This document shows positions 1-64,000 of a stretch of 64,000 nucleotides of DNA, piece by piece. Both the position numbers and the translations under genes were made by a program. The number at the start of each line of letters is the position of its first letter. Position 1 is the stretch's first letter. Under the pieces are notes generated by a model that worked only from the letters and a program-made list of their open reading frames with translations, was not told the origin of the DNA and made no database searches. The stretch comes from Bidens hawaiensis (Eukaryota; Streptophyta; Magnoliopsida; Asterales; Asteraceae): positions 121,009 through 185,008 of the forward strand of contig JAIQDT010005496.1 of NCBI GenBank assembly GCA_021521415.1. The letters are read 5' to 3'.

Positions 1-2160
1 AAAAAAGATTTTGATAAGTTTCAAAGGGCTTTTCAACTTTGTCATAATGACAACAAATAAATAACGTGTTAACCCATTCAATTTTATGAATATTTTTTTT
101 CATTTGAGCATAGTTTTGCATGACATGCTTCCCATATAACGTTTTAATCACCATTGAAGGAAAAAATTAATGTTGACATAAATATTTCAAATTTGATAAA
201 AGGTAGAAGTATTACTAGGCATGGGGGTGGCATGTCGAAAGTGTTCGCAATCTTTTTTTAAATTTTAATAGTTGAAGGAAAAATAGTCAAATTGCCAAAC
301 CTCGAACTTTTGATTATTTAAAAAAATGCCCTTAAAAATAAATTTCAAACCCAATTCATGTTTAAAATTCTAACTTCATAATTTTGACATTTTAAAGTCA
401 ACACTTTGAACCCATAACAAATTTGACGATAAATCTATTTTGTATTCTCTAACTTTTAAAAATACTCAAAATTTTCATTTTTGACCCGTAACAAATTTTG
501 ATCTTAATATAGTTAACTTGTACCAAACAATCTGTTTACCAACTTTTGACCCATAAAATCAAGTTTAAGTTCCGCAAAAACCCGAAACAATTTTCATTGA
601 GAAACATGATTTGTTTTTGATTTTTGGAATTCACCAAGTATTTTAAAATATATCGTAAAATAATATGTTAATATTTATATTTATAAAAATATATAGATAT
701 TATATAAATATAGTGTAAAGGAAAGTGAATAACTATTGATTTATTACATATATTAGGGTATATTAGTTTTGGAGGGAAAAAAATTGTAAGAATTAACCAA
801 AATATGACAAGTGTCTATATTTATTTTACTTTATTAGAATTGGTAGATTGTTTCGTTGTTTTAAAACAATTTCTTTAATTAAGTGTACAAATGATACAAA
901 GATAATAAAAAAGTAGATGGTCATAATAATCAAATGGTGTCATTTGAATGATGGAGGGGACATTTCTTTTTGGGAAGATAGGTTGTTCATGATTTCATTC
1001 GACAATTCCTTTCTTTTTTCTTTTTTTTCTTTCTTCTATTTTAAGATACAAGACATTTGGGTACACATATTTGATAGTGGGTTGTTATTTGGGCACTAGG
1101 AGTAGGAGGACCCATGTCCCATTAAACATCATCTTCACTTTCATGGTGAGGTTATTCTATTGTCTATGAAATGACCATTACTCAATATCTTTATTTGGCA
1201 CATATGTCTATGCTGTTATAACCCATTCCTTTTATACTTCTGTTAATGAAATTTCATTGGTTTATTTTGGATTTGGTCCAATCAAGACTTTTTTCTTTTT
1301 GAGTTGGTGAGATGATGAGGAACACTTGGTTGGTAGTGTGTATAACAAATCATTATTAAGCGTAAAATGTTTATTTAAGGCATTGTAATATAGGGAGGGT
1401 TCAATGAGAACTTTAAAAAATTGAGAAACTATGTAAAAAAAATAATATAAAGCTTGATTTTACATATACAATTTAGTTTTAACATAAATATTTTTACAGT
1501 TTTTGCTTATAAATACATGTAGAAGACATTTCAATAAAAACAAAAATTTTAATTTTTTGAAAAATATATTTTTTACCCTTTTTATCCGATTAATTTTTTT
1601 TAGGAAAACGGCTTCTAGATGTGTTTATATGTAAAAATGTGTTTTATACATGTAAAAATACTTTTTTTTTAATTTTTTACATATAAAAGACATGATTCCC
1701 AGTTCGCCACTTTTTGTCGTTCCCTTTTGAACCTACCACTACATATATGTACTAGTTTGAGTCCCCTGTGTTACGAGGGTTTATTTAGATTTTTGTTTTT
1801 AGTCGTTAGCTATTTTAGATTTCGTAATGATATGTTTTATTTTTTAACGTAATTTTTCTTTGATTTAATACGTAAATAATAGTTTGTTACGCTCATTATA
1901 TTTTTTAACGTTTGGGTTCTTTCATTTGAGAGGTGTTGGTTTTATAGATTTTTAACAAACGAACACGAACATGTTGATTTTTTTAAACGAAAAAACACAA
2001 ATATTTATTTTATGAAAAATGGGTGGTTAATGTTGTTGATGCGTGAGAGGGGAGGTTAACAATGGTATGTGGTAATCAGAACTTTACCGGTAATAAAGAG
2101 GATAGATCGGTGATGGAGAATATGTAAAGGAGAGAAATTAAATTATCCTTTGATGATGAA
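1..2160. other. AT-rich intergenic DNA, no gene recognised
   Basis: Strongly AT-rich sequence with poly-A/T runs and frequent stops in every frame. The only open frame of note, about 60 codons near 917, is low complexity and unlike any family I know. I see no LTR ends, primer site or terminal inverted repeats. It may be old decayed transposon sequence, but I cannot assign it. Confidence 0.5.
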
Positions 2161-2559
2161 AGTGTTTTTCAAATAAAAGAGGTGTTATAACCCGTTTAAG
2201 GGCTATCTGGGTTTGATGAAACCAGTGACTCACTAAAATTGTTGTATGATAATAAGGGGTTATTTCACAAATAAATTCGATTTTATACCCGTTTACAGGC
2301 TATCCACATTTTGCGAAACCCATGACCCGCGAAAATTATTGTTTAATTATGAAACGTGTTTAAAAATAAATGAGATGTTGTAACCCATTTAAGTCCTATC
2401 CGGGTTTAGTGAAACCCATACCCGCGAAATCGGGTCAAACGCATAAGAAACCTCAAATCACAAATCAAGTAATTTGGTGACATGAAAAAGGTGGGAAGCA
2501 TCACAGTTTTTATCCCCCGTATTACGATGGTTGTATTATATTTGTCATGCCTAATATAG

Positions 2560-2561
<2 letters not shown>

Positions 2562-2615
<54 letters not shown>
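2562..2615. repeat. (AT)n microsatellite
   Basis: About 54 bp of uninterrupted alternating AT inside the region of degenerate repeats. Length is likely polymorphic and subject to assembly error. Confidence 0.95.
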
Positions 2616-2621
<6 letters not shown>

Positions 2622-2689
2622 TAATTTAATTTATTTTATAATATATTTGGACCTATTTTGATCCATTTATTTTGGTTATGTTCATTTAT

Positions 2690-2960
2690 TGATTGAAAAA
2701 CTGAATGCTCATTTAAGTGTGTTTATTTATATCTGTTTATGTTTGTTTGTATTCGTTTATGTTTGTTCATATATGTTCATTTATATTCATTTACCTTTGT
2801 TAAATTATGTTCGTTTATGGTCATGAACTATTCATAATGGTAATTTAGATCCATTTATGTTTGGTTATATTCAATTTTGGATGAAACATTGAATGAATTA
2901 TCTGCTTAATGTTTAACATTCGTTCGTTTATGTTCATTTGTTATAAGTTGGATATTATTT
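2690..2960 (+). repeat. Low-complexity GTTTATGTTCATTT-like tract
   Basis: Repeated short variants of TTCGTTTATGTTCATTT alternate over about 270 bp. The tract looks like a degenerate minisatellite, with no conserved frame. Confidence 0.55.
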
Positions 2961-3419
2961 TGTGAAATGTTTTTTTTAAGTTGAACTTAAAAGAAAAATA
3001 ATCACTAACGTTTAACAGTCGTTCGTTTAAGGTTTGATGATGAAAGAGATTCACAAATAAATGAGATATTATACCCGTTTAAGGGATATTCGTTTTTGAT
3101 GAGATCCATGACCCACTTAATTTTTTTTACTATAAAATCGTTTCTTAATTATAAATAATATCCTCATTTAAAAAATCAGATATTAATTTGTAGTATATCT
3201 AAACCCTATTTTATAAGATTTGAATATCAAATATTTTGTGAGATTAACTTTTAACTTAATGAAATGTTATAACCCGTTTAAGGATTGTCCGTGCTTGGTA
3301 AGACCCATACCCACGAATGCAAGTGAAACGCATGAGAGGCCTTCATTTACAAATGAAACAATATGGGACTTGAGATGGTGTGAGGAGCAACTAAAGAGCT
3401 TTTAAAGGTTTTATTTATA

Positions 3420-4380
3420 GGGGCATTTACATGTATCCCCTTATTAAGTTCCTTTATTACATATTTACCTAACCTTTAATAATTAATTACATACCTCCCC
3501 TTCTTAAACCACATATATTACATATTTATCCATTTCATTAAAATTAACCAATTAAATGACTATTTTAGCCTTAATGAGCTAACTAAAAAACTATTTACAT
3601 ATTTTCTCTTAAAAAAATCAATTACATGTCTCCCTAGTTTTAACCCGAACCAAGTTAGTGTTAAATGAACATATTGAACGTTGGATGGTTAATTGAAAGA
3701 CTTAAGGAGAAAAAGTTTGTCAAAATCCCTAAATTTATACAGAAACGTTGCTTATTAAACTTAATAAAATTTAAACTTTCTGTATTGTAACGCTATGATG
3801 AAAATTATCATATAGAAATTACAACCGCAATTTTATAGAACAATTAATATTGTACAAAATAATGATTATAAATACATCAACAAAGGATGAATTCGCATTA
3901 AAAAATGTCCTAACAATTTTTGAAAAATATTATAATTATCTACACATCGATTTAGAATAAGAACTGGAACAAAAGAGCGAAAACGGAAGAGATGAAAGTA
4001 GGTTCAAAGATGTTAGCGACGGCGGGGGCCGGAATGCCGGAGCTTCTTAAGCTACCACATTACTGGCGGCCGTCAATATAGCAACCACTACGAAAAAAGC
4101 ATCATCTTCATTGATTCCATTGCTATACTGATTACCGGTTTGATAATGTGCAGCAACTAGAAAATGGATTAATAATGTTCAACAATTATAAACTCAACAT
4201 ACCAGAAGAATTGCTCACAAAGGGGTTGTGGTTGTTTTCATTTGTGATGTATAAGAATTTATATATCTTTTAGGCACTGAAATCTCTCCAAATAAGCATA
4301 ATTTAGGCAATTACAATAGAATAAATAACTACTAATGTTTATAATTTCTATCTATATGTAAATATTTCACTAAAGAATAA
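3420..4380. other. Unassigned AT-rich DNA
   Basis: Contains several variants of a 'tacatatttacc' / 'ttacatacctcccc' motif between 3420 and 3660, then unstructured AT-rich sequence with one short GC-rich patch near 4018-4075. No reading frame of interest and no transposon terminus recognised. Confidence 0.4.
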
Positions 4381-4802
4381 AACGAGCTGATATACAAAGA
4401 AAAACGAAGAAAAACGGTGAGAGCAGACTCAACACACCCCATGGTGAATCAAGGTATGACCATGTCTAGAGTATATGAAGTAAACAAAAAATTAAGGAAG
4501 CCAAAACATGGTTATGTTAAGCTCAACACACCCATGTTATCAAAAACAAGAGAAAAAGACAAAATAGAAGGTTTCAAAGCTTAACATGGCCGTGCTTTGA
4601 CAAAACACACCCCATGTTTAATGTATAAGAGAAAAAGATGAATTTAGATTGTTGTGGAATTAACACGACTGTGCCGAACTCACCACGGCCGTGTTAACCC
4701 TTACTGTACGACCTGATGATGAGCATTTAATGGAACAAGACAAAAAAGTCACCATGACCGTGTTTTACTTAACAGGGCCATGTTTTGGGTACCTGATCCG
4801 CC

Positions 4803-4809
4803 TATAAAT
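4803..4809 (+). promoter_or_regulatory. TATA-like box of Athila-type LTR
   Basis: The motif tataaat lies in a locally GC-richer stretch and is followed by a pyrimidine- and CA-rich leader. The position is sensible for an LTR promoter. Activity is unknown. Confidence 0.4.
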
Positions 4810-5189
4810 TGAATGCTCATCTTCCACATTCAATACATCTTGAAACACATTTACTCCACTTCAACAACCTCTTTTCCCCACCATTAATAAGGGGATTATC
4901 CCATCCATCCAACCTTTGAAGATTAAGGAAATAAAGCTCTTGGAAGAGGTCATTATCATCAGGGATTAGTCATCCAAATTGGTTAAATTGTTTCAATTTG
5001 ATAATGTTGTATCTATTACTTTGATGTATAACACTATGCTTACTTTTGGCTAAACTTTTATAGTATCATCTTGGTTTATAATGAATCTTAATTGAAGTTT
5101 ACAATATTAGTTAAACATGTGATCAGTTTTTTATTAAGTAAATGTTATGTTGAAATTAACACTTGATGAAGAATGTTATAATACTCTTA

Positions 5190-5818
5190 GGGCGCATTCG
5201 TTTCACAGAATTCATGGAAATTCAAAGTAATTAGAATTAAAATCCCATGACATGGTGTGTTCATTTTGTTGAAATTGGAATCTTAATTTCCTTTTGGTGC
5301 GTTCGGTTGTCAAGGAATTGGAATTGGAATTCAATTCATTCAAATTCCTTTAAATAAAGAGATTCTAAATCCTTCCAAAATGTGGAGGATTTCAAGTGAT
5401 TTCGTTGGAATATTTTCTCCAGTTTTTTTCTTTTTTAATGAGAACAACGAATAAAATATTTTGGTTTTTTTCCCTTTTTTTTGTTTTCGATTTATATTTT
5501 GAGTTATGAATTTATTATTATTATTATTTTTGAATATGTTTTTGAGGGGTTTTTGATCTTAATAGAAAACCTCTAAAAAATTATAACACAAAATATAAAT
5601 AAAAAACAAAACATTTAAAAACACTAAAATGGTTCCACCATTATCCTCGTTAAAAAAAAATCTCGATTCCAATTTATTTGTCAAACAAACACACCAAGAT
5701 GGAATTGGATTTTAATTTCTATTGCAATGTTTAGATTCTAAATCCAATTCCTTCAAATTCCAAATCCTATGCAAATTCCAATTCTAATTCCATTCCATTC
5801 TGTGAAAACAACGCACCC
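5190..5818. mobile_element. PIF/Harbinger-like MITE, 629 bp
   Basis: Terminal inverted repeats are clear: the left end begins GGGCGCATTCGTTTCACAGA, and the reverse complement of the right end begins GGGTGCGTTGTTTTCACAGA. The flanks are TTA on the left and TTG on the right, consistent with a 3 bp TTA target duplication with one substitution. It is rich in GGAATTG/CAATTCC and has no coding capacity. The family assignment rests on the TIR start and 3 bp duplication only. It sits inside the Athila-type LTR. Confidence 0.75.
5296..5695. repeat. Inner inverted repeat or second MITE nested in the first
   Basis: Inside the MITE, a second pair of inverted ends begins GGTGCGTTCGGTTGTCAA on the left; the reverse complement of the right end begins GGTGTGTTTGTTTGACAA. 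It therefore resembles a related MITE inserted in its own kind, or a sub-terminal fold-back. I see no clean target duplication around it. Confidence 0.5.
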
Positions 5819-5832
5819 TTGAAAGATACGTT

Positions 5833-6055
5833 AAGTTCCAAGCTTGACGATAAGCCGAGAAATTGCTAGTCTTGTGAGGCCTTGGCGAATATTAAAATAG
5901 ACATCAAGTTCCGAGCTTGACGATAAGCTGAGGAATTGACACGCTTTTGAAGGCTTGGTTGATAAATTATGAATCTTTAAAAGAAACACCAAGTTCCGAG
6001 CTTGATGATAGTCGAGGAATTGCCATTCTTGCAAAGGCTTGGTAAAGTTGCATAG
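5833..6055. repeat. Three-copy degenerate tandem repeat
   Basis: The block AAGTTCCGAGCTTGACGATA followed by an AAGC-GAGGAATTG-like stretch begins at 5833, 5906 and 5991 (periods about 73 and 85). Each copy is followed by a 'ggcttgg'-like box. It lies in the presumed transcribed part of the LTR. Confidence 0.8.
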
Positions 6056-6059
6056 TCAT

Positions 6060-6980
6060 AATATGAACATGGACCAAATGAATTATTACTAGTAATTAAT
6101 CATTTTAAAATGGGAACTATTGGCAATGTTCATGGAAAAGGATTGTTGATTTTCATCCACTAAAATCGATTAATTACTTGTTAAGTGAGTGCGCAACATA
6201 ACCTCTTTAAACAACTCTTGGGTGGTTAGTACATGAGTTCTATAATTGTTCAAGAGTTGTGCGGATTAATACGTGATAATGCAAGGTTAACCCTTTACAA
6301 CTCAACTAATCTTAATTGGTATTTTATGCTTGATATAAATGTTATTTTTACTAAAATATCAAGGGCAATTCATTTAGTAATTGAAGGGATTGACTCATCT
6401 TTAAAGTGAGTTATCTTATGAATATTTATTATAAACCACTTACTTACAGAAAATGACGTTTTAGTGGAGATCATGAAATTATGCATATCTCTTTCTTTCT
6501 TTAATTATCATGGATTAACATGACTTAGGAATAAGGTGTCAATCCCACATTTAATCTCCATAGCAAGCTCACATCACATGTTCACTAATTACTTGTTAAA
6601 CCAAGTTAAGAGGAGTTTGAACCAAGATCATACACTTTTATCCTTGATCATCTATTCAAAATATAAAAACCCAAAAATATTGTCTTTTAATTTGTGTCTT
6701 TAATTTTCCTTAAAAACTTACTTGTCAAACCAAAACCAATATGATATTTACCTTCGGTTAAAATAAATACAATGATTTAGTAGTAAAAATCAAACAAGCG
6801 TGTCTATGGATTGATACTTGGTTCTTACCTATACTTTATTACATATGCGATATGCACACTTGCCTATTTATGTTTGGTTTAGTTAAGATAATAATCATTT
6901 TTATAAACTTAAAACTCGACATTGTGTGAACAAACTTTTAGAAGAACTTAACAACTTTTATACACCACCCGGTGCTCATC
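6060..6980 (+). other. 3' part of the Athila-type LTR, non-coding
   Basis: AT-rich with no usable reading frame. It leads directly into the LTR end and the primer site, so I read it as the R/U5 part of the element G LTR. Confidence 0.4.
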
Positions 6981-6987
6981 AAGTTTT

Positions 6988-7006
6988 TGGTGCCGTTGCT
7001 GGGGAC
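6988..7006 (+). other. Primer-binding site, tRNA-Asp type
   Basis: The sequence TGGTGCCGTTGCTGGGGAC lies a few bases after the LTR end. It matches the complement of a plant tRNA-Asp 3' end apart from one or two substitutions. This is the usual Athila/Tat signal and fixes the orientation of element G as plus. Confidence 0.8.
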
Positions 7007-7189
7007 ACACGGTGAATTTTTACAAGCAATCCAAGTATTTGTTAAACCTAGTCTATAGTGTATATAGTTAAAGACCTATCAAAAAGAACAAAAATATTTT
7101 TCTATCTTCTTTAGTTTTAGTTTATAAATTGCTTATATTAGTTTAGATTTAGTTGTACCCTTAGATATTTTTACTCTCCTAAGTAGTGT

Positions 7190-8614
7190 ATGTCTTCTAC
7201 ATGTACTCCCGAACTCGTTCCACCACTTTCCGAACCTGAACGCCACTTTCACCTAATAACACGCTCTTGGGCACAAAAAGCAACCAAATGAGTTAAGGAT
7301 GAACCGGAGGAAGGTACATCAACCGAGCAGAAACAAGAAGAGCCTAAGACGGCGAAACTAAAAAATGAGCTAAACATGAGCCAATATGGCAAGCCGACCC
7401 TTGACGGCTATGACAATAGCGTTGCACCACCTGAAATTCTTCTGAACATCAAAATCAAATCTAGCATCATTCATATGATTGAATACCCTGTCCAATTTCA
7501 TAAACTTCTCGACGAAGATCTTTTGTCTCGTATTTCCCGATTTCTTCGAATATGTGCAACTTTCAAAATCCAAAATTGCTCCGAAGATTAAATTAGACTT
7601 AAACTCTTCCTATTTTCGCTTATAGGCCACGCTTTGGAATGGATTCAATCTTTAGGATCTGGTGCCATCACCAATTGGGATCAAATGGTGGAGGAATTCC
7701 TTCTTAAATACTTTCCACCTGGAAAAATTGCCAAGTATCGCGCCAGCATCATCGAGTCCAGACGGATGAAGATGAGTCACTACACGCAACATGGGATAGA
7801 TACAAGAGCTCTCTTCGACGATGTCCGCACCATGTATTGAACAAGTGGCTTCAAGTCCAAACTTTATTCGATGCTTAAACTAGCCAAAACAAAAAAGCAA
7901 TTGATCAGGTCGTTGGTGGAGATTTCATAACCAAATCTCCAAATAAGGCATTCGAGATCTTAGAAAAAGCTGCCAAGAAAAGCTTTGCCTATAATCCATC
8001 TCGATCAACCCCATCACACAAAGGAATTCACCATGTTGACAACAATACCTATATCTCTGCCCAATTCACGGCACTCTCGAAGAAATTTGAACAACTTCAG
8101 TCTGAGCTGGTCAAAGCAAAGGTAAAGTGTGACAGGTGTGGGGGAGATCACAAGGTCAAATACTGCCAAAGTATGACTATCGAAGAATGTGATTTCCTAG
8201 GCTGACAAAATAGCATGTATGGAAATACTTACAACCCTGGTTGGAGAAATCATCCTAACTTTACCTAGAGGGATAGAGCCAACAATCAAGCTCCACCTGG
8301 CTTTTATAGACGACTTCTCATTCAAAACCAATACTCTCAATCTAAACCTACACATCAGAACCAAGGTGTAAGTATCAGCCAATAACCGAATGGTGGATCT
8401 ATAGTGGAAACTCTGCTGACGCAACTCATATCAAGTACTGACGCTTCAAACAAATTGACCGATGACAGATTCACGAAGAGCGAAGTGGAGCTAAGGAACT
8501 AGAAGGCTTCTTTGCAAAACATCAAAAACCAAGTATGTCAATCAGCCCAACTACTTTTCGAGAGACAACCTGGAGGACTCCCTAGTAACACTGTTACCAA
8601 CCCTAATGCTCAAG
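7190..8614 (+). pseudogene. Athila-type gag, broken (element G)
   Basis: From an ATG at 7190 the frame opens for about 35 codons, stops, and continues as fragments in changing frames. The diagnostic part is 7376-7840: a segment with ISRFLRICATFK, an interruption, then an open stretch with ALEWIQSL, ITNWDQMVEEFL and KYFPPGK. This is the retrotransposon Gag domain pattern of Athila elements. Near 8125-8175 a Cys/His segment resembles a zinc knuckle (CDRCG...H...C). Multiple stops show it is dead. The 3' side is cut at 8614 by the LTR of element A, so protease and pol are not attached here. Confidence 0.75.
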
Positions 8615-8902
8615 TGTAAGGCCCCGTTCCCGGTAACCCTACTTTGGTGTTGGATTTACTCATAAACACAGTTCTAAAATCAGAGTAAATTAAAAACTTC
8701 GCGGAATAATTAAATACTTCAAACATCACATTACAAAACATTCATTCTTGTCTTAACATACAAATTGTCTTTTCATAATTAATTAATTAAAACAGTCTTG
8801 ACACTTCTTCGTAGATGCCAATCTCTTCCGTCCATGTCATGTGTCCCTCCTTAAGCCAGCTGCCTCAATCTATTTGCCTGCGTGCATACTAAAATCAGCT
8901 AT

Positions 8903-9242
8903 GCTGAGTGAGTTCTAGTTAATCATTTAACATACAATGCATTCATATCCTTACTCATACGCAACCGAAGATACGTATTCATACCTTATTTACTCTTACT
9001 TCTTTCATACAAACTTTATATACATGCACACACGCTACCTACTTTCTTTCATAAAGCCTTGTAATTTACTACGCTAAGTGAGTTCCAGTTAATCATTTAA
9101 CATATAATGCATTCATATCCTTACTCATACGCAACCGAAGATACGTATTCATACCTTATTTACTCTTACTTCTTTCATACAAACTTTATATACATGCACA
9201 CACGCTTACCTACTTTCTTTCATAAAGCTTTGTAATTTACCA
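8903..9242. repeat. 170 bp tandem duplication in LTR A
   Basis: The stretch starting at 8903 (GCTGAGTGAGTTC) recurs at 9073 (GCTAAGTGAGTTC) with few differences through the 'cataaagc-ttgtaatttac' end. The LTRs of C and H have a single copy of the corresponding region, so the duplication is specific to A. Confidence 0.85.
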
Positions 9243-9261
9243 TAGGCTATTCTATCTCTAC

Positions 9262-9456
9262 CATCACAGATATTATTAGGATCTGGTCCCTTCTGTCTCA
9301 GATATTATTAGGGTCTGGTCCCTTCTGTCTCAGATATTATCAGGGTCTGGTCCCTTCTGTCTCAGATATTATCAGGGTTTGGTCCCTTCTGTCTTAGATA
9401 TTATCAGGGTCTGGTCCCTTCTGTCTCAGATATTTTTAGGGTCTGGTCCCTTTGTC
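9262..9456 (-). repeat. 32 bp tandem repeat, about six copies, in LTR A
   Basis: The unit contains CAGATATTAT and GGGTCTGGTCCCTTC. It recurs with period 32 and has a local GGGACCAGACCC palindrome-like core on the minus strand. The same array is present in the LTRs of C and H. Confidence 0.9.
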
Positions 9457-9851
9457 TCCAATAACCATACCTGTCACGTCACTCGTTCATACATTCATTT
9501 TCATTCATGCATACTTTACATATCTTCTGGTCATGGATATACGTATATGTACATATTCATTCGTATAAAACATTCGATAATAACATTCAATACTTAGTCG
9601 TACATATAACATACACATATCATACACTTACCAATTAAGTTAAGTGTATTAACAACTATCACAAAGGAGTATGCACACAGCCCCAAAAACATAACGGATA
9701 AAGGGGCTAGAAACTCACTTGAAGTCGGTTTCTCTCGCCGTTAATAGTTATGCCCTTCTTTAGCTGTGCACGGCTAACTGTATAACGCATTACGAGTGTC
9801 AAATATCCATTATTACTACTTCTTATATCTAAGTCAATGACACCCTCAACT

Positions 9852-9946
9852 AATAGGGGTCCGGGGGCAGCGCCCCTGGTAGCGGGTCTAGGGGCGGCAG
9901 CCCCTAGCAGGGTGCAAGGGGCAGCGCCCTTGGCTGGGGTTGAGCC
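9852..9946. repeat. GC-rich self-complementary block in LTR A
   Basis: Successive short hairpin-forming units such as GGGGCAGCGCCCCT, AGGGGCGGCAGCCCCT and AGGGGCAGCGCCCTTGG stand out against AT-rich surroundings. The block is conserved in the LTRs of C and H, so it may be an RNA-structure element of the leader. Confidence 0.75.
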
Positions 9947-10024
9947 AGCCAATGAATTTTATAAAATTTTAGAAAATGAATTTAACAAAAATGCATCAGA
10001 AAATGAATTTTATAAAATTTCGCA

Positions 10025-10212
10025 TGGAAGAATTTCGCTTCGCATGCCTTTTCGCTTCGCACGGAACTGTTTCGCTTCGCATGGATGAGCGAAGCGAAAT
10101 GCCTGTTTCGCTTGTCATGGCTGAGCGAAGCGAAATTTCTGTTTCGCTTCTCATGGCTGAGCGAAGCGAAATGCCTGTTTTGCTTCTCATGGCTGAGCGG
10201 AGCGAAATGCTT
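10025..10212. repeat. Palindromic GAAGCGAAA array in LTR A
   Basis: About four copies of a ~36 bp unit with TTTCGCTTC and GAGCGAAGCGAAA halves, each able to fold back on itself. It occupies the position that a TTCGATCGAA array occupies in the LTRs of C and H. Confidence 0.8.
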
Positions 10213-10696
10213 GCCTTCCTTCGCTTTTACCATTTTTAAGCCATTTTACTTCGTGGCTCTTCCTCAGGACCTGATTTTTACTCTTTCCTAACTTTTGACA
10301 CATTCTGACCCCATGCACCTGATCTTGAACCCATCTCTCAAAGTCCAAACACCACCTTTTTATCACAAAGTGCACCCGAGAGGTTATAACTTACCAAGTT
10401 TATATTTTTCTTACATTTTACAACCCAATCTATCATTATATCTATTTGCATGACGATTCTAACCATAAAACTTAACCATTTATGCCGAAACCCACCTTTT
10501 GCTTCGGGTTCGAGTTCAGATCTGGACAATACGTAGATCTGGACGTGATTCTTGTTGCTTGACGATGTTAAACACGAGATTCCACCCTTCTTTGGCTTGG
10601 ATTTTAAATCCGAGTGCTAGAGAGAAAGTATGTGTGTGTTTCTTGAGTGTTTGTGTGTTTGGATGAGAAAGGAAAAGAAAAGGAAGAAGTGGTTGG

Positions 10697-10706
10697 GTTA
10701 TATATA
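10697..10706 (-). promoter_or_regulatory. TATA box of LTR A (minus strand)
   Basis: The plus strand reads ttatatatag, which on the minus strand is a TATATATAA box. It is followed by a pyrimidine-rich leader and, at about 10393-10400, a GGTAAGT splice-donor-like sequence matching that of element H. Given the decayed pol, this copy is probably not active. Confidence 0.5.
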
Positions 10707-10836
10707 GAGGGGGTTTCATGGGTCCCACCACCCATTCCCAATTCCTACTTCCCAAACACTTAACACGAGACTACTTTAACGACACACACTATTAACAAAC
10801 TTTCTGTTATTTATTTAACAAAAGTTGGATGTTACA

Positions 10837-10858
10837 AGTCTACCCTCCTTAAAAGAGG
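10837..10858 (-). other. Polypurine tract region of element A
   Basis: On the minus strand a purine-rich tract (aaggagggtagact) lies directly against the start of the 3' LTR, as in element H. It marks plus-strand priming in the ancestral element. Confidence 0.75.
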
Positions 10859-10879
10859 TTTCGTCCCCGAAACCTGACC

Positions 10880-13161
10880 ATTACTACAAAACAAAAGGGG
10901 TAAAACTTGTGCATCTCTTCTTCAACTTCCCAAGTGGCATCCTATCCCTTATGGTGCTTCCATATCACTTTTACTAGGGGAATAACCTTACGACGAAGCT
11001 ACTTCTCCTTACGGTCGACTATTTCAATGGGCTGCTCGACATAATTCAATTGCTCGTCCACCTCAATGTCCAGCAGTGGAACATGGGATGTGTCGTCAGC
11101 TAGACATTTTCTCAAGTGAGAAACATGAAAGGTAGAGTGGATTCCTTCCAGCTCATCGGGTAGATCAAGCTTGTAATCCACTTCACCCACATGGGCCACA
11201 ATCTTGAACGGTCCTATGTACCTTGGACTCAGCTTTCCCCTTTTTCTAAAACGAATAATCCCCTTCCAAGGTGAGACCTTAAGCATCACGTGGTCTCCAA
11301 CATCAAACTCAATGGGCCGTCTCCGCTTATCCGCATACGACTTTTGACGGTCTTGAGCAGCTTTCATTCTTGCCTTGATCTGATCGAATCTTGAGGAGGT
11401 TTCTTGCACAACTTACAGACTACCAATCTCCTTCTGAACAATTTCCCCCCAACAAACAGGAGTTCTACAACGTCTACCATACAACATCTCGAAAGGAGGC
11501 ATACCGATACTTGAATGATAGCTGTTATTGTAAGAAAATTCTGCCAAGTGCAGATGATCATTCTAGCTTCCTCCAAAGTCTAACACACAAGCACGTAGAA
11601 TATCCTCAAGGGTTTGGATAGTCCTTTCAGACTGCCCATCTGTTTGAGGGTGATATGCCGTGCTGATGTTTAGTCTTGTTCCCATGGCTTCGTGGAACTT
11701 CTTTCGGAATCTTGAAGTAAAGCGGGTATTCCTGTCTGACACAATCGATAACGGCACCCCATGCTTTGTAACCACTTCTTTGACGAACACGTTTGCCAAC
11801 ATTTCTGACGAGATAGCCTCTCGTATAGGCAAAAAGTGAGCACTCTTAGTCAAACGATCCACAATTACCCATATGGTATCATGACTTCTAGCTATACGTG
11901 GTAGCTTAGTTATGAAATCCATGGTGAGGTGTTCCCACTTCCATTCTGGTATCTCTAACGGCTGCATCTTTCCCTATGGTTTCTGGTGTTCGGCCTTAAC
12001 CTGTAGGCAAGTTAAACACTTACCTACATAATTTACTACTTCATTCTTCATACCTGGCCACCAGTAGTCCTTTTTCAAGTCTTGATACATCTTGGTGGAT
12101 CCTGGATGAATCGAGTAACGGGACTTATGGGCTTCATCTAGGATTTGACCCCTAAGTTTCCCATGTCGTGGGATCCACATTCGGTCAAACCTGGTCTTTA
12201 CACCATGAGTGTTATCTATCAACTCGTTCTGCTGGCCAAAAATCCTTTCTTTCTTCATCAACCCTTCATCTACCAATACTTCTAACTAAACCTTGCTGAT
12301 CTCTTCAAAGAAATCTGAGTTGATTATCAGCTGATAAGACTTTACTATCGCAATAACTTCTGCATTCTTCCAGCTCAAGGCGTCAACAACCACATTAGCC
12401 TTTTCTGGGTAATACTTGATATCACAATTATAATCCTTTGTCAGTTCTAACCACCTTCTCTGCCTCATGTTCAGCTCTTTCTGCTTAAAGAAGTATTTCA
12501 AACTCTTGTGGTCCGTGTATATAGTACACTTGGTACCATACAAGTAGTGTCTCCAGATCTTAAGAGCATGTACTACAGCGGCTAGCTCTAGGTCATGCGT
12601 CGGGTACGTACATTCGTGATCTTTCAATTGCCTAGACTCGTAAGCTATGACCTTCCTTCGTTGCATCAACACGCAACCTAACCCCTAATATGAAGCATCA
12701 GTGCAAACTACCAAATCTTCTTCTCCATCGGGCAGAACAAGGATTGGAGCTTGCGTGAGCCTCCTCTTTAGTTCTTCAAACGCCTCTTTTTGCCACCTAC
12801 CCCAATCGAACACCACAGTCCTTCGGGTCATACCTGTCAACGGTGCGGCTATCTTAGAGAAGCCCGGAATAAATCTCCTATAATAGCCAGCTAACCCAAG
12901 GAAACTGCGTATCTCGGTCAGGTTTCGCGGAGTCTTCCAATTCTTTATCGCTTCGATCTTGGCTGGGTCCACAGTAATCCCCTCTGAATTGATTATATGA
13001 CCTAGAAATTGCACCTCTCGCAACCAAAATGCACACTTTGAGAACTTTGCATACAATTTCTCCTTCTTCAAAACTTCCAATACTTCCCTCAGGTGCTCAG
13101 CATGGTCAGACTCGGTCTTTGAATAAATTAATATATCGTCAATAAAAACGATAACCGTCTT
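10880..13161 (-). pseudogene. Chromovirus A pol, 3' part (RT to chromodomain), broken
   Basis: Read leftwards from 13161: RT palm ([29 protein letters not shown]), RNase H ([17 protein letters not shown]), integrase zinc domain ([10 protein letters not shown]...CLTC), integrase core ([18 protein letters not shown] with [12 protein letters not shown] with E), and a C-terminal segment with [18 protein letters not shown] and the chromodomain-like tail. Frame breaks occur near 12680, 12280, 11970 and 11400-11570. The protein is a close relative of the intact product of element H. It is continuous with 17283-18386 apart from the LTR inserted between them. Confidence 0.85.
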
Positions 13162-13678
13162 TGTAAGACCCCGAATCCCGGGAATCCTACAGTTGGTAAT
13201 CATATTCAAAAATTCTCAAAAATTTAAAACCAAACATGTTCATCTTATTAAAATCAGTTCAGAGTAATCAACAGCGGAATAAATAACATCAAAATTCCCA
13301 AAAAAAAACCTGGAAAAGTACCCAAAACCAAAATTTAAATGCTTATAGTAAAAAATTAAAAGAAACAGTTTGCATTATTAATTCTTCGACTAGATATGCC
13401 TTCAACCTCCCGAGTAGCATCGAGCACGTCCAAGCGGTAGCATCCACTTCTTAACCTAAAAGTCAATCTAAAATGCACACAAAGTTAGCTTGAGCTGAGT
13501 GAGTTCAAGTTTTAAATAAAAGATATCAGTAGTAAAATCATGATAGCCATACCAAAGGTTTTCTAAGAGTAAAAGGGTATATCCATCTAATCATCATTAT
13601 CGAACTTAAACATCCTCATACATACGTATACAAATGTATATGTAAACATCCATTCAATAACATCCCTATATACATAAC

Positions 13679-13679
13679 A

Positions 13680-13744
<65 letters not shown>
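13679..13744. repeat. (TA)n microsatellite
   Basis: About 65 bp of pure TA within LTR B. Confidence 0.95.
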
Positions 13745-13745
<1 letters not shown>

Positions 13746-13889
13746 CATCCACGTATAACATCAGGGTTGAGCAAACGTATAACCCAAACACGTAACATCA
13801 GTGCATGCAAACACAAAGTAGGCATACACAACATCAGTAGTCGAAACGACTACAACATCGCCAAATATAAGCCAAGCAATAATGTATAT

Positions 13890-13892
<3 letters not shown>

Positions 13893-13937
<45 letters not shown>
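13893..13937. repeat. (TA)n microsatellite
   Basis: A second pure TA run in LTR B, flanked by sequence that is duplicated about 600 bp downstream. Confidence 0.95.
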
Positions 13938-13940
<3 letters not shown>

Positions 13941-13991
13941 ACATCCCAATACCTACTATATACTAGCAAGCCTATATAAATTCGTTTAAAA

Positions 13992-14292
13992 ACATTTCAA
14001 GAGTTTAAATATCAAAACGGGATTATAAAACATTCCAAGAGTTTAAATATAAAAAAACGAGATTATAAGACATTCCAAGAGTTTAAATATAAAAACGGGA
14101 TTATAAAACATTCCAAGAGTTTAAATATAAAAACGAGATTATAAGACATTCCAAGAGTTTAAATATAAAAACGGGATTATAAAACATTACAAGAGTTTAA
14201 ATATAAAAATGAGATTATAAAACATTCCAAGAGTTTAAATATAAAAACTGGATTATAAAACATTCCAAGAGTTTAATATATAATACGGGATA
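13992..14292. repeat. 38 bp minisatellite, about eight copies
   Basis: The unit ACATTCCAAGAGTTTAAATA followed by TAAAAACGGGATTATAAA repeats in tandem with minor variants (cgggat, cgagat, tgagat). It is absent from the related solo LTR at 55 kb. Confidence 0.9.
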
Positions 14293-14888
14293 CGAACAGT
14301 TAGGCCATCATCAACACTAAGTATTCGTAGTTAGACATCTATATATTTATATCCCTACAAATACCGTCCAAATAATAACATCAGGGTCGAGCACACGTAC
14401 AACCCAAACATGTAACATCTCATCCAAGTAATAACATCAGGGTCGAGCACACGTACAACCCAAACACGTAACATCAGTGCATGCAAACACAAAGTAGGCA
14501 TACACACATCAGTAGTCGAAACGACTACAACATCGCCAAATATAGGCCAAACAATAATTTATATATATATATATACACACATACATACTATAACATTCCA
14601 AGGCCAACTATATGCTAGCAAGCCTATATAAAATAGTTTAAACGTTTTATCAGGAAAAATCGTTTAATACTAGGAATTAATACTTGGACTAATAGCAACC
14701 TCGAGCCTAGACCACAAGTAATTTTAACCCGAGTAATAAATTTGACCCGGCCATGATTACCATGCACACACACATCAATAAGCCTACTCACATCATTCTT
14801 AGTCTCGAGGAACTAAATATCATCACACAACCGTAGGCTATAAGGTAACACATACTCATACATACATACATACATACCTCCATACATT

Positions 14889-14895
<7 letters not shown>

Positions 14896-14938
<43 letters not shown>
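14896..14938. repeat. (TA)n microsatellite
   Basis: A TA run in LTR B, preceded by a short CATA-rich tract (14860-14890). Confidence 0.95.
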
Positions 14939-14939
<1 letters not shown>

Positions 14940-15424
14940 TCCCAAGACATTCCAAATTACAAGTAAGCCTATGGGCCACAAGGTAATATATATTAATCAG
15001 TCCAATACACGAACTACGTAAATAGGTCTACTCGCATTCAATTACTACCAAGCCTATTAACATCATCGAGTCTAGACCATATTCAGGTATATAACCTTAA
15101 GGAATATAAGACCATAAACGAGTCTACAATATCCTAAGGCATAAAATATAGTTCACAAATAGTTTCATAAATGCACAAATATGAATAAGGCTATGTAATA
15201 CCATCCAAATAGTTGTAACGAGTAAAATCGTGTAAAATTGTATTACGGTGTGCATGCTAGCCCAAAACTTGAAAAGAGTAAAAAGGGCATCATGAACTCA
15301 TCTGAATCAATCGAACACCTGCAACGAGCTAGGAAATCCCTAAGTGAACAATCACAAGCAAGGGCTTGTAAATTATACACAACGCGTTACTAAACTAAAC
15401 CGCAAGGACACACTTGCCTAATGG

Positions 15425-15545
15425 GCCGCCCAAGCCCAACACTTTGGCCCAAGGCCAAACTACTTGGCCCAAGGCCCAATACTTTGGCCCAAGGCCCAAC
15501 AACTTGGCCCAAGGCCCAACACTTGGCCCCAGGCCCAACCCAAAC
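15425..15545 (+). repeat. Minisatellite of TTGGCCCAAGGCCCAA units
   Basis: About five copies of a 20-22 bp GC-rich unit built from AAGGCCCAA and ACTTGGCCC. The palindromic GGCC cores may form hairpins. An open frame of about 98 codons across it is a by-product of the repeat. Confidence 0.85.
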
Positions 15546-17282
15546 CCAATTACTTTACCTTAGCCCTAAAACCCTTCAACTAACCAAATCCATCCTACGA
15601 ATATGGCCGGGGCTAACCATGATGCACAACTCACCCGCCGGTAACCAAATCGAGTCGAATACGCGCGTAATAAATCTTAAAACCAATTGTCAAACGAATC
15701 AGCCCCAAGTGGACTAAATTCCCATCTTAACCTTTTCTTACATCATAATTATGTCACCCGAGTTGATAGGGTTGACGGTTCCTTTTTACAACTTTCAATT
15801 TAACATTTAAATGAAAATTCGTGCACCGCGGACTCGATTGACCAATCACCAACCAAAACAGCCCCGAGTATCAAAAATATAATTCTCCCACAGCCCTTAG
15901 ACTCCCCTAGGGCCATGCAAACTGATTCGATCGGTCATCCAAAAGATTAACGCATCAAACTCAATAATTTACAATTCTACACCCGATAAACCCTAGTTTT
16001 CGAACTAAAATCGATTGACTGACCTAAACACCTCCATTGGCCGAGAAATTTTAGTATGTTGTAAGTGACATACCTAGGAAGTTGACGGAGCACGAGCTTC
16101 AATTATAACAGCCCCGAAAGATGCGAGAAAGGGCAGCCACCGGTTAAGCCTAAAACGAACTTATCGATCAATACGAATATAACATGCAGATTTTAGCATG
16201 CAAAGATGTATTTTATTACATTGGAAAACCATGGAATTCAATTATTAAATTTTTACCAGTGTTGAATAAATATCTTAAGTTTATAAAAATATTTTTATTA
16301 TATTTTTCTAGTGGACACAAAAATCACAAAAATTCTTCCAACACAGAAAGGTATGTGCAGCTATTTCAGCTGCGCAACAAAATGGTTTTATTTTTATAAA
16401 ATTCATTACCCAGCCAAATTAAACGATTCTAATTGGGTTTGGTTCCTAACTCAAAATATTAACTTATAGAAGTGGAACCAACCAATTTAGACTTGTAGAA
16501 AAAAGGTTATGTTGATTGGGAAGACGGACCAGAATCCGTCGTCCCGCATCAGGTTTGACACTCGATTTTATAAAATCATAAAGAGTGTTCAAATATCGTC
16601 CAAAAATTACGTATTATACCTTTCTGGAAACTAGACTCAAAGTAGAACATCATGTAATCAAGAGTAGATCAAAAACAATATATTTTCATCGAGTTACAGA
16701 CCCTACAATAAACGTATACGAATCTGTCAGCAAACTGTTATCATCAAAACCTTAACGACCATTACGCGATGTATAAGGATGGTTTAAGGTGTAAAAGGCT
16801 AGAGAGAACATGGGACTAACCTTGAATTGGATTTTTACGGCCTAATCACAGCTGCAAAGAGAAAAATCGGATGGTTTGGGTGAGTTGCTGCTGCCGATCG
16901 CAGGTTCTAGGAGGGCTAGGGTTTTGGTTTTTGATTATAATATAAAATGTTACGTTCTGGCCCTTCCAAGTTGAAAGTTGTGACACTTGAATGAAACTTA
17001 AGTAATTCAACTTATGGGTATGACAAGGAGGTCCCCGAAGTAAGCCGGTTCAAACCCGATAAATATACAAACTCTACAACGTGCATGCCGATAAACGAAA
17101 ATGTCGGGTGCTACATACTAGTATAATACTTTAAGTCGTAAGAGGGGATGTTTTGGGAAAAAGGATGGACAAACGGACTTTTAAAACGTATTACAAGGCT
17201 CTAAATTAGAAAGATGAAACCCCGGCTTTTGACCAACATTTATAAACGATCGAGCCGATTAACGAAATTTACGGGCGTTATA

Positions 17283-18386
17283 GTCTTGTCTAACATCGGC
17301 CGACATATGCTGTTTATCATGTCCATAAATGCCGCGGGAGCGTTGGTTAGACCAAAGAACATTACAAGGAACTCGTAGTGTCCGTACCGCATTCGAAATG
17401 CTGTCTTAGGGATGTCCGCCTCTTTCACCTTCAGTTGATGGTAACCCGATCTGAGGTCTATTCGCGAGAACCAACTAGCACCTTGCAACTGATCAAACAA
17501 ATCATCAATCCGGGGCAACGAATATCTATTCTTCACGGTAAGCTTATTCAACTCCTTGTAGTCAATGCACATTCTCATACTCCCATCCTTCTTCTAAACG
17601 AATAACACCGGCGCGCCCCACGGGGAAACACTCGGCCTTATGAAACCCTTGTCGAGGAGTTCTTGCAGTTGGGACACCAATTCCTTCATGTCCGACAGCG
17701 CCAAACGGTAAGGTGCTTTCGCGACGGGCTGTGCTCCTGGTATCAATTCTATCTGGAATTCCACTTCTCGCTCCGGTGGTAACCCCGGAAGGTCCTCAGG
17801 AAATACTTCCGGGTAGTCACACACTACAGGAACGTCTTTCACTTCCTTCGTCTCGGCCGTAGCTTTGACAACATACGCCAGGTAGGCACTGCACCCTCGC
17901 CTTAACAAACCCTCGGATGTTATCATCGAAATGACGTTAAGCCCTGTACTTTCTCTGTCACCATGAATCGATACTGAACCACCATCAGAAGACTTCAGTC
18001 TTACCAATCTACTCCTACACACTATCTGAGCTTCAAATTCAGATAGCCAATCCATTCCCAATACTACATCGAATCCTCCTAAGGTTAAAACATACAGGGT
18101 AGCATGGAATTCGTGTCCTTCCAATTCTATCTTACAATTCTTAACCAATCTCATAACTTTAACTGAGGTTTCGTTAGCGGTTTCTACCATAAAAGTTTCA
18201 GGCACACGACAACATTTCATCTTAGCTTTCTTAAAAAACTGGGTAGCTACGAAACTCCTGGTCGCACCTGAGTCAAACAATACGAAAGCTGAAATACCGT
18301 TTACTAGAAATGTACCTGTCACGACATCTGGGATTTGTTTGGCTTTTTCTTGTGTTAACTTGAAGGCTCTGGTCCTTGGCCTAGTC
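17283..18386 (-). pseudogene. Chromovirus A pol, 5' part (protease to RT fingers), broken
   Basis: Read leftwards from 18386: the end of the Gag-protease linker (RPRTRAFKLTQEKAKQIPD), aspartic protease (FVLFDSGATRSFVA with the DSG triad, [15 protein letters not shown]), the pre-RT linker ([14 protein letters not shown]), and RT fingers ([24 protein letters not shown]). An in-frame TAG at 17594-17596 replaces a Lys codon of the KKKDGS motif. At 18386 similarity to the chromovirus stops abruptly. The Gag zinc knuckles, gag and 5' LTR of A are not found in the window. Confidence 0.85.
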
Positions 18387-19540
18387 TTGTGTGAAATTAG
18401 AACATACTTAATAATTACTAGCAAGGGCAAGTAAGGTGTCGAATCCATAGGGAATAAGTGGAAAGTGTTAATCAAGTTCAATAATTAATAACTAATTATA
18501 CTAGGCGGATAAATGATGTCAAGCGGTTTAAAAGATTTGTTAAACGAAAACACTATTACTTTGACTTGGAAACAATTATTAAAAGGTAACCAATCTCCAG
18601 GTTTCAGGTTTTGAAGCAAGTTGGATAGATAATTAAACCTATTGGATTATAATCTTTGTTTGAAATAATTAAACCAAAAGACTAAATGTTTGACTATGTG
18701 GATTATCAGAACTTAATCCGAATGATTGACACGGCCAAACAATAATCTAATTGATTATCAATTTTAGGTGTTGATAAATTTATTCATTATTATGGTTAAA
18801 GATAGCTAGGCCAATGACACTAAGAACTCAATCCTAATTGTTGATGACCACAAATCGTTAACTGATAAACTTCAATTCATTAACTTACCAGACACACTTT
18901 AAGCACACAAACAAAATCCAAAAGTTAAGGTTTAGAGTACCAACAATCCAATAAACAACTCAGCCCTACGCCCAAAGATGGCCATGAGCGGATTAGCCTT
19001 GCAAGGCATCTTCAATAGGTTCTCTTGATTATTGAATGGAAGATCACATGGATGATTGTGATGATTGAGAGGTGTTAGGATGGTGGAAAATGGCTCCAAA
19101 TGCGTCCAAGTATGTTAGGGTATGAAGGATAGCCGTCCTAGGGTTGAAACAGGCTTAAATAGTAGGTAAAAACCAAAAATTTGCGATTTCTGTCCAGGTG
19201 ACCGTAGCCTACGGTCGCCCCACCGTAAGCTATGGTGGGGGACCGTAGCTTAAGGTCTAGTCTCACTGCTTTACGGTGCAGTCCCCACCGTACTGTTTCG
19301 CCTATAACTTCTTCGTTATACATCCCTTTTTTGGCCACGTCTTTGTGCTAAAATTCTCTTATCACTCAATATAATAAAATATTCATTTCCACTCCATCTC
19401 AAATGCTCCAATTTAGATCCTTTAAGGTCCACTCACCTGTAAATGTAAAACCACTCAAAGTAATCATGTCCGAGACATATGAACACACAAAACACACGAT
19501 AGAGCTCACTTAACATACATTATTTCACCCACACATCACT
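18387..19540 (+). other. LTR-like non-coding DNA upstream of element D gag
   Basis: The segment begins TGTGTGAAATTAG immediately after the break in A. It contains a TACTAGCAAGGGCAAGTAAG block and 'gtcgaatccatagggaa', a type of sequence often seen near plant LTR ends. At 19190-19300 there are inverted CCGTAGCCTACGG / CCACCGTAAGC motifs. No open frame is conserved. It probably belongs to an LTR or leader, but no terminus or target duplication could be fixed. Confidence 0.35.
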
Positions 19541-19544
19541 TATA

Positions 19545-20837
19545 TATCATATGTGAGATTTGCGGAGGACCCCATTTTACTGTACGTTGTCCAAATCTAT
19601 CGGGGTTCTCCATGGAAAACGATGCTAATCCGTATTCGCAGCCGCAGCCATATGAAACACGAGAAGAATTTCTTGAACGCATGAGAGCAGTGAGAGAAGA
19701 AAGAGATCAGGAAATTCAGGCTATAATAGATTATATCAAGGTGATCCCAAAACCATGAAATGTTTCTTTTTATGATACAGAAGGAAACTTGATTGCTATT
19801 CAAATTGCTACAGGTGCGATAATACCTATAGGTTCAGACTCCGAGTTTATTACGAGCAATGAAGATCTTTAGTTAGAATCGAAGACAATGGACGAACAAG
19901 TCCCACCTTCGGTTCATCAAGAAGTTAATTCAACTCATTAGTATCCCACGCCTTGGTACTATGAATCATAACCCATTGATGATGATTTTTGGGGTGATGA
20001 GGAGATAGAGGTGGTAGAGTTGCCTAATGACACCATGGTTGAAAATGAAGAGGGCTATAAGGTGGTGGAGAATGAAATAGAGGAGTAGCACATTCCTTCA
20101 CGGGAGGGAGGCGTTTGGTGATGAACTGTTAGATTTACCAACTCCGTGTTGTGAAGACAAAGAGTTCTACCCACTTGGTGATTTAAAGCTTCTTGAGGAT
20201 CTACAATAAAATGATCCAAGTATGGGGATCGAGAAGGAGCCTTGGCAGGAGAGCTATGAGGATGTAAGTGACTCGGTTACTACAATATTACACCTCGAAT
20301 ATGATAAACCAAAATATAAACCGTACTTAATCTCCATTCTAGACGTGTTGAGGTTTGAAAAATGGGCTAGAATAGGAAGGATACAGAGGCTCACGTATCG
20401 AATTATGCTAAGGAGTTTGACATACCCGCCTCACTTCACCGAATCATTATGTAGGGTTGACCACATCTTCAGCTGGATGCATATCATATAGTTTGGTCCC
20501 AGGAAATTCAAGAGTTGGTAGGCCAAGCTAAATTCATATCTTTAGGCCCACGAAAGTTTTGCGTTTAGTTTCTTCCTAACTAATAATAAAAGAAAAGTTT
20601 CAAGGAGTATCGATAGTAAGAGGATAAAAGAAAAGCCTCCTGATTGAGGTTTTGTGAGCGAGTCTAGCTAAAGACTCTTTTGTAAACTTAGAGCTTCCCG
20701 GGAGGCAACCCGGTAGTATCTTTCTTTTTCTTTTATTTTTATTTCTTTGCTTTTCTAGGTGTTTCTTCTTTTGTTTTTATGTTGTTCGAGGGATGCGTGT
20801 GGATGGTTGATGATCTATGGTTTTAAGCAAGTGTGGG
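19545..20837 (+). pseudogene. Element D: Athila-related Gag end and post-gag frame, no pol
   Basis: At 19557-19600 the plus strand encodes CEICGGPHFTVRC, a CX2CX4HX4C zinc knuckle of Athila-type Gag. It is followed by an acidic and basic segment (REEFLERMRAVREERDQEIQ), then SFYDTEGNLIAIQIATGAI, and a longer acidic stretch broken by stops (near 19756, 19872 and later). An open stretch at 20222-20491 contains KYKPYLISILDVLRF. A GGGAGGCAACCCGG sequence at 20700 closes the frame. No protease, RT or integrase follows. The same order is found inverted at 61860-62990 (element E), so this is a non-autonomous family. The copy is interrupted at 20837 by the 15.1 kb composite insertion. Confidence 0.65.
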
Positions 20838-20914
20838 TGTAACAACCAAGTTACCACCGCACCATAATATTGTCCGCTTTGGCCGGGACGTACCACCATC
20901 GCCTCACGGATTTG

Positions 20915-21003
20915 CTTTTGGTTGCCCAGGTAGTCACCCATCCTCATACTTCTCCCACCTGAGCACGCTTAACTGTGGAATTCTCCTCTCATCCACTACC
21001 ATT
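20915..21003 (-). ncRNA. 5S rRNA-like domain in Cassandra LTR
   Basis: On the minus strand, AGTTAAGCGTGCTC (20961-20974) and AGGATGGGTGAC (20933-20944) match the box A and box C regions of plant 5S rRNA with the expected spacing; CCTGGG follows. The 5' part is diverged. It is a retrotransposon-borne 5S-derived promoter domain, not a functional rDNA unit. Pol III promoter activity is known for the family and not shown here. Confidence 0.85.
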
Positions 21004-21093
21004 AAGCGCCCAAAACGCGTTATGATGGGGAAGGTATCCACCTCCTTATAAAGAAGGCTTAGTTCTCCTTCCCAACCGATGTGGGATGTCACA

Positions 21094-21106
21094 ATCCACC
21101 CCCCTT
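21094..21106 (-). other. Cassandra polypurine tract
   Basis: On the minus strand, AAGGGGGGTGGAT directly precedes the TGTGACA start of the LTR. Confidence 0.8.
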
Positions 21107-21146
21107 AGGGGTCCAGCGTCCTCGCTGGCACCACCGGTCCGGCCCT

Positions 21147-21159
21147 GGCTTTGATACCA
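21147..21159 (-). other. Cassandra primer-binding site, initiator tRNA-Met type
   Basis: On the minus strand, TGGTATCAAAGCC differs by one base from the usual TGGTATCAGAGCC. It starts two bases after the TTACA end of chromovirus LTR C, in the place where a Cassandra LTR should be. Confidence 0.85.
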
Positions 21160-21669
21160 CTTGTAAGGCCCCGTTACCGGTAACCCTACTTTCGTGTTGG
21201 ATTTACTCAAAAACACAGTTCTAAATATCAGAGTTAATTAAAAACTTTACGCGGAATATAAAACTTTCATAAAACATTACATATCAATTCATAATCATGT
21301 CTTTAAACATTCCTCTTGTCTTTCAAAATCAAAACGTAACTTATAAAACATATCGGATCTTCAGATGCCAGGCTTTAGTCTTCTGCCATGTGTCCTCCAC
21401 TCAAGCCAGCTGTCTCATCCTACTCACCTGCGTGCATACTAAAAGTCAGCTACGCTGAGTGAGTTCTAGTTAATCATACACTACCATACAATACCTTGTT
21501 ACATACATACGTACTTAACCTCATAACTTTCTTTCATACACACATAAGTACTCATACCTTCATTCTTACTTACATACTTTCTTTCTTACTTACATACTTT
21601 CTTTCTTACTTACATACTTTCTTTACATTCATAATCATACGTTTTAAAGAGCCTTTCGCCCTATAACCT

Positions 21670-21860
21670 CACAGATATTATAAGGGTCTGGTCCCTAACA
21701 TCACAGATATTATAAGGGTCTGGTCCCTAACATCACAGATATTATAAGGGTCTGGTCCCTATCATCACAGATATTATGAGGGTCTGGTCCCTAACATCAC
21801 AGATATTATTAGGGTCTGGTCCCTAACATCACAGATATTATTAGGGTCTGGTCCCATGTT
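21670..21860 (-). repeat. 32 bp tandem repeat, six copies, in LTR C
   Basis: The unit contains CACAGATATTATAAGGGTC and TGGTCCCTAACAT, with period 32. Degenerate copies follow at 21865 and 21920. Confidence 0.95.
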
Positions 21861-22360
21861 TTCGAATATTAGTAGGGTTCGATTCCCTCTTCGTTACCAT
21901 ACAACCATACATCATACCTCGAGTATTATTAGGGCTCGGTACCCCTTTCGTAACCATACAACCATACAACCGTCATTTCCTTCTTTTATTAACTTTCTTA
22001 CGTTCATACACATAAACATACATATCATACTTGCCATATTTATAACGTTACAACCTGACAGTACGTGCAATATCCGAAGATCGTTCACGAACCATCAAGC
22101 AATCATTCATACATATCACATATATCACCTATGGCATACACTTATCACTTTGGATAAATGTATTAACAACGCATCAAGTATGCACACAGCCCCGAAAACA
22201 TAACAAGGAATGGGGCTAGAAACTCACCTGGATCCTGTTACGCTCGCCGTTGATCGTAATTCCTTTCTTTAACTGGGCTCGGCTAACTGTATAATATTTA
22301 CACATATCAATTAACTACTGCTACTCGTTTGTATTTCTATATATATATGACCCACAACGA

Positions 22361-22452
22361 ACGGGGGTCCGGGGGCAGCGCCCCTGGCAGCGGGGTTCTA
22401 GGGGCGGCAGCCCCTAGCGGGGTCCAAGGGGCAGAGCCCCTGGCTGGGGTTA
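22361..22452. repeat. GC-rich hairpin block in LTR C
   Basis: Successive self-complementary units (GGGGCAGCGCCCC, AGGGGCGGCAGCCCCT, AGGGGCAGAGCCCCT), conserved in LTRs A and H. Confidence 0.8.
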
Positions 22453-22599
22453 AGCTGCCAGGTCAGCTTGGAAAAATTTTATTTTCGATAACTGCCTTAA
22501 CACATTTTCCATTAGGTTTTTAATTTATTTTATAGACGAACTTCGCTTCAGGCGAAGTTAAACCTTAGGCGAACTTGGAAACAGCTTGGTTCTGGCTTG

Positions 22600-22875
22600 A
22601 TTCGATCGAATAGGAACACGTTCGATCGAATAGGAACACGTTCGATCGAATACAACACGTTCGATCGAATAGGAACACGTTCGATCAAACAGGAACACGT
22701 TCGATCGAATAGGAACACGTTCGATCGAATACAACACTCATTCGATCGAATACAAAACTCATTCGATCGAATGAGTTGGAGACCATTCGGTTGCTTCCCT
22801 ATTCGGTCGACTGGACTTGTTCGATCTACGCATTCGATCGAATGGACTGATTCGATCGACTGGTTCGATCGAATG
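22600..22875. repeat. TTCGATCGAA palindrome array in LTR C
   Basis: At least a dozen perfect or near-perfect 10 bp palindromes TTCGATCGAA, most in a 20 bp unit with GGAACACG. The long open frame over it (IRSNRNTFDRIGTRSI-type peptide) is a product of the repeat and its period, and I do not treat it as a gene. Confidence 0.9.
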
Positions 22876-23475
22876 AGTCTGATTCGACTCCTTCAAGCTG
22901 GGCGACGGAGAAACCCACGGGTTTTCCAGATTTTCCAGATTTTTGACCCAAAATCGAAGTTTTTGACATGGAAATGCTCGGGATTGAGAGGGCTATCGAT
23001 TCCTAGTACTTTTAAACACAAAAGCTTGCATTTTGACACCAAAACAAGGCGGTTTTTGACCCGAAAACTCAAGTTACGAAAATGGGAGTTTTTGCTCGAT
23101 TTGAGGTCGAAAATGGTTATGAAAACGGATGATTTTCGAGAGGGACTTACCAAAAACGATTAGGAACAAGATTGTGGACTCGGATTTGTGATTTGAGAAC
23201 TTTCTCTCTCTAGCTTCTCTCTCTAGAAATGAGAGTGTTTGGGTGGGTGTAAGTGAAGGAAGATGGTGAAAAATGGTGGAAGTGTCAAGAACTTTCGTTT
23301 ATATACTACGGGTTTGGTTAGGCTCGGGTTGGCTTCCTACGGGTCGAGACAGGCCGAGTTCATAAAATAACTAAGCCCAAGACCCGTTCCTTACTCGACA
23401 TTAAATAACTAAAACGTGAAATTACTAAACATAACTTTCTTTTATTTATCAATATAAAAATTTTAGGATGTTACA

Positions 23476-23500
23476 AGTCTTCCTCCCTTAAAGAGGTTTC
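23476..23500 (-). other. Polypurine tract of element C
   Basis: On the minus strand, TTAAGGGAGGAAGACT abuts the TGTAACA start of the LTR, identical in design to that of H. Confidence 0.85.
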
Positions 23501-23518
23501 GTCCCCGAAACCTAACTA

Positions 23519-26291
23519 TTACATAAACAAACTAGGGTAAAACTTGCGCATCTCATCCTCGACTTCCCAAGTAGCATCAGATCCCTTGCGGTGCTTCCAT
23601 ATCACTTTGACCAAGGGTATAATCTTGTGACGAAGCTGCTTCTCCTTGCGATCAACGATCTTTATCGGTTGCTCGATGTAGTTCAATTGTTCATCAACCT
23701 CGATGTCCATTAAGGGCACGTGAGACGTGTCATCAGCTAGACACTTCCTCAGATGAGAAACATGGAAGGTTGAATGAATTCCTTCTAACTCATTGGGTAA
23801 ATCCAGTTTGTAAGCTACTTCACCCACACGTTTTACAATCTTGAACGGTCCAATGTACCTCGGACTCAACTTTCCTCTTTTCCTAAAACGGATAATCCCC
23901 TTCCAAGGCGAGACCTTAAGCATCACATAGTCGCCAACGTTAAACTCAATTGGTCGTCGCCGCTTATCCGCATAAGACTTTTGTCTGTCTTGAGCGGCTT
24001 TCATTCTTGCTTTGATCTGATCGAACTTTGAAGACGTTTCTTGAACCACTTCTATACTTCCCATTTCCTTCTGACCAATCTCACCCCAACACACCGGGGT
24101 TCTACATCGTCTACCGTACAGCATCTCAAACGGTGGCATACCAATACTCGAATGGTAACTGTTGTTATAGGAGAACTCTGCCAGATGCAGATGATCATCC
24201 CAACTTCCACCAAAATCTAAAACGCAAGCACGTAGCATATCCTCAAGGGTTTGGATCGTCCTTTCAGACTGTCCATCGGTTTGAGGATGATACGCCGTAC
24301 TGATGTTCAACCTCGTCCCCATAGCTTCATGAAATTTCTTCCAGAACCTCGAAGTAAACCGTGTATCCCTATCAGACACGATCGATAACGGTACTCCATG
24401 CTTGGTTACAATTTCTTTAATGAACAAGCTTGCTAACGTTTCTGACGAGATGGCCTCTCGTATGGGCAGAAAGTGAGCACTCTTGGTCAAACGGTCCACA
24501 ATCACCCAGATGGTATCATGTTGCTTAGCTGTACGAGGTAGCTTAGTTATGAAATCCATGGTGATGTGTTCCCATTTCCACTCAGGTATCTCTAGCGGTT
24601 GCATCTTCCCACAAGGCTTTTGGTGTTCGGCTTTGACTTGTAAGCAAGTTAAGCACTTACCAACATAATCCACTACATCGCTCTTCAATCCTGGCCACCA
24701 GTAATCTCTTTTCAAGTCTTGGTACATCTTTGTAGCTCCTGGATGGATTGAGTACCTTGACTTATGAGCTTCATCTAAGATTCGACTTCTAAGATCACCA
24801 TGGCGTGGGATCCACATACGGTCGAACCTAGTCTTAACTCCATGAGTGTTTTCCATCAACTCATCTTGCTGGCCATAAATCCTTTCCTTCTTTACTAACC
24901 CTTCATCTATTAACACTTCTGACTGCACCTTGATGATTTCTTCAAAAAGACTCGGGTTCATGATCAACTTGTATGACTTCACTGTTGCAAGGACTTCCTC
25001 ATTCTTCCGACTTAACGCATCAGCGACCACGTTAGCTTTACCGGGGTAATACTTAATCTCACAGTCGTAATCCTTTATCAATTCTAACCATCTTCTCTGC
25101 CTCATGTTCAGTTCTTTCTGCTCGAAGAAGTACTTTAAACTCTTATGATCGGTATAGATAGTACACTTAGTGCCGTACAGATAATGCCTCCATATCTTAA
25201 GAGCATGCACTACAGCTGCTAACTCCAAATCATGCGTCGGGTAAGTACTCTCATGGACCTTCAACTGTCTAGACGCGTAGGCTATCACCTTCCCTCGTTG
25301 CATCAACACGCAACCTAACCCTTGATGCGAGGCATCAGCACAAACAACAAAATCCTCATCACCATCGGGTAAAGTAAGGATTGGAGCTTGCGTGAGTCTT
25401 CTCTTTAATTCTTCAAAGGCTTCTTCTTGAAATTTTCCCCAACTGAATACTATCGACTTTCGGGTCATACCGGTCAGCGGTGCGGCTATCTTGGAGAAAC
25501 CTTCGATGAATCTCCTATAGTAGCCAGCTAACCCTAGGAAGCTTCGTATATCAGTCGGATTCTGCGGAGTCTTCCAATTCGTTATCGCTTCAATCTTAGC
25601 TGGGTCCACGGTAATCCCCTCCGGATTAACCACATGACCTAAAAATTGCACTTCTCTTAACCAGAACGCACACTTCGAAAACTTGGCGTACAACCTTTCT
25701 TTCTTCAGAACTTCCAATACCTCTCTCAGATGCTCGGCATGGTCAGACTCACTCTTTGAATAAATCAATATATCATCGATGAAGACGATAACCGACTTAT
25801 CCAACATCGGTCGACACACCCTATTCATCATGTCCATAAATGCTGCAGGAGCATTTGTTAGACCGAATGACATTACAAGGAACTCGTAGTGTCCATACCG
25901 CGTTCGGAACGCTGTTTTAGGGATGTCTACCTCTTTCACCTTCAGCTGATGGTAGCCTGATCTGAGATCTATTCGTGAGAACCAACTCGAACCTTGCAGT
26001 TGGTCAAACAGATCGTCAATCCTAGGCAAGGGGTATCTATTCTTTACCGTAAGCTTATTCAACTCACGATAGTCTATGCACATTCTCATACTTCCATCCT
26101 TTTTCTTCACAAACAAAACCGGTGCGCCCCATGGAGAAACACTCGGTCTGATAAAACCCTTGTCGAGGAGTTCTTGCAGTTGGGACATTAATTCCTTCAT
26201 CTCGGACGGTGCTAGACGGTAAGGCGCTTTCGCGACGGGCTGGGCTCCTGGTATTAAATCTATCTGAAATTCTATTTCTCGCTCCGGTGGC
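23519..26291 (-). pseudogene. Chromovirus C pol, 5'-truncated but otherwise open
   Basis: An uninterrupted minus-strand frame covers the pre-RT linker ([15 protein letters not shown]), RT, RNase H, integrase and the chromodomain-like C-terminus ending in FYPSLFM. About 920 residues are homologous to residues 637-1559 of the H polyprotein, with only a handful of substitutions. Gag, the zinc knuckles and protease are missing, because similarity ends at GGTGGC (26286-26291) where the head-to-head junction begins. The first few codons of the open frame (upstream of 26291) come from junction and LTR sequence. It has lost the Gag-protease part, so it cannot act alone, though its RT and integrase motifs look whole. 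Confidence 0.92.
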
Positions 26292-26300
26292 CAACTGCAA
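26291..26300. other. Head-to-head junction between elements C and H
   Basis: C pol matches H up to GGTGGC at 26291. A short stretch CAACTGC then leads into AGTTATG at 26300, which is base 40 of the H LTR. The filler-like bases and loss of 39 bp of LTR suggest end joining rather than clean insertion. Confidence 0.85.
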
Positions 26301-26430
26301 GTTATGTTTAGTAAATTCACGTTTTAGTTATTTAATGTCGAGTAAGGAACGGGTCTTGGGCTTAGTTATTTTATGAACTCGGCCTGTCTCGACCCGTAGG
26401 AAGCCAACCCGAGCCTAACCAAACCCGTAG

Positions 26431-26438
26431 TATATAAA
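26431..26438 (+). promoter_or_regulatory. TATA box of H 5' LTR
   Basis: TATATAAA in a GC-richer context, about 170 bp into a full LTR, so most of the LTR (about 2.1 kb) lies downstream in the transcript. The sequence from here to 26585 contains no ATG. Confidence 0.75.
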
Positions 26439-26859
26439 CGAAAGTTCTTGACACTTCCACCATTTTTCACCATCTTCCTTCACTTACACCCACCCAAACA
26501 CTCTCATTTCTAGAGAGAGAAGCTAGAGAGAGAAAGTTCTCAAATCACAAATCCGAGTCCACAATCTTGTTCCTAATCGTTTTTGGTAAGTCCCTCTCGA
26601 AAATCATCCGTTTTCATAACCATTTTCGACCTCAAATCGAGCAAAAACTCCCATTTTCGTAACTTGAGTTTTCGGGTCAAAAACCGCCTTGTTTTGGTGT
26701 CAAAATGCAAGCTTTTGTGTTTAAAAGTACTAGGAATCGATAGCCCTTTCAATCCCGAGCATTTCCATGTCAAAAACTTCGATTTTGGGTCAAAAATCTG
26801 GAAAATCTGGAAAACCCGTGGGTTTCTCCGTCGCCCAGCTTGAAGGAGTCGAATCAGAC

Positions 26860-27140
26860 TCATTCGATCGAACCAGTCGATCGAATCAGTCCATTCGATC
26901 GAATGCGTAGATCGAACAAGTCCAGTCGACCGAATAGGGAAGCAACCGAATGGTCTCCAACTCATTCGATCGAATGAGTTTTGTATTCGATCGAATGAGT
27001 GTTGTATTCGATCGAACGTGTTCCTATTCGATCGAACGTGTTCCTGTTTGATCGAACGTGTTCCTATTCGATCGAACGTGTTGTATTCGATCGAACGTGT
27101 TCCTATTCGATCGAACGTGTTCCTATTCGATCGAATCAAG
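26860..27140. repeat. TTCGATCGAA palindrome array in H 5' LTR
   Basis: Same array as in LTR C: repeated TTCGATCGAA within 20 bp units with CGTGTTCC. It lies in the predicted intron and leader RNA. Confidence 0.9.
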
Positions 27141-27879
27141 CCAGAACCAAGCTGTTTCCAAGTTCGCCTAAGGTTTAACTTCGCCTGAAGCGAAGTTCGT
27201 CTATAAAATAAACTAAAAACCTAATGGAAAATGTGTTAAGGCAGTTATCGAAAATAAAATTTTTCCAAGCTGACCTGGCAGCTTAACCCCAGCCAGGGGC
27301 TCTGCCCCTTGGACCCCGCTAGGGGCTGCCGCCCCTAGAACCCCGCTGCCAGGGGCGCTGCCCCCGGACCCCCGTTCGTTGTGGGTCATATATAGATAGA
27401 AATACAAACGAGTAGCAGTAGTTAATTGATATGTGTAAATATTATACAGTTAGCCGAGCCCAGTTAAAGAAAGGAATTACGATCAACGGCGAGCGTAACA
27501 GGATCCAGGTGAGTTTCTAGCCCCATTCCTTGTTATGTTTTCGGGGCTGTGTGCATACTTGATGTGTTGTTAATACATTTATCCAAAGTGATAAGTGTAT
27601 GCCATAGGTGATATATGTGATATGTATGAATGATTGCTTGATGGTTCGTGAACGATCTTCGGATATTGCACGTACTGTCAGGTTGTAACGTTATAAATAT
27701 GGCAAGTATGATATGTATGTTTATGTGTATGAACGTAAGAAAGTTAATAAAAGAAGGAAATGACGGTTGTATGGTTGTATGGTTACGAAAGGGGTACCGA
27801 GCCCTAATAATACTCGAGGTATGATGTATGGTTGTATGGTAACGAAGAGGGAATCGAACCCTACTAATATTCGAAAACA

Positions 27880-28075
27880 TGGGACCAGACCCTAATAATA
27901 TCTGTGATGTTAGGGACCAGACCCTAATAATATCTGTGATGTTAGGGACCAGACCCTCATAATATCTGTGATGATAGGGACCAGACCCTTATAATATCTG
28001 TGATGTTAGGGACCAGACCCTTATAATATCTGTGATGTTAGGGACCAGACCCTTATAATATCTGTGAGGTTATAG
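27880..28075 (+). repeat. 32 bp tandem repeat in H 5' LTR
   Basis: Six copies containing GGGACCAGACCCTTATAATA followed by TCTGTGATGTTA, period 32. Confidence 0.93.
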
Positions 28076-28557
28076 GGCGAAAGGCTCTTTAAAACGTATG
28101 ATTATGAATGTAAAGAAAGTATGTAAGTAAGAAAGAAAGTATGTAAGTAAGAATGAAGGTATGAGTACTTATGTGTGTATGAAAGAAAGTTATGAGGTTA
28201 AGTACGTATGTATGTAACAAGGTATTGTATGGTAGTGTATGATTAACTAGAACTCACTCAGCGTAGCTGACTTTTAGTATGCACGCAGGTGAGTAGGATG
28301 AGACAGCTGGCTTGAGTGGAGGACACATGGCAGAAGACTAAAGCCTGGCATCTGAAGATCCGATATGTTTTATAAGTTACGTTTTGATTTTGAAAGACAA
28401 GAGGAATGTTTAAAGACATGATTATGAATTGATATGTAATGTTTTATGAAAGTTTTATATTCCGCGTAAAGTTTTTAATTAACTCTGATATTTAGAACTG
28501 TGTTTATGAGTAAATCCAACACGAAAGTAGGGTTACCGGTAACGGGGCCTTACAAGT

Positions 28558-28569
28558 TGGTATCAGAGC
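28558..28569 (+). other. Primer-binding site of H, initiator tRNA-Met type
   Basis: TGGTATCAGAGC begins four bases after the LTR end (TTACA then AGT). A perfect match to the usual plant Met-initiator primer site. Confidence 0.95.
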
Positions 28570-28957
28570 AAAGTTCGAGAGATTTAAGCATCCTACATGC
28601 TTAGACTCGAACAGAGAATGGGATTTAAGTAAGAAAGGAAAGAAGATGCCAGTTCAAGAATGCCATGTGTCGCTCAAGCAAGATCAGTAAAGGTAAAGTG
28701 CATGATTAAATGATGTATGTTAATAAGAAAGAAAGGATATGTGAACGATAGGGATAGGAATAATTGACTGTTTAAATTGACAAACTGCTTAAGTAGAACC
28801 AGCACAAATAGACTCATAAAGGGAAGTGTATATGACACGGAAAGTAACGTGATCAGCTAATCGCAACTGGCCACTGTTATTACCTGTTAGCCTTACTATC
28901 CTTGTACTAGATAGTTCCTTGAGTGATGATGTTTGTGTTTTCTCATATAGGATACTG

Positions 28958-31900
28958 ATGGCTGGAGCTGGAGAATTTGTTGAAGCTGGGGGTCGCACTG
29001 GACGTCGTGGCAGGCCTCGTCTTGTCCGGCAACCCTCGGTAGAAGAAGCTTCCCACACCGAAGATGAAGGAAGCGCAGCTGGAGGAGACCAGAACAACAA
29101 CGAAGAAGTTCAACTTAGCCCCGCAGTTCAAGCAGCCATCGTTCAGGCTGTAGTTGCTGCTGTGAAGAACCTGAATCCCGAAGGATCTGCTGGAAGCCGT
29201 GAACGAACTGTTGAAGGGGCGGGTGGTGATGGTAGAAAGGATGGGGAAGGTGAAAGAGGGGCCTCGAGTGGGGATAAGTCTGTGAAAGTCGATGATAGGA
29301 GAGGAGGACAAGGTGGGTGCAGCTATAAGTCCTTCAAAGGTTGTGACCCGCCTAAGCTGACTGGTTTAGGAGACGCAATCGCTACTCTCCAGTGGATAAC
29401 CGCTATGGACAAGGTTATCCGCATTAGCGAATGCCGTCCCGACCAAGCTGTGGGTTATGCTACTCAGTCATTCGTAGATGAGGCTATGTATTGGTGGGAG
29501 AGTGTGGAGCAGAGGAAGACCCGTGAAGAGATCAAAGAGATGAAGTGGGAAGATTTGAAAGAGTTGGTAATGAAGAAGTTCTGTGCAGATGCCGAGGTTG
29601 AAAGAACGGAGATGAAGTTCCAGAATTTAAAAGCCGGTATGATGACGCATCGTGAGTATACCACGGAGTTCAACCGACTATCTAGGTTGGTGCCTGACAT
29701 GGTTGACACTGAAGTCAAGAGAATCAAGTGTTATGTGAGGGGGTTGCCACAAAAGGTCCGCATGTTAGTCAGGGCGGTTCAACCTGCTACTTTTGATTCG
29801 GCTGTTGGACTCGCGGAAATGGTCTATGCTGACGTGGCCGCGGATGATAGGGTGGAAAGGGACGAAGAGAAAGAGGAGAAAGGGGTCACTCCTGCTAAAC
29901 GACCCGGTACTCAGTTATGGAACTCCAGGGATAAGAAACAGAAAGTGTGGGAGAAGAGATCGTGTAAGACCTGCGGAAAGAGGCATGGTGGTGAATGCAA
30001 GTGGGGTAAAAATTCTAATGTTTGTCTCAAATGTGGAAAGGCTCATGGTGGAGAATGCAGAATGGGGTCGAATGCCTGTTATAAGTGCGGGAAGGTAGGG
30101 CATTATGCCAATGAGTGCAGTGCGAAGCCAACATGTTACAAATGTGGCAAGACAGGCCATATGTCAAGGGAGTGCACTGAAGGTGTAGCTGGAGGTAGTG
30201 GAAAGAAGGATGCCGATCAAGCTAGGCCCAGAACTAGAGCCTACATGCTGACCCAGGAACAAGCCAGGCAGATTCCGGATGTCGTCACAGGTACGTTTCT
30301 AGTGAACGATGTTTCCGCTTCTGTGTTATTTGATTCTGGTGCGAATAGAAGTTTTGTAGCTACGACGTTTAGTAAACTAGCTAAAATGAAAGGCTGCCGA
30401 GTGTCTGAAACTTTTGTAGTAGAAACCGCAAGTGACACTTCGGTGAAAATAACAAAAATGGTGAAGAATTGTAAGATAGAGTTAGAGGGACATGAGTTCC
30501 CTGTTACTTTGTATGTTATGGCCTTAGGAGGGTTCGATGTAGTCTTGGGTATGGATTGGTTGTCGGAGTTTGAGGCTCAGATAGTATGTAAAAGTAAGAT
30601 GATAAGGTTAAAGTCATTGGATGGTAGTGCGGTGACGGTTTATGGTGATAAGGAGAGTTATGGACTTAATGTCATTTCGATGATAAAAGCCGAGGGTTTG
30701 TTAAGGCGAGGGTGCGGTGCCTACCTGGCGTATGTTGTCAACGCTACGGCCGAGACGAAAGAAATGAAGAATGTTCCTATTGTGCGCGACTACCCAGAAG
30801 TATTCCCTGAGGATCTTCCGGGGTTGCCACCTGAGCGAGAGATAGAATTTCAGATAGATCTAGTACCAGGAGCCCAGCCCGTCGCGAAGGCGCCTTACCG
30901 TCTAGCACCGTCCGAGATGAAGGAATTGATGTCCCAACTGCAAGAACTCCTCGACAAGGGTTTTATCAGACCGAGTGTTTCTCCGTGGGGCGCACCGGTT
31001 TTGTTTGTGAAGAAAAAGGATGGAAGTATGAGAATGTGCATAGACTATCGTGAGTTGAATAAGCTTACGGTAAAGAATAGATACCCCTTGCCTAGGATTG
31101 ACGATCTGTTTGACCAACTGCAAGGTTCGAGTTGGTTCTCACGAATAGATCTCAGATCAGGCTACCATCAGCTGAAGGTGAAAGAGGTAGACATCCCTAA
31201 AACAGCGTTCCGAACGCGGTATGGACACTACGAGTTCCTTGTAATGTCATTCGGTCTAACAAATGCTCCTGCAGCATTTATGGACATGATGAATAGGGTG
31301 TGTCGACCGATGTTGGATAAGTCGGTTATCGTCTTCATCGATGATATATTGATTTATTCAAAGAGTGAGTCTGACCATGCCGAGCATCTGAGAGAGGTAT
31401 TGGAAGTTCTGAAGAAAGAAAGGTTGTACGCCAAGTTTTCGAAGTGCGCGTTCTGGTTAAGAGAAGTGCAATTTTTAGGTCATGTGGTTAATCCGGAGGG
31501 GATTACCGTGGACCCAGCTAAGATTGAAGCGATAACGAATTGGAAGACTCCGCAGAATCCGACTGATATACGAAGCTTCCTAGGGTTAGCTGGCTACTAT
31601 AGGAGATTCATCGAAGGTTTCTCCAAGATAGCCGCACCGCTGACCGGTATGACCCGTAAGACGATAGTATTCAATTGGGGAAAGTTTCAGGAGGAAGCCT
31701 TTGAAGAATTGAAGAAGAGACTCACGCAAGCTCCAATCCTTACTTTACCCGATGGTGATGAGGATTTTGTTGTTTGTGCTGATGCCTCGCATCAAGGGTT
31801 AGGTTGCGTGTTGATGCAACGAGGGAAGGTGATAGCCTACGCGTCTAGACAGTTGAAGGTCCATGAGAGTACTTACCCGACGCATGATTTGGAGTTAGCA

Positions 31901-33598
31901 GCTGTAGTGCATGCTCTTAAGATATGGAGGCATTATCTGTACGGCACTAAGTGTACTATCTATACCGATCATAAGAGTTTAAAGTACTTCTTCGAGCAGA
32001 AAGAACTGAACATGAGGCAGAGAAGATGGTTAGAATTGATAAAGGATTACGACTGTGAGATTAAGTATTACCCCGGTAAAGCTAACGTGGTCGCTGATGC
32101 GTTAAGTCGGAAGAATGAGGAAGTCCTTGCAACAGTGAAGTCATACAAGTTGATCATGAACCCGAGTCTTTTTGAAGAAATCATCAAGGTGCAGTCAGAA
32201 GTGTTAATAGATGAAGGGTTAGTAAAGAAGGAAAGGATTTATGGCCAGCAAGATGAGTTGATGGAAAACACTCATGGAGTTAAGACTAGGTTCGACCGTA
32301 TGTGGATCCCACGCCATGGTGATCTTAGAAGTCGAATCTTAGATGAAGCTCATAAGTCAAGGTACTCAATCCATCCAGGAGCTACAAAGATGTACCAAGA
32401 CTTGAAAAGAGATTACTGGTGGCCAGGATTGAAGAGCGATGTAGTGGATTATGTTGGTAAGTGCTTAACTTGCTTACAAGTCAAAGCCGAACACCAAAAG
32501 CCTTGTGGGAAGATGCAACCGCTAGAGATACCTGAGTGGAAATGGGAACACATCACCATGGATTTCATAACTAAGCTACCTCGTACAGCTAAGCAACATG
32601 ATACCATCTGGGTGATTGTGGACCGTTTGACCAAGAGTGCTCACTTTCTGCCCATACGAGAGGCCATCTCGTCAGAAACGTTAGCAAGCTTGTTCATTAA
32701 AGAAATTGTAACCAAGCATGGAGTACCGTTATCGATCGTGTCTGATAGGGATACACGGTTTACTTCGAGGTTCTGGAAGAAATTTCATGAAGCTATGGGG
32801 ACGAGGTTGAACATCAGTACGGCGTATCATCCTCAAACCGATGGACAGTCTGAAAGGACGATCCAAACCCTTGAGGATATGCTACGTGCTTGCGTTTTAG
32901 ATTTTGGTGGAAGTTGGGATGATCATCTGCATCTGGCAGAGTTCTCCTATAACAACAGTTACCATTCGAGTATTGGTATGCCACCGTTTGAGATGCTGTA
33001 CGGTAGACGATGTAGAACCCCGGTGTGCTGGGGTGAGATTGGTCAGAAGGAAATGGGAAGTATAGAAGTGGTTCAAGAAACGTCTTCAAAGTTCGATCAG
33101 ATCAAAGCAAGAATGAAAGCCGCTCAAGACAGACAAAAGTCTTATGCGGATAAGCGGCGACGACCAATTGAGTTTAACGTTGGCGACTATGTGATGCTTA
33201 AGGTCTCGCCTTGGAAGGGGATTATCCGTTTTAGGAAAAGAGGAAAGTTGAGTCCGAGGTACATTGGACCGTTCAAGATTGTAAAACGTGTGGGTGAAGT
33301 AGCTTACAAACTGGATTTACCCGATGAGTTAGAAGGAATTCATTCAACCTTCCATGTTTCTCATCTGAGGAAGTGTCTAGCTGATGACACGTCTCACGTG
33401 CCCTTAATGGACATCGAGGTTGATGAACAATTGAACTACATCGAGCAACCGATAAAGATCGTTGATCGCAAGGAGAAGCAGCTTCGTCACAAGATTATAC
33501 CCTTGGTCAAAGTGATATGGAAGCACCGCAAGGGATCTGATGCTACTTGGGAAGTCGAGGATGAGATGCGCAAGTTTTACCCTAGTTTGTTTATGTAA
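28958..33598 (+). CDS. gag-pol: Chromovirus H Gag-Pol polyprotein, single frame
   Basis: The open frame runs from 28919, but the ATG at 28958 ([12 protein letters not shown]) is the likelier start because it follows the predicted splice acceptor. Residues below count from 28919 (1559 in all). Gag domain about 136-305 ([34 protein letters not shown]). Two degenerate Cys clusters at 349 and 369 (CX2CX4HX2C), then two CCHC knuckles at 387 and 406. Protease DSG at 472. [11 protein letters not shown] at 706 and FIDD at 808. RNase H Asp 955 and TDHKS at 1017. Integrase His 1145 and CLTC 1182, with catalytic Asp 1215, Asp 1276 and Glu 1312. Chromodomain-like tail about 1510-1559. All catalytic residues are present and there is no stop or frameshift. 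The polyprotein would make virus-like particles, reverse transcribe RNA and integrate cDNA. Functional state is inferred. Confidence 0.95.
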
Positions 33599-33626
33599 TA
33601 GTTAGGTTTCGGGGACGAAACCTCTT

Positions 33627-33641
33627 TAAGGGAGGAAGACT
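33627..33641 (+). other. Polypurine tract of H
   Basis: AAGGGAGGAAGACT directly before the TGTAACATCC start of the 3' LTR. Confidence 0.9.
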
Positions 33642-35935
33642 TGTAACATCCTAAAATTTTTATATTGATAAATAAAAGAAAGTTATGTTTAGTAAATTCA
33701 CGTTTTAGTTATTTAATGTCGAGTAAGGAACGGGTCTTGGGCTTAGTTATTTTATGAACTCGGCCTGTCTCGACCCGTAGGAAGCCAACCCGAGCCTAAC
33801 CAAACCCGTAGTATATAAACGAAAGTTCTTGACACTTCCACCATTTTTCACCATCTTCCTTCACTTACACCCACCCAAACACTCTCATTTCTAGAGAGAG
33901 AAGCTAGAGAGAGAAAGTTCTCAAATCACAAATCCGAGTCCACAATCTTGTTCCTAATCGTTTTTGGTAAGTCCCTCTCGAAAATCATCCGTTTTCATAA
34001 CCATTTTCGACCTCAAATCGAGCAAAAACTCCCATTTTCGTAACTTGAGTTTTCGGGTCAAAAACCGCCTTGTTTTGGTGTCAAAATGCAAGCTTTTGTG
34101 TTTAAAAGTACTAGGAATCGATAGCCCTTTCAATCCCGAGCATTTCCATGTCAAAAACTTCGATTTTGGGTCAAAAATCTGGAAAATCTGGAAAACCCGT
34201 GGGTTTCTCCGTCGCCCAGCTTGAAGGAGTCGAATCAGACTCATTCGATCGAACCAGTCGATCGAATCAGTCCATTCGATCGAATGCGTAGATCGAACAA
34301 GTCCAGTCGACCGAATAGGGAAGCAACCGAATGGTCTCCAACTCATTCGATCGAATGAGTTTTGTATTCGATCGAATGAGTGTTGTATTCGATCGAACGT
34401 GTTCCTATTCGATCGAACGTGTTCCTGTTTGATCGAACGTGTTCCTATTCGATCGAACGTGTTGTATTCGATCGAACGTGTTCCTATTCGATCGAACGTG
34501 TTCCTATTCGATCGAATCAAGCCAGAACCAAGCTGTTTCCAAGTTCGCCTAAGGTTTAACTTCGCCTGAAGCGAAGTTCGTCTATAAAATAAACTAAAAA
34601 CCTAATGGAAAATGTGTTAAGGCAGTTATCGAAAATAAAATTTTTCCAAGCTGACCTGGCAGCTTAACCCCAGCCAGGGGCTCTGCCCCTTGGACCCCGC
34701 TAGGGGCTGCCGCCCCTAGAACCCCGCTGCCAGGGGCGCTGCCCCCGGACCCCCGTTCGTTGTGGGTCATATATAGATAGAAATACAAACGAGTAGCAGT
34801 AGTTAATTGATATGTGTAAATATTATACAGTTAGCCGAGCCCAGTTAAAGAAAGGAATTACGATCAACGGCGAGCGTAACAGGATCCAGGTGAGTTTCTA
34901 GCCCCATTCCTTGTTATGTTTTCGGGGCTGTGTGCATACTTGATGTGTTGTTAATACATTTATCCAAAGTGATAAGTGTATGCCATAGGTGATATATGTG
35001 ATATGTATGAATGATTGCTTGATGGTTCGTGAACGATCTTCGGATATTGCACGTACTGTCAGGTTGTAACGTTATAAATATGGCAAGTATGATATGTATG
35101 TTTATGTGTATGAACGTAAGAAAGTTAATAAAAGAAGGAAATGACGGTTGTATGGTTGTATGGTTACGAAAGGGGTACCGAGCCCTAATAATACTCGAGG
35201 TATGATGTATGGTTGTATGGTAACGAAGAGGGAATCGAACCCTACTAATATTCGAAAACATGGGACCAGACCCTAATAATATCTGTGATGTTAGGGACCA
35301 GACCCTAATAATATCTGTGATGTTAGGGACCAGACCCTCATAATATCTGTGATGATAGGGACCAGACCCTTATAATATCTGTGATGTTAGGGACCAGACC
35401 CTTATAATATCTGTGATGTTAGGGACCAGACCCTTATAATATCTGTGAGGTTATAGGGCGAAAGGCTCTTTAAAACGTATGATTATGAATGTAAAGAAAG
35501 TATGTAAGTAAGAAAGAAAGTATGTAAGTAAGAATGAAGGTATGAGTACTTATGTGTGTATGAAAGAAAGTTATGAGGTTAAGTACGTATGTATGTAACA
35601 AGGTATTGTATGGTAGTGTATGATTAACTAGAACTCACTCAGCGTAGCTGACTTTTAGTATGCACGCAGGTGAGTAGGATGAGACAGCTGGCTTGAGTGG
35701 AGGACACATGGCAGAAGACTAAAGCCTGGCATCTGAAGATCCGATATGTTTTATAAGTTACGTTTTGATTTTGAAAGACAAGAGGAATGTTTAAAGACAT
35801 GATTATGAATTGATATGTAATGTTTTATGAAAGTTTTATATTCCGCGTAAAGTTTTTAATTAACTCTGATATTTAGAACTGTGTTTATGAGTAAATCCAA
35901 CACGAAAGTAGGGTTACCGGTAACGGGGCCTTACA
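33642..35935 (+). mobile_element. 3' LTR of H, 2294 bp, complete
   Basis: TGTAACATCC to GGGGCCTTACA. TATA at 33812-33819; donor-like GGTAAGT at 33966-33972; palindrome array about 34241-34521; GC-rich block about 34669-34756; 32 bp repeats about 35261-35456. It is followed by the GTGGG target duplication, so this end is a genuine integration end. Confidence 0.95.
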
Positions 35936-37480
35936 GTGGGGATGCCAGTTGCTTCAGGATTGCTGCTTCATTCGTGGCAGAGTACCTTATTTGGAAATAG
36001 TTTGCTGATCGCGTTTGAATGGTAGAGCGTGGAACACGACTCACGAGGCATATCGTAAATTTACTAGGGGTGTCTGTTCCAATTAATTAATTTATTTTTA
36101 ATTTTTGCTTTATTTTATTTGTAATTTCATTTTTCTCACATTGAGGACAATTTGAAATTTAAGTGTGGGGATGAGAAACTAACGTTTTTTTTTTAAAAAA
36201 AATGGAAAATGATAGAAAAATTAGAGATTGGTTTTTCAAAACTACTATTATATATAAGATATAAAAATATGGAAAACACACTCAATTTGCAATGTGTTGG
36301 GAGACCCAACCGACCTTGAAAGGTTTTCTGAAATTGTTATTAAATATACCTAATAAATCACGAAGATTCGTGGGTGCCCATTTTAGGAGAAGCGGCAAAG
36401 CAAAAATTCGATAGGGTATTTAAATATTACCGTAATCCGACAACTTTCATGTGGTGGGAATAAGATGAATTTTAAAAACAGTGCACCACTATGTTTTATG
36501 AAAGTAAATTAAGAGTGGTTGTGTCCCGCAATTTTCACTTTTTATACGAGTGTTAGAGAATAGTTATATTAGAAGATGCCTAAGAGCACAAAAGAAAAAA
36601 AGAATAAAAAAGAAAAAGAAAAAAAAGTATGTTTTGAAAGTGTATTCAAAGAAGTTGGTCTGAAAGACAAAGAAAAAGAAAGTTATATATTGCAAAAATG
36701 TCAAAGAAGCATTCTCTAAAATAGAAAAAGAGGCCAAATGTGAACATACTAGACGAGCCGAGAGCTTTCGCGTTTCCTTGGGGATAGTGACTCAGAGTGT
36801 ATGCTATTGGGGCTTGATGTTTATCTTATGGAATACATAGGATGAAGTCCAATCATACTTAAGGCATGCTCGTATGACCTTCATATGACCATTCATAAAT
36901 CAAAGTCCACCTAAATTGACATTGGTTCCTAGCATTAAAGAGTTCTTGTCTTACGGTGATAGGTAACCAGTTTGTTTGACCCTAGTTTGAAATGCTTGAG
37001 TTGGGGTAGGTCTAGTCACGACTTCCAGAGTATGGCACCCATAATTTGATTGACGCACTTAAAGATAATGATTAATGCAATAGGCGGCCTGATAAGTTGG
37101 TGGCTGGATTTAAGTGGATAACAATATCCGCAATCGCGGTTTTCGCGTTTATAAGTTTAATAATTAAAGAAACCTAAATGTTTAGAAAGTCAATTTTCTG
37201 ATTATGATTTCATTGCAAAGTACTTTTGCAGGGACAAAAAAGGTTTAAGTGTGGTGATATTTGAAAAGGGAAAATTTATATATAAATCCTATAATTATTT
37301 CTACACTTTTGAGTAGCATTTGAGCTATTTTTTATTTAATTGTACTTTAATTTGGGTCATATTTAGTTTTAAAAGTTTCATGATTAAACGAGTTAATCGG
37401 AGTGCTTTCATTAAGGTTGAACCGTGTGAAATCAAAACATACTTTTATTTTTAATTTTATTGAAACCCGATTCTTAGAAA
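35936..37480 (+). mobile_element. Element D, 3' non-coding part
   Basis: Continues element D after the composite insertion. It matches, inverted, about 60300-61740 of element E: AAGTGTGGGGATG boxes (35933-35948 across the site, 36160-36175), a GATAGAAAAATTAGAGATTGG stretch (36209-), and a polypurine-like GTTTAAGTGTGGTGATATTT at 37240-37262 that would adjoin a 3' LTR. No coding sequence. Where D ends on the right is not clear. Confidence 0.6.
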
Positions 37481-37526
37481 ATGATACGTGTATCATATGA
37501 TACCTATATTACTACTTATGATCAAC

Positions 37527-37583
<57 letters not shown>
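37527..37583. repeat. (AAT)n microsatellite
   Basis: About 57 bp of uninterrupted AAT/TAA units. Confidence 0.95.
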
Positions 37584-37587
<4 letters not shown>

Positions 37588-37811
37588 TGCATTATAAGAA
37601 TCAAAATATTTGGAAGTCAATTACACGCACGAGCACAGTAGGCAAAATACGGGTAAAGTTAAATTACAAAGGACAACAAAAATGAGAAGGGTGAGAAGGA
37701 ATCTAATCTATTGATCTTAGATTTGAATGATGGAAATTAATTTAAGAAAATAAATTGATGAAAATGGCATAAATGTAATAACCCACTTTTGTTGACTTTC
37801 TCTTTTCACAT

Positions 37812-38840
37812 TGTTGAGTCAGATATTTGCTAAGGAAGATTGGAATCTTCTCAACCTCCTCTGGAAATCAGCTAAGTATGGACTTCGAGCAAGCTTGGAC
37901 GATCGGGCATGGTTTACTACCTCGAGCAAAGTCTTCAGAACCATTTGTGGTTAATTCTCCTAAGTGAAGGCTTCGACCAAGCTACACTTCAACGAGCAAG
38001 AGTGTTCTTCTATCGAGTATGGATTGCCAATCGAGCAAACAACTTGATCATTCAAGTCTTAACCAAGTGTTACGGGCACAGGATGTCCGAGCACATGGTG
38101 ACGAGGGTGGATGCAATAAGAAGATGTCATATGCTCCAAGCATGGACTACGAGCATGGTTCAATCTCCCGAGCAAGATTTATATCCGAGCATGCTAAAGA
38201 TTGCTAAATAAGTCTTAAGACAAGATTGAAGGCATCAAGAAGAATGAGCTTGCTCGATGGACTAGTTCGAGCAAAGCAAGGATGAGTCAAGAAGAATGAA
38301 GTCTGCTAGAGGAGAATATTTCTTTGAAAATGTTCTAAGTAAAGTATGTACAAAGACACTCATCTAGCATACCTAGCATAGTGAGTCTGCTCGAGCAAGA
38401 TGCTTATCATGCTCGAAGACTCTTACACTTGTATTTGTTTTTGTCTTTCATTATGTAATAATTAGGGATTCTAGAAGGAATGTTAGGGTCTATAAATAGG
38501 GTCCTAGGTTTCCATTTAGGGAGTCGGGATGCACGGAATACGAGAAACATTCCTACGAATATTCATTTTGTCTCCTCGTACATCCGCCGCCGTTTTCACG
38601 AAACCCTTGACATTCCTTTCACTGTTTCATTGAATGATGTATTAAATACAGTGAATCTTTATCTTTGAATCTCTCTTTACTGATTATCATTTATTGTTTC
38701 GTTTGTTATTATATCACGCCTTCACTCCCATCCGTTGGATATCCTGATTCTGCAGGGATATTCAATAGGCCTTTGGGTTATTGAGTTTGTGTGTTCTTGT
38801 TAACCTTATTAAGGTTTGCACCAGATTCTCGGTCCTGACA
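37812..38840 (+). mobile_element. 5' LTR of Copia-type element, 1029 bp
   Basis: TGTTGAGTCAGATATTTGC to GGTCCTGACA. It contains many GAGCA/CTCGA motifs, a possible TATA (tataaatag) at 38492-38500, and a CA-rich leader after it. The LTRs differ by a few substitutions and small indels, so the insertion is older than that of H. Confidence 0.9.
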
Positions 38841-38842
38841 AG

Positions 38843-38854
38843 TGGTATCAGAGC
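38843..38854 (+). other. Primer-binding site of Copia-type element
   Basis: TGGTATCAGAGC two bases after the LTR end; initiator tRNA-Met type. Confidence 0.92.
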
Positions 38855-38948
38855 TTTGGAAGCTCGCTGAAGACCATGGGACTGAAGGTTTGTGATAAAG
38901 CTTGAAGCTTTACTGTGTTTGACTGCTTGAAAGGTCAGATCTGCTGAA

Positions 38949-39747
38949 ATGGAAGACCAGGAACTATCTAAGAACAAGATTCCAAGACTTGAAAATGTCT
39001 GACTTTGACCTAAACAAGAAACTGTTATCTTCATTGTTTGGTGAATTGTACACATCCAGCAAATTTATCAAGGAAAAAGCCAATTTTCCCAACTTTAAGT
39101 TGGATGATGTGTTAGCCTTCCTAAAAGCTGCTGAGCATGAGATAATTGAGAATCACATGATCAGAGAGGATAAGCCTAACTTCCCAATGACAAATGCTCT
39201 TGTAGCACCAATGGGAAATCTCTCTGCCAAGAACCAGCAACAACCAATTAGTGAAGAACCAGCTGAAACAAGCTCGGTGTGTGGAGGAAGTCAGTCAAGG
39301 TTCAACATACAAATGATAGAGGATGACACCATCTCATGAGCAAGTGGACACCCTCCGTACATGCCAAGCAATTCAAGCCATGGAGAAGACTATCAAGCTC
39401 TATTTTCTATGTTCACTGATTCATATCATGCCTTTATGGCCAAGAACCTGATCAACACAAGCATTACGCAGGAAGATCTTGAGAAAATTGATGCAGATGC
39501 ATTAGAAGATATGTATATCAAAAGGCAGGCTGCAATGTTAGCTGTGAGAAGCAAGAGGTTGTACAACAGGACAGGAAGAACAAGCTTCTCTGGATCTAAT
39601 GAAAGAATAGGGTTTGACAAATCAAAAGCCATCTGCTACAACTATCAGCAACCTGGACACTTCGCCAGAGAATGTAACCAGCCCAAGCAAGTGGGAAATC
39701 AAGTGAATCAGAATCAGTTCTACCAAAATCAGAACCAAAATTTCTAG
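38949..39747 (+). pseudogene. Copia-type Gag core, broken
   Basis: An ATG at 38949 opens for only 17 codons. The next frame (38989-39339) carries a short Gag remnant (SDFDLNKKLLSSLFGELY), ends at a TGA, and reopens as 39361-39747. There a CCHC knuckle is visible near 39635-39676 but reads CYNYQQPGHFAREC: the second Cys is Tyr, so zinc binding is probably lost. The usual N-terminal Gag core seems largely deleted. A Gln/Asn-rich tail follows. Confidence 0.7.
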
Positions 39748-39954
39748 AATCAGAGAAACCAAATGGTCAACCAAAATCCCTATCAACAATAGAATAGACC
39801 TCAACAACAGTTCAAGTCTCAAAGACATAACCAACTACAGATTCAAAACAATCAGAATAGAGGAAACCCAAATGATGTGAATCAAGTGAGGGATCAAGGA
39901 AATGTTGCTGTCACAAGGGTACCACAAGATGGGATTTTGACTGGAGCAACCATG

Positions 39955-41674
39955 CGGCAGAGATGGAAAAAGCAAACGTTGCTTTCATGGCCAGGGTGCA
40001 GGATAAAGCAGAATCGTCAAATTCACAGGTACATTCTGACATCTCTATTTCTGATCTTCATTTAACTATTGATGAGCTGAATCAGGAGATAGGAAAGTGG
40101 AAGTCAGAATGTGGGAGAAAAGAAGCTTTTCTAAATGTGTATGAGACAAGTGAAGCAAATTATGAAAACTAGATCAAAAGCTTAGAAGAAGATTGTATGC
40201 AAGCATACAGGACTCAATCAAGAATGACTGTTGAGATTGAGGGACTGAAGAAGATGTATGCTAATGAGAACCTTAAGAATGCTGAACTGATAATTCAAAT
40301 GGAATTTTTGAAGAATTTGGCGTCTACTGGAAATATAGTTGGATACGTGGACAAAATAACTGATGAAGAGAAATACAAGAAGGTGCAACCACCTTTTTGT
40401 GACAGTTATCCGTTGAGAGTAGACAAAGAGAGCAGAAATGAATATTTGAAGCAATTCAAGAATGTATTTGAAGACAGACTTGAATTTGTGAAACAGTATG
40501 AAGATGTAATTGTTGACAAAAAGGGAGAGTTTGCTGTGAAACAGACTGAGAAGCCAGAGGAAAAGGAAGTAAAGAAGAAATGGAGTGAATACTCTAGTGA
40601 GGGGAGTACATGCAGCTGTTGCAGCACCAAATCATCAAAAGGCAAGAAAAAGAAGAAGGGATCAAACAAAAAGAAGGATGAAAAGATTCCAATGTTGCCA
40701 AAGATAACTCCCAAGATGAAGAAAAAATTTGAAAAGATGAGAAGAGAGCATGTAGTGTTTGATATGTGTGCCAGACCTCAATCAGAAATCAAGAAAGGAA
40801 TGATGTACCAAAGAAATCTTCATATGATCAAACCCATCCTCTAATCTATCAAGTTTTCTCTAATCATGAACTGTTTGATATTGGGGATGTGGATTATGTG
40901 CCAATGAGAAGATTTGCTGATGAACAAGAAGGAAACTCTTCAAGATCACCATCTAAAGTGAAGCCAATTGTGTTTGTCAAAGAGAAATATCATCTAGTGC
41001 CTGATGTGAATAAGCCAATCAAGATGGATTTCAGCAACTCCTTGTGCCCAAAGACATCCCTAGGTTTTGAATTTCCCAAGCCAAGTGATAGAATCAAAGA
41101 CAAGCAACTGCTTGAGGATATGGGAAGTTATGCCAAGGTGTGGTGCAAGAAATGTGATGCTTACGGACATCACACTGATTCCTGCTGGTTTGAGGAAGAT
41201 GAGTTTGTTGTGCCGGATGTTGTTTGTGGATTTGATATGAAGGGATACAAACAGATGTATCAAAAGTATTTGAATGAAGAGGAGGACACCACCGGTGAAG
41301 AAGAGAGAAAGTCATGTTTAGAGAAGAGATTGAAGCAGGTTCAGAAAATCAGAGATGATTCAAAAGGATCAAGCAAACCAGTGAAGAACAAAAGGTCAAA
41401 TGACAAAGGAAAAGCCAAAATGAGACCTGGTGTTCTTAATGGTGATGAGAAGTTCTTGATGAAGCAAGGGTTTGAACCAAGAGGGTTTCAGTGGAAAACA
41501 AAGAAGGAGTTAAATGAAAGGAAAGACTGTGTGATTGATCAGATTGAGAACAACATTAAGTCACCAGTTGTGTCAGTTGGGTTAGACTTAGACTCAGATG
41601 AAGAATGTGAAGTAGTCTATGAAGATCCACTTCCACTTCCAGTTCCAACTCCTGATGAATCTCCAAGGAGATAG
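39955..41674 (+). pseudogene. Long Gag tail of Copia-type element, coiled-coil and second CCHC
   Basis: Open stretches 39963-40172, 40197-40844 and 40766-41674 form one ancestral frame, broken by a stop at 40170 and a frameshift around 40800-40830. It has a predicted coiled-coil (LNQEIGKWKSECGRKEAF, EIEGLKKMYANENLKNAEL), a Lys/Ser-rich segment with CSCCSTKSSKGKKKKK, then WCKKCDAYGHHTDSCW (about 41140-41190), a CX2CX4HX4C knuckle. An acidic Pro-rich end closes it before the 3' LTR. Such extended tails follow the Gag knuckle in composite-family Copia elements. Function is unknown, possibly RNA binding or particle assembly. Confidence 0.65.
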
Positions 41675-41905
41675 CAGCATGAAGACTTAATGATGATCAC
41701 TTTAATTCTGTTTTATCTTTGTAAGTTTATTTTATTTGTAATTGAAATGTAAAATTTGATATGTATTGCCCAAGTGGCAGAATTCCGTTATGTAACGAAA
41801 TGATATTTAGCCTAAAATTGATTATCATTAGAAGGCTGATACATGTGTAACTATATGCAGGTGTGTTTTTGGTGCATCTGAGAATGTTTTAATCTAGGGG
41901 GAGAT
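41675..41905 (+). other. 3' untranslated region and polypurine tract of Copia-type element
   Basis: Non-coding; ends with CTAGGGGGAGAT immediately before the TGTTGAG start of the 3' LTR. Confidence 0.85.
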
Positions 41906-42938
41906 TGTTGAGTCGGATATTTGCTAAGGAAGATTGAAATCTTCTCAACCTCTTCTGGAAATCAGCTAAGTATGGACTTCGAGCAAGCTTGGACGATCGA
42001 GCATGGTTTACTACCTCGAGCATGGTCTTCAGAACCATTTGTGGTTAATTCTTCTAAGTGTTAAGGTTTCGAGCAAGCTACACTTCAACGAGCAAGAGTG
42101 TTCTTCTATCGAGTATGGATTGCCAATCGAGCAAACAACTTGATCATTCAAGTCTTAACCAAGTGTTACGGGCACAGGATGTCCGAGCACATGGTGACGA
42201 GGGTGGATGCAATAAGAAGATGTCATATGCTCCAAGCATGGACTACGAGCATGGTTCAATCTCCCGAGCAAGATTTATATCCGAGCATGCTAAAGATTGC
42301 TAAATAAGTCTTAAGACAAGATTGAAGGCATCAAGAAGAATGGGCTTGCTCGATGGACTAGTTCGAGCAAAGCAAGGATGAGTCAAGAAGAATGAAGTCT
42401 GCTAGAGGAGAATATTTTCTTTGAAAATGTTCTAAGTAAAGTTTTCTCGAAGACACTCATCGAGCATACCTAGCATAGTGAGTATGCTCGAGCAACATGC
42501 TTATCATGCTCGAAGACTCTTACACTTGTATTTGTTTTTGTCTTTCATTATGTAATAATTAGGAATTCTAGAAGGAATGTCAGGGTCTATAAATAGGGTC
42601 CTAGGTTTCCAATTCGGGCAGTCGGGATGCACGGAATACGAGAAACATTCCAACGAATATTCATTTTGTCTCCTCGTACATCCGCCGCTGTTTTCACGAA
42701 ACCCTAGACATTCCTTTCATTGTTTCATTGAATGATGTATTAAATATAATGAATCTTTGTCTTTGAATCTATCTTTACTGATTATCATTTATTGTTTCAT
42801 TTTTTATTATATCACGCCTTCACTCCCATCTGTTGGATATCTTGATTCCGCCGGGATATTCAATAGGCCTTTGGGTTATTGAGTCTGTGTGTTCTTGTCA
42901 ACCTTATTAAGGTTTGCACCAGATTCTCGATCCTGACA
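41906..42938 (+). mobile_element. 3' LTR of Copia-type element, 1033 bp
   Basis: TGTTGAGTCGGATATTTGC to GATCCTGACA, followed by the CACAT duplication. Collinear with the 5' LTR with scattered substitutions. Confidence 0.9.
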
Positions 42939-43869
42939 CACATGCAAGGCACATGTCAATTCCCCCACCATTTTAAAACGTCCATAACTTTTAATGCAAA
43001 ATTGTTTTTAAAAAAAATTCACCATAATAACAAGCGTTTTTTATCTTTAATATGAGTACCATATTGTTATATATAAAAAAATAGTGAGTTTTTTATATTG
43101 TGTTATTGATTGTTCATTATGATTTTTAATTGGGTCTTTCTATGCATTGTGTTATAGATTTTGGTCATTGTGTTATCAATTGATACTCATATTCAAGATA
43201 GCAATTAAAACAGAGATTGTGTCATTGTATCTTTTTGTTTGTTATCGTGTCTTTGTGCTCATTATGTGTCTTACTACTTATCATTGTGTTTTAGTCATTG
43301 TGTATTATATTCTTGCCATTGTGTAATATGTAGTTTCCATTGTGTTTTACGTTTCAGGTCATTGTGTTATATGTATTCACCATTGTGTTTTACGTTTCGG
43401 GTCATTGTGTTATATGTATTCATCACTATGTATTACGTTTCATGTAATTGTGTAATATGTATTCATCATTGTGTTTTATGTATTAGATAATTTGTTATTT
43501 AATTATTATATTTACGTATTATTTTATTACACAACCATATATTAGCATTTAAATAAAATACAATGATGATTTGAAAGACACAATGACGAAAAAAACAATA
43601 ACAAACAGAAAGACACAAAGACGTGAAGAGACAATGACGAAAAGACACAATGATACAATGACGTAATTTTTTTTCATTTTTATATAACAAAGTAATACTC
43701 ATATTAAAGATAAAAAAAACGCTTGTTATTATGGTGATTTTATTTTAAAAAATAATGTTGCATGAAAAAGTTATGGATGTTTTAAAATGATGGGGGGATT
43801 GTTATGTGACTTACATGTGGAGAGAGAAAATATGTAGTATTACTTTTATACCCTTTTATCTTTGGTACC

Positions 43870-45392
43870 CACTTGACATATGCCAATCAACTATGGCTTC
43901 TCACACTTCTCATTTTTGTTGGCCATTGTAGAATAACTCGACCCGACAAAATACATGCATTTAATTCTTAGACTTTTTATTTTGATATTAGGCCCACATT
44001 AATTTGGTTTTGGGCTCTAAACTGAGGGAAGGAACCCTACGGATGGACTGTGGATCCTAATAAAAGAAAATAGATATCTTGGATGGTAAGGAATTGTGAG
44101 TACATAATATAAAAGGAGGCGGCATAATACAAAATAGAAAGAGAGACGAAAATAGACAATCGCAAGAGAGTAACAAGAAAATAGAGAAGGGGCACATACG
44201 TGTTGTTTCAACTAGAGAGCGTCCGGGTTTTAACATCTACTTAACCAAACACTGCTTTCTGGATTGAATTTATTAATATCTTTATGAATTCAATGTTTGA
44301 ACTTATATATTTTGGTTTGTTCTTTAGTATGATTGTTGGTTAACTGCCTAGCTACCAAGGTTTTTGATGAATACTTTGTGATTTGCGGATATTATCTTGG
44401 TTTTTGGATTTTATTATTGGATTAATACTAAAATAAATACACTTTTTACAAATGTTTTGATGTGTTTGCGTATATAGTTTTGATCTATTATTGATCTTTG
44501 TTCCACATGTGTCTTGTTGAATTCTCCTGTCATTTATAGATTCATGTTTAGGTCGCTTACTTTGTGTTTGTGATTATTTTATGGTTTTGCAAGACATAGT
44601 AATCCATGGGAACATTGGTTAGTGATTTGTTAGAGCTTTTTATTCTACCTATCTAGAGTCTGAGAGGTAATAGATAGTCGGGTTGTCATTGAGATTAGGT
44701 GTTTAGGCTAGAACACCCTAACATGAGGTTTCCTAGATGTCCCCAGTTTCATTGTAATTCTGTGTCTTATCAGTTGTTCTTAGGTTACCTCTTGCACTTT
44801 AGGGTGTATTGAAGTAGTGAGACTGACAGGTAATCTGTCTTTTAGTGTACTTTAGTATTGTTGGAGAGACTGACATGTAATCCGACCAATCGGTAAGTTT
44901 ACACGCCCCTTAAGGTTTCCTTTTAGATCACACCCGAAAAATGATCCGGGAACCACTAGGTTATCTAAGGGTGTCGTATTTTATGATCCCGATTCCATCA
45001 TAGTTTCCGTTGCCGAGAGAGATCCAAGTGTCACAAGTAGGATTCTAACCTAGGTAGTGTTTATCCTATTTTTGAGGTCGTCAAGATAATCGAGTTATAA
45101 CTTTGTTAGTGTCAGTGTAAGTGTTAGTTTTAGTTTAAGTATTCTTTAGTTTATAGTTTATAAATAAAAAACACTAAAATCAATTAAATCTAATTAATTA
45201 AGTTATTAATCAGAGTCTTGCTTAGGTCACTAGTTTCCTTTCTGTTCAATATCCCGGACTTCATTAGGCTTAACTATAGTTGATAGGTACACTTGCCTGT
45301 CTAGTGGTTTAGCATTAGGAGAGTCTAGGTTTATAAATTTAAAACTAGAGTGTCTAGGTTAGGTTATGTTTTTATAGATGCCTTTAGCACAT
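43870..45392 (+). mobile_element. Athila-type LTR, element F (left end approximate)
   Basis: The right part (about 44960-45392) matches, inverted, the LTR of element E at 63560-64000, including AGGTACACTTGCCTGTCTAG and AGAGTCTAGGTTTATAAAT. The end TAGCACATCA at 45383-45392 matches the CAGCACATCA end that adjoins the primer site in E. A TATA box (tataaaagg, 44108-44116) lies where expected. The primer site and gag that should follow are missing: about 20 bp after the LTR end come a MITE and then protease-region sequence, so the element has an internal deletion. Confidence 0.6.
44108..44116 (+). promoter_or_regulatory. TATA box of Athila-type LTR F
   Basis: TATAAAAGG, the best plant TATA match in this part of the window, followed by an A/G-rich leader. 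Confidence 0.5.
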
Positions 45393-45410
45393 CAGAACCT
45401 ATGAAACAAT

Positions 45411-46117
45411 GGATATGTTTGGCAAGGAGCTTTTAGGGGCTTTAAGCTTCAAGCTTTTAAGAAAAAGCTCCTACCAACAAAAAGCCTTGTTTGGTTCAAT
45501 GGGCTTGAAGATTTTATATTAGGAGAAAAAGCTCTTTTTCTAAACGCTACTACTACTAGCGTTTGAGAAAAAGCTAGAAGCTTTTACAATTGAATTTACA
45601 ATTTTGGTACTTAAACTTTCATCAACTTTTGTTAATTTATATAATAGTTACGTATTTTACCCTTATTCAAAACTAACTACCCCCATGACTCTTTAAAAGT
45701 TCATAACTTTTTCATACGTTAATATTTTTTAAACACATTACATCATAAAAAGAGCATTTTATTATCTTTTAAACACATTACTGTATATTTTAGCTTTATT
45801 TCTTGATTTTCGCCACCGATTACACGCTTATTGCCTTTGCACGAAGTACACGTTTGCATTCGGGTTATGCGTGCAATAATATCAAGTGAATCACGTACCA
45901 ACACTAATTATGCGGTTGATGTCAGGTTGCGCGCGCACTCCGCCGCATCGCGCTGGTACCCAATTAGTTTTATTAAAAGCTCCAGCTACTCTGTCAAATA
46001 CCTAAATATACATCTATAAAGCTCCAGCTACTCTGCCAAACACCATATTTAAAAAGCTACAGCTAATAGCTACCAGCTTCTAGTTAACAGCCACCAGCTA
46101 GTATGCCAAACATACCC
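45411..46117. mobile_element. MITE of 707 bp with AAT flanks
   Basis: Terminal inverted repeats GGATATGTTTGGCA (left) and GGGTATGTTTGGCA (reverse complement of right), with AAT on both sides (45408-45410 and 46118-46120). It is rich in AGCTTTTA/TAAAAGCT and CCAGCTA. A three-base duplication and GG-TIR resemble PIF/Harbinger MITEs, though AAT is not the usual TWA target. Non-coding. Confidence 0.75.
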
Positions 46118-46130
46118 AATATGTTTCATC

Positions 46131-47262
46131 AATTCCTAATCCTGTTCGACTAATGTAGGAAAATATGGAGGCTCAATATGGCAAATTCCTAGAACTCGTT
46201 AAGAAATTGAACATTAACCTTCCATCCATAGAAGCCATTTCTCAAATGCCAAAATATGCAAATTTCTTAAAGGAGGTTCTGTCAAACAAGGGAAGCTAGA
46301 GGAAATATCACATGTGATACTTAATGAAGAATGCTCCGTCATTCCCCAGAACAAGCTTCCAAAGAAGATGACTAACCCAGGAAGTTTCACTATCCCTTGT
46401 TTGATAGGAAACTTATTTGTCAGCAATGCCTTAGCCAACCTAGGAGCTAATATCAACTTAATGCCTTATACGGTTTTCTCTAAGTTAGGACTTAGAGAAC
46501 CTAATCCAACTCATATGAGCATTGAACTAGCCGATAGATCAGTAAAATTCCCAAGAAGTAGATAGACACTTTTGTACGAATAAGTGTGTCTTTCCTGTTG
46601 ACTTCGTTATTCTAGACATGGACGAAGACACTTTTGTACTCCTTATCTTAGGAATACAATTCTTAGCTACCTCTGGAGTACTCATTGATGTTTGCACCGA
46701 CAAATTAACTCTCAAGGTAAAGGATGAAGAGGTAAATTTCAACATAGGCAAATCTATGCAACATCCACAGTACACCGATGATTCTGCATAATTCCTGGAT
46801 ATTTGTGAATCAATAGTGAGCTTTCATCAAAGGAAAACAATTGAAAAAGAAGCTTACGATACGCAATTGATCGAGGAGAAGCCACACCCCATCAATTCAA
46901 ATGATCAAGTTGTTGAAAAGGAGGAAAAAGAAGAGAGTAGCTCAGAGGAAACATTCAAAGAAGTAGATAGAGATCTAGAACCTAAAGCTAAATCCTATAT
47001 CAAAGATACGCCTAGTTTAGAACTTAATGAATTGCCCAAACACCGCGTGTACGCTTTCCTTGAAGGCAATTCTCGTTTTCCTGTTATCATTTCTTCCGAC
47101 TTTTCAAGCGATGAGAAAGAAAGATTATTCGACGTTCTCAAATTTCATAAGAAAGCCATCGCTTGGAAAATCATGGACATCAAAGGCATCAGCCCGTCAT
47201 TTTACACTCACAAGATTCCGATGGAAGAAGACTTCAAACCCATAGTGCAGCACCAGAGATGA
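46131..47262 (+). pseudogene. Athila F pol: protease region, broken
   Basis: Around 46160-46290: a segment with YGKFLELVKKLNINLPS and AISQMPKYANFLKE. Then 46314-46565 with EECSVIPQNKLPKKM, GSFTIPCLIG, ANLGANINLMPYTVFSKLGL and ADRSVKFPR, the Athila protease pattern. The usual catalytic DLGAS-type motif reads NLGANINL here, so the active-site Asp is replaced by Asn. A stop follows at 46562. The 46816-47262 frame is the acidic linker leading to RT (FHKKAIAWKIMDIKGISPSF). Confidence 0.8.
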
Positions 47263-48475
47263 CTAAATCCAAACATGGAAGACGTGGTGAACAAGGAAGT
47301 ACTCAAACTGCTTGAAGTAGGATTGATTTTCCCCATTTCCGATTCTCCTTGGGTAATTCCTATTCAAGTAGTTCCGAAGAAAGGAGGAATGATAGTATTC
47401 ACTAATGACAAGAATGAGCTAATTCCTTGAGAATCGTCACGGTATGGCGAGTTTGCATTGATTATCACAAACTCAACAATGTTACTAGGAAAGATCACTT
47501 TCCTCTCCTATTTATTGATCAGATGGTCGAGAGTCTATCAGGAAAAATGTACTATTGCTTTCTAGACGGGTTCTCTGGCTATTTTCAAATTCGAACCTCA
47601 TCTGAAGATCAGGATATAACAACGTTCACGAGTCCCTAAGGCACATTCGTTTACCGATGAATGCCCTTTGGGCTATGTCATGCTTCCATCTTTGGCGATT
47701 CCTTCGATCTATGTCTTGAAAATCTGAAGAAAATGTTAACAAGATGTGAGGAAGCCAACCTTGTGTTAAACTGGGAAAAATGTCACTTTCTGATTAAAAA
47801 AGATATTGTTCTCTGGCACAAAATCTCTTAAGCAGGATTAGAGGTGGATAGAGCCAAAGTAGAGACCAGTTCCAAACTTCCACCACCCACATATGTTAAA
47901 TCCATCCGTAGTTTCCTTGCCTATGTGGGTTTTTATCGTCGTTTCATCAAAGACTTTTCAAAGATACCCCCGGCCAATGACACAACTTCTTAAAAAGGAC
48001 TCTCCATTAATTTTCTCAGAAGACTTTTTGAATGCATTCCAAATTCTGAAGTTGTAGATGCTCTAATTTTGGTAGCTCCTGAATGGACATTACCATCGAG
48101 CTCATGTGTGATGCAAATGAGTTCGCATTTGTAGCAGTCTTATGACAAAGGAAAGATAAGCACTTTTATTCGATCTACTATGCCAGCAAGACTCTCAATG
48201 ATGCTCAAGAGAATTACACAACTACCAAGAAGGAGCTTTTAGCTGTGGTATTCGCTTTCGACAAATTTCGTTCTTATATAGTCCTTTCAAAAACCATCGT
48301 CTAAACCAATCACTCTATTATTAAGTACTTATTCACCAAACAAGATGCTAAAGACCCCGTCTGATCCGATGGATTTTCCTTCCACAAGAATTTGACATAA
48401 AAATCAAGGAGAAGATGGGTGTTGAAAATCTTGCAGCCGATCATCTTTCTTGTTCGGAATGACCAGCTTCATAGG
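47263..48475 (+). pseudogene. Athila F pol: reverse transcriptase and RNase H, broken
   Basis: RT fingers begin near 47275 (NKEVLKLLEVGLIFPISDSP, QVVPKKGGM). The 47427-47639 stretch gives WRVCIDYHKLN, HFPLLFIDQMVESLSGK and CFLDGFSGYFQI. The YXDD region near 47690 is degraded. Palm and thumb fragments continue (ANLVLNWEKCHF; SLIFSEDF-like), followed by RNase H fragments near 48110-48460 (CDANEFAF, NYTTTKKELLAVV). Frameshifts and stops are frequent. Confidence 0.75.
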
Positions 48476-49830
48476 ACATGATTGGGATCAAGATAAATGA
48501 CTGTTTCCGCCATGAATTTTTTATGCATATCCAAACACATAAAGGGCATCATCCTTGGTTCGCAGGCATCGCAAACTACAAAGCCAATGGAATCGTTCTC
48601 AAAGAAATGACCTATCAACGGTGGAAGGAATTCTTCTCTGATATAAAATATTACTTTTGGTAAGATCCTTACACATTCTCTGTAGGCGTTAATCATATCA
48701 TCCGAAGATGTGTGTATGGAGAAGAAGCACGCAAGATCCTGAAACAATGCCATGAATTAGGAGGTTTTCATGGAGCATCAGCAACTGCAAAGAAAATATT
48801 TGATGTCGGCTTCTATTGGCCTACCATATACCGAGAAACACATGAAATGGTTCGCTCATGCGATGCATGCCAACGTACTAGCAATATTTCATCCCGAAAA
48901 GAAATGCTACTAAGACAAATCCAGGTCTGCGAAATATTTGGCATTTGGGGCACCAACTTCATGGGGCCATTTCCAACATCATTTAGTCACTGTTACATCT
49001 TACCCAGTAGATTACGTGTCAAAATGTGTTGAAGCCCAAGCTTTACCCACTAATGATGCTAGGGTGGTGGTCAAATTTTTGAAGAAACTATTCTCTGATT
49101 TTGGTACTCCCAAGGCACTTATAAGCGATCGAGGAACACACTTCTGCAATAGGAAAATGGAAAAAAGTCTTGGCAAGATACGGAGTGCATCATCAACTTG
49201 CCACACCTTATCACCCGTAAACAAAGTTGTCAGGTGGAAGTAATAAATAGGGGTATCAAATGAATCTTGGAAAAAACTTTCAGTCATAATAGCAGAGTCT
49301 GGTCGGAAAAATTAGACGACGCCTTGAAGGCTTTCCTTAATGCTTACAAAACTCCTATAGGCACAACATAGTTCAAATTGGTGTACAGAAAGACATGTCA
49401 TCTTCTAGTTGAGGTAGAACACAAAGCATATTGGGCACTTAAAAATGCCAATCAAAAAACAGGTTCATGCGGCTACATGAGCTAGATGAATTAAGAATGG
49501 AAGCTTATGACATTTCAAGAATCTACAAGGGAAGGACAAAAACACTTTATGAATTATGATGCACATCTAAAAGGTGAAAAACAAATTTTAAGCAGGCGAC
49601 CAGGTACTCCTTTATAACTCTCACCTTCGTTTATTTCCTAAAAAACTGAAGTCTAGATGGTCCAGACCTTTTACGGTTAAGGAAGTTTTGAGCATGGAGC
49701 TGTAGAACTAGTCCAAAAGGATGGAAATAGCTTTAAGGTAAATATTCACCGGCTTAAACTTTATTTAGGAGAACCCGTAAAAACCATGATGAAGGTACTT
49801 AACCTCCATTCAATCAACTAAACCAACATA
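48476..49830 (+). pseudogene. Athila F pol: integrase, broken
   Basis: The 48712-49032 frame has the HHCC domain (CHELGGFHGASATAKKIF, ...SCDACQR) and the core start IWGTNFMGPFP, where the catalytic Asp of the usual DFMGPFP is Asn (AAC at 48955-48957). A frame change at about 48990 leads to CVEAQALPTNDARVVVKFLK and ISDRGTHFCN (second Asp present), then to a degraded third motif (CHTLSPVNK). The C-terminal part up to 49830 is recognisable only in pieces ([18 protein letters not shown]). Confidence 0.78.
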
Positions 49831-52200
49831 ACTATGAGTCAAGCTTTGACTTCGACAAAAATTTAGCATGTTTAGGATAGTTTTTATTTTTACTTTATAG
49901 GGATAAAAAAATAACAAAAATTAAAAACACGGCCATGATAACTTACCACGGCCGAGCCTAGTACAATTTCCTTGTAGTGATCGTTTCTGGCACTAATTCT
50001 GGCTCAGATTGTCCAGTTTCAGAGAAAACTTGCCAACATGGCCTTTATTTTGCAAACCACTGTCGTGCTAAGAGATCCTGGCAGATTATAAATGTGCATC
50101 ACCTCTTTGAGAGTTTTGCATACCTTCTAGCCACATTTCTCTAAACTTAACAGCCTCCAAAGATGCCGATGGCACTCCAACACTGAAAACCCGATAACCA
50201 ATCCACCAAAAAAGAAAAATATCAACCTGGTGAAGATTCTGCAAATTTAAGAGATGGCAAGAGAGCTAACCGACATGCTTGTTCAAAACAAACAACGAGT
50301 CCTAGCTCTGACTAAGACCGGGGAGGAAATGAAGACTGATCTTCGCGACATCAACGAGCAGATTCAAATCTAGTCCATCCGGCTAGGATTTTTTCTACCA
50401 CCACCACCTTTAGGTGGAAGTGACTCCTTTGGCGGAAATCTTTCCGGAGGAGGTTTTGGAGACCCTTTCTCCAACCTCTTTTAATTTGCTTGTTGATGAC
50501 TCAAGGGATTGTACTTAGGACTAGTGGTTAGGACCAACCGGGATTAACCTGGTTCCTTTGTTGTTTCCTTACTTGTTTTCTATTTCGTATGTTTTATTTT
50601 ATGTATTTTCTTGGATTAGTGTAATTTAGAAATTTTCTTTTATGAAATGAAATTTGGTTGTGTTTTAGGGATAAGATTTGCATACACTTAACCAACCGTC
50701 CAAAACCTCGACCATTACACGAGAGAAATTCAAAAAATCATGGCATGTCATAAAACACAGTCGTGTTTTGCTTAACACGGGCTATGGTTACCTTAGGAAT
50801 TTTACAACTTATCCTCTCTTCAATCGTATAAATTTCTGAAACCGGAATTTATGACACTCATCTAACATGGCCGTGTTTATGTCACCAAGTCCATGTTTTG
50901 CCCTCCTACGTGTCTATAAATGGCTATCACTCCTCATTATTTTGACATACCCCTTTTCATACATTCCTTCAAAAGAATTAACCACGGTGAGGAGAGGATG
51001 GAGGCCAAGTTATGGAAGACAAAGAGAGCTGCCTATATACGTAGTTCTGGAACTCAAGTGCCTACACGAGAGAATAGACGAGTTAGTATGTATCAACATG
51101 ATGGCAGAACAAAGGAACTGAGAGCTATACGATAATGTCAAAAAATTGCATTTCAAGCACTGTCATGTAGACCGAAGGATGGCCAAACTAGAGGAAAACC
51201 TCGAGATGCTTTCGGCCGAGCTTGCTTGCTTCAACCGGAACCAAGCCGCGAGTTCAACCCAAACCAATTTCGTGACAGGGCCCGCATATATGCAAACCTT
51301 ATTTGGAGGAGGACCGGGATTATTCGTGTAGTTTCTATTGGGTTTAGGATTTTAATTTGTCATTATTTGTACCTCTCGTTCTTTTTGTGCGTGTACTTGT
51401 TGATCCCTTTCATCAACGAAACTTCATTTACTTGTAAATTGATATACCTAACTCTTTCGGTGTCATTTCGGTCGTTAATAGCGTCCTAGATTCCAAAACG
51501 TTAAAAAAACAAAAAACGGGATCAAACCGGGTCAGCACGACCACGTCGAGTTGACCACGACCGTGTCGAGTCCGCCTAACGGGTTTTATCTTATAATCAT
51601 TCCCTTTTTTCACTTTTAACCACTCCACTCAAACCCTGGGCGATTTTCAGCCGGTTACATCAGTAATCTACCGATTTCTAACTACAATCATCAAGGTATG
51701 TCAACTTATTTCTTTCAATCTCACTCTAGGGCTCGGTTATACCCACTTCACATTCAAATCGGGTACAAACCAAACCCTAGGGCATAAGTTATTACAATAC
51801 TAGGGTTAAGTAGGTCAAATTGATATTTCTAAACTTGTTTTCATAGTTTATAAGATTATTTTGGCTAAAAAAGGGAAACGCAAACAAGTTTAAACAAGAT
51901 TTTGATCCACTTTGGTTGATTTTTGGTTTAGGTCGGATTCACCCCATTGACCGACCCAAGTCCGAACCTATTTGATTAGTTTGAAAAACCTCAGGGTTGA
52001 TACGCATGTTTGAGTCTTCGATTCCCCAAAATCGTGCAACATACGGGCCGCGTTTTGCTCAGACACAACCATGGTCAATCAGAAAATCAGCCGTCTCAGC
52101 ACGGGCCGTGTTTAACACGGTCGTGCCAAGTCTTTGGAACAAAACCTCAAATTTCTAAATTGTCAATGTTTTGACCCATCCTTCGCTCTAATCAAATAGG
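49830..52200 (+). other. Athila F post-pol region with two related modules
   Basis: Non-coding or weakly coding. Repeated ACGGCCGTG-like motifs occur near 49928-49955, 50750, 50870, 51540 and 52080-52125. Two short frames resemble each other in ending: about 50250-50480 (coiled-coil-like LVQNKQRVLALTKTGEEMKT, then Pro/Gly-rich end with FGDPFSNLF) and 51146-51331 (MAKLEENLEMLSAELACF, ending LFGGGPGLFV). The second is preceded by a TATA-like tataaat at 50915-50921. No known function. Confidence 0.45.
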
Positions 52201-53108
52201 ATGGTCAATTATGATGAATATGAGGATGTTGACCACCAGTATTTGTTATTCGCTGATGATCAATCCGAGGATATAGAAGCTTAAGAGAAATTTGAATTAA
52301 TGATGAATCGAGTGGAAGATCCGTTATACTTTGTTAGCAGAAGCACACTCTGAAGGTTGAACCAACTTGAGAGGTACGAGTCAGCAGTTACAGACCCATG
52401 GAGACGATTCCTCTCTAACGACAGGAAATCATACAACAAGCTTACATTGGAATTCCTAGCCATCTAGAATTAAGCAAAGGGCACTGTATCGTGATGACCC
52501 ATTCGATGAAGATATGTTAACTTTTAGGTTAGAAGGAGTATGGTTCAAATCGTCTTTGAGGAACTTCGGAGTGAGTTTGAGGATTTATACACGTGATGCG
52601 ACATAGACGGAAATGTGGCTCCCCGCGGGTTACTCTTTTCCAAGATAAGAGGGAAAAGAGACACAAAGGACTGCAAACCTATAAAAAAGAAAGGACACGT
52701 GAGACTGTTAACAGGAAATCCAGAAGCAGTCTACAACCTGAGTGTTTTCAAAAGCACTAAGCTACAAGATCCGCTTTTTAGGTACATTCACCACATTCTT
52801 AGTCTCACCATTACACCGGGCACTGAGAGTACAGGGGTCGTTAGTCTTACGGACCTTTGGGCTCTCTATTGTTTACATGATGTGTAAGATGTGGGAAAAG
52901 TGTGCAAGAAATATGGATATGAAGCTGTTCGGAGGAGGATGGATTGTGAAGCTATATGAGGCATACGGTATGGATCTTCATGGAATTGAGGGACCAAATC
53001 TGATCCAATTAGATTTACACATTTGCATGACTATGGAGATGGTGGTAAGGGTACCCAAAACAGAGGAGTATCGCATGGTGGATTCTCATGGGAAGGTCAG
53101 GGACCTAG
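52201..53108 (+). pseudogene. ATHILA ORF-1-like protein, N-terminal part, broken
   Basis: From the ATG at 52201 (MVNYDEYEDVDHQYLLF) in shifting frames: SYNKLTLEFLA near 52430, FDEDMLTFRLEG near 52510, then 52742-52887 with TKLQDPLFRYIHHILSLT and ESTGVVSLTDLWALYCLH. This order matches the third frame found after pol in Athila elements (the ATHILA ORF-1 family). At least four stops or frameshifts. Cut at 53108 by the 5.2 kb LTR insertion; the C-terminal tail resumes at 58332. Confidence 0.7.
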
Positions 53109-55017
53109 TGTGACATTTGTGACAAAACCAGATACATCTTAGTACTTGCAAACACGAATAAGTGTTTTACCGTTTATTGCGTAACGAACAAGAGAATAAC
53201 CGAACGGGTCTAGTTATAACCCGGATATCCCAAGGGGCCATCTATAAGTGATCTATGTCTATTATTAGCCAACAGATTAATATTAAGGCCTTAGTATGAT
53301 AGCAAACTAGTTAAACGAAAACATGCTCGTTTAACTACCCGCTATGGATTTAAACGCGGAAGATAGTTCCGAAACAAGTATTGTATCATCCGTTAAGCCG
53401 AAAAAGATCTACCAAACACTTGTTAAGGATGTTTTAAGTGATCCGTTTTCGCTCCGTTTGTCACACCCGATATATTTTTGTCGCCAAAAACCTAACCCGA
53501 AATAATCTTGGACTCGGGATTTCACATTCAGACACGCAAAATGAGACTAACCTGGGCCTAAAGGGGCCCCAAAATGTCCAGCCCGCCAAAGTGGAATTTT
53601 AACCCCCTGTAGTATATCTTTTTGATTAAGCTCCTTTAAACAACCATTTTCCAAAATATCCAAGTTCAGTAGCTGTCCAAGTTCTGTTCCATCAAAAAAA
53701 CACTAAAAACCTGGGTAAAAACATCATATATGATCAATTTTCATTCATTTAAACTCTTTTAATTACATGTAAACATAGTTTGATTATCTAAAATCACTCC
53801 TAGCCACTCAAAAACCCTAAAAATGAATCATAAACATATTTTGATCATAAACATTGTTAGGAATCAGAATCATACTCTTTTTTAGCCATAAACACGGATT
53901 AGAGGGCCTAAACGACGTTTTTACGGTTCAAAAGTTCGGTTTAAAGCCTTAACCGAAACCATAGCTTCTAAGGCTTTTATATTGATGATACATTATTGTT
54001 TTTTGATATAGGACTTATACTTAGATTATATTGAAGCACGAGAACCCGGAAATTGGATTAAGAGAGCGAAAACGGAAAAAACTGCAAAGGTAATGCTGAA
54101 ATGTTCGATTACGGGCTGCTTAGGTTAAGGTTGTGATGTGCAAATTTTTAGGTCATGAAATTTTGCAGAGACATCAGGGAACATATCATTGAGTCCCTGT
54201 CCAAATTTGGTAATTTTTCGACCATCTGAGAATATTTGGCGAATTTATTACCGATTTGGGGCCTTTATTTGGGAAAAATACTTAAAATGCTAGAAAGATT
54301 ATGAAATTTTGTGGGGAACTCAGATTTGACATATTATGATTACATATGATGTTTGGGCTCATTTGGAAAAACCTAAGTATGTTTTGTGCTATTGCGTTTA
54401 TTCGGATTTTCATAGTCATTTTTGGCTTGAAAATGGTATTTGAAAAAATTGTTAGCTTCTAGAATTGCTACATGTTATTTTGGAAGAGTTTTGATCACTC
54501 AGGAATTTTGGCGGACTTTTTGGAAATTATTTGGTATAAACGAATGATTTTCGGGTTAAACATAGCATGTAAAATGATTTTTTATAAATTTATAAATCAG
54601 TAAATAATTCCAGAAATATTTCTGTAAAAGTCTACATATTTTATTTGATAAGTGTCTAAATTTTCATGATCTGATGATTAACATATAATTAATTATGCTA
54701 ATTTGAAGATTATACAAATTCAATTCTGACGAAAACCGGCAAGAAACATATTTTCGGATTAATTATGTGAAAACGAACTTGGAATATCAGAACGTCAACA
54801 ACGATAAAGAAGCATATTTTTGGATTAATTATGTAAAAACGAACTTTTTGTGATAAATTTGGACAATTGGATAGATTGTGCGCGTTTTTCTCCAAATCAA
54901 ACTGAATAAACGGAAACGAGCCGCGTAGCGAATCCAGATCCCTAAATTGTGATCTTTCTTTATAACTTAATCATTTTATCAACCAAAACATTTACCCAAG
55001 CTTACGTCCCCATAACT

Positions 55018-56610
55018 TGTAATGCCCCGAACCCCCGGTACCCCACAGTTGGTAATCATTCAAAACACTCGTAAAAATAATTAAACTTAAAAACAATTCT
55101 TTTCATTAAAATAAGCATCATAGAGTATAATTCGGCGGAAAACGTAAATAATATAATAAGTTCCCAAAACCCGGGAATTTTGCCCAAAAACAACTAAATT
55201 ATCTTTTAAAAATTTTTAAAAGGAAATGTTTAATAATAAAGTCTTCAAATCTCGTATGCCCTTCACCGTCCAAGTAGCTTCGTGCATGCCCAAGCGATAA
55301 GGCATCCTCTTCTTAACTTGAAACTCACACTAACATGCACACAAAGTCAGCTTAAGCTGAGTGAGTTCAAGTTTTAAATAAGTAACAAAAGTTTTAATAA
55401 TCATTCCAACGGTTTTAAAACTGTAAACGGAATTACATCAGTTAGGTCATCACATTCAATAAACAATCATCCTTACGTATGAACATCTCTATACGTACAT
55501 TCCTATATATATATATATATATAACATTCAATAATAACATTCAGGACCGAGAAAATGTACAACCCAAACACGTAACATTCAGCGCATGCAAACACAAAGT
55601 AGGTATACGCAACATTCAGTAGTCGAGACGACTACAACATTCGCCAAATATTGGCCATTCTAATATATATATATATATATACATACACATATTCTTTAAC
55701 ATTCCAAGGCCTACCAATACTAGCAAGGCTATGTAAAATCGTTTGAAATAAATTATTAAATTTTTACCAGACTTTAATAAATGTCTTAGGTTTATAAAAA
55801 TATTTTTATTATATTTTTATATTGGACACAAAAATTATAAAAATTTCTCCAATACAGCAAGGTACGTGCAGCTATTTCAATGCGCAACAAAATGGTTTTA
55901 TTTTTATAAAATTCCTTACCAAATCAAATTAAACGATTCCAATTGGGTTTGGTTCTTAACTCAAAATACTAACTTCCAGAAGTGGAACCAACGAATTTAG
56001 ACCTGTAGAAAAAAGGTTATGACGTCGGGAAGACAGACCAGAATCCGTCATCCCGCATCAGCTTTGACACTCGATTTTATAAATTCATAAAAACCATTCA
56101 AATCTCGTCCAAAAATTACGTATTATACCTTTCTGGAAAGTAGACTCAAAGTAGAACATCATTGGATCAAGAATTGATCAAAAACAATGGATTTTCATAA
56201 CGTTACAGACCCTACAATAAATGTATACGAATCTGTCAGCAACCTATTATCATCAAAACTCGACCTTAACGACCAATTAAGGTGTAAAAGACATGGGGGA
56301 TCATAAAACCGACCTTGAATTGAAGCTTTCACGGTTGAAACTTGGCTGGGCAGAAGAAATACGAGCAAGGAGGGTCTTGGCTGCGATCGGGCGTTAGGAA
56401 TGAAGTTAGGGTTAGGGTAATTGTTTTATAAAAATAACAAGTTACATCCAAGTCCCTCCAAATTGAAACATAAGGCATTATGGAAGAAAAGTTAAATGGC
56501 TTAACGTACCGAGATGACGTAAAGGCTTCCGAGAAATGCCGAATAAATCCCGAGAATTATACATACTCTACAAGCTTTAATTCTTGAAACCGGAATTAGC
56601 GGGCGTTACA
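55018..56610 (-). mobile_element. 1.6 kb solo LTR with TSD TAACT, related to element B
   Basis: Ends TGTAATGCCCCG and GCGGGCGTTACA with TAACT on both sides (55013-55017 and 56611-56615). The left and right parts match the 4.1 kb insertion at 13162-17282: ACAGTTGGTAATCAT, GCTGAGTGAGTTCAAGTTTT, the 'gtcatcccgcatca' stretch and others. Orientation is minus by comparison with the LTRs of A, C and H. No internal region, so an LTR-LTR recombination product. Confidence 0.92.
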
Positions 56611-57175
56611 TAACTGTCTTCCAAACGCGTAAACGAGCAACTTGTGACAGCTGGTGAAACGGGGAACCTACGCCAAGTTCGATTTTAAACATTAGACATT
56701 GAACAACATCATAATCTAAACCTACTGACACTTTCTGGGTGTAACAGCTATACCCAGATTAGCTATACAGCCCAGTCTAATATTAGGATTATAATAATAT
56801 TAAAATATTAATATTATTATAATATTAATTATAGGGAATAAGTGATAGCAAGGGAAACGAACCCCGAGCTGACCTCGCACTGAGTGCCTATAAAACCGTG
56901 AGTTTCATGACCCCTCTTTTCAAATTGTTTACGAACTTTTTGGGGTGAAAAATATATTTATATACGTTATCTACCTGGAAATGGTTCAGGATATGAATTG
57001 TCTGAACGTTTACATACAAAAATTCCCTACAAACATAACGATTCATTATGTGCGAATGTATGGTGAATAGTATTCTTGAATCACAAATTAAGTAAATATG
57101 GTACGAATACCAATACATAATGAAATTACACGTGACAACACGTTAATACAAATATGTTGTGTATTGTTAAAAATA

Positions 57176-57345
57176 GCGTGGTCTGTAACGGCCATGGGTG
57201 AATAACGTGGTCTGTAAAGTCCATGGGTGAATAACGTGGTCTGTAACGTCCATGGGTGAATAACGTGGTCTGTAAAGGCCATGGGTGAATAACGTGGTCT
57301 GTAACGGCCATGGGTGAATAACTTTGTCAGTAATGACCATGGGGC
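57176..57345. repeat. 29 bp minisatellite, about six copies
   Basis: The unit CGTGGTCTGTAACGGCCATG followed by GGTGAATAA repeats with small variants (aaagtcc, aacgtcc, aaaggcc); the last copy is degenerate. Confidence 0.92.
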
Positions 57346-57815
57346 TATTGTGGGCGGAAGGGGGGCCACAATAGTACCAAACTAAAGTTTAGTATGGCCT
57401 ATGAGCCAAGTTCTGCTGCAACTTAATAAACTAAGTTATGGCCTATGAGCCAAGTTCTACTACAACTAAACAAACTATCTTGATTATGATATGAATGTTA
57501 AGAAAATAATGTGATTATGCGTATTGTGGGCAGATGGGGAGCCACTGTGTTTGGTGAAACGTGATAAATACTATATGTATGTGTGTCAATATGCATGCTA
57601 TGTGAACAGGTGTAGAAAATACTATGTGTAGAAAATACTAATTATTGTGTGTGTACTGTGTAATGTTTGAGTTTACGTGGAATCATTATGGGCGAAAGGG
57701 GAGCCAAAGTGGTTGATGTTACGAGGAACCGTTATGAGCGGAAGGGGACCAAAGTGGTTGACTTTATGTGGAACTATTGTGGGCGGAAGGGGGGCCACAG
57801 TGGTTGATTAAATAT
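57340..57815. repeat. Interspersed GGGCGGAAGGGGGGCCA boxes
   Basis: Five or more copies of a box like TTGTGGGCGGAAGGGGGGCC followed by ACA, at about 57346, 57520, 57690, 57735 and 57778, often with 'agtggttga' after it. A tandem pair 'atggcctatgagccaagttct' lies at 57394 and 57437. Confidence 0.8.
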
Positions 57816-58331
57816 GGAAAAATGGAAACACGCAATACGGACAAACAATCACGATTTTATCGTGATTTCAAACTTATATTATTAATTTACATGTGTGCAT
57901 ATGTACACACAAGGATACGACTTTACATATATACACAAACATAAATACATAATTTTACATACGCGCATACATATAAACTATGACTGTGTGGTACGCAGAA
58001 CTGATTTCGTTAAAACATATGAAAGTCACCAACTATTCGTAGTTGATCGTTTTTAAACATGCTTTTCAGGTAATCAGAAAGGTGGAATAGATTGCTTATG
58101 TGTTTCGTATTCGGATTGTGAACGATGCTGTGAGCATTTGAGTTAGAAGTAAAGTAGTTGAAGAGCTAGTTTTGATTGTATAACCTAGTTTGTAAAAGAT
58201 GTTAGAACGATGCAATATATTGTAAATTAGTTAGTAATGCTTCTTTATGAATAATGCATTTGATACCAGTTGTATCTGTTACATTTCCGTTTTATGCTTC
58301 CGCAAATCGCTTAACGGGGTGTGACACCTAG

Positions 58332-58540
58332 AGCTCCCTGTTGAGCAGGATGATGGCATGCAATTAGCTCAGGTACACCGTACCCGCCGACGCCCAGACA
58401 CCCCACACACAGACTATGGTGCAGGACCATCCCAGCCCGACCCATACTCTTTTGCGGGCCACCACCATCTGTTGAACACCCCTTTTGACCACCTTGAGGG
58501 AGATGTAAGGTACCTTAAGGAGCGGATGGATAGTCATTGA
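58332..58540 (+). pseudogene. ATHILA ORF-1-like protein, C-terminal tail
   Basis: Pro/Asp-rich tail (RRRPDTPHTDYGAGPSQPDP, then FDHLEGDVRYLKERMDSH and stop). It directly follows the CCTAG duplication, so it continues the frame interrupted at 53108. The heptad-like end is typical of these proteins. Confidence 0.65.
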
Positions 58541-59380
58541 CCCCTAGATGACTAGTAGTTGTGAGAAAAGCCCACTGGATCCCTAGTAGCTACGTCAGTA
58601 CTCCTACCTGTGCTGATGACTTATTTATCTATGATTGTTGTTATACTTGCTGACTTATGTTGCTTTATTCTGATGGTTGTAGTTGTGTTGGAACAATTTG
58701 ATTTTTCGTTTTTCTTGTTTCGATGATTAACAGACATTATTAATATTTATGTATTGCTCTCATTTACCGGGCGGTATGGGTAATTATATACCAAAACTTA
58801 TTTTATGTCTTATACTTTGTATATTTTGTTTGTGGGTGTATTTGTTAATTTTATCCATGTAGGAAACTCTTAGTGTTAAAAACAACCAAGAGTGCTAGAA
58901 CACATCAAGTAGAAACAATTTTGTCTCGGCTCGTTGGGAAGTTAAATTCCTTTTAAGCATCGTTTTTCATTTATTTTTTAATCTTTTCACATTGAGACAA
59001 TGTGATATTTTAGTGTGGGGAGGAGGTTTATACTTAGCCAAACTAAGTCTTAAAAGTGAAATTTTTGAACAAGATTTTCAAATTACTCTTTTTACAGCAA
59101 TAAAAACCAATAGCTTTCTAAATATTTTTTGACAAACTGGGGAACTAAGAAATAATGAGAAAAATTTGAGCAAAACTAATCTATTTTAAAAAGTGATAAA
59201 TTATAAATATGGTTTGTAATATTGAGATTAACTTTATGCAAAAAATGGCGTTTTCACCTAATCCTTCCGTTTGTGAGAATTAAGCCTTCATGTAGATATT
59301 CAGAAAAATACTCATACACTGGCTACTTTTGAGTGAGTTAGATGCTTCTTGTGGATTTGAACTTGTGTTGAGTATTCCAT
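58541..59380 (+). other. Athila F 3' untranslated region with polypurine tract
   Basis: AT-rich; the sequence TTTTAGTGTGGGGAGGAGG at 59008-59026 is the polypurine tract type of this clade. It is followed by non-coding DNA that could be LTR or leader; no clear LTR start seen. Confidence 0.45.
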
Positions 59381-59721
59381 TTGAGATCAGACAGAATGCT
59401 GCATAACAAGAAATGTATAATATATTTCCAAACCACAAACAAACATAGTCAAATCCATACCAAAAGAAACCTTATTCCTATCACCAAAACACCAAACCTA
59501 CCAAAAACCTACCAGATTACCCTTTTCACTGGTAGAATTCACATTGGTCTTTTACCGGCAGACCCTAAGAACTGGAATGCATTCTTTCGATTTCAATTTA
59601 CTTTGCTGCCTACAATTCGCAAACCCTAGGTTCCCTCCAGAACTTAGGGAGAGAATCTTTTTTCTTTAGCAATGAGGTGAGCAAAAAGTGGCGCCAAGAA
59701 GAACAAAGGCCACCATTTTGA
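59381..59721 (+). other. Unassigned open stretch, about 82 codons
   Basis: An open frame from 59381 to 59629 contains FTGRIHIGLLPADPKNWNAF. I do not recognise it. It lies immediately before the Cys-rich frame and could be part of the same inserted sequence. No neighbouring transposon domain explains it. Confidence 0.25.
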
Positions 59722-59970
59722 GGAATTTTAAATAGCGCCATAAAGAGACAAGCAAAAAGATATGAACGATGTTTAAGCTGCGGAAACTGGCTTCACAAAG
59801 GAAGATGTAGAGTAATTCAAACCCAATCCCAATACGAATATACCGAACTAATGAGGGTGGTGGCTATTACGCTTAGAGCCGAACTATCTGTTAGAGTTGG
59901 AAGTTATGTTCAGAGCAGGGTTGAGGAAGAACTGATCCACATCTTGGATAAACCGGTCTTGGCGATCTAA
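59722..59970 (+). pseudogene. Small Cys-rich basic frame (CX2CX4HX3C), origin unknown
   Basis: An 82-codon frame with no early ATG: a basic stretch (IKRQAKRYERC), a knuckle-like CLSCGNWLHKGRC, then a hydrophobic alternating segment ending in a TAA at 59968. It is not the Gag knuckle type seen elsewhere in this window. Possibilities: a remnant of a transposon nucleic-acid-binding protein, or an old integrated copy of a plant RNA virus small nucleic-acid-binding protein. I cannot choose between them. Confidence 0.3.
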
Positions 59971-60300
59971 CGTTAAAATAGTCATTAAGATTGTAAAACA
60001 AAAAAATTGTTGATGATTTACCACACTTTGGGATGAAGAATAGAACAACAGCAAGAAAAAGAAGAAAATATTATAGAAGAAGCACGATTAGTCGCACTCC
60101 CCGAAAAACTCCTTTGCCAAAACACCCGACAAAACCTATCACCCACATACCAAAACCTTCGGAAATATAATATCTTTTAACGCATGCAGTACTTCACAAA
60201 GTGGGTGGAGAATTGATCTCTAGACAAGCATATTCTCCGTAAGTTTTTTCATGGCAAAGAGTGTATATAACATACAACATTACATGTATGTCCAGATATA
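59971..60300. other. Unassigned DNA between the Cys-rich frame and element E
   Basis: AT-rich, no conserved frame, no recognisable terminus. Confidence 0.35.
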
Positions 60301-61869
60301 AAGCCGAGAGTGTGTGAACATTGCGAGCACATGACGTTTTGCATAAGAAAAAGCTTATAAAAGCAAATCATAGTTCTAAATATCACTACATATGATAACA
60401 CATTTTTTTATTTTATGGATTACCGAGACGTTCTAAATCCAGCCACTAGCCTAACAAGCCCCCAATCATATTTATTAATTAAATTTAAGTTATATTCATA
60501 AACCTGTGGGTCTCACACCTAAACACTTACTGATCCACCTACCCCCATCTCAAGCATAACCAACACAAATTAAATAGGGTTGAATTAGTCTGGTTCAACC
60601 TATCACTGTAAGTTAAGAACCCTTTAATGGTAAGAAGAATTTTCACTTAGGTGGAGTTTAAATGGATGAAGGGTCCATCATTCTTTCACCCGAGCTGCAA
60701 CCCAGTATATGACGGCCGCATACCTCCACGCTTAGTATTTCCTAAAAATATTTATTGAATAAAAACCTCGAACCCCAATAGCGTACCCTCAGAGTCACCA
60801 ACCCCAAGTTAACGCGTAAGCTCTTTAGCCCCATCTAGTATGTGCACTTTTGCCTTTTTGTCTATATTTTAGATGCTCTTTCTTTGGCATTTTTGCAATA
60901 CACAACTTTTTTTGCAGCCTTCCGGACCAACTTCTCGGAATACCTTTCAAAACCTACTTCTTTTTTTTGTTTTATTTTTTTGTGTGCTCTTAAGCATCTT
61001 TTACAATGTATAAGTATTTTCTAAGCTCATTTAAAATTTGGACATGGCGGGGCACCACCATTGTGTATTTATTTTCATAAAACAGAGTGGCGTGCTAGTT
61101 CAAGTGCATTTATTCTCACCGCCTCAAGGTAGTCAGATTATGGTAATACTCCATATGCCTTATCGAACTTTCAGCTTCACTATCCCACCTCAAGATGTGA
61201 ACCCACAAGGTTTATGATTATTAGGTAAATTAATATAATCAAGGGAAACCTTTCAAAGCTAGTTGGGTTTACTAACAGATCTCAAGCTTAGTGCATTATC
61301 TTTTATTAAATCTCATATATAATAATAGTTTTCAAAAACCAATCTCAAATTTTTCTATCATTTTTCATTATTCGCAAAAGAAATTTTCGAAACATTTTTC
61401 AAAAATTTTCAACTTTTTTTAAATAATAATATATATATTTTACGTCAGTTTCCCATCCCCACACATAAATTTCACAATGTCCTCAATGTGAAACAAGGAA
61501 AAGACACATATAAAGCAGAAAGAAAAATAAAGTTGAACAGACTCCCCTGGTATATGTATCCATGAAAGTGTGTGGTAAATCGTGTTCCTTGCCCTCCAAT
61601 TCGAACGAAAGCCTCAAACTCAAATGCTCTTTACCATGCTGTTACTCACGAATGAAAGCAGGAATTAATAATTAATAATTTTAAAAACGTCTCGGTAATC
61701 ATGCGGTAGTCGGCATCCCTACACTTACTTCAAACCCTAGCTCATCAACCGTTCATACACAACCATGAAACAACATGAAAACAAAAGAAGAAAACACCCG
61801 GCGTAACAAAGAAATAACAGCAAAATAAAATAAACTAGATAGAAAACATGTTACCCGGGTTGCCTTCCG

Positions 61870-62990
61870 GGAAGCACTAAGTTTAGAGGAGAGTCTTCAG
61901 CTGGACTCGCTCCCAAAACCTCGATCAGGAGGATTCTCTTTTATCCTCTTCCCATAAATGCTCATCAACACTATGCTCTTACAATTGGTTGGGAAGAAAC
62001 CAACTACAAATCTTTTATGGGCCCAAACACATAAATTTAACCCGGCCCACCAACTCTTGAATTTCTCAGGACCGAACTATATACTATGCACGTAATCCAA
62101 GAGGTGGTTATCCCTACATAAGGCATTAGTGAAGTTAGGTAGGTGTGACAAATTCCTATCCATAATTCGATCCCTAAGACTCGGTATCCTTTCTCTTTTA
62201 GTCAATTTTTCTAACATCGACACGTTCCGAATGGAGATTCAGTAGGGTTTGTGTTTTGGTTTATCATATTCGAGGTTTAACATGGTAATAATCGAGTCAC
62301 TTACTAAATCATGGCTCTCCTCACAAGGCTCTATCTTGATCCCCACACTTGGCTTGTTATACCATAAATCTTCAAGACGCTTTAAATCACCAAGTGGGTC
62401 AAACTCTTCTTCTTCACAACACGGATTGGCAAATCTAATAGTTCGTCACCAAACTCCACCTCCAATGCAGGAATGAGCTCCTTCTCCATGTCATTCTCCA
62501 TTACCATATTTCCCTTTTCACTTTCAACCGCAGTGTCACTAGGTAACTTTACTACCTGTTTCTCCTCATCACTCCTAAAATCATCATTAATGGGTTCAGA
62601 TCCATAGTACCAAAGCGTGGGATACTGATGAGTTGAATTAACTTCATGCTGAAGCGTAGCTGGGAATTATTCGTCCATTATAGTCTCTAGTTCTAATTCT
62701 TACTGATGATCTTCGTTGTTTATTATAAACTCTGAGTCTGAAACTATAGGTATTATCGCACCTATGGCAATTTGAATTGCAATCAAATTTCCTTCCGTAT
62801 CATAAAAAGAAATATTTCGTGGTTTCGGGATTGACTTGGTATGATCTATTATAGCTCGAATTTCTTGATTTCTTTCTTCCCTCGCTACTCTCATCTGTTT
62901 AAGTATCGTAGTCCATGAAGTACCCTGATGAAATTGGAAAATGTATAGCAAAATGGGGTCCTCCACAGATCTCACACTGATATATAAGAC
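61870..62990 (-). pseudogene. Element E Gag end and post-gag frame, broken
   Basis: On the minus strand at about 62977-62935, CEICGGPHFAIHFP: the knuckle's last Cys is replaced by Phe. A frameshift leads into the open stretch ending at 62700 with REERNQEIRAIIDHTKSIPKPR and NISFYDTEGNLIAIQIAIGAI. Further acidic fragments continue to about 61870 with stops. It matches the D copy at 19557-20720 residue for residue in several blocks. Confidence 0.65.
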
Positions 62991-63240
62991 ACAAACATAA
63001 TAACAAGACAAATCACAAAGAGTACAGAAGGACACAGATTCACAAGACACACCACAACTTAAGACACAAAAGGACCAATAATATAAATAATAATAAAATA
63101 TGTATATATTTACAAAAATTACTAGACACACTAAAAAGACTCCCTAAGAACTACTAGACATTGAAAATTAACATACAAAATAAGACCATGTAATCAAATA
63201 AGGATATCAATCAAAGTTAGTTTCACTATAGCCTAACTGT

Positions 63241-63257
63241 CCATGGCAACGGTGCCA
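63241..63257 (-). other. Primer-binding site of element E, tRNA-Asp type
   Basis: On the minus strand TGGCACCGTTGCCATGG, six bases after the LTR end CACATCA. Two substitutions relative to the consensus. Confidence 0.8.
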
Positions 63258-63263
63258 AAAACT

Positions 63264-64000
63264 TGATGTGCTGAATGTGGTCTATAATAACTTAACCTAA
63301 CTTAGACACTTTAGTCCAGATATAAAGTAGAGTGTGTGTGAACATTGCGAGCACGTGACATTTTGGATAAGAAGAAGCTCATAAAAGCAAATCAAAGTTA
63401 TAAATATCACTACATATGCTAACACATTTTTTGCTTTTATGGCTTATCGGGACTTTCTAAAATTTCTCGGATGTTTAGCTTAGGTTTACGTGATGTTCGA
63501 AGAATTGTTTCAAAGTTTGCTTGAGGACAAGCAAGGTTCAAGTGTGGGGAGATTTGATATATGATGTGCTGAAAGCGGTCTATAAAAACTTAACCTAGAC
63601 ACTCTAGTTTTAAATTTATAAACCTAGACTCTCCTAATGCTAGACCACTAGATAGACAAGTGTACCTATCAACTGTAGTAAAGCCTAATGAAGTCGGGGA
63701 TACTGAACCCAAAGAACACTAGCGACACCTAAACTAGACCCCGACTAATAACTAAATTAAATAGAATTAATTGATTTTTGTGTTTTTTTTATTTATTAAC
63801 TATAAACTAAAGAATACTTAAACTAAAACAGACACTGACATTAACAGACTTTAACTCGGTTATATAGATGAACTTAAAGATTAGAGAACCACAACCTAGG
63901 TTTAGAATCCCACTTGTTACTCTTGAATCTCTCTTGGCTATGGGAACTATGATGGAACCGGGTTCTTAAAATACGACACCCTTAGACATCCTAGTGGATC
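63264..64000 (-). mobile_element. 5' LTR region of element E, rearranged, runs off the window
   Basis: On the minus strand an LTR end CAGCACATCA adjoins the primer site at 63264. A second copy of the same end lies at 63558-63567, preceded by about 430 bp homologous to LTR F (44960-45392 inverted). Between the two ends lies sequence also present at 60290-60440, plus a plus-strand polypurine-like AAGTGTGGGGAGATTTG (63540-63556). So the LTR is interrupted or duplicated here. The start lies beyond base 64000. Confidence 0.5.

Follow-up and report, generated by a model that had tools for sequence, protein, structure and literature searches.

Plant chromoviruses are Ty3/Gypsy elements with a chromodomain after the integrase. 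Recombination of Cassandra elements is reportedly treated by Maiwald et al. 2021. According to PMC7215508, the Cassandra lineage of TRIMs is widespread among vascular plants, and no mobilising partner of Cassandra is named in the portions of the literature consulted. Complex insertions arising through template switching have a precedent in grasses, where the Angela, Squiq and Opie complexes (Sabot and Schulman 2007, PMC1950507) are large single insertions of two element cDNAs with a 5-bp target-site duplication (TSD), ascribed to reverse transcription rather than to subsequent recombination; these are dimers of one family in the same orientation, with three LTRs and matching outer LTRs. In the work on mini-Tnt1 of tobacco, a non-autonomous element helped in trans (Hou et al. 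2010, PMC2923131), and on the ONSEN recombinants (PMC5668417), different RNAs of one particle likewise give one cDNA, but by recombination within a family and with normal two-LTR elements as the product. PBS-guided second-strand transfer with alt-EJ also has a precedent, described in section 3.4, the part used here, of PMC12786077. In the open-licence PMC literature, little of it in full text, we saw no report of a Cassandra-chromovirus composite.

Here we analyse a block of 15,098 bp (20838-35935) within a window of 64,000 nucleotides of Bidens hawaiensis DNA, which consists, from left to right, of a Cassandra-like part (minus strand), chromovirus copy 1 (minus strand) and a nearly complete chromovirus copy 2 (plus strand; Table 1). 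Given the grass precedent of complex insertions with TSDs, what is new here is the head-to-head fusion of two families with two U5 ends. Unlike the complexes of PMC1950507, the Bidens block combines two families, its chromovirus copies stand head to head, both of its ends are U5 and one of its joins is a truncated scar. Of the features of the Sabot and Schulman complexes, a 5-bp TSD around a multi-element block is present, whereas similar outermost LTRs and two complete cores are absent: the outermost LTRs are unrelated, one Cassandra-like and one chromoviral, and copy 1 is partial and inverted.

Table 1. Components of the composite block, its target site and the corresponding site in relative E (positions within the window)
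Feature	Position	Strand	Remarks
Left TSD, GTGGG	20833..20837	.	
Cassandra-like 3′ LTR, 256 bp	20838..21093	minus	U5 end (TTACA) facing out; 5S-type boxes
Cassandra-like internal region, 68 bp	21094..21161	minus	purine-rich tract beside LTR; PBS beside copy 1
Copy 1, 3′ LTR, 2314 bp	21162..23475	minus	U5 end abuts Cassandra PBS spacer
Copy 1, partial internal region	23476..26292	minus	just before RT to chromo-like end; 5′ half missing
Inner head-to-head join, filler of 3-8 nt	26293..26298	.	limits uncertain because the parent sequence of copy 1 is not known
Copy 2, 5′ LTR without first 38 bp	26299..28554	plus	identical to its own 3′ LTR over 2256 bp
Copy 2, open gag-pol frame, 1559 aa	28919..33598	plus	protein domains searched in pieces
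Copy 2, 3′ LTR, 2294 bp	33642..35935	plus	U5 end (TTACA) facing out
Right TSD, GTGGG	35936..35940	.	
Uninterrupted (empty) site in relative E	61712..61726	minus	from alignment with joined D

Target site and outer ends of the block

A preliminary description of this DNA had placed the whole block between two copies of GTGGG, with the empty site retained in a relative, E, of the host element D. Both statements were borne out. Read back from either end of the block, the GTGGG copies agree over 5 bases and no further, and the probability that two random 5-mers from the window are equal by chance is 0.0014. On sequence grounds, the empty site in E is stronger proof of insertion than this match. When D was joined across the block (300 + 300 flanking bases) and compared with E, one alignment ran through the joined point, covering query positions 4-581 of 600 at 68.2% identity (651 columns, 90 of them gaps; E-value 4e-67), with AAGTGTAGGGATGCC in E against AAGTGTGGGGATGCC in joined D. 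Since E carries the empty site, a chance TSD at GTGGG was rejected. The two termini had been read as the U5 end of a Cassandra LTR on the left and the U5 end of a chromovirus LTR on the right, and we arrive at the same assignment: both outer termini are U5 ends with tips of exactly TTACA, from two different families. The outer ends of the block look like those of a single normal integrase insertion.

The two chromovirus copies

The two chromovirus copies described earlier are both present, with the reservation that copy 1 (21162 to about 26292) comprises only RT through the 3′ LTR and that the 5′ LTR of copy 2 is incomplete. Searched in five pieces, copy 2 gave gag, protease, RT, RNase H and integrase in Ty3/Gypsy order, and its frame as a whole contains gag, a zinc knuckle, protease, RT, RNase H, integrase, SH3 and a weak chromodomain. 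The integrase core rve reached 21.9 bits against a cut-off of 32.6 in copy 2, where the searched piece ended inside rve; the pieces of copy 1 matched RT, RNase H, the integrase zinc domain and SH3, with no match to rve. At its expected place in both copies, the PF00385 chromodomain scored 18.0 bits against a cut-off of 25.1 (E-values 0.0027 and 0.0028). The order from gag through protease, RT, RNase H and integrase to a chromo-like end is that of plant chromoviruses, from which the locus differs in the sub-threshold Pfam chromodomain match and in the losses from both copies.

The copies form inverted arms of 5.1 kb at 99.1%, with 25 differing sites and a 20-bp indel between them; in the 3′ LTRs, copy 1 has a 20-bp insertion and 6 substitutions relative to copy 2. 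The identical LTRs of copy 2 give an age bound of 51,000 years, which by hand calculation allows about 7 differences. Since the 25 sites and the indel exceed this expectation, two different parent RNAs contributed.

The Cassandra-derived part

Box A and box C of Cassandra, with motifs as published in PMC7215508, lie 18 nt apart at 20932-20974 on the minus strand and are the sole such pair within the window. Neither Rfam, at gathering score, nor ARAGORN gave a match in the window; when 20700-21300 was searched alone, the Rfam 5S_rRNA model matched over its whole length at 20909-21015, scoring 14.8 bits where the gathering score is 38 (E-value 3.8), so that Rfam by itself makes no 5S call. The PBS TGGTATCAAAGC at 21148-21159, which adjoins the chromovirus LTR of copy 1, shares 11 of 12 bases with the published Met-type PBS TGGTATCAGAGC. 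Like the Cassandra TRIMs described in PMC7215508 and PMC10853983, this sequence carries correctly spaced 5S promoter boxes within the LTR and a very short interior, together with a PBS close to the Met type, and the 256-bp LTR and 68-bp interior are near the Asteraceae medians of 270 and 82 bp. In contrast to those elements, only the interior and one LTR occur here, and a chromovirus LTR replaces the 5′ LTR. No second Cassandra LTR was found in the block or window, and the single box A and box C pair leaves no complete Cassandra in the window; because two matching LTRs are absent, we refer to a Cassandra-derived part and not to a complete Cassandra.

The joins within the block

The three joins of the block are, to judge from their sequences, different in kind. 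Where Cassandra meets copy 1, the last base of the chromovirus LTR adjoins the Cassandra PBS, as if the Cassandra 5′ LTR had been swapped for a chromovirus LTR at the LTR/PBS boundary, which is where plus-strand transfer takes place in reverse transcription. The position of this join is not resolvable more finely because TTACAAG is common to both sides. The spacer before the PBS is AGT in the chromovirus and AG at the join, so that plain PBS pairing accounts for all of the bases only if AG is also the native Cassandra spacer. A search for the exact 22-nt join in viral_contigs returned 0 stretches, which carries little weight since the content of that collection is not plant DNA.

The inner join is truncated on both sides and ragged with a short filler, and we read it as a truncated end-joining scar. 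Judged by the 3′ LTR, whose true start is 33642, the 5′ LTR of copy 2 has lost its first 38 bp, so this junction is a broken end rather than a U3 terminus. Autointegration of the copy 2 U3 tip into copy 1 was rejected, as those 38 bp are absent at the junction. There is no purine run of at least 10 at the copy 1 break, the nearest being at 30200 and 31009, so a primed plus-strand start does not account for this end of copy 1 and was likewise rejected. Eleven nucleotides of the inner join recur inverted at 25993-26003 and 26173-26183, and when fillers were randomised, 5 of 400 had an equally long match somewhere in the composite, as against 1 of 400 when the comparison was confined to 300 bp. 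The filler is possibly templated, and part of it may be native sequence of copy 1's parent.

A probable single insertion and the alternatives to it

The block probably entered element D in one insertion, either as a composite cDNA or as a pair of cDNAs held by a single integrase complex; pre-joining and joint integration would leave identical sequence. The 5-bp TSD, the empty site, the two U5 tips as termini and the three unlike joins are the findings behind this reading, and the first two of these, together with the exact LTR tips, likewise support the earlier proposal that cDNAs were joined before or during integration to give two outward U5 ends. Nesting is common in plant genomes (PMC1950507), and elements inserted separately, one after another, at this place could later have undergone deletions and an inversion. 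Such a history is barely credible here: with the TSD at the tips of two families, one deletion would have had to stop precisely at an LTR tip and target repeat and a second precisely at an LTR/PBS boundary, the identical LTRs of copy 2 allow little time, and the empty site in E is clean. We also think a misassembly, provoked by the near identity of the inverted chromovirus copies, very unlikely. Inverted arms 5.1 kb long and 99.1% alike are difficult to assemble, but the sides of the inner junction have no long overlap of the sort expected in an overlap mis-join, and a mis-join is not expected to place matching 5-bp repeats around an uninterrupted site; a fold-back read was rejected on the offset of the arms by several kb and their 25 differing sites.

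The chromovirus-Cassandra chimera could instead be older than the block, a genomic element from an earlier cycle whose transcript supplied copy 1 and the Cassandra end, so that only the head-to-head join would be new. The LTR/PBS join carries no date of its own, and the 25 sites separating the copies indicate another parent for copy 1. Against this, a pre-existing chimera would end in unlike LTRs (chromovirus 5′, Cassandra 3′), and ordinary strand transfers would not maintain such an element. On balance we judge an older chimera unlikely.

Proposed mechanism and possible helper

For the single insertion, we propose that RNAs of the chromovirus and of Cassandra shared a particle or a nucleus and were copied into cDNA there, starting from Met-type PBSs. 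A chromovirus plus strand with U5-PBS at its end would have mispaired, at the time of plus-strand transfer, with the PBS end of a Cassandra minus-strand cDNA, giving a product with the chromovirus 3′ part, its LTR, the PBS, the Cassandra interior and the Cassandra LTR. End joining, with a short filler, would then have linked the broken end of this chimera head to head with another chromovirus cDNA at that cDNA's truncated U3 side. This step could have preceded integration or have formed part of the repair of free tails once two U5 ends had been inserted. Integrase would have used the two intact U5 ends with TTACA tips, leaving the 5-bp duplication, and both 5′ ends of the composite would be the starts of tRNA-primed minus strands. 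The evidence base for composite insertion at this locus is one event.

Cassandra and the chromovirus share the PBS core TGGTATCA, 9 of the first 10 U3-tip bases, the U5 tips TTACA and one integration. This event, the common PBS type and the similar LTR tips suggest the chromovirus family as a possible helper of Cassandra. Tentatively, and with some doubt, we propose that this family reverse-transcribes and integrates Cassandra, and that the composite may be the fossil of one particle containing Cassandra alongside two distinct chromovirus RNAs; on this view plus-strand transfer would have been under way when the products were captured, and a single integrase complex would have inserted them by way of U5 ends from two families. 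In this one instance a TRIM lineage is tied physically, in the sequence itself, to a protein-coding family, and as a rare hint at which large element might aid Cassandra movement the composite allows the question of Cassandra's mover to target a definite family. It also indicates that integrase took two U5 ends from different families, and that mis-paired plus-strand transfer together with end joining can fuse unrelated retrotransposons into a product for which insertion is still possible.

Outer ends and mode of integration

The 15,098-bp composite block, made up of a Cassandra-like part and two copies of a Ty3/Gypsy chromovirus, is adjoined by GTGGG at both outer LTR tips, as the preliminary description had stated. 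When the block was removed from D, the repeat into which it inserted, and one GTGGG was retained, D aligned in one piece across the site to its inverted relative E, bearing out the earlier claim that E keeps the empty site. An ordinary LTR element has one U3 end and one U5 end. Unlike such an element, the block carries a U5 at each end, and the previous assignment of these termini to Cassandra (left) and the chromovirus (right) holds, each ending in TTACA. The Cassandra and chromovirus U3 tips have 9 of 10 bases in common. The outer ends would have been made by integrase, and two routes, in which the cDNAs were joined beforehand or in which separate cDNAs were inserted together by their U5 ends and their free tails then joined, leave identical sequence. 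D and E are diverged members of one repeat family; one stretch of D, read in one frame, holds 16 stops. The 64-kb window is 37.9% G+C and contains no N.

Features of the composite block and of related or neighbouring repeats
Feature	Position	Strand	Remarks
Cassandra part	20838-21161	minus	PBS in 68-bp interior, purine-rich tract, 256-bp LTR
Copy 1 LTR	21162-23475	minus	2314 bp, 20 bp extra
Copy 2 open frame	28919-33598	plus	1559 aa
Chromovirus LTR (copy 2, 3')	33642-35935	plus	2294 bp, from TGTAACATCC to TTACA
Tandem repeats in chromovirus LTRs	21664-22772, 26964-28072, 34345-35453		TTCGATCGAA-rich units and ~32-bp units around GGGACCAGACCC
D	19681-20837 + 35941-36822
E	60763-62894
B	8615-18389	minus	Older, broken relative of the chromovirus family; interrupted from ~13.2 to ~17.3 kb
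Separate LTR element	37807-42943		LTRs ~37812-38840 and ~41906-42938

Components of the block

The Cassandra part has the PBS TGGTATCAAAGC, which matches the published TGGTATCAGAGC at 11 of 12 bases, and its interior ends in the purine-rich tract, directly followed by an LTR that carries the published Cassandra boxes, spaced as published (motifs from passages of PMC7215508). Its LTR and interior are close in size to the medians of 270 and 82 bp for Asteraceae Cassandra elements in passages of PMC10853983. The whole Rfam 5S model covers a site in this LTR, yet scores only 14.8 bits against a gathering threshold of 38, and it is therefore the promoter boxes that identify the site as 5S.

Self-comparison of the window matched 21157-26295 to 30823-35939 in inverted orientation at 99.1%, and 26299-28554 to 33680-35935 with no difference across 2256 bp; element limits were corrected by reading the junction sequence. 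Copy 2 is missing the initial 38 bp of its 5' LTR. The copy 2 frame, searched against profiles as five pieces, matched gag, zinc knuckle, protease, RT, RNase H, the integrase zinc domain and SH3_Tf2-1, while the integrase core stayed below threshold (21.9 versus 32.6 bits), the searched piece having stopped within the domain. A chromodomain match after SH3_Tf2-1 was also below the Pfam cut-off (18.0 versus 25.1 bits). Three pieces of copy 1 matched RT, RNase H, the integrase zinc domain and SH3, with the same weak chromodomain and no integrase core match. At least 8000 relatives were scored for a 344-aa RT piece from copy 2; among the best 120, all 110 with a source name come from Tanacetum, Helianthus, Mikania, Smallanthus, Arctium or Centaurea, all Asteraceae genera, and the top full-query match among those listed reaches 83% identity. 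This makes an Asteraceae host probable.

Age and parentage of the chromovirus copies

Barring gene conversion, zero changes between the copy 2 LTRs over 2256 bp bound the insertion age (95%) at ~51,000 years for a substitution rate of 1.3e-8, or 95,000 years for 7e-9. By hand calculation, the 51,000-year bound predicts ~7 differences between the copies since insertion, against an observed 25 substitutions and a 20-bp indel; 6 of the substitutions lie in the LTR and the other 19 are spread over 2818 internal bp. When 20 differing internal sites are counted, one of them at the junction, B shares the base of copy 1 at 12 sites and that of copy 2 at 7, and it differs from both at 1. From this excess and pattern of agreement, we infer that copies 1 and 2 derive from different parents. 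Third codon positions hold 13 of the 19 internal differences, and 16 of the 19 are confined to the tracts 30832-30985 and 31657-31717, a patchwork that may come from recombination among family members. B is ~77-82% identical to the two copies.

The internal joins

At the Cassandra/copy 1 join, the chromovirus LTR is complete to its last base and abuts the Cassandra PBS, and therefore occupies the place of the Cassandra 5' LTR. During reverse transcription, it is here that the plus strand (U3-R-U5-PBS) anneals to the complementary PBS copy on the minus strand, and pairing with the wrong cDNA would produce such a join. Passages of PMC12786077 summarise intermolecular transfer, as well as PBS microhomology and alternative end joining in second-strand transfer. 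The spacer before the PBS is AGT in the chromovirus versus AG at the join, which does not fit the simplest form of this mis-pairing model.

The copy 1/copy 2 join is truncated on each side and holds a filler of 3-8 nt. The 11 nt spanning it (26291-26301) have inverted counterparts in copy 1 (25993-26003 and 26173-26183) and in a relative (17662-17672), and counterparts in direct orientation in copy 2 (30934-30944 and 31114-31124). When the flanks were kept and the filler randomised, 5 of 400 trials gave an equally long match somewhere in the composite, and 1 of 400 gave one within 300 bp. At most this suggests templated end joining; the filler may be partly native to the copy 1 parent. Short templated inverted duplications at yeast breaks are described in PMC11724301.

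Relation to known complex insertions

Sabot and Schulman (PMC1950507) ascribed complex insertions with flanking TSDs to reverse transcription, finding two in ~7 Mb of Triticeae sequence, one in rice and one in maize. Each of their cases involves one family with matching outer LTRs, whereas in the present block a TRIM is fused to a chromovirus in head-to-head arrangement. According to passages of Gao et al. (PMC4717578), 11 of 289 TRIM subfamilies have larger relatives, and four of these larger elements encode full proteins. The passages covered from PMC10853983, PMC7215508 and PMC4717578 name no Cassandra helper. The block adds a physical Cassandra-chromovirus link, which, coming from one event, does not establish the chromovirus as the Cassandra helper.

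The separate LTR element nearby has 95.8% identical LTRs, the TSD CACAT at either side, the PBS TGGTATCAGAGC behind an AG spacer at 38841, and a weak zinc-knuckle match at 39361-39744.
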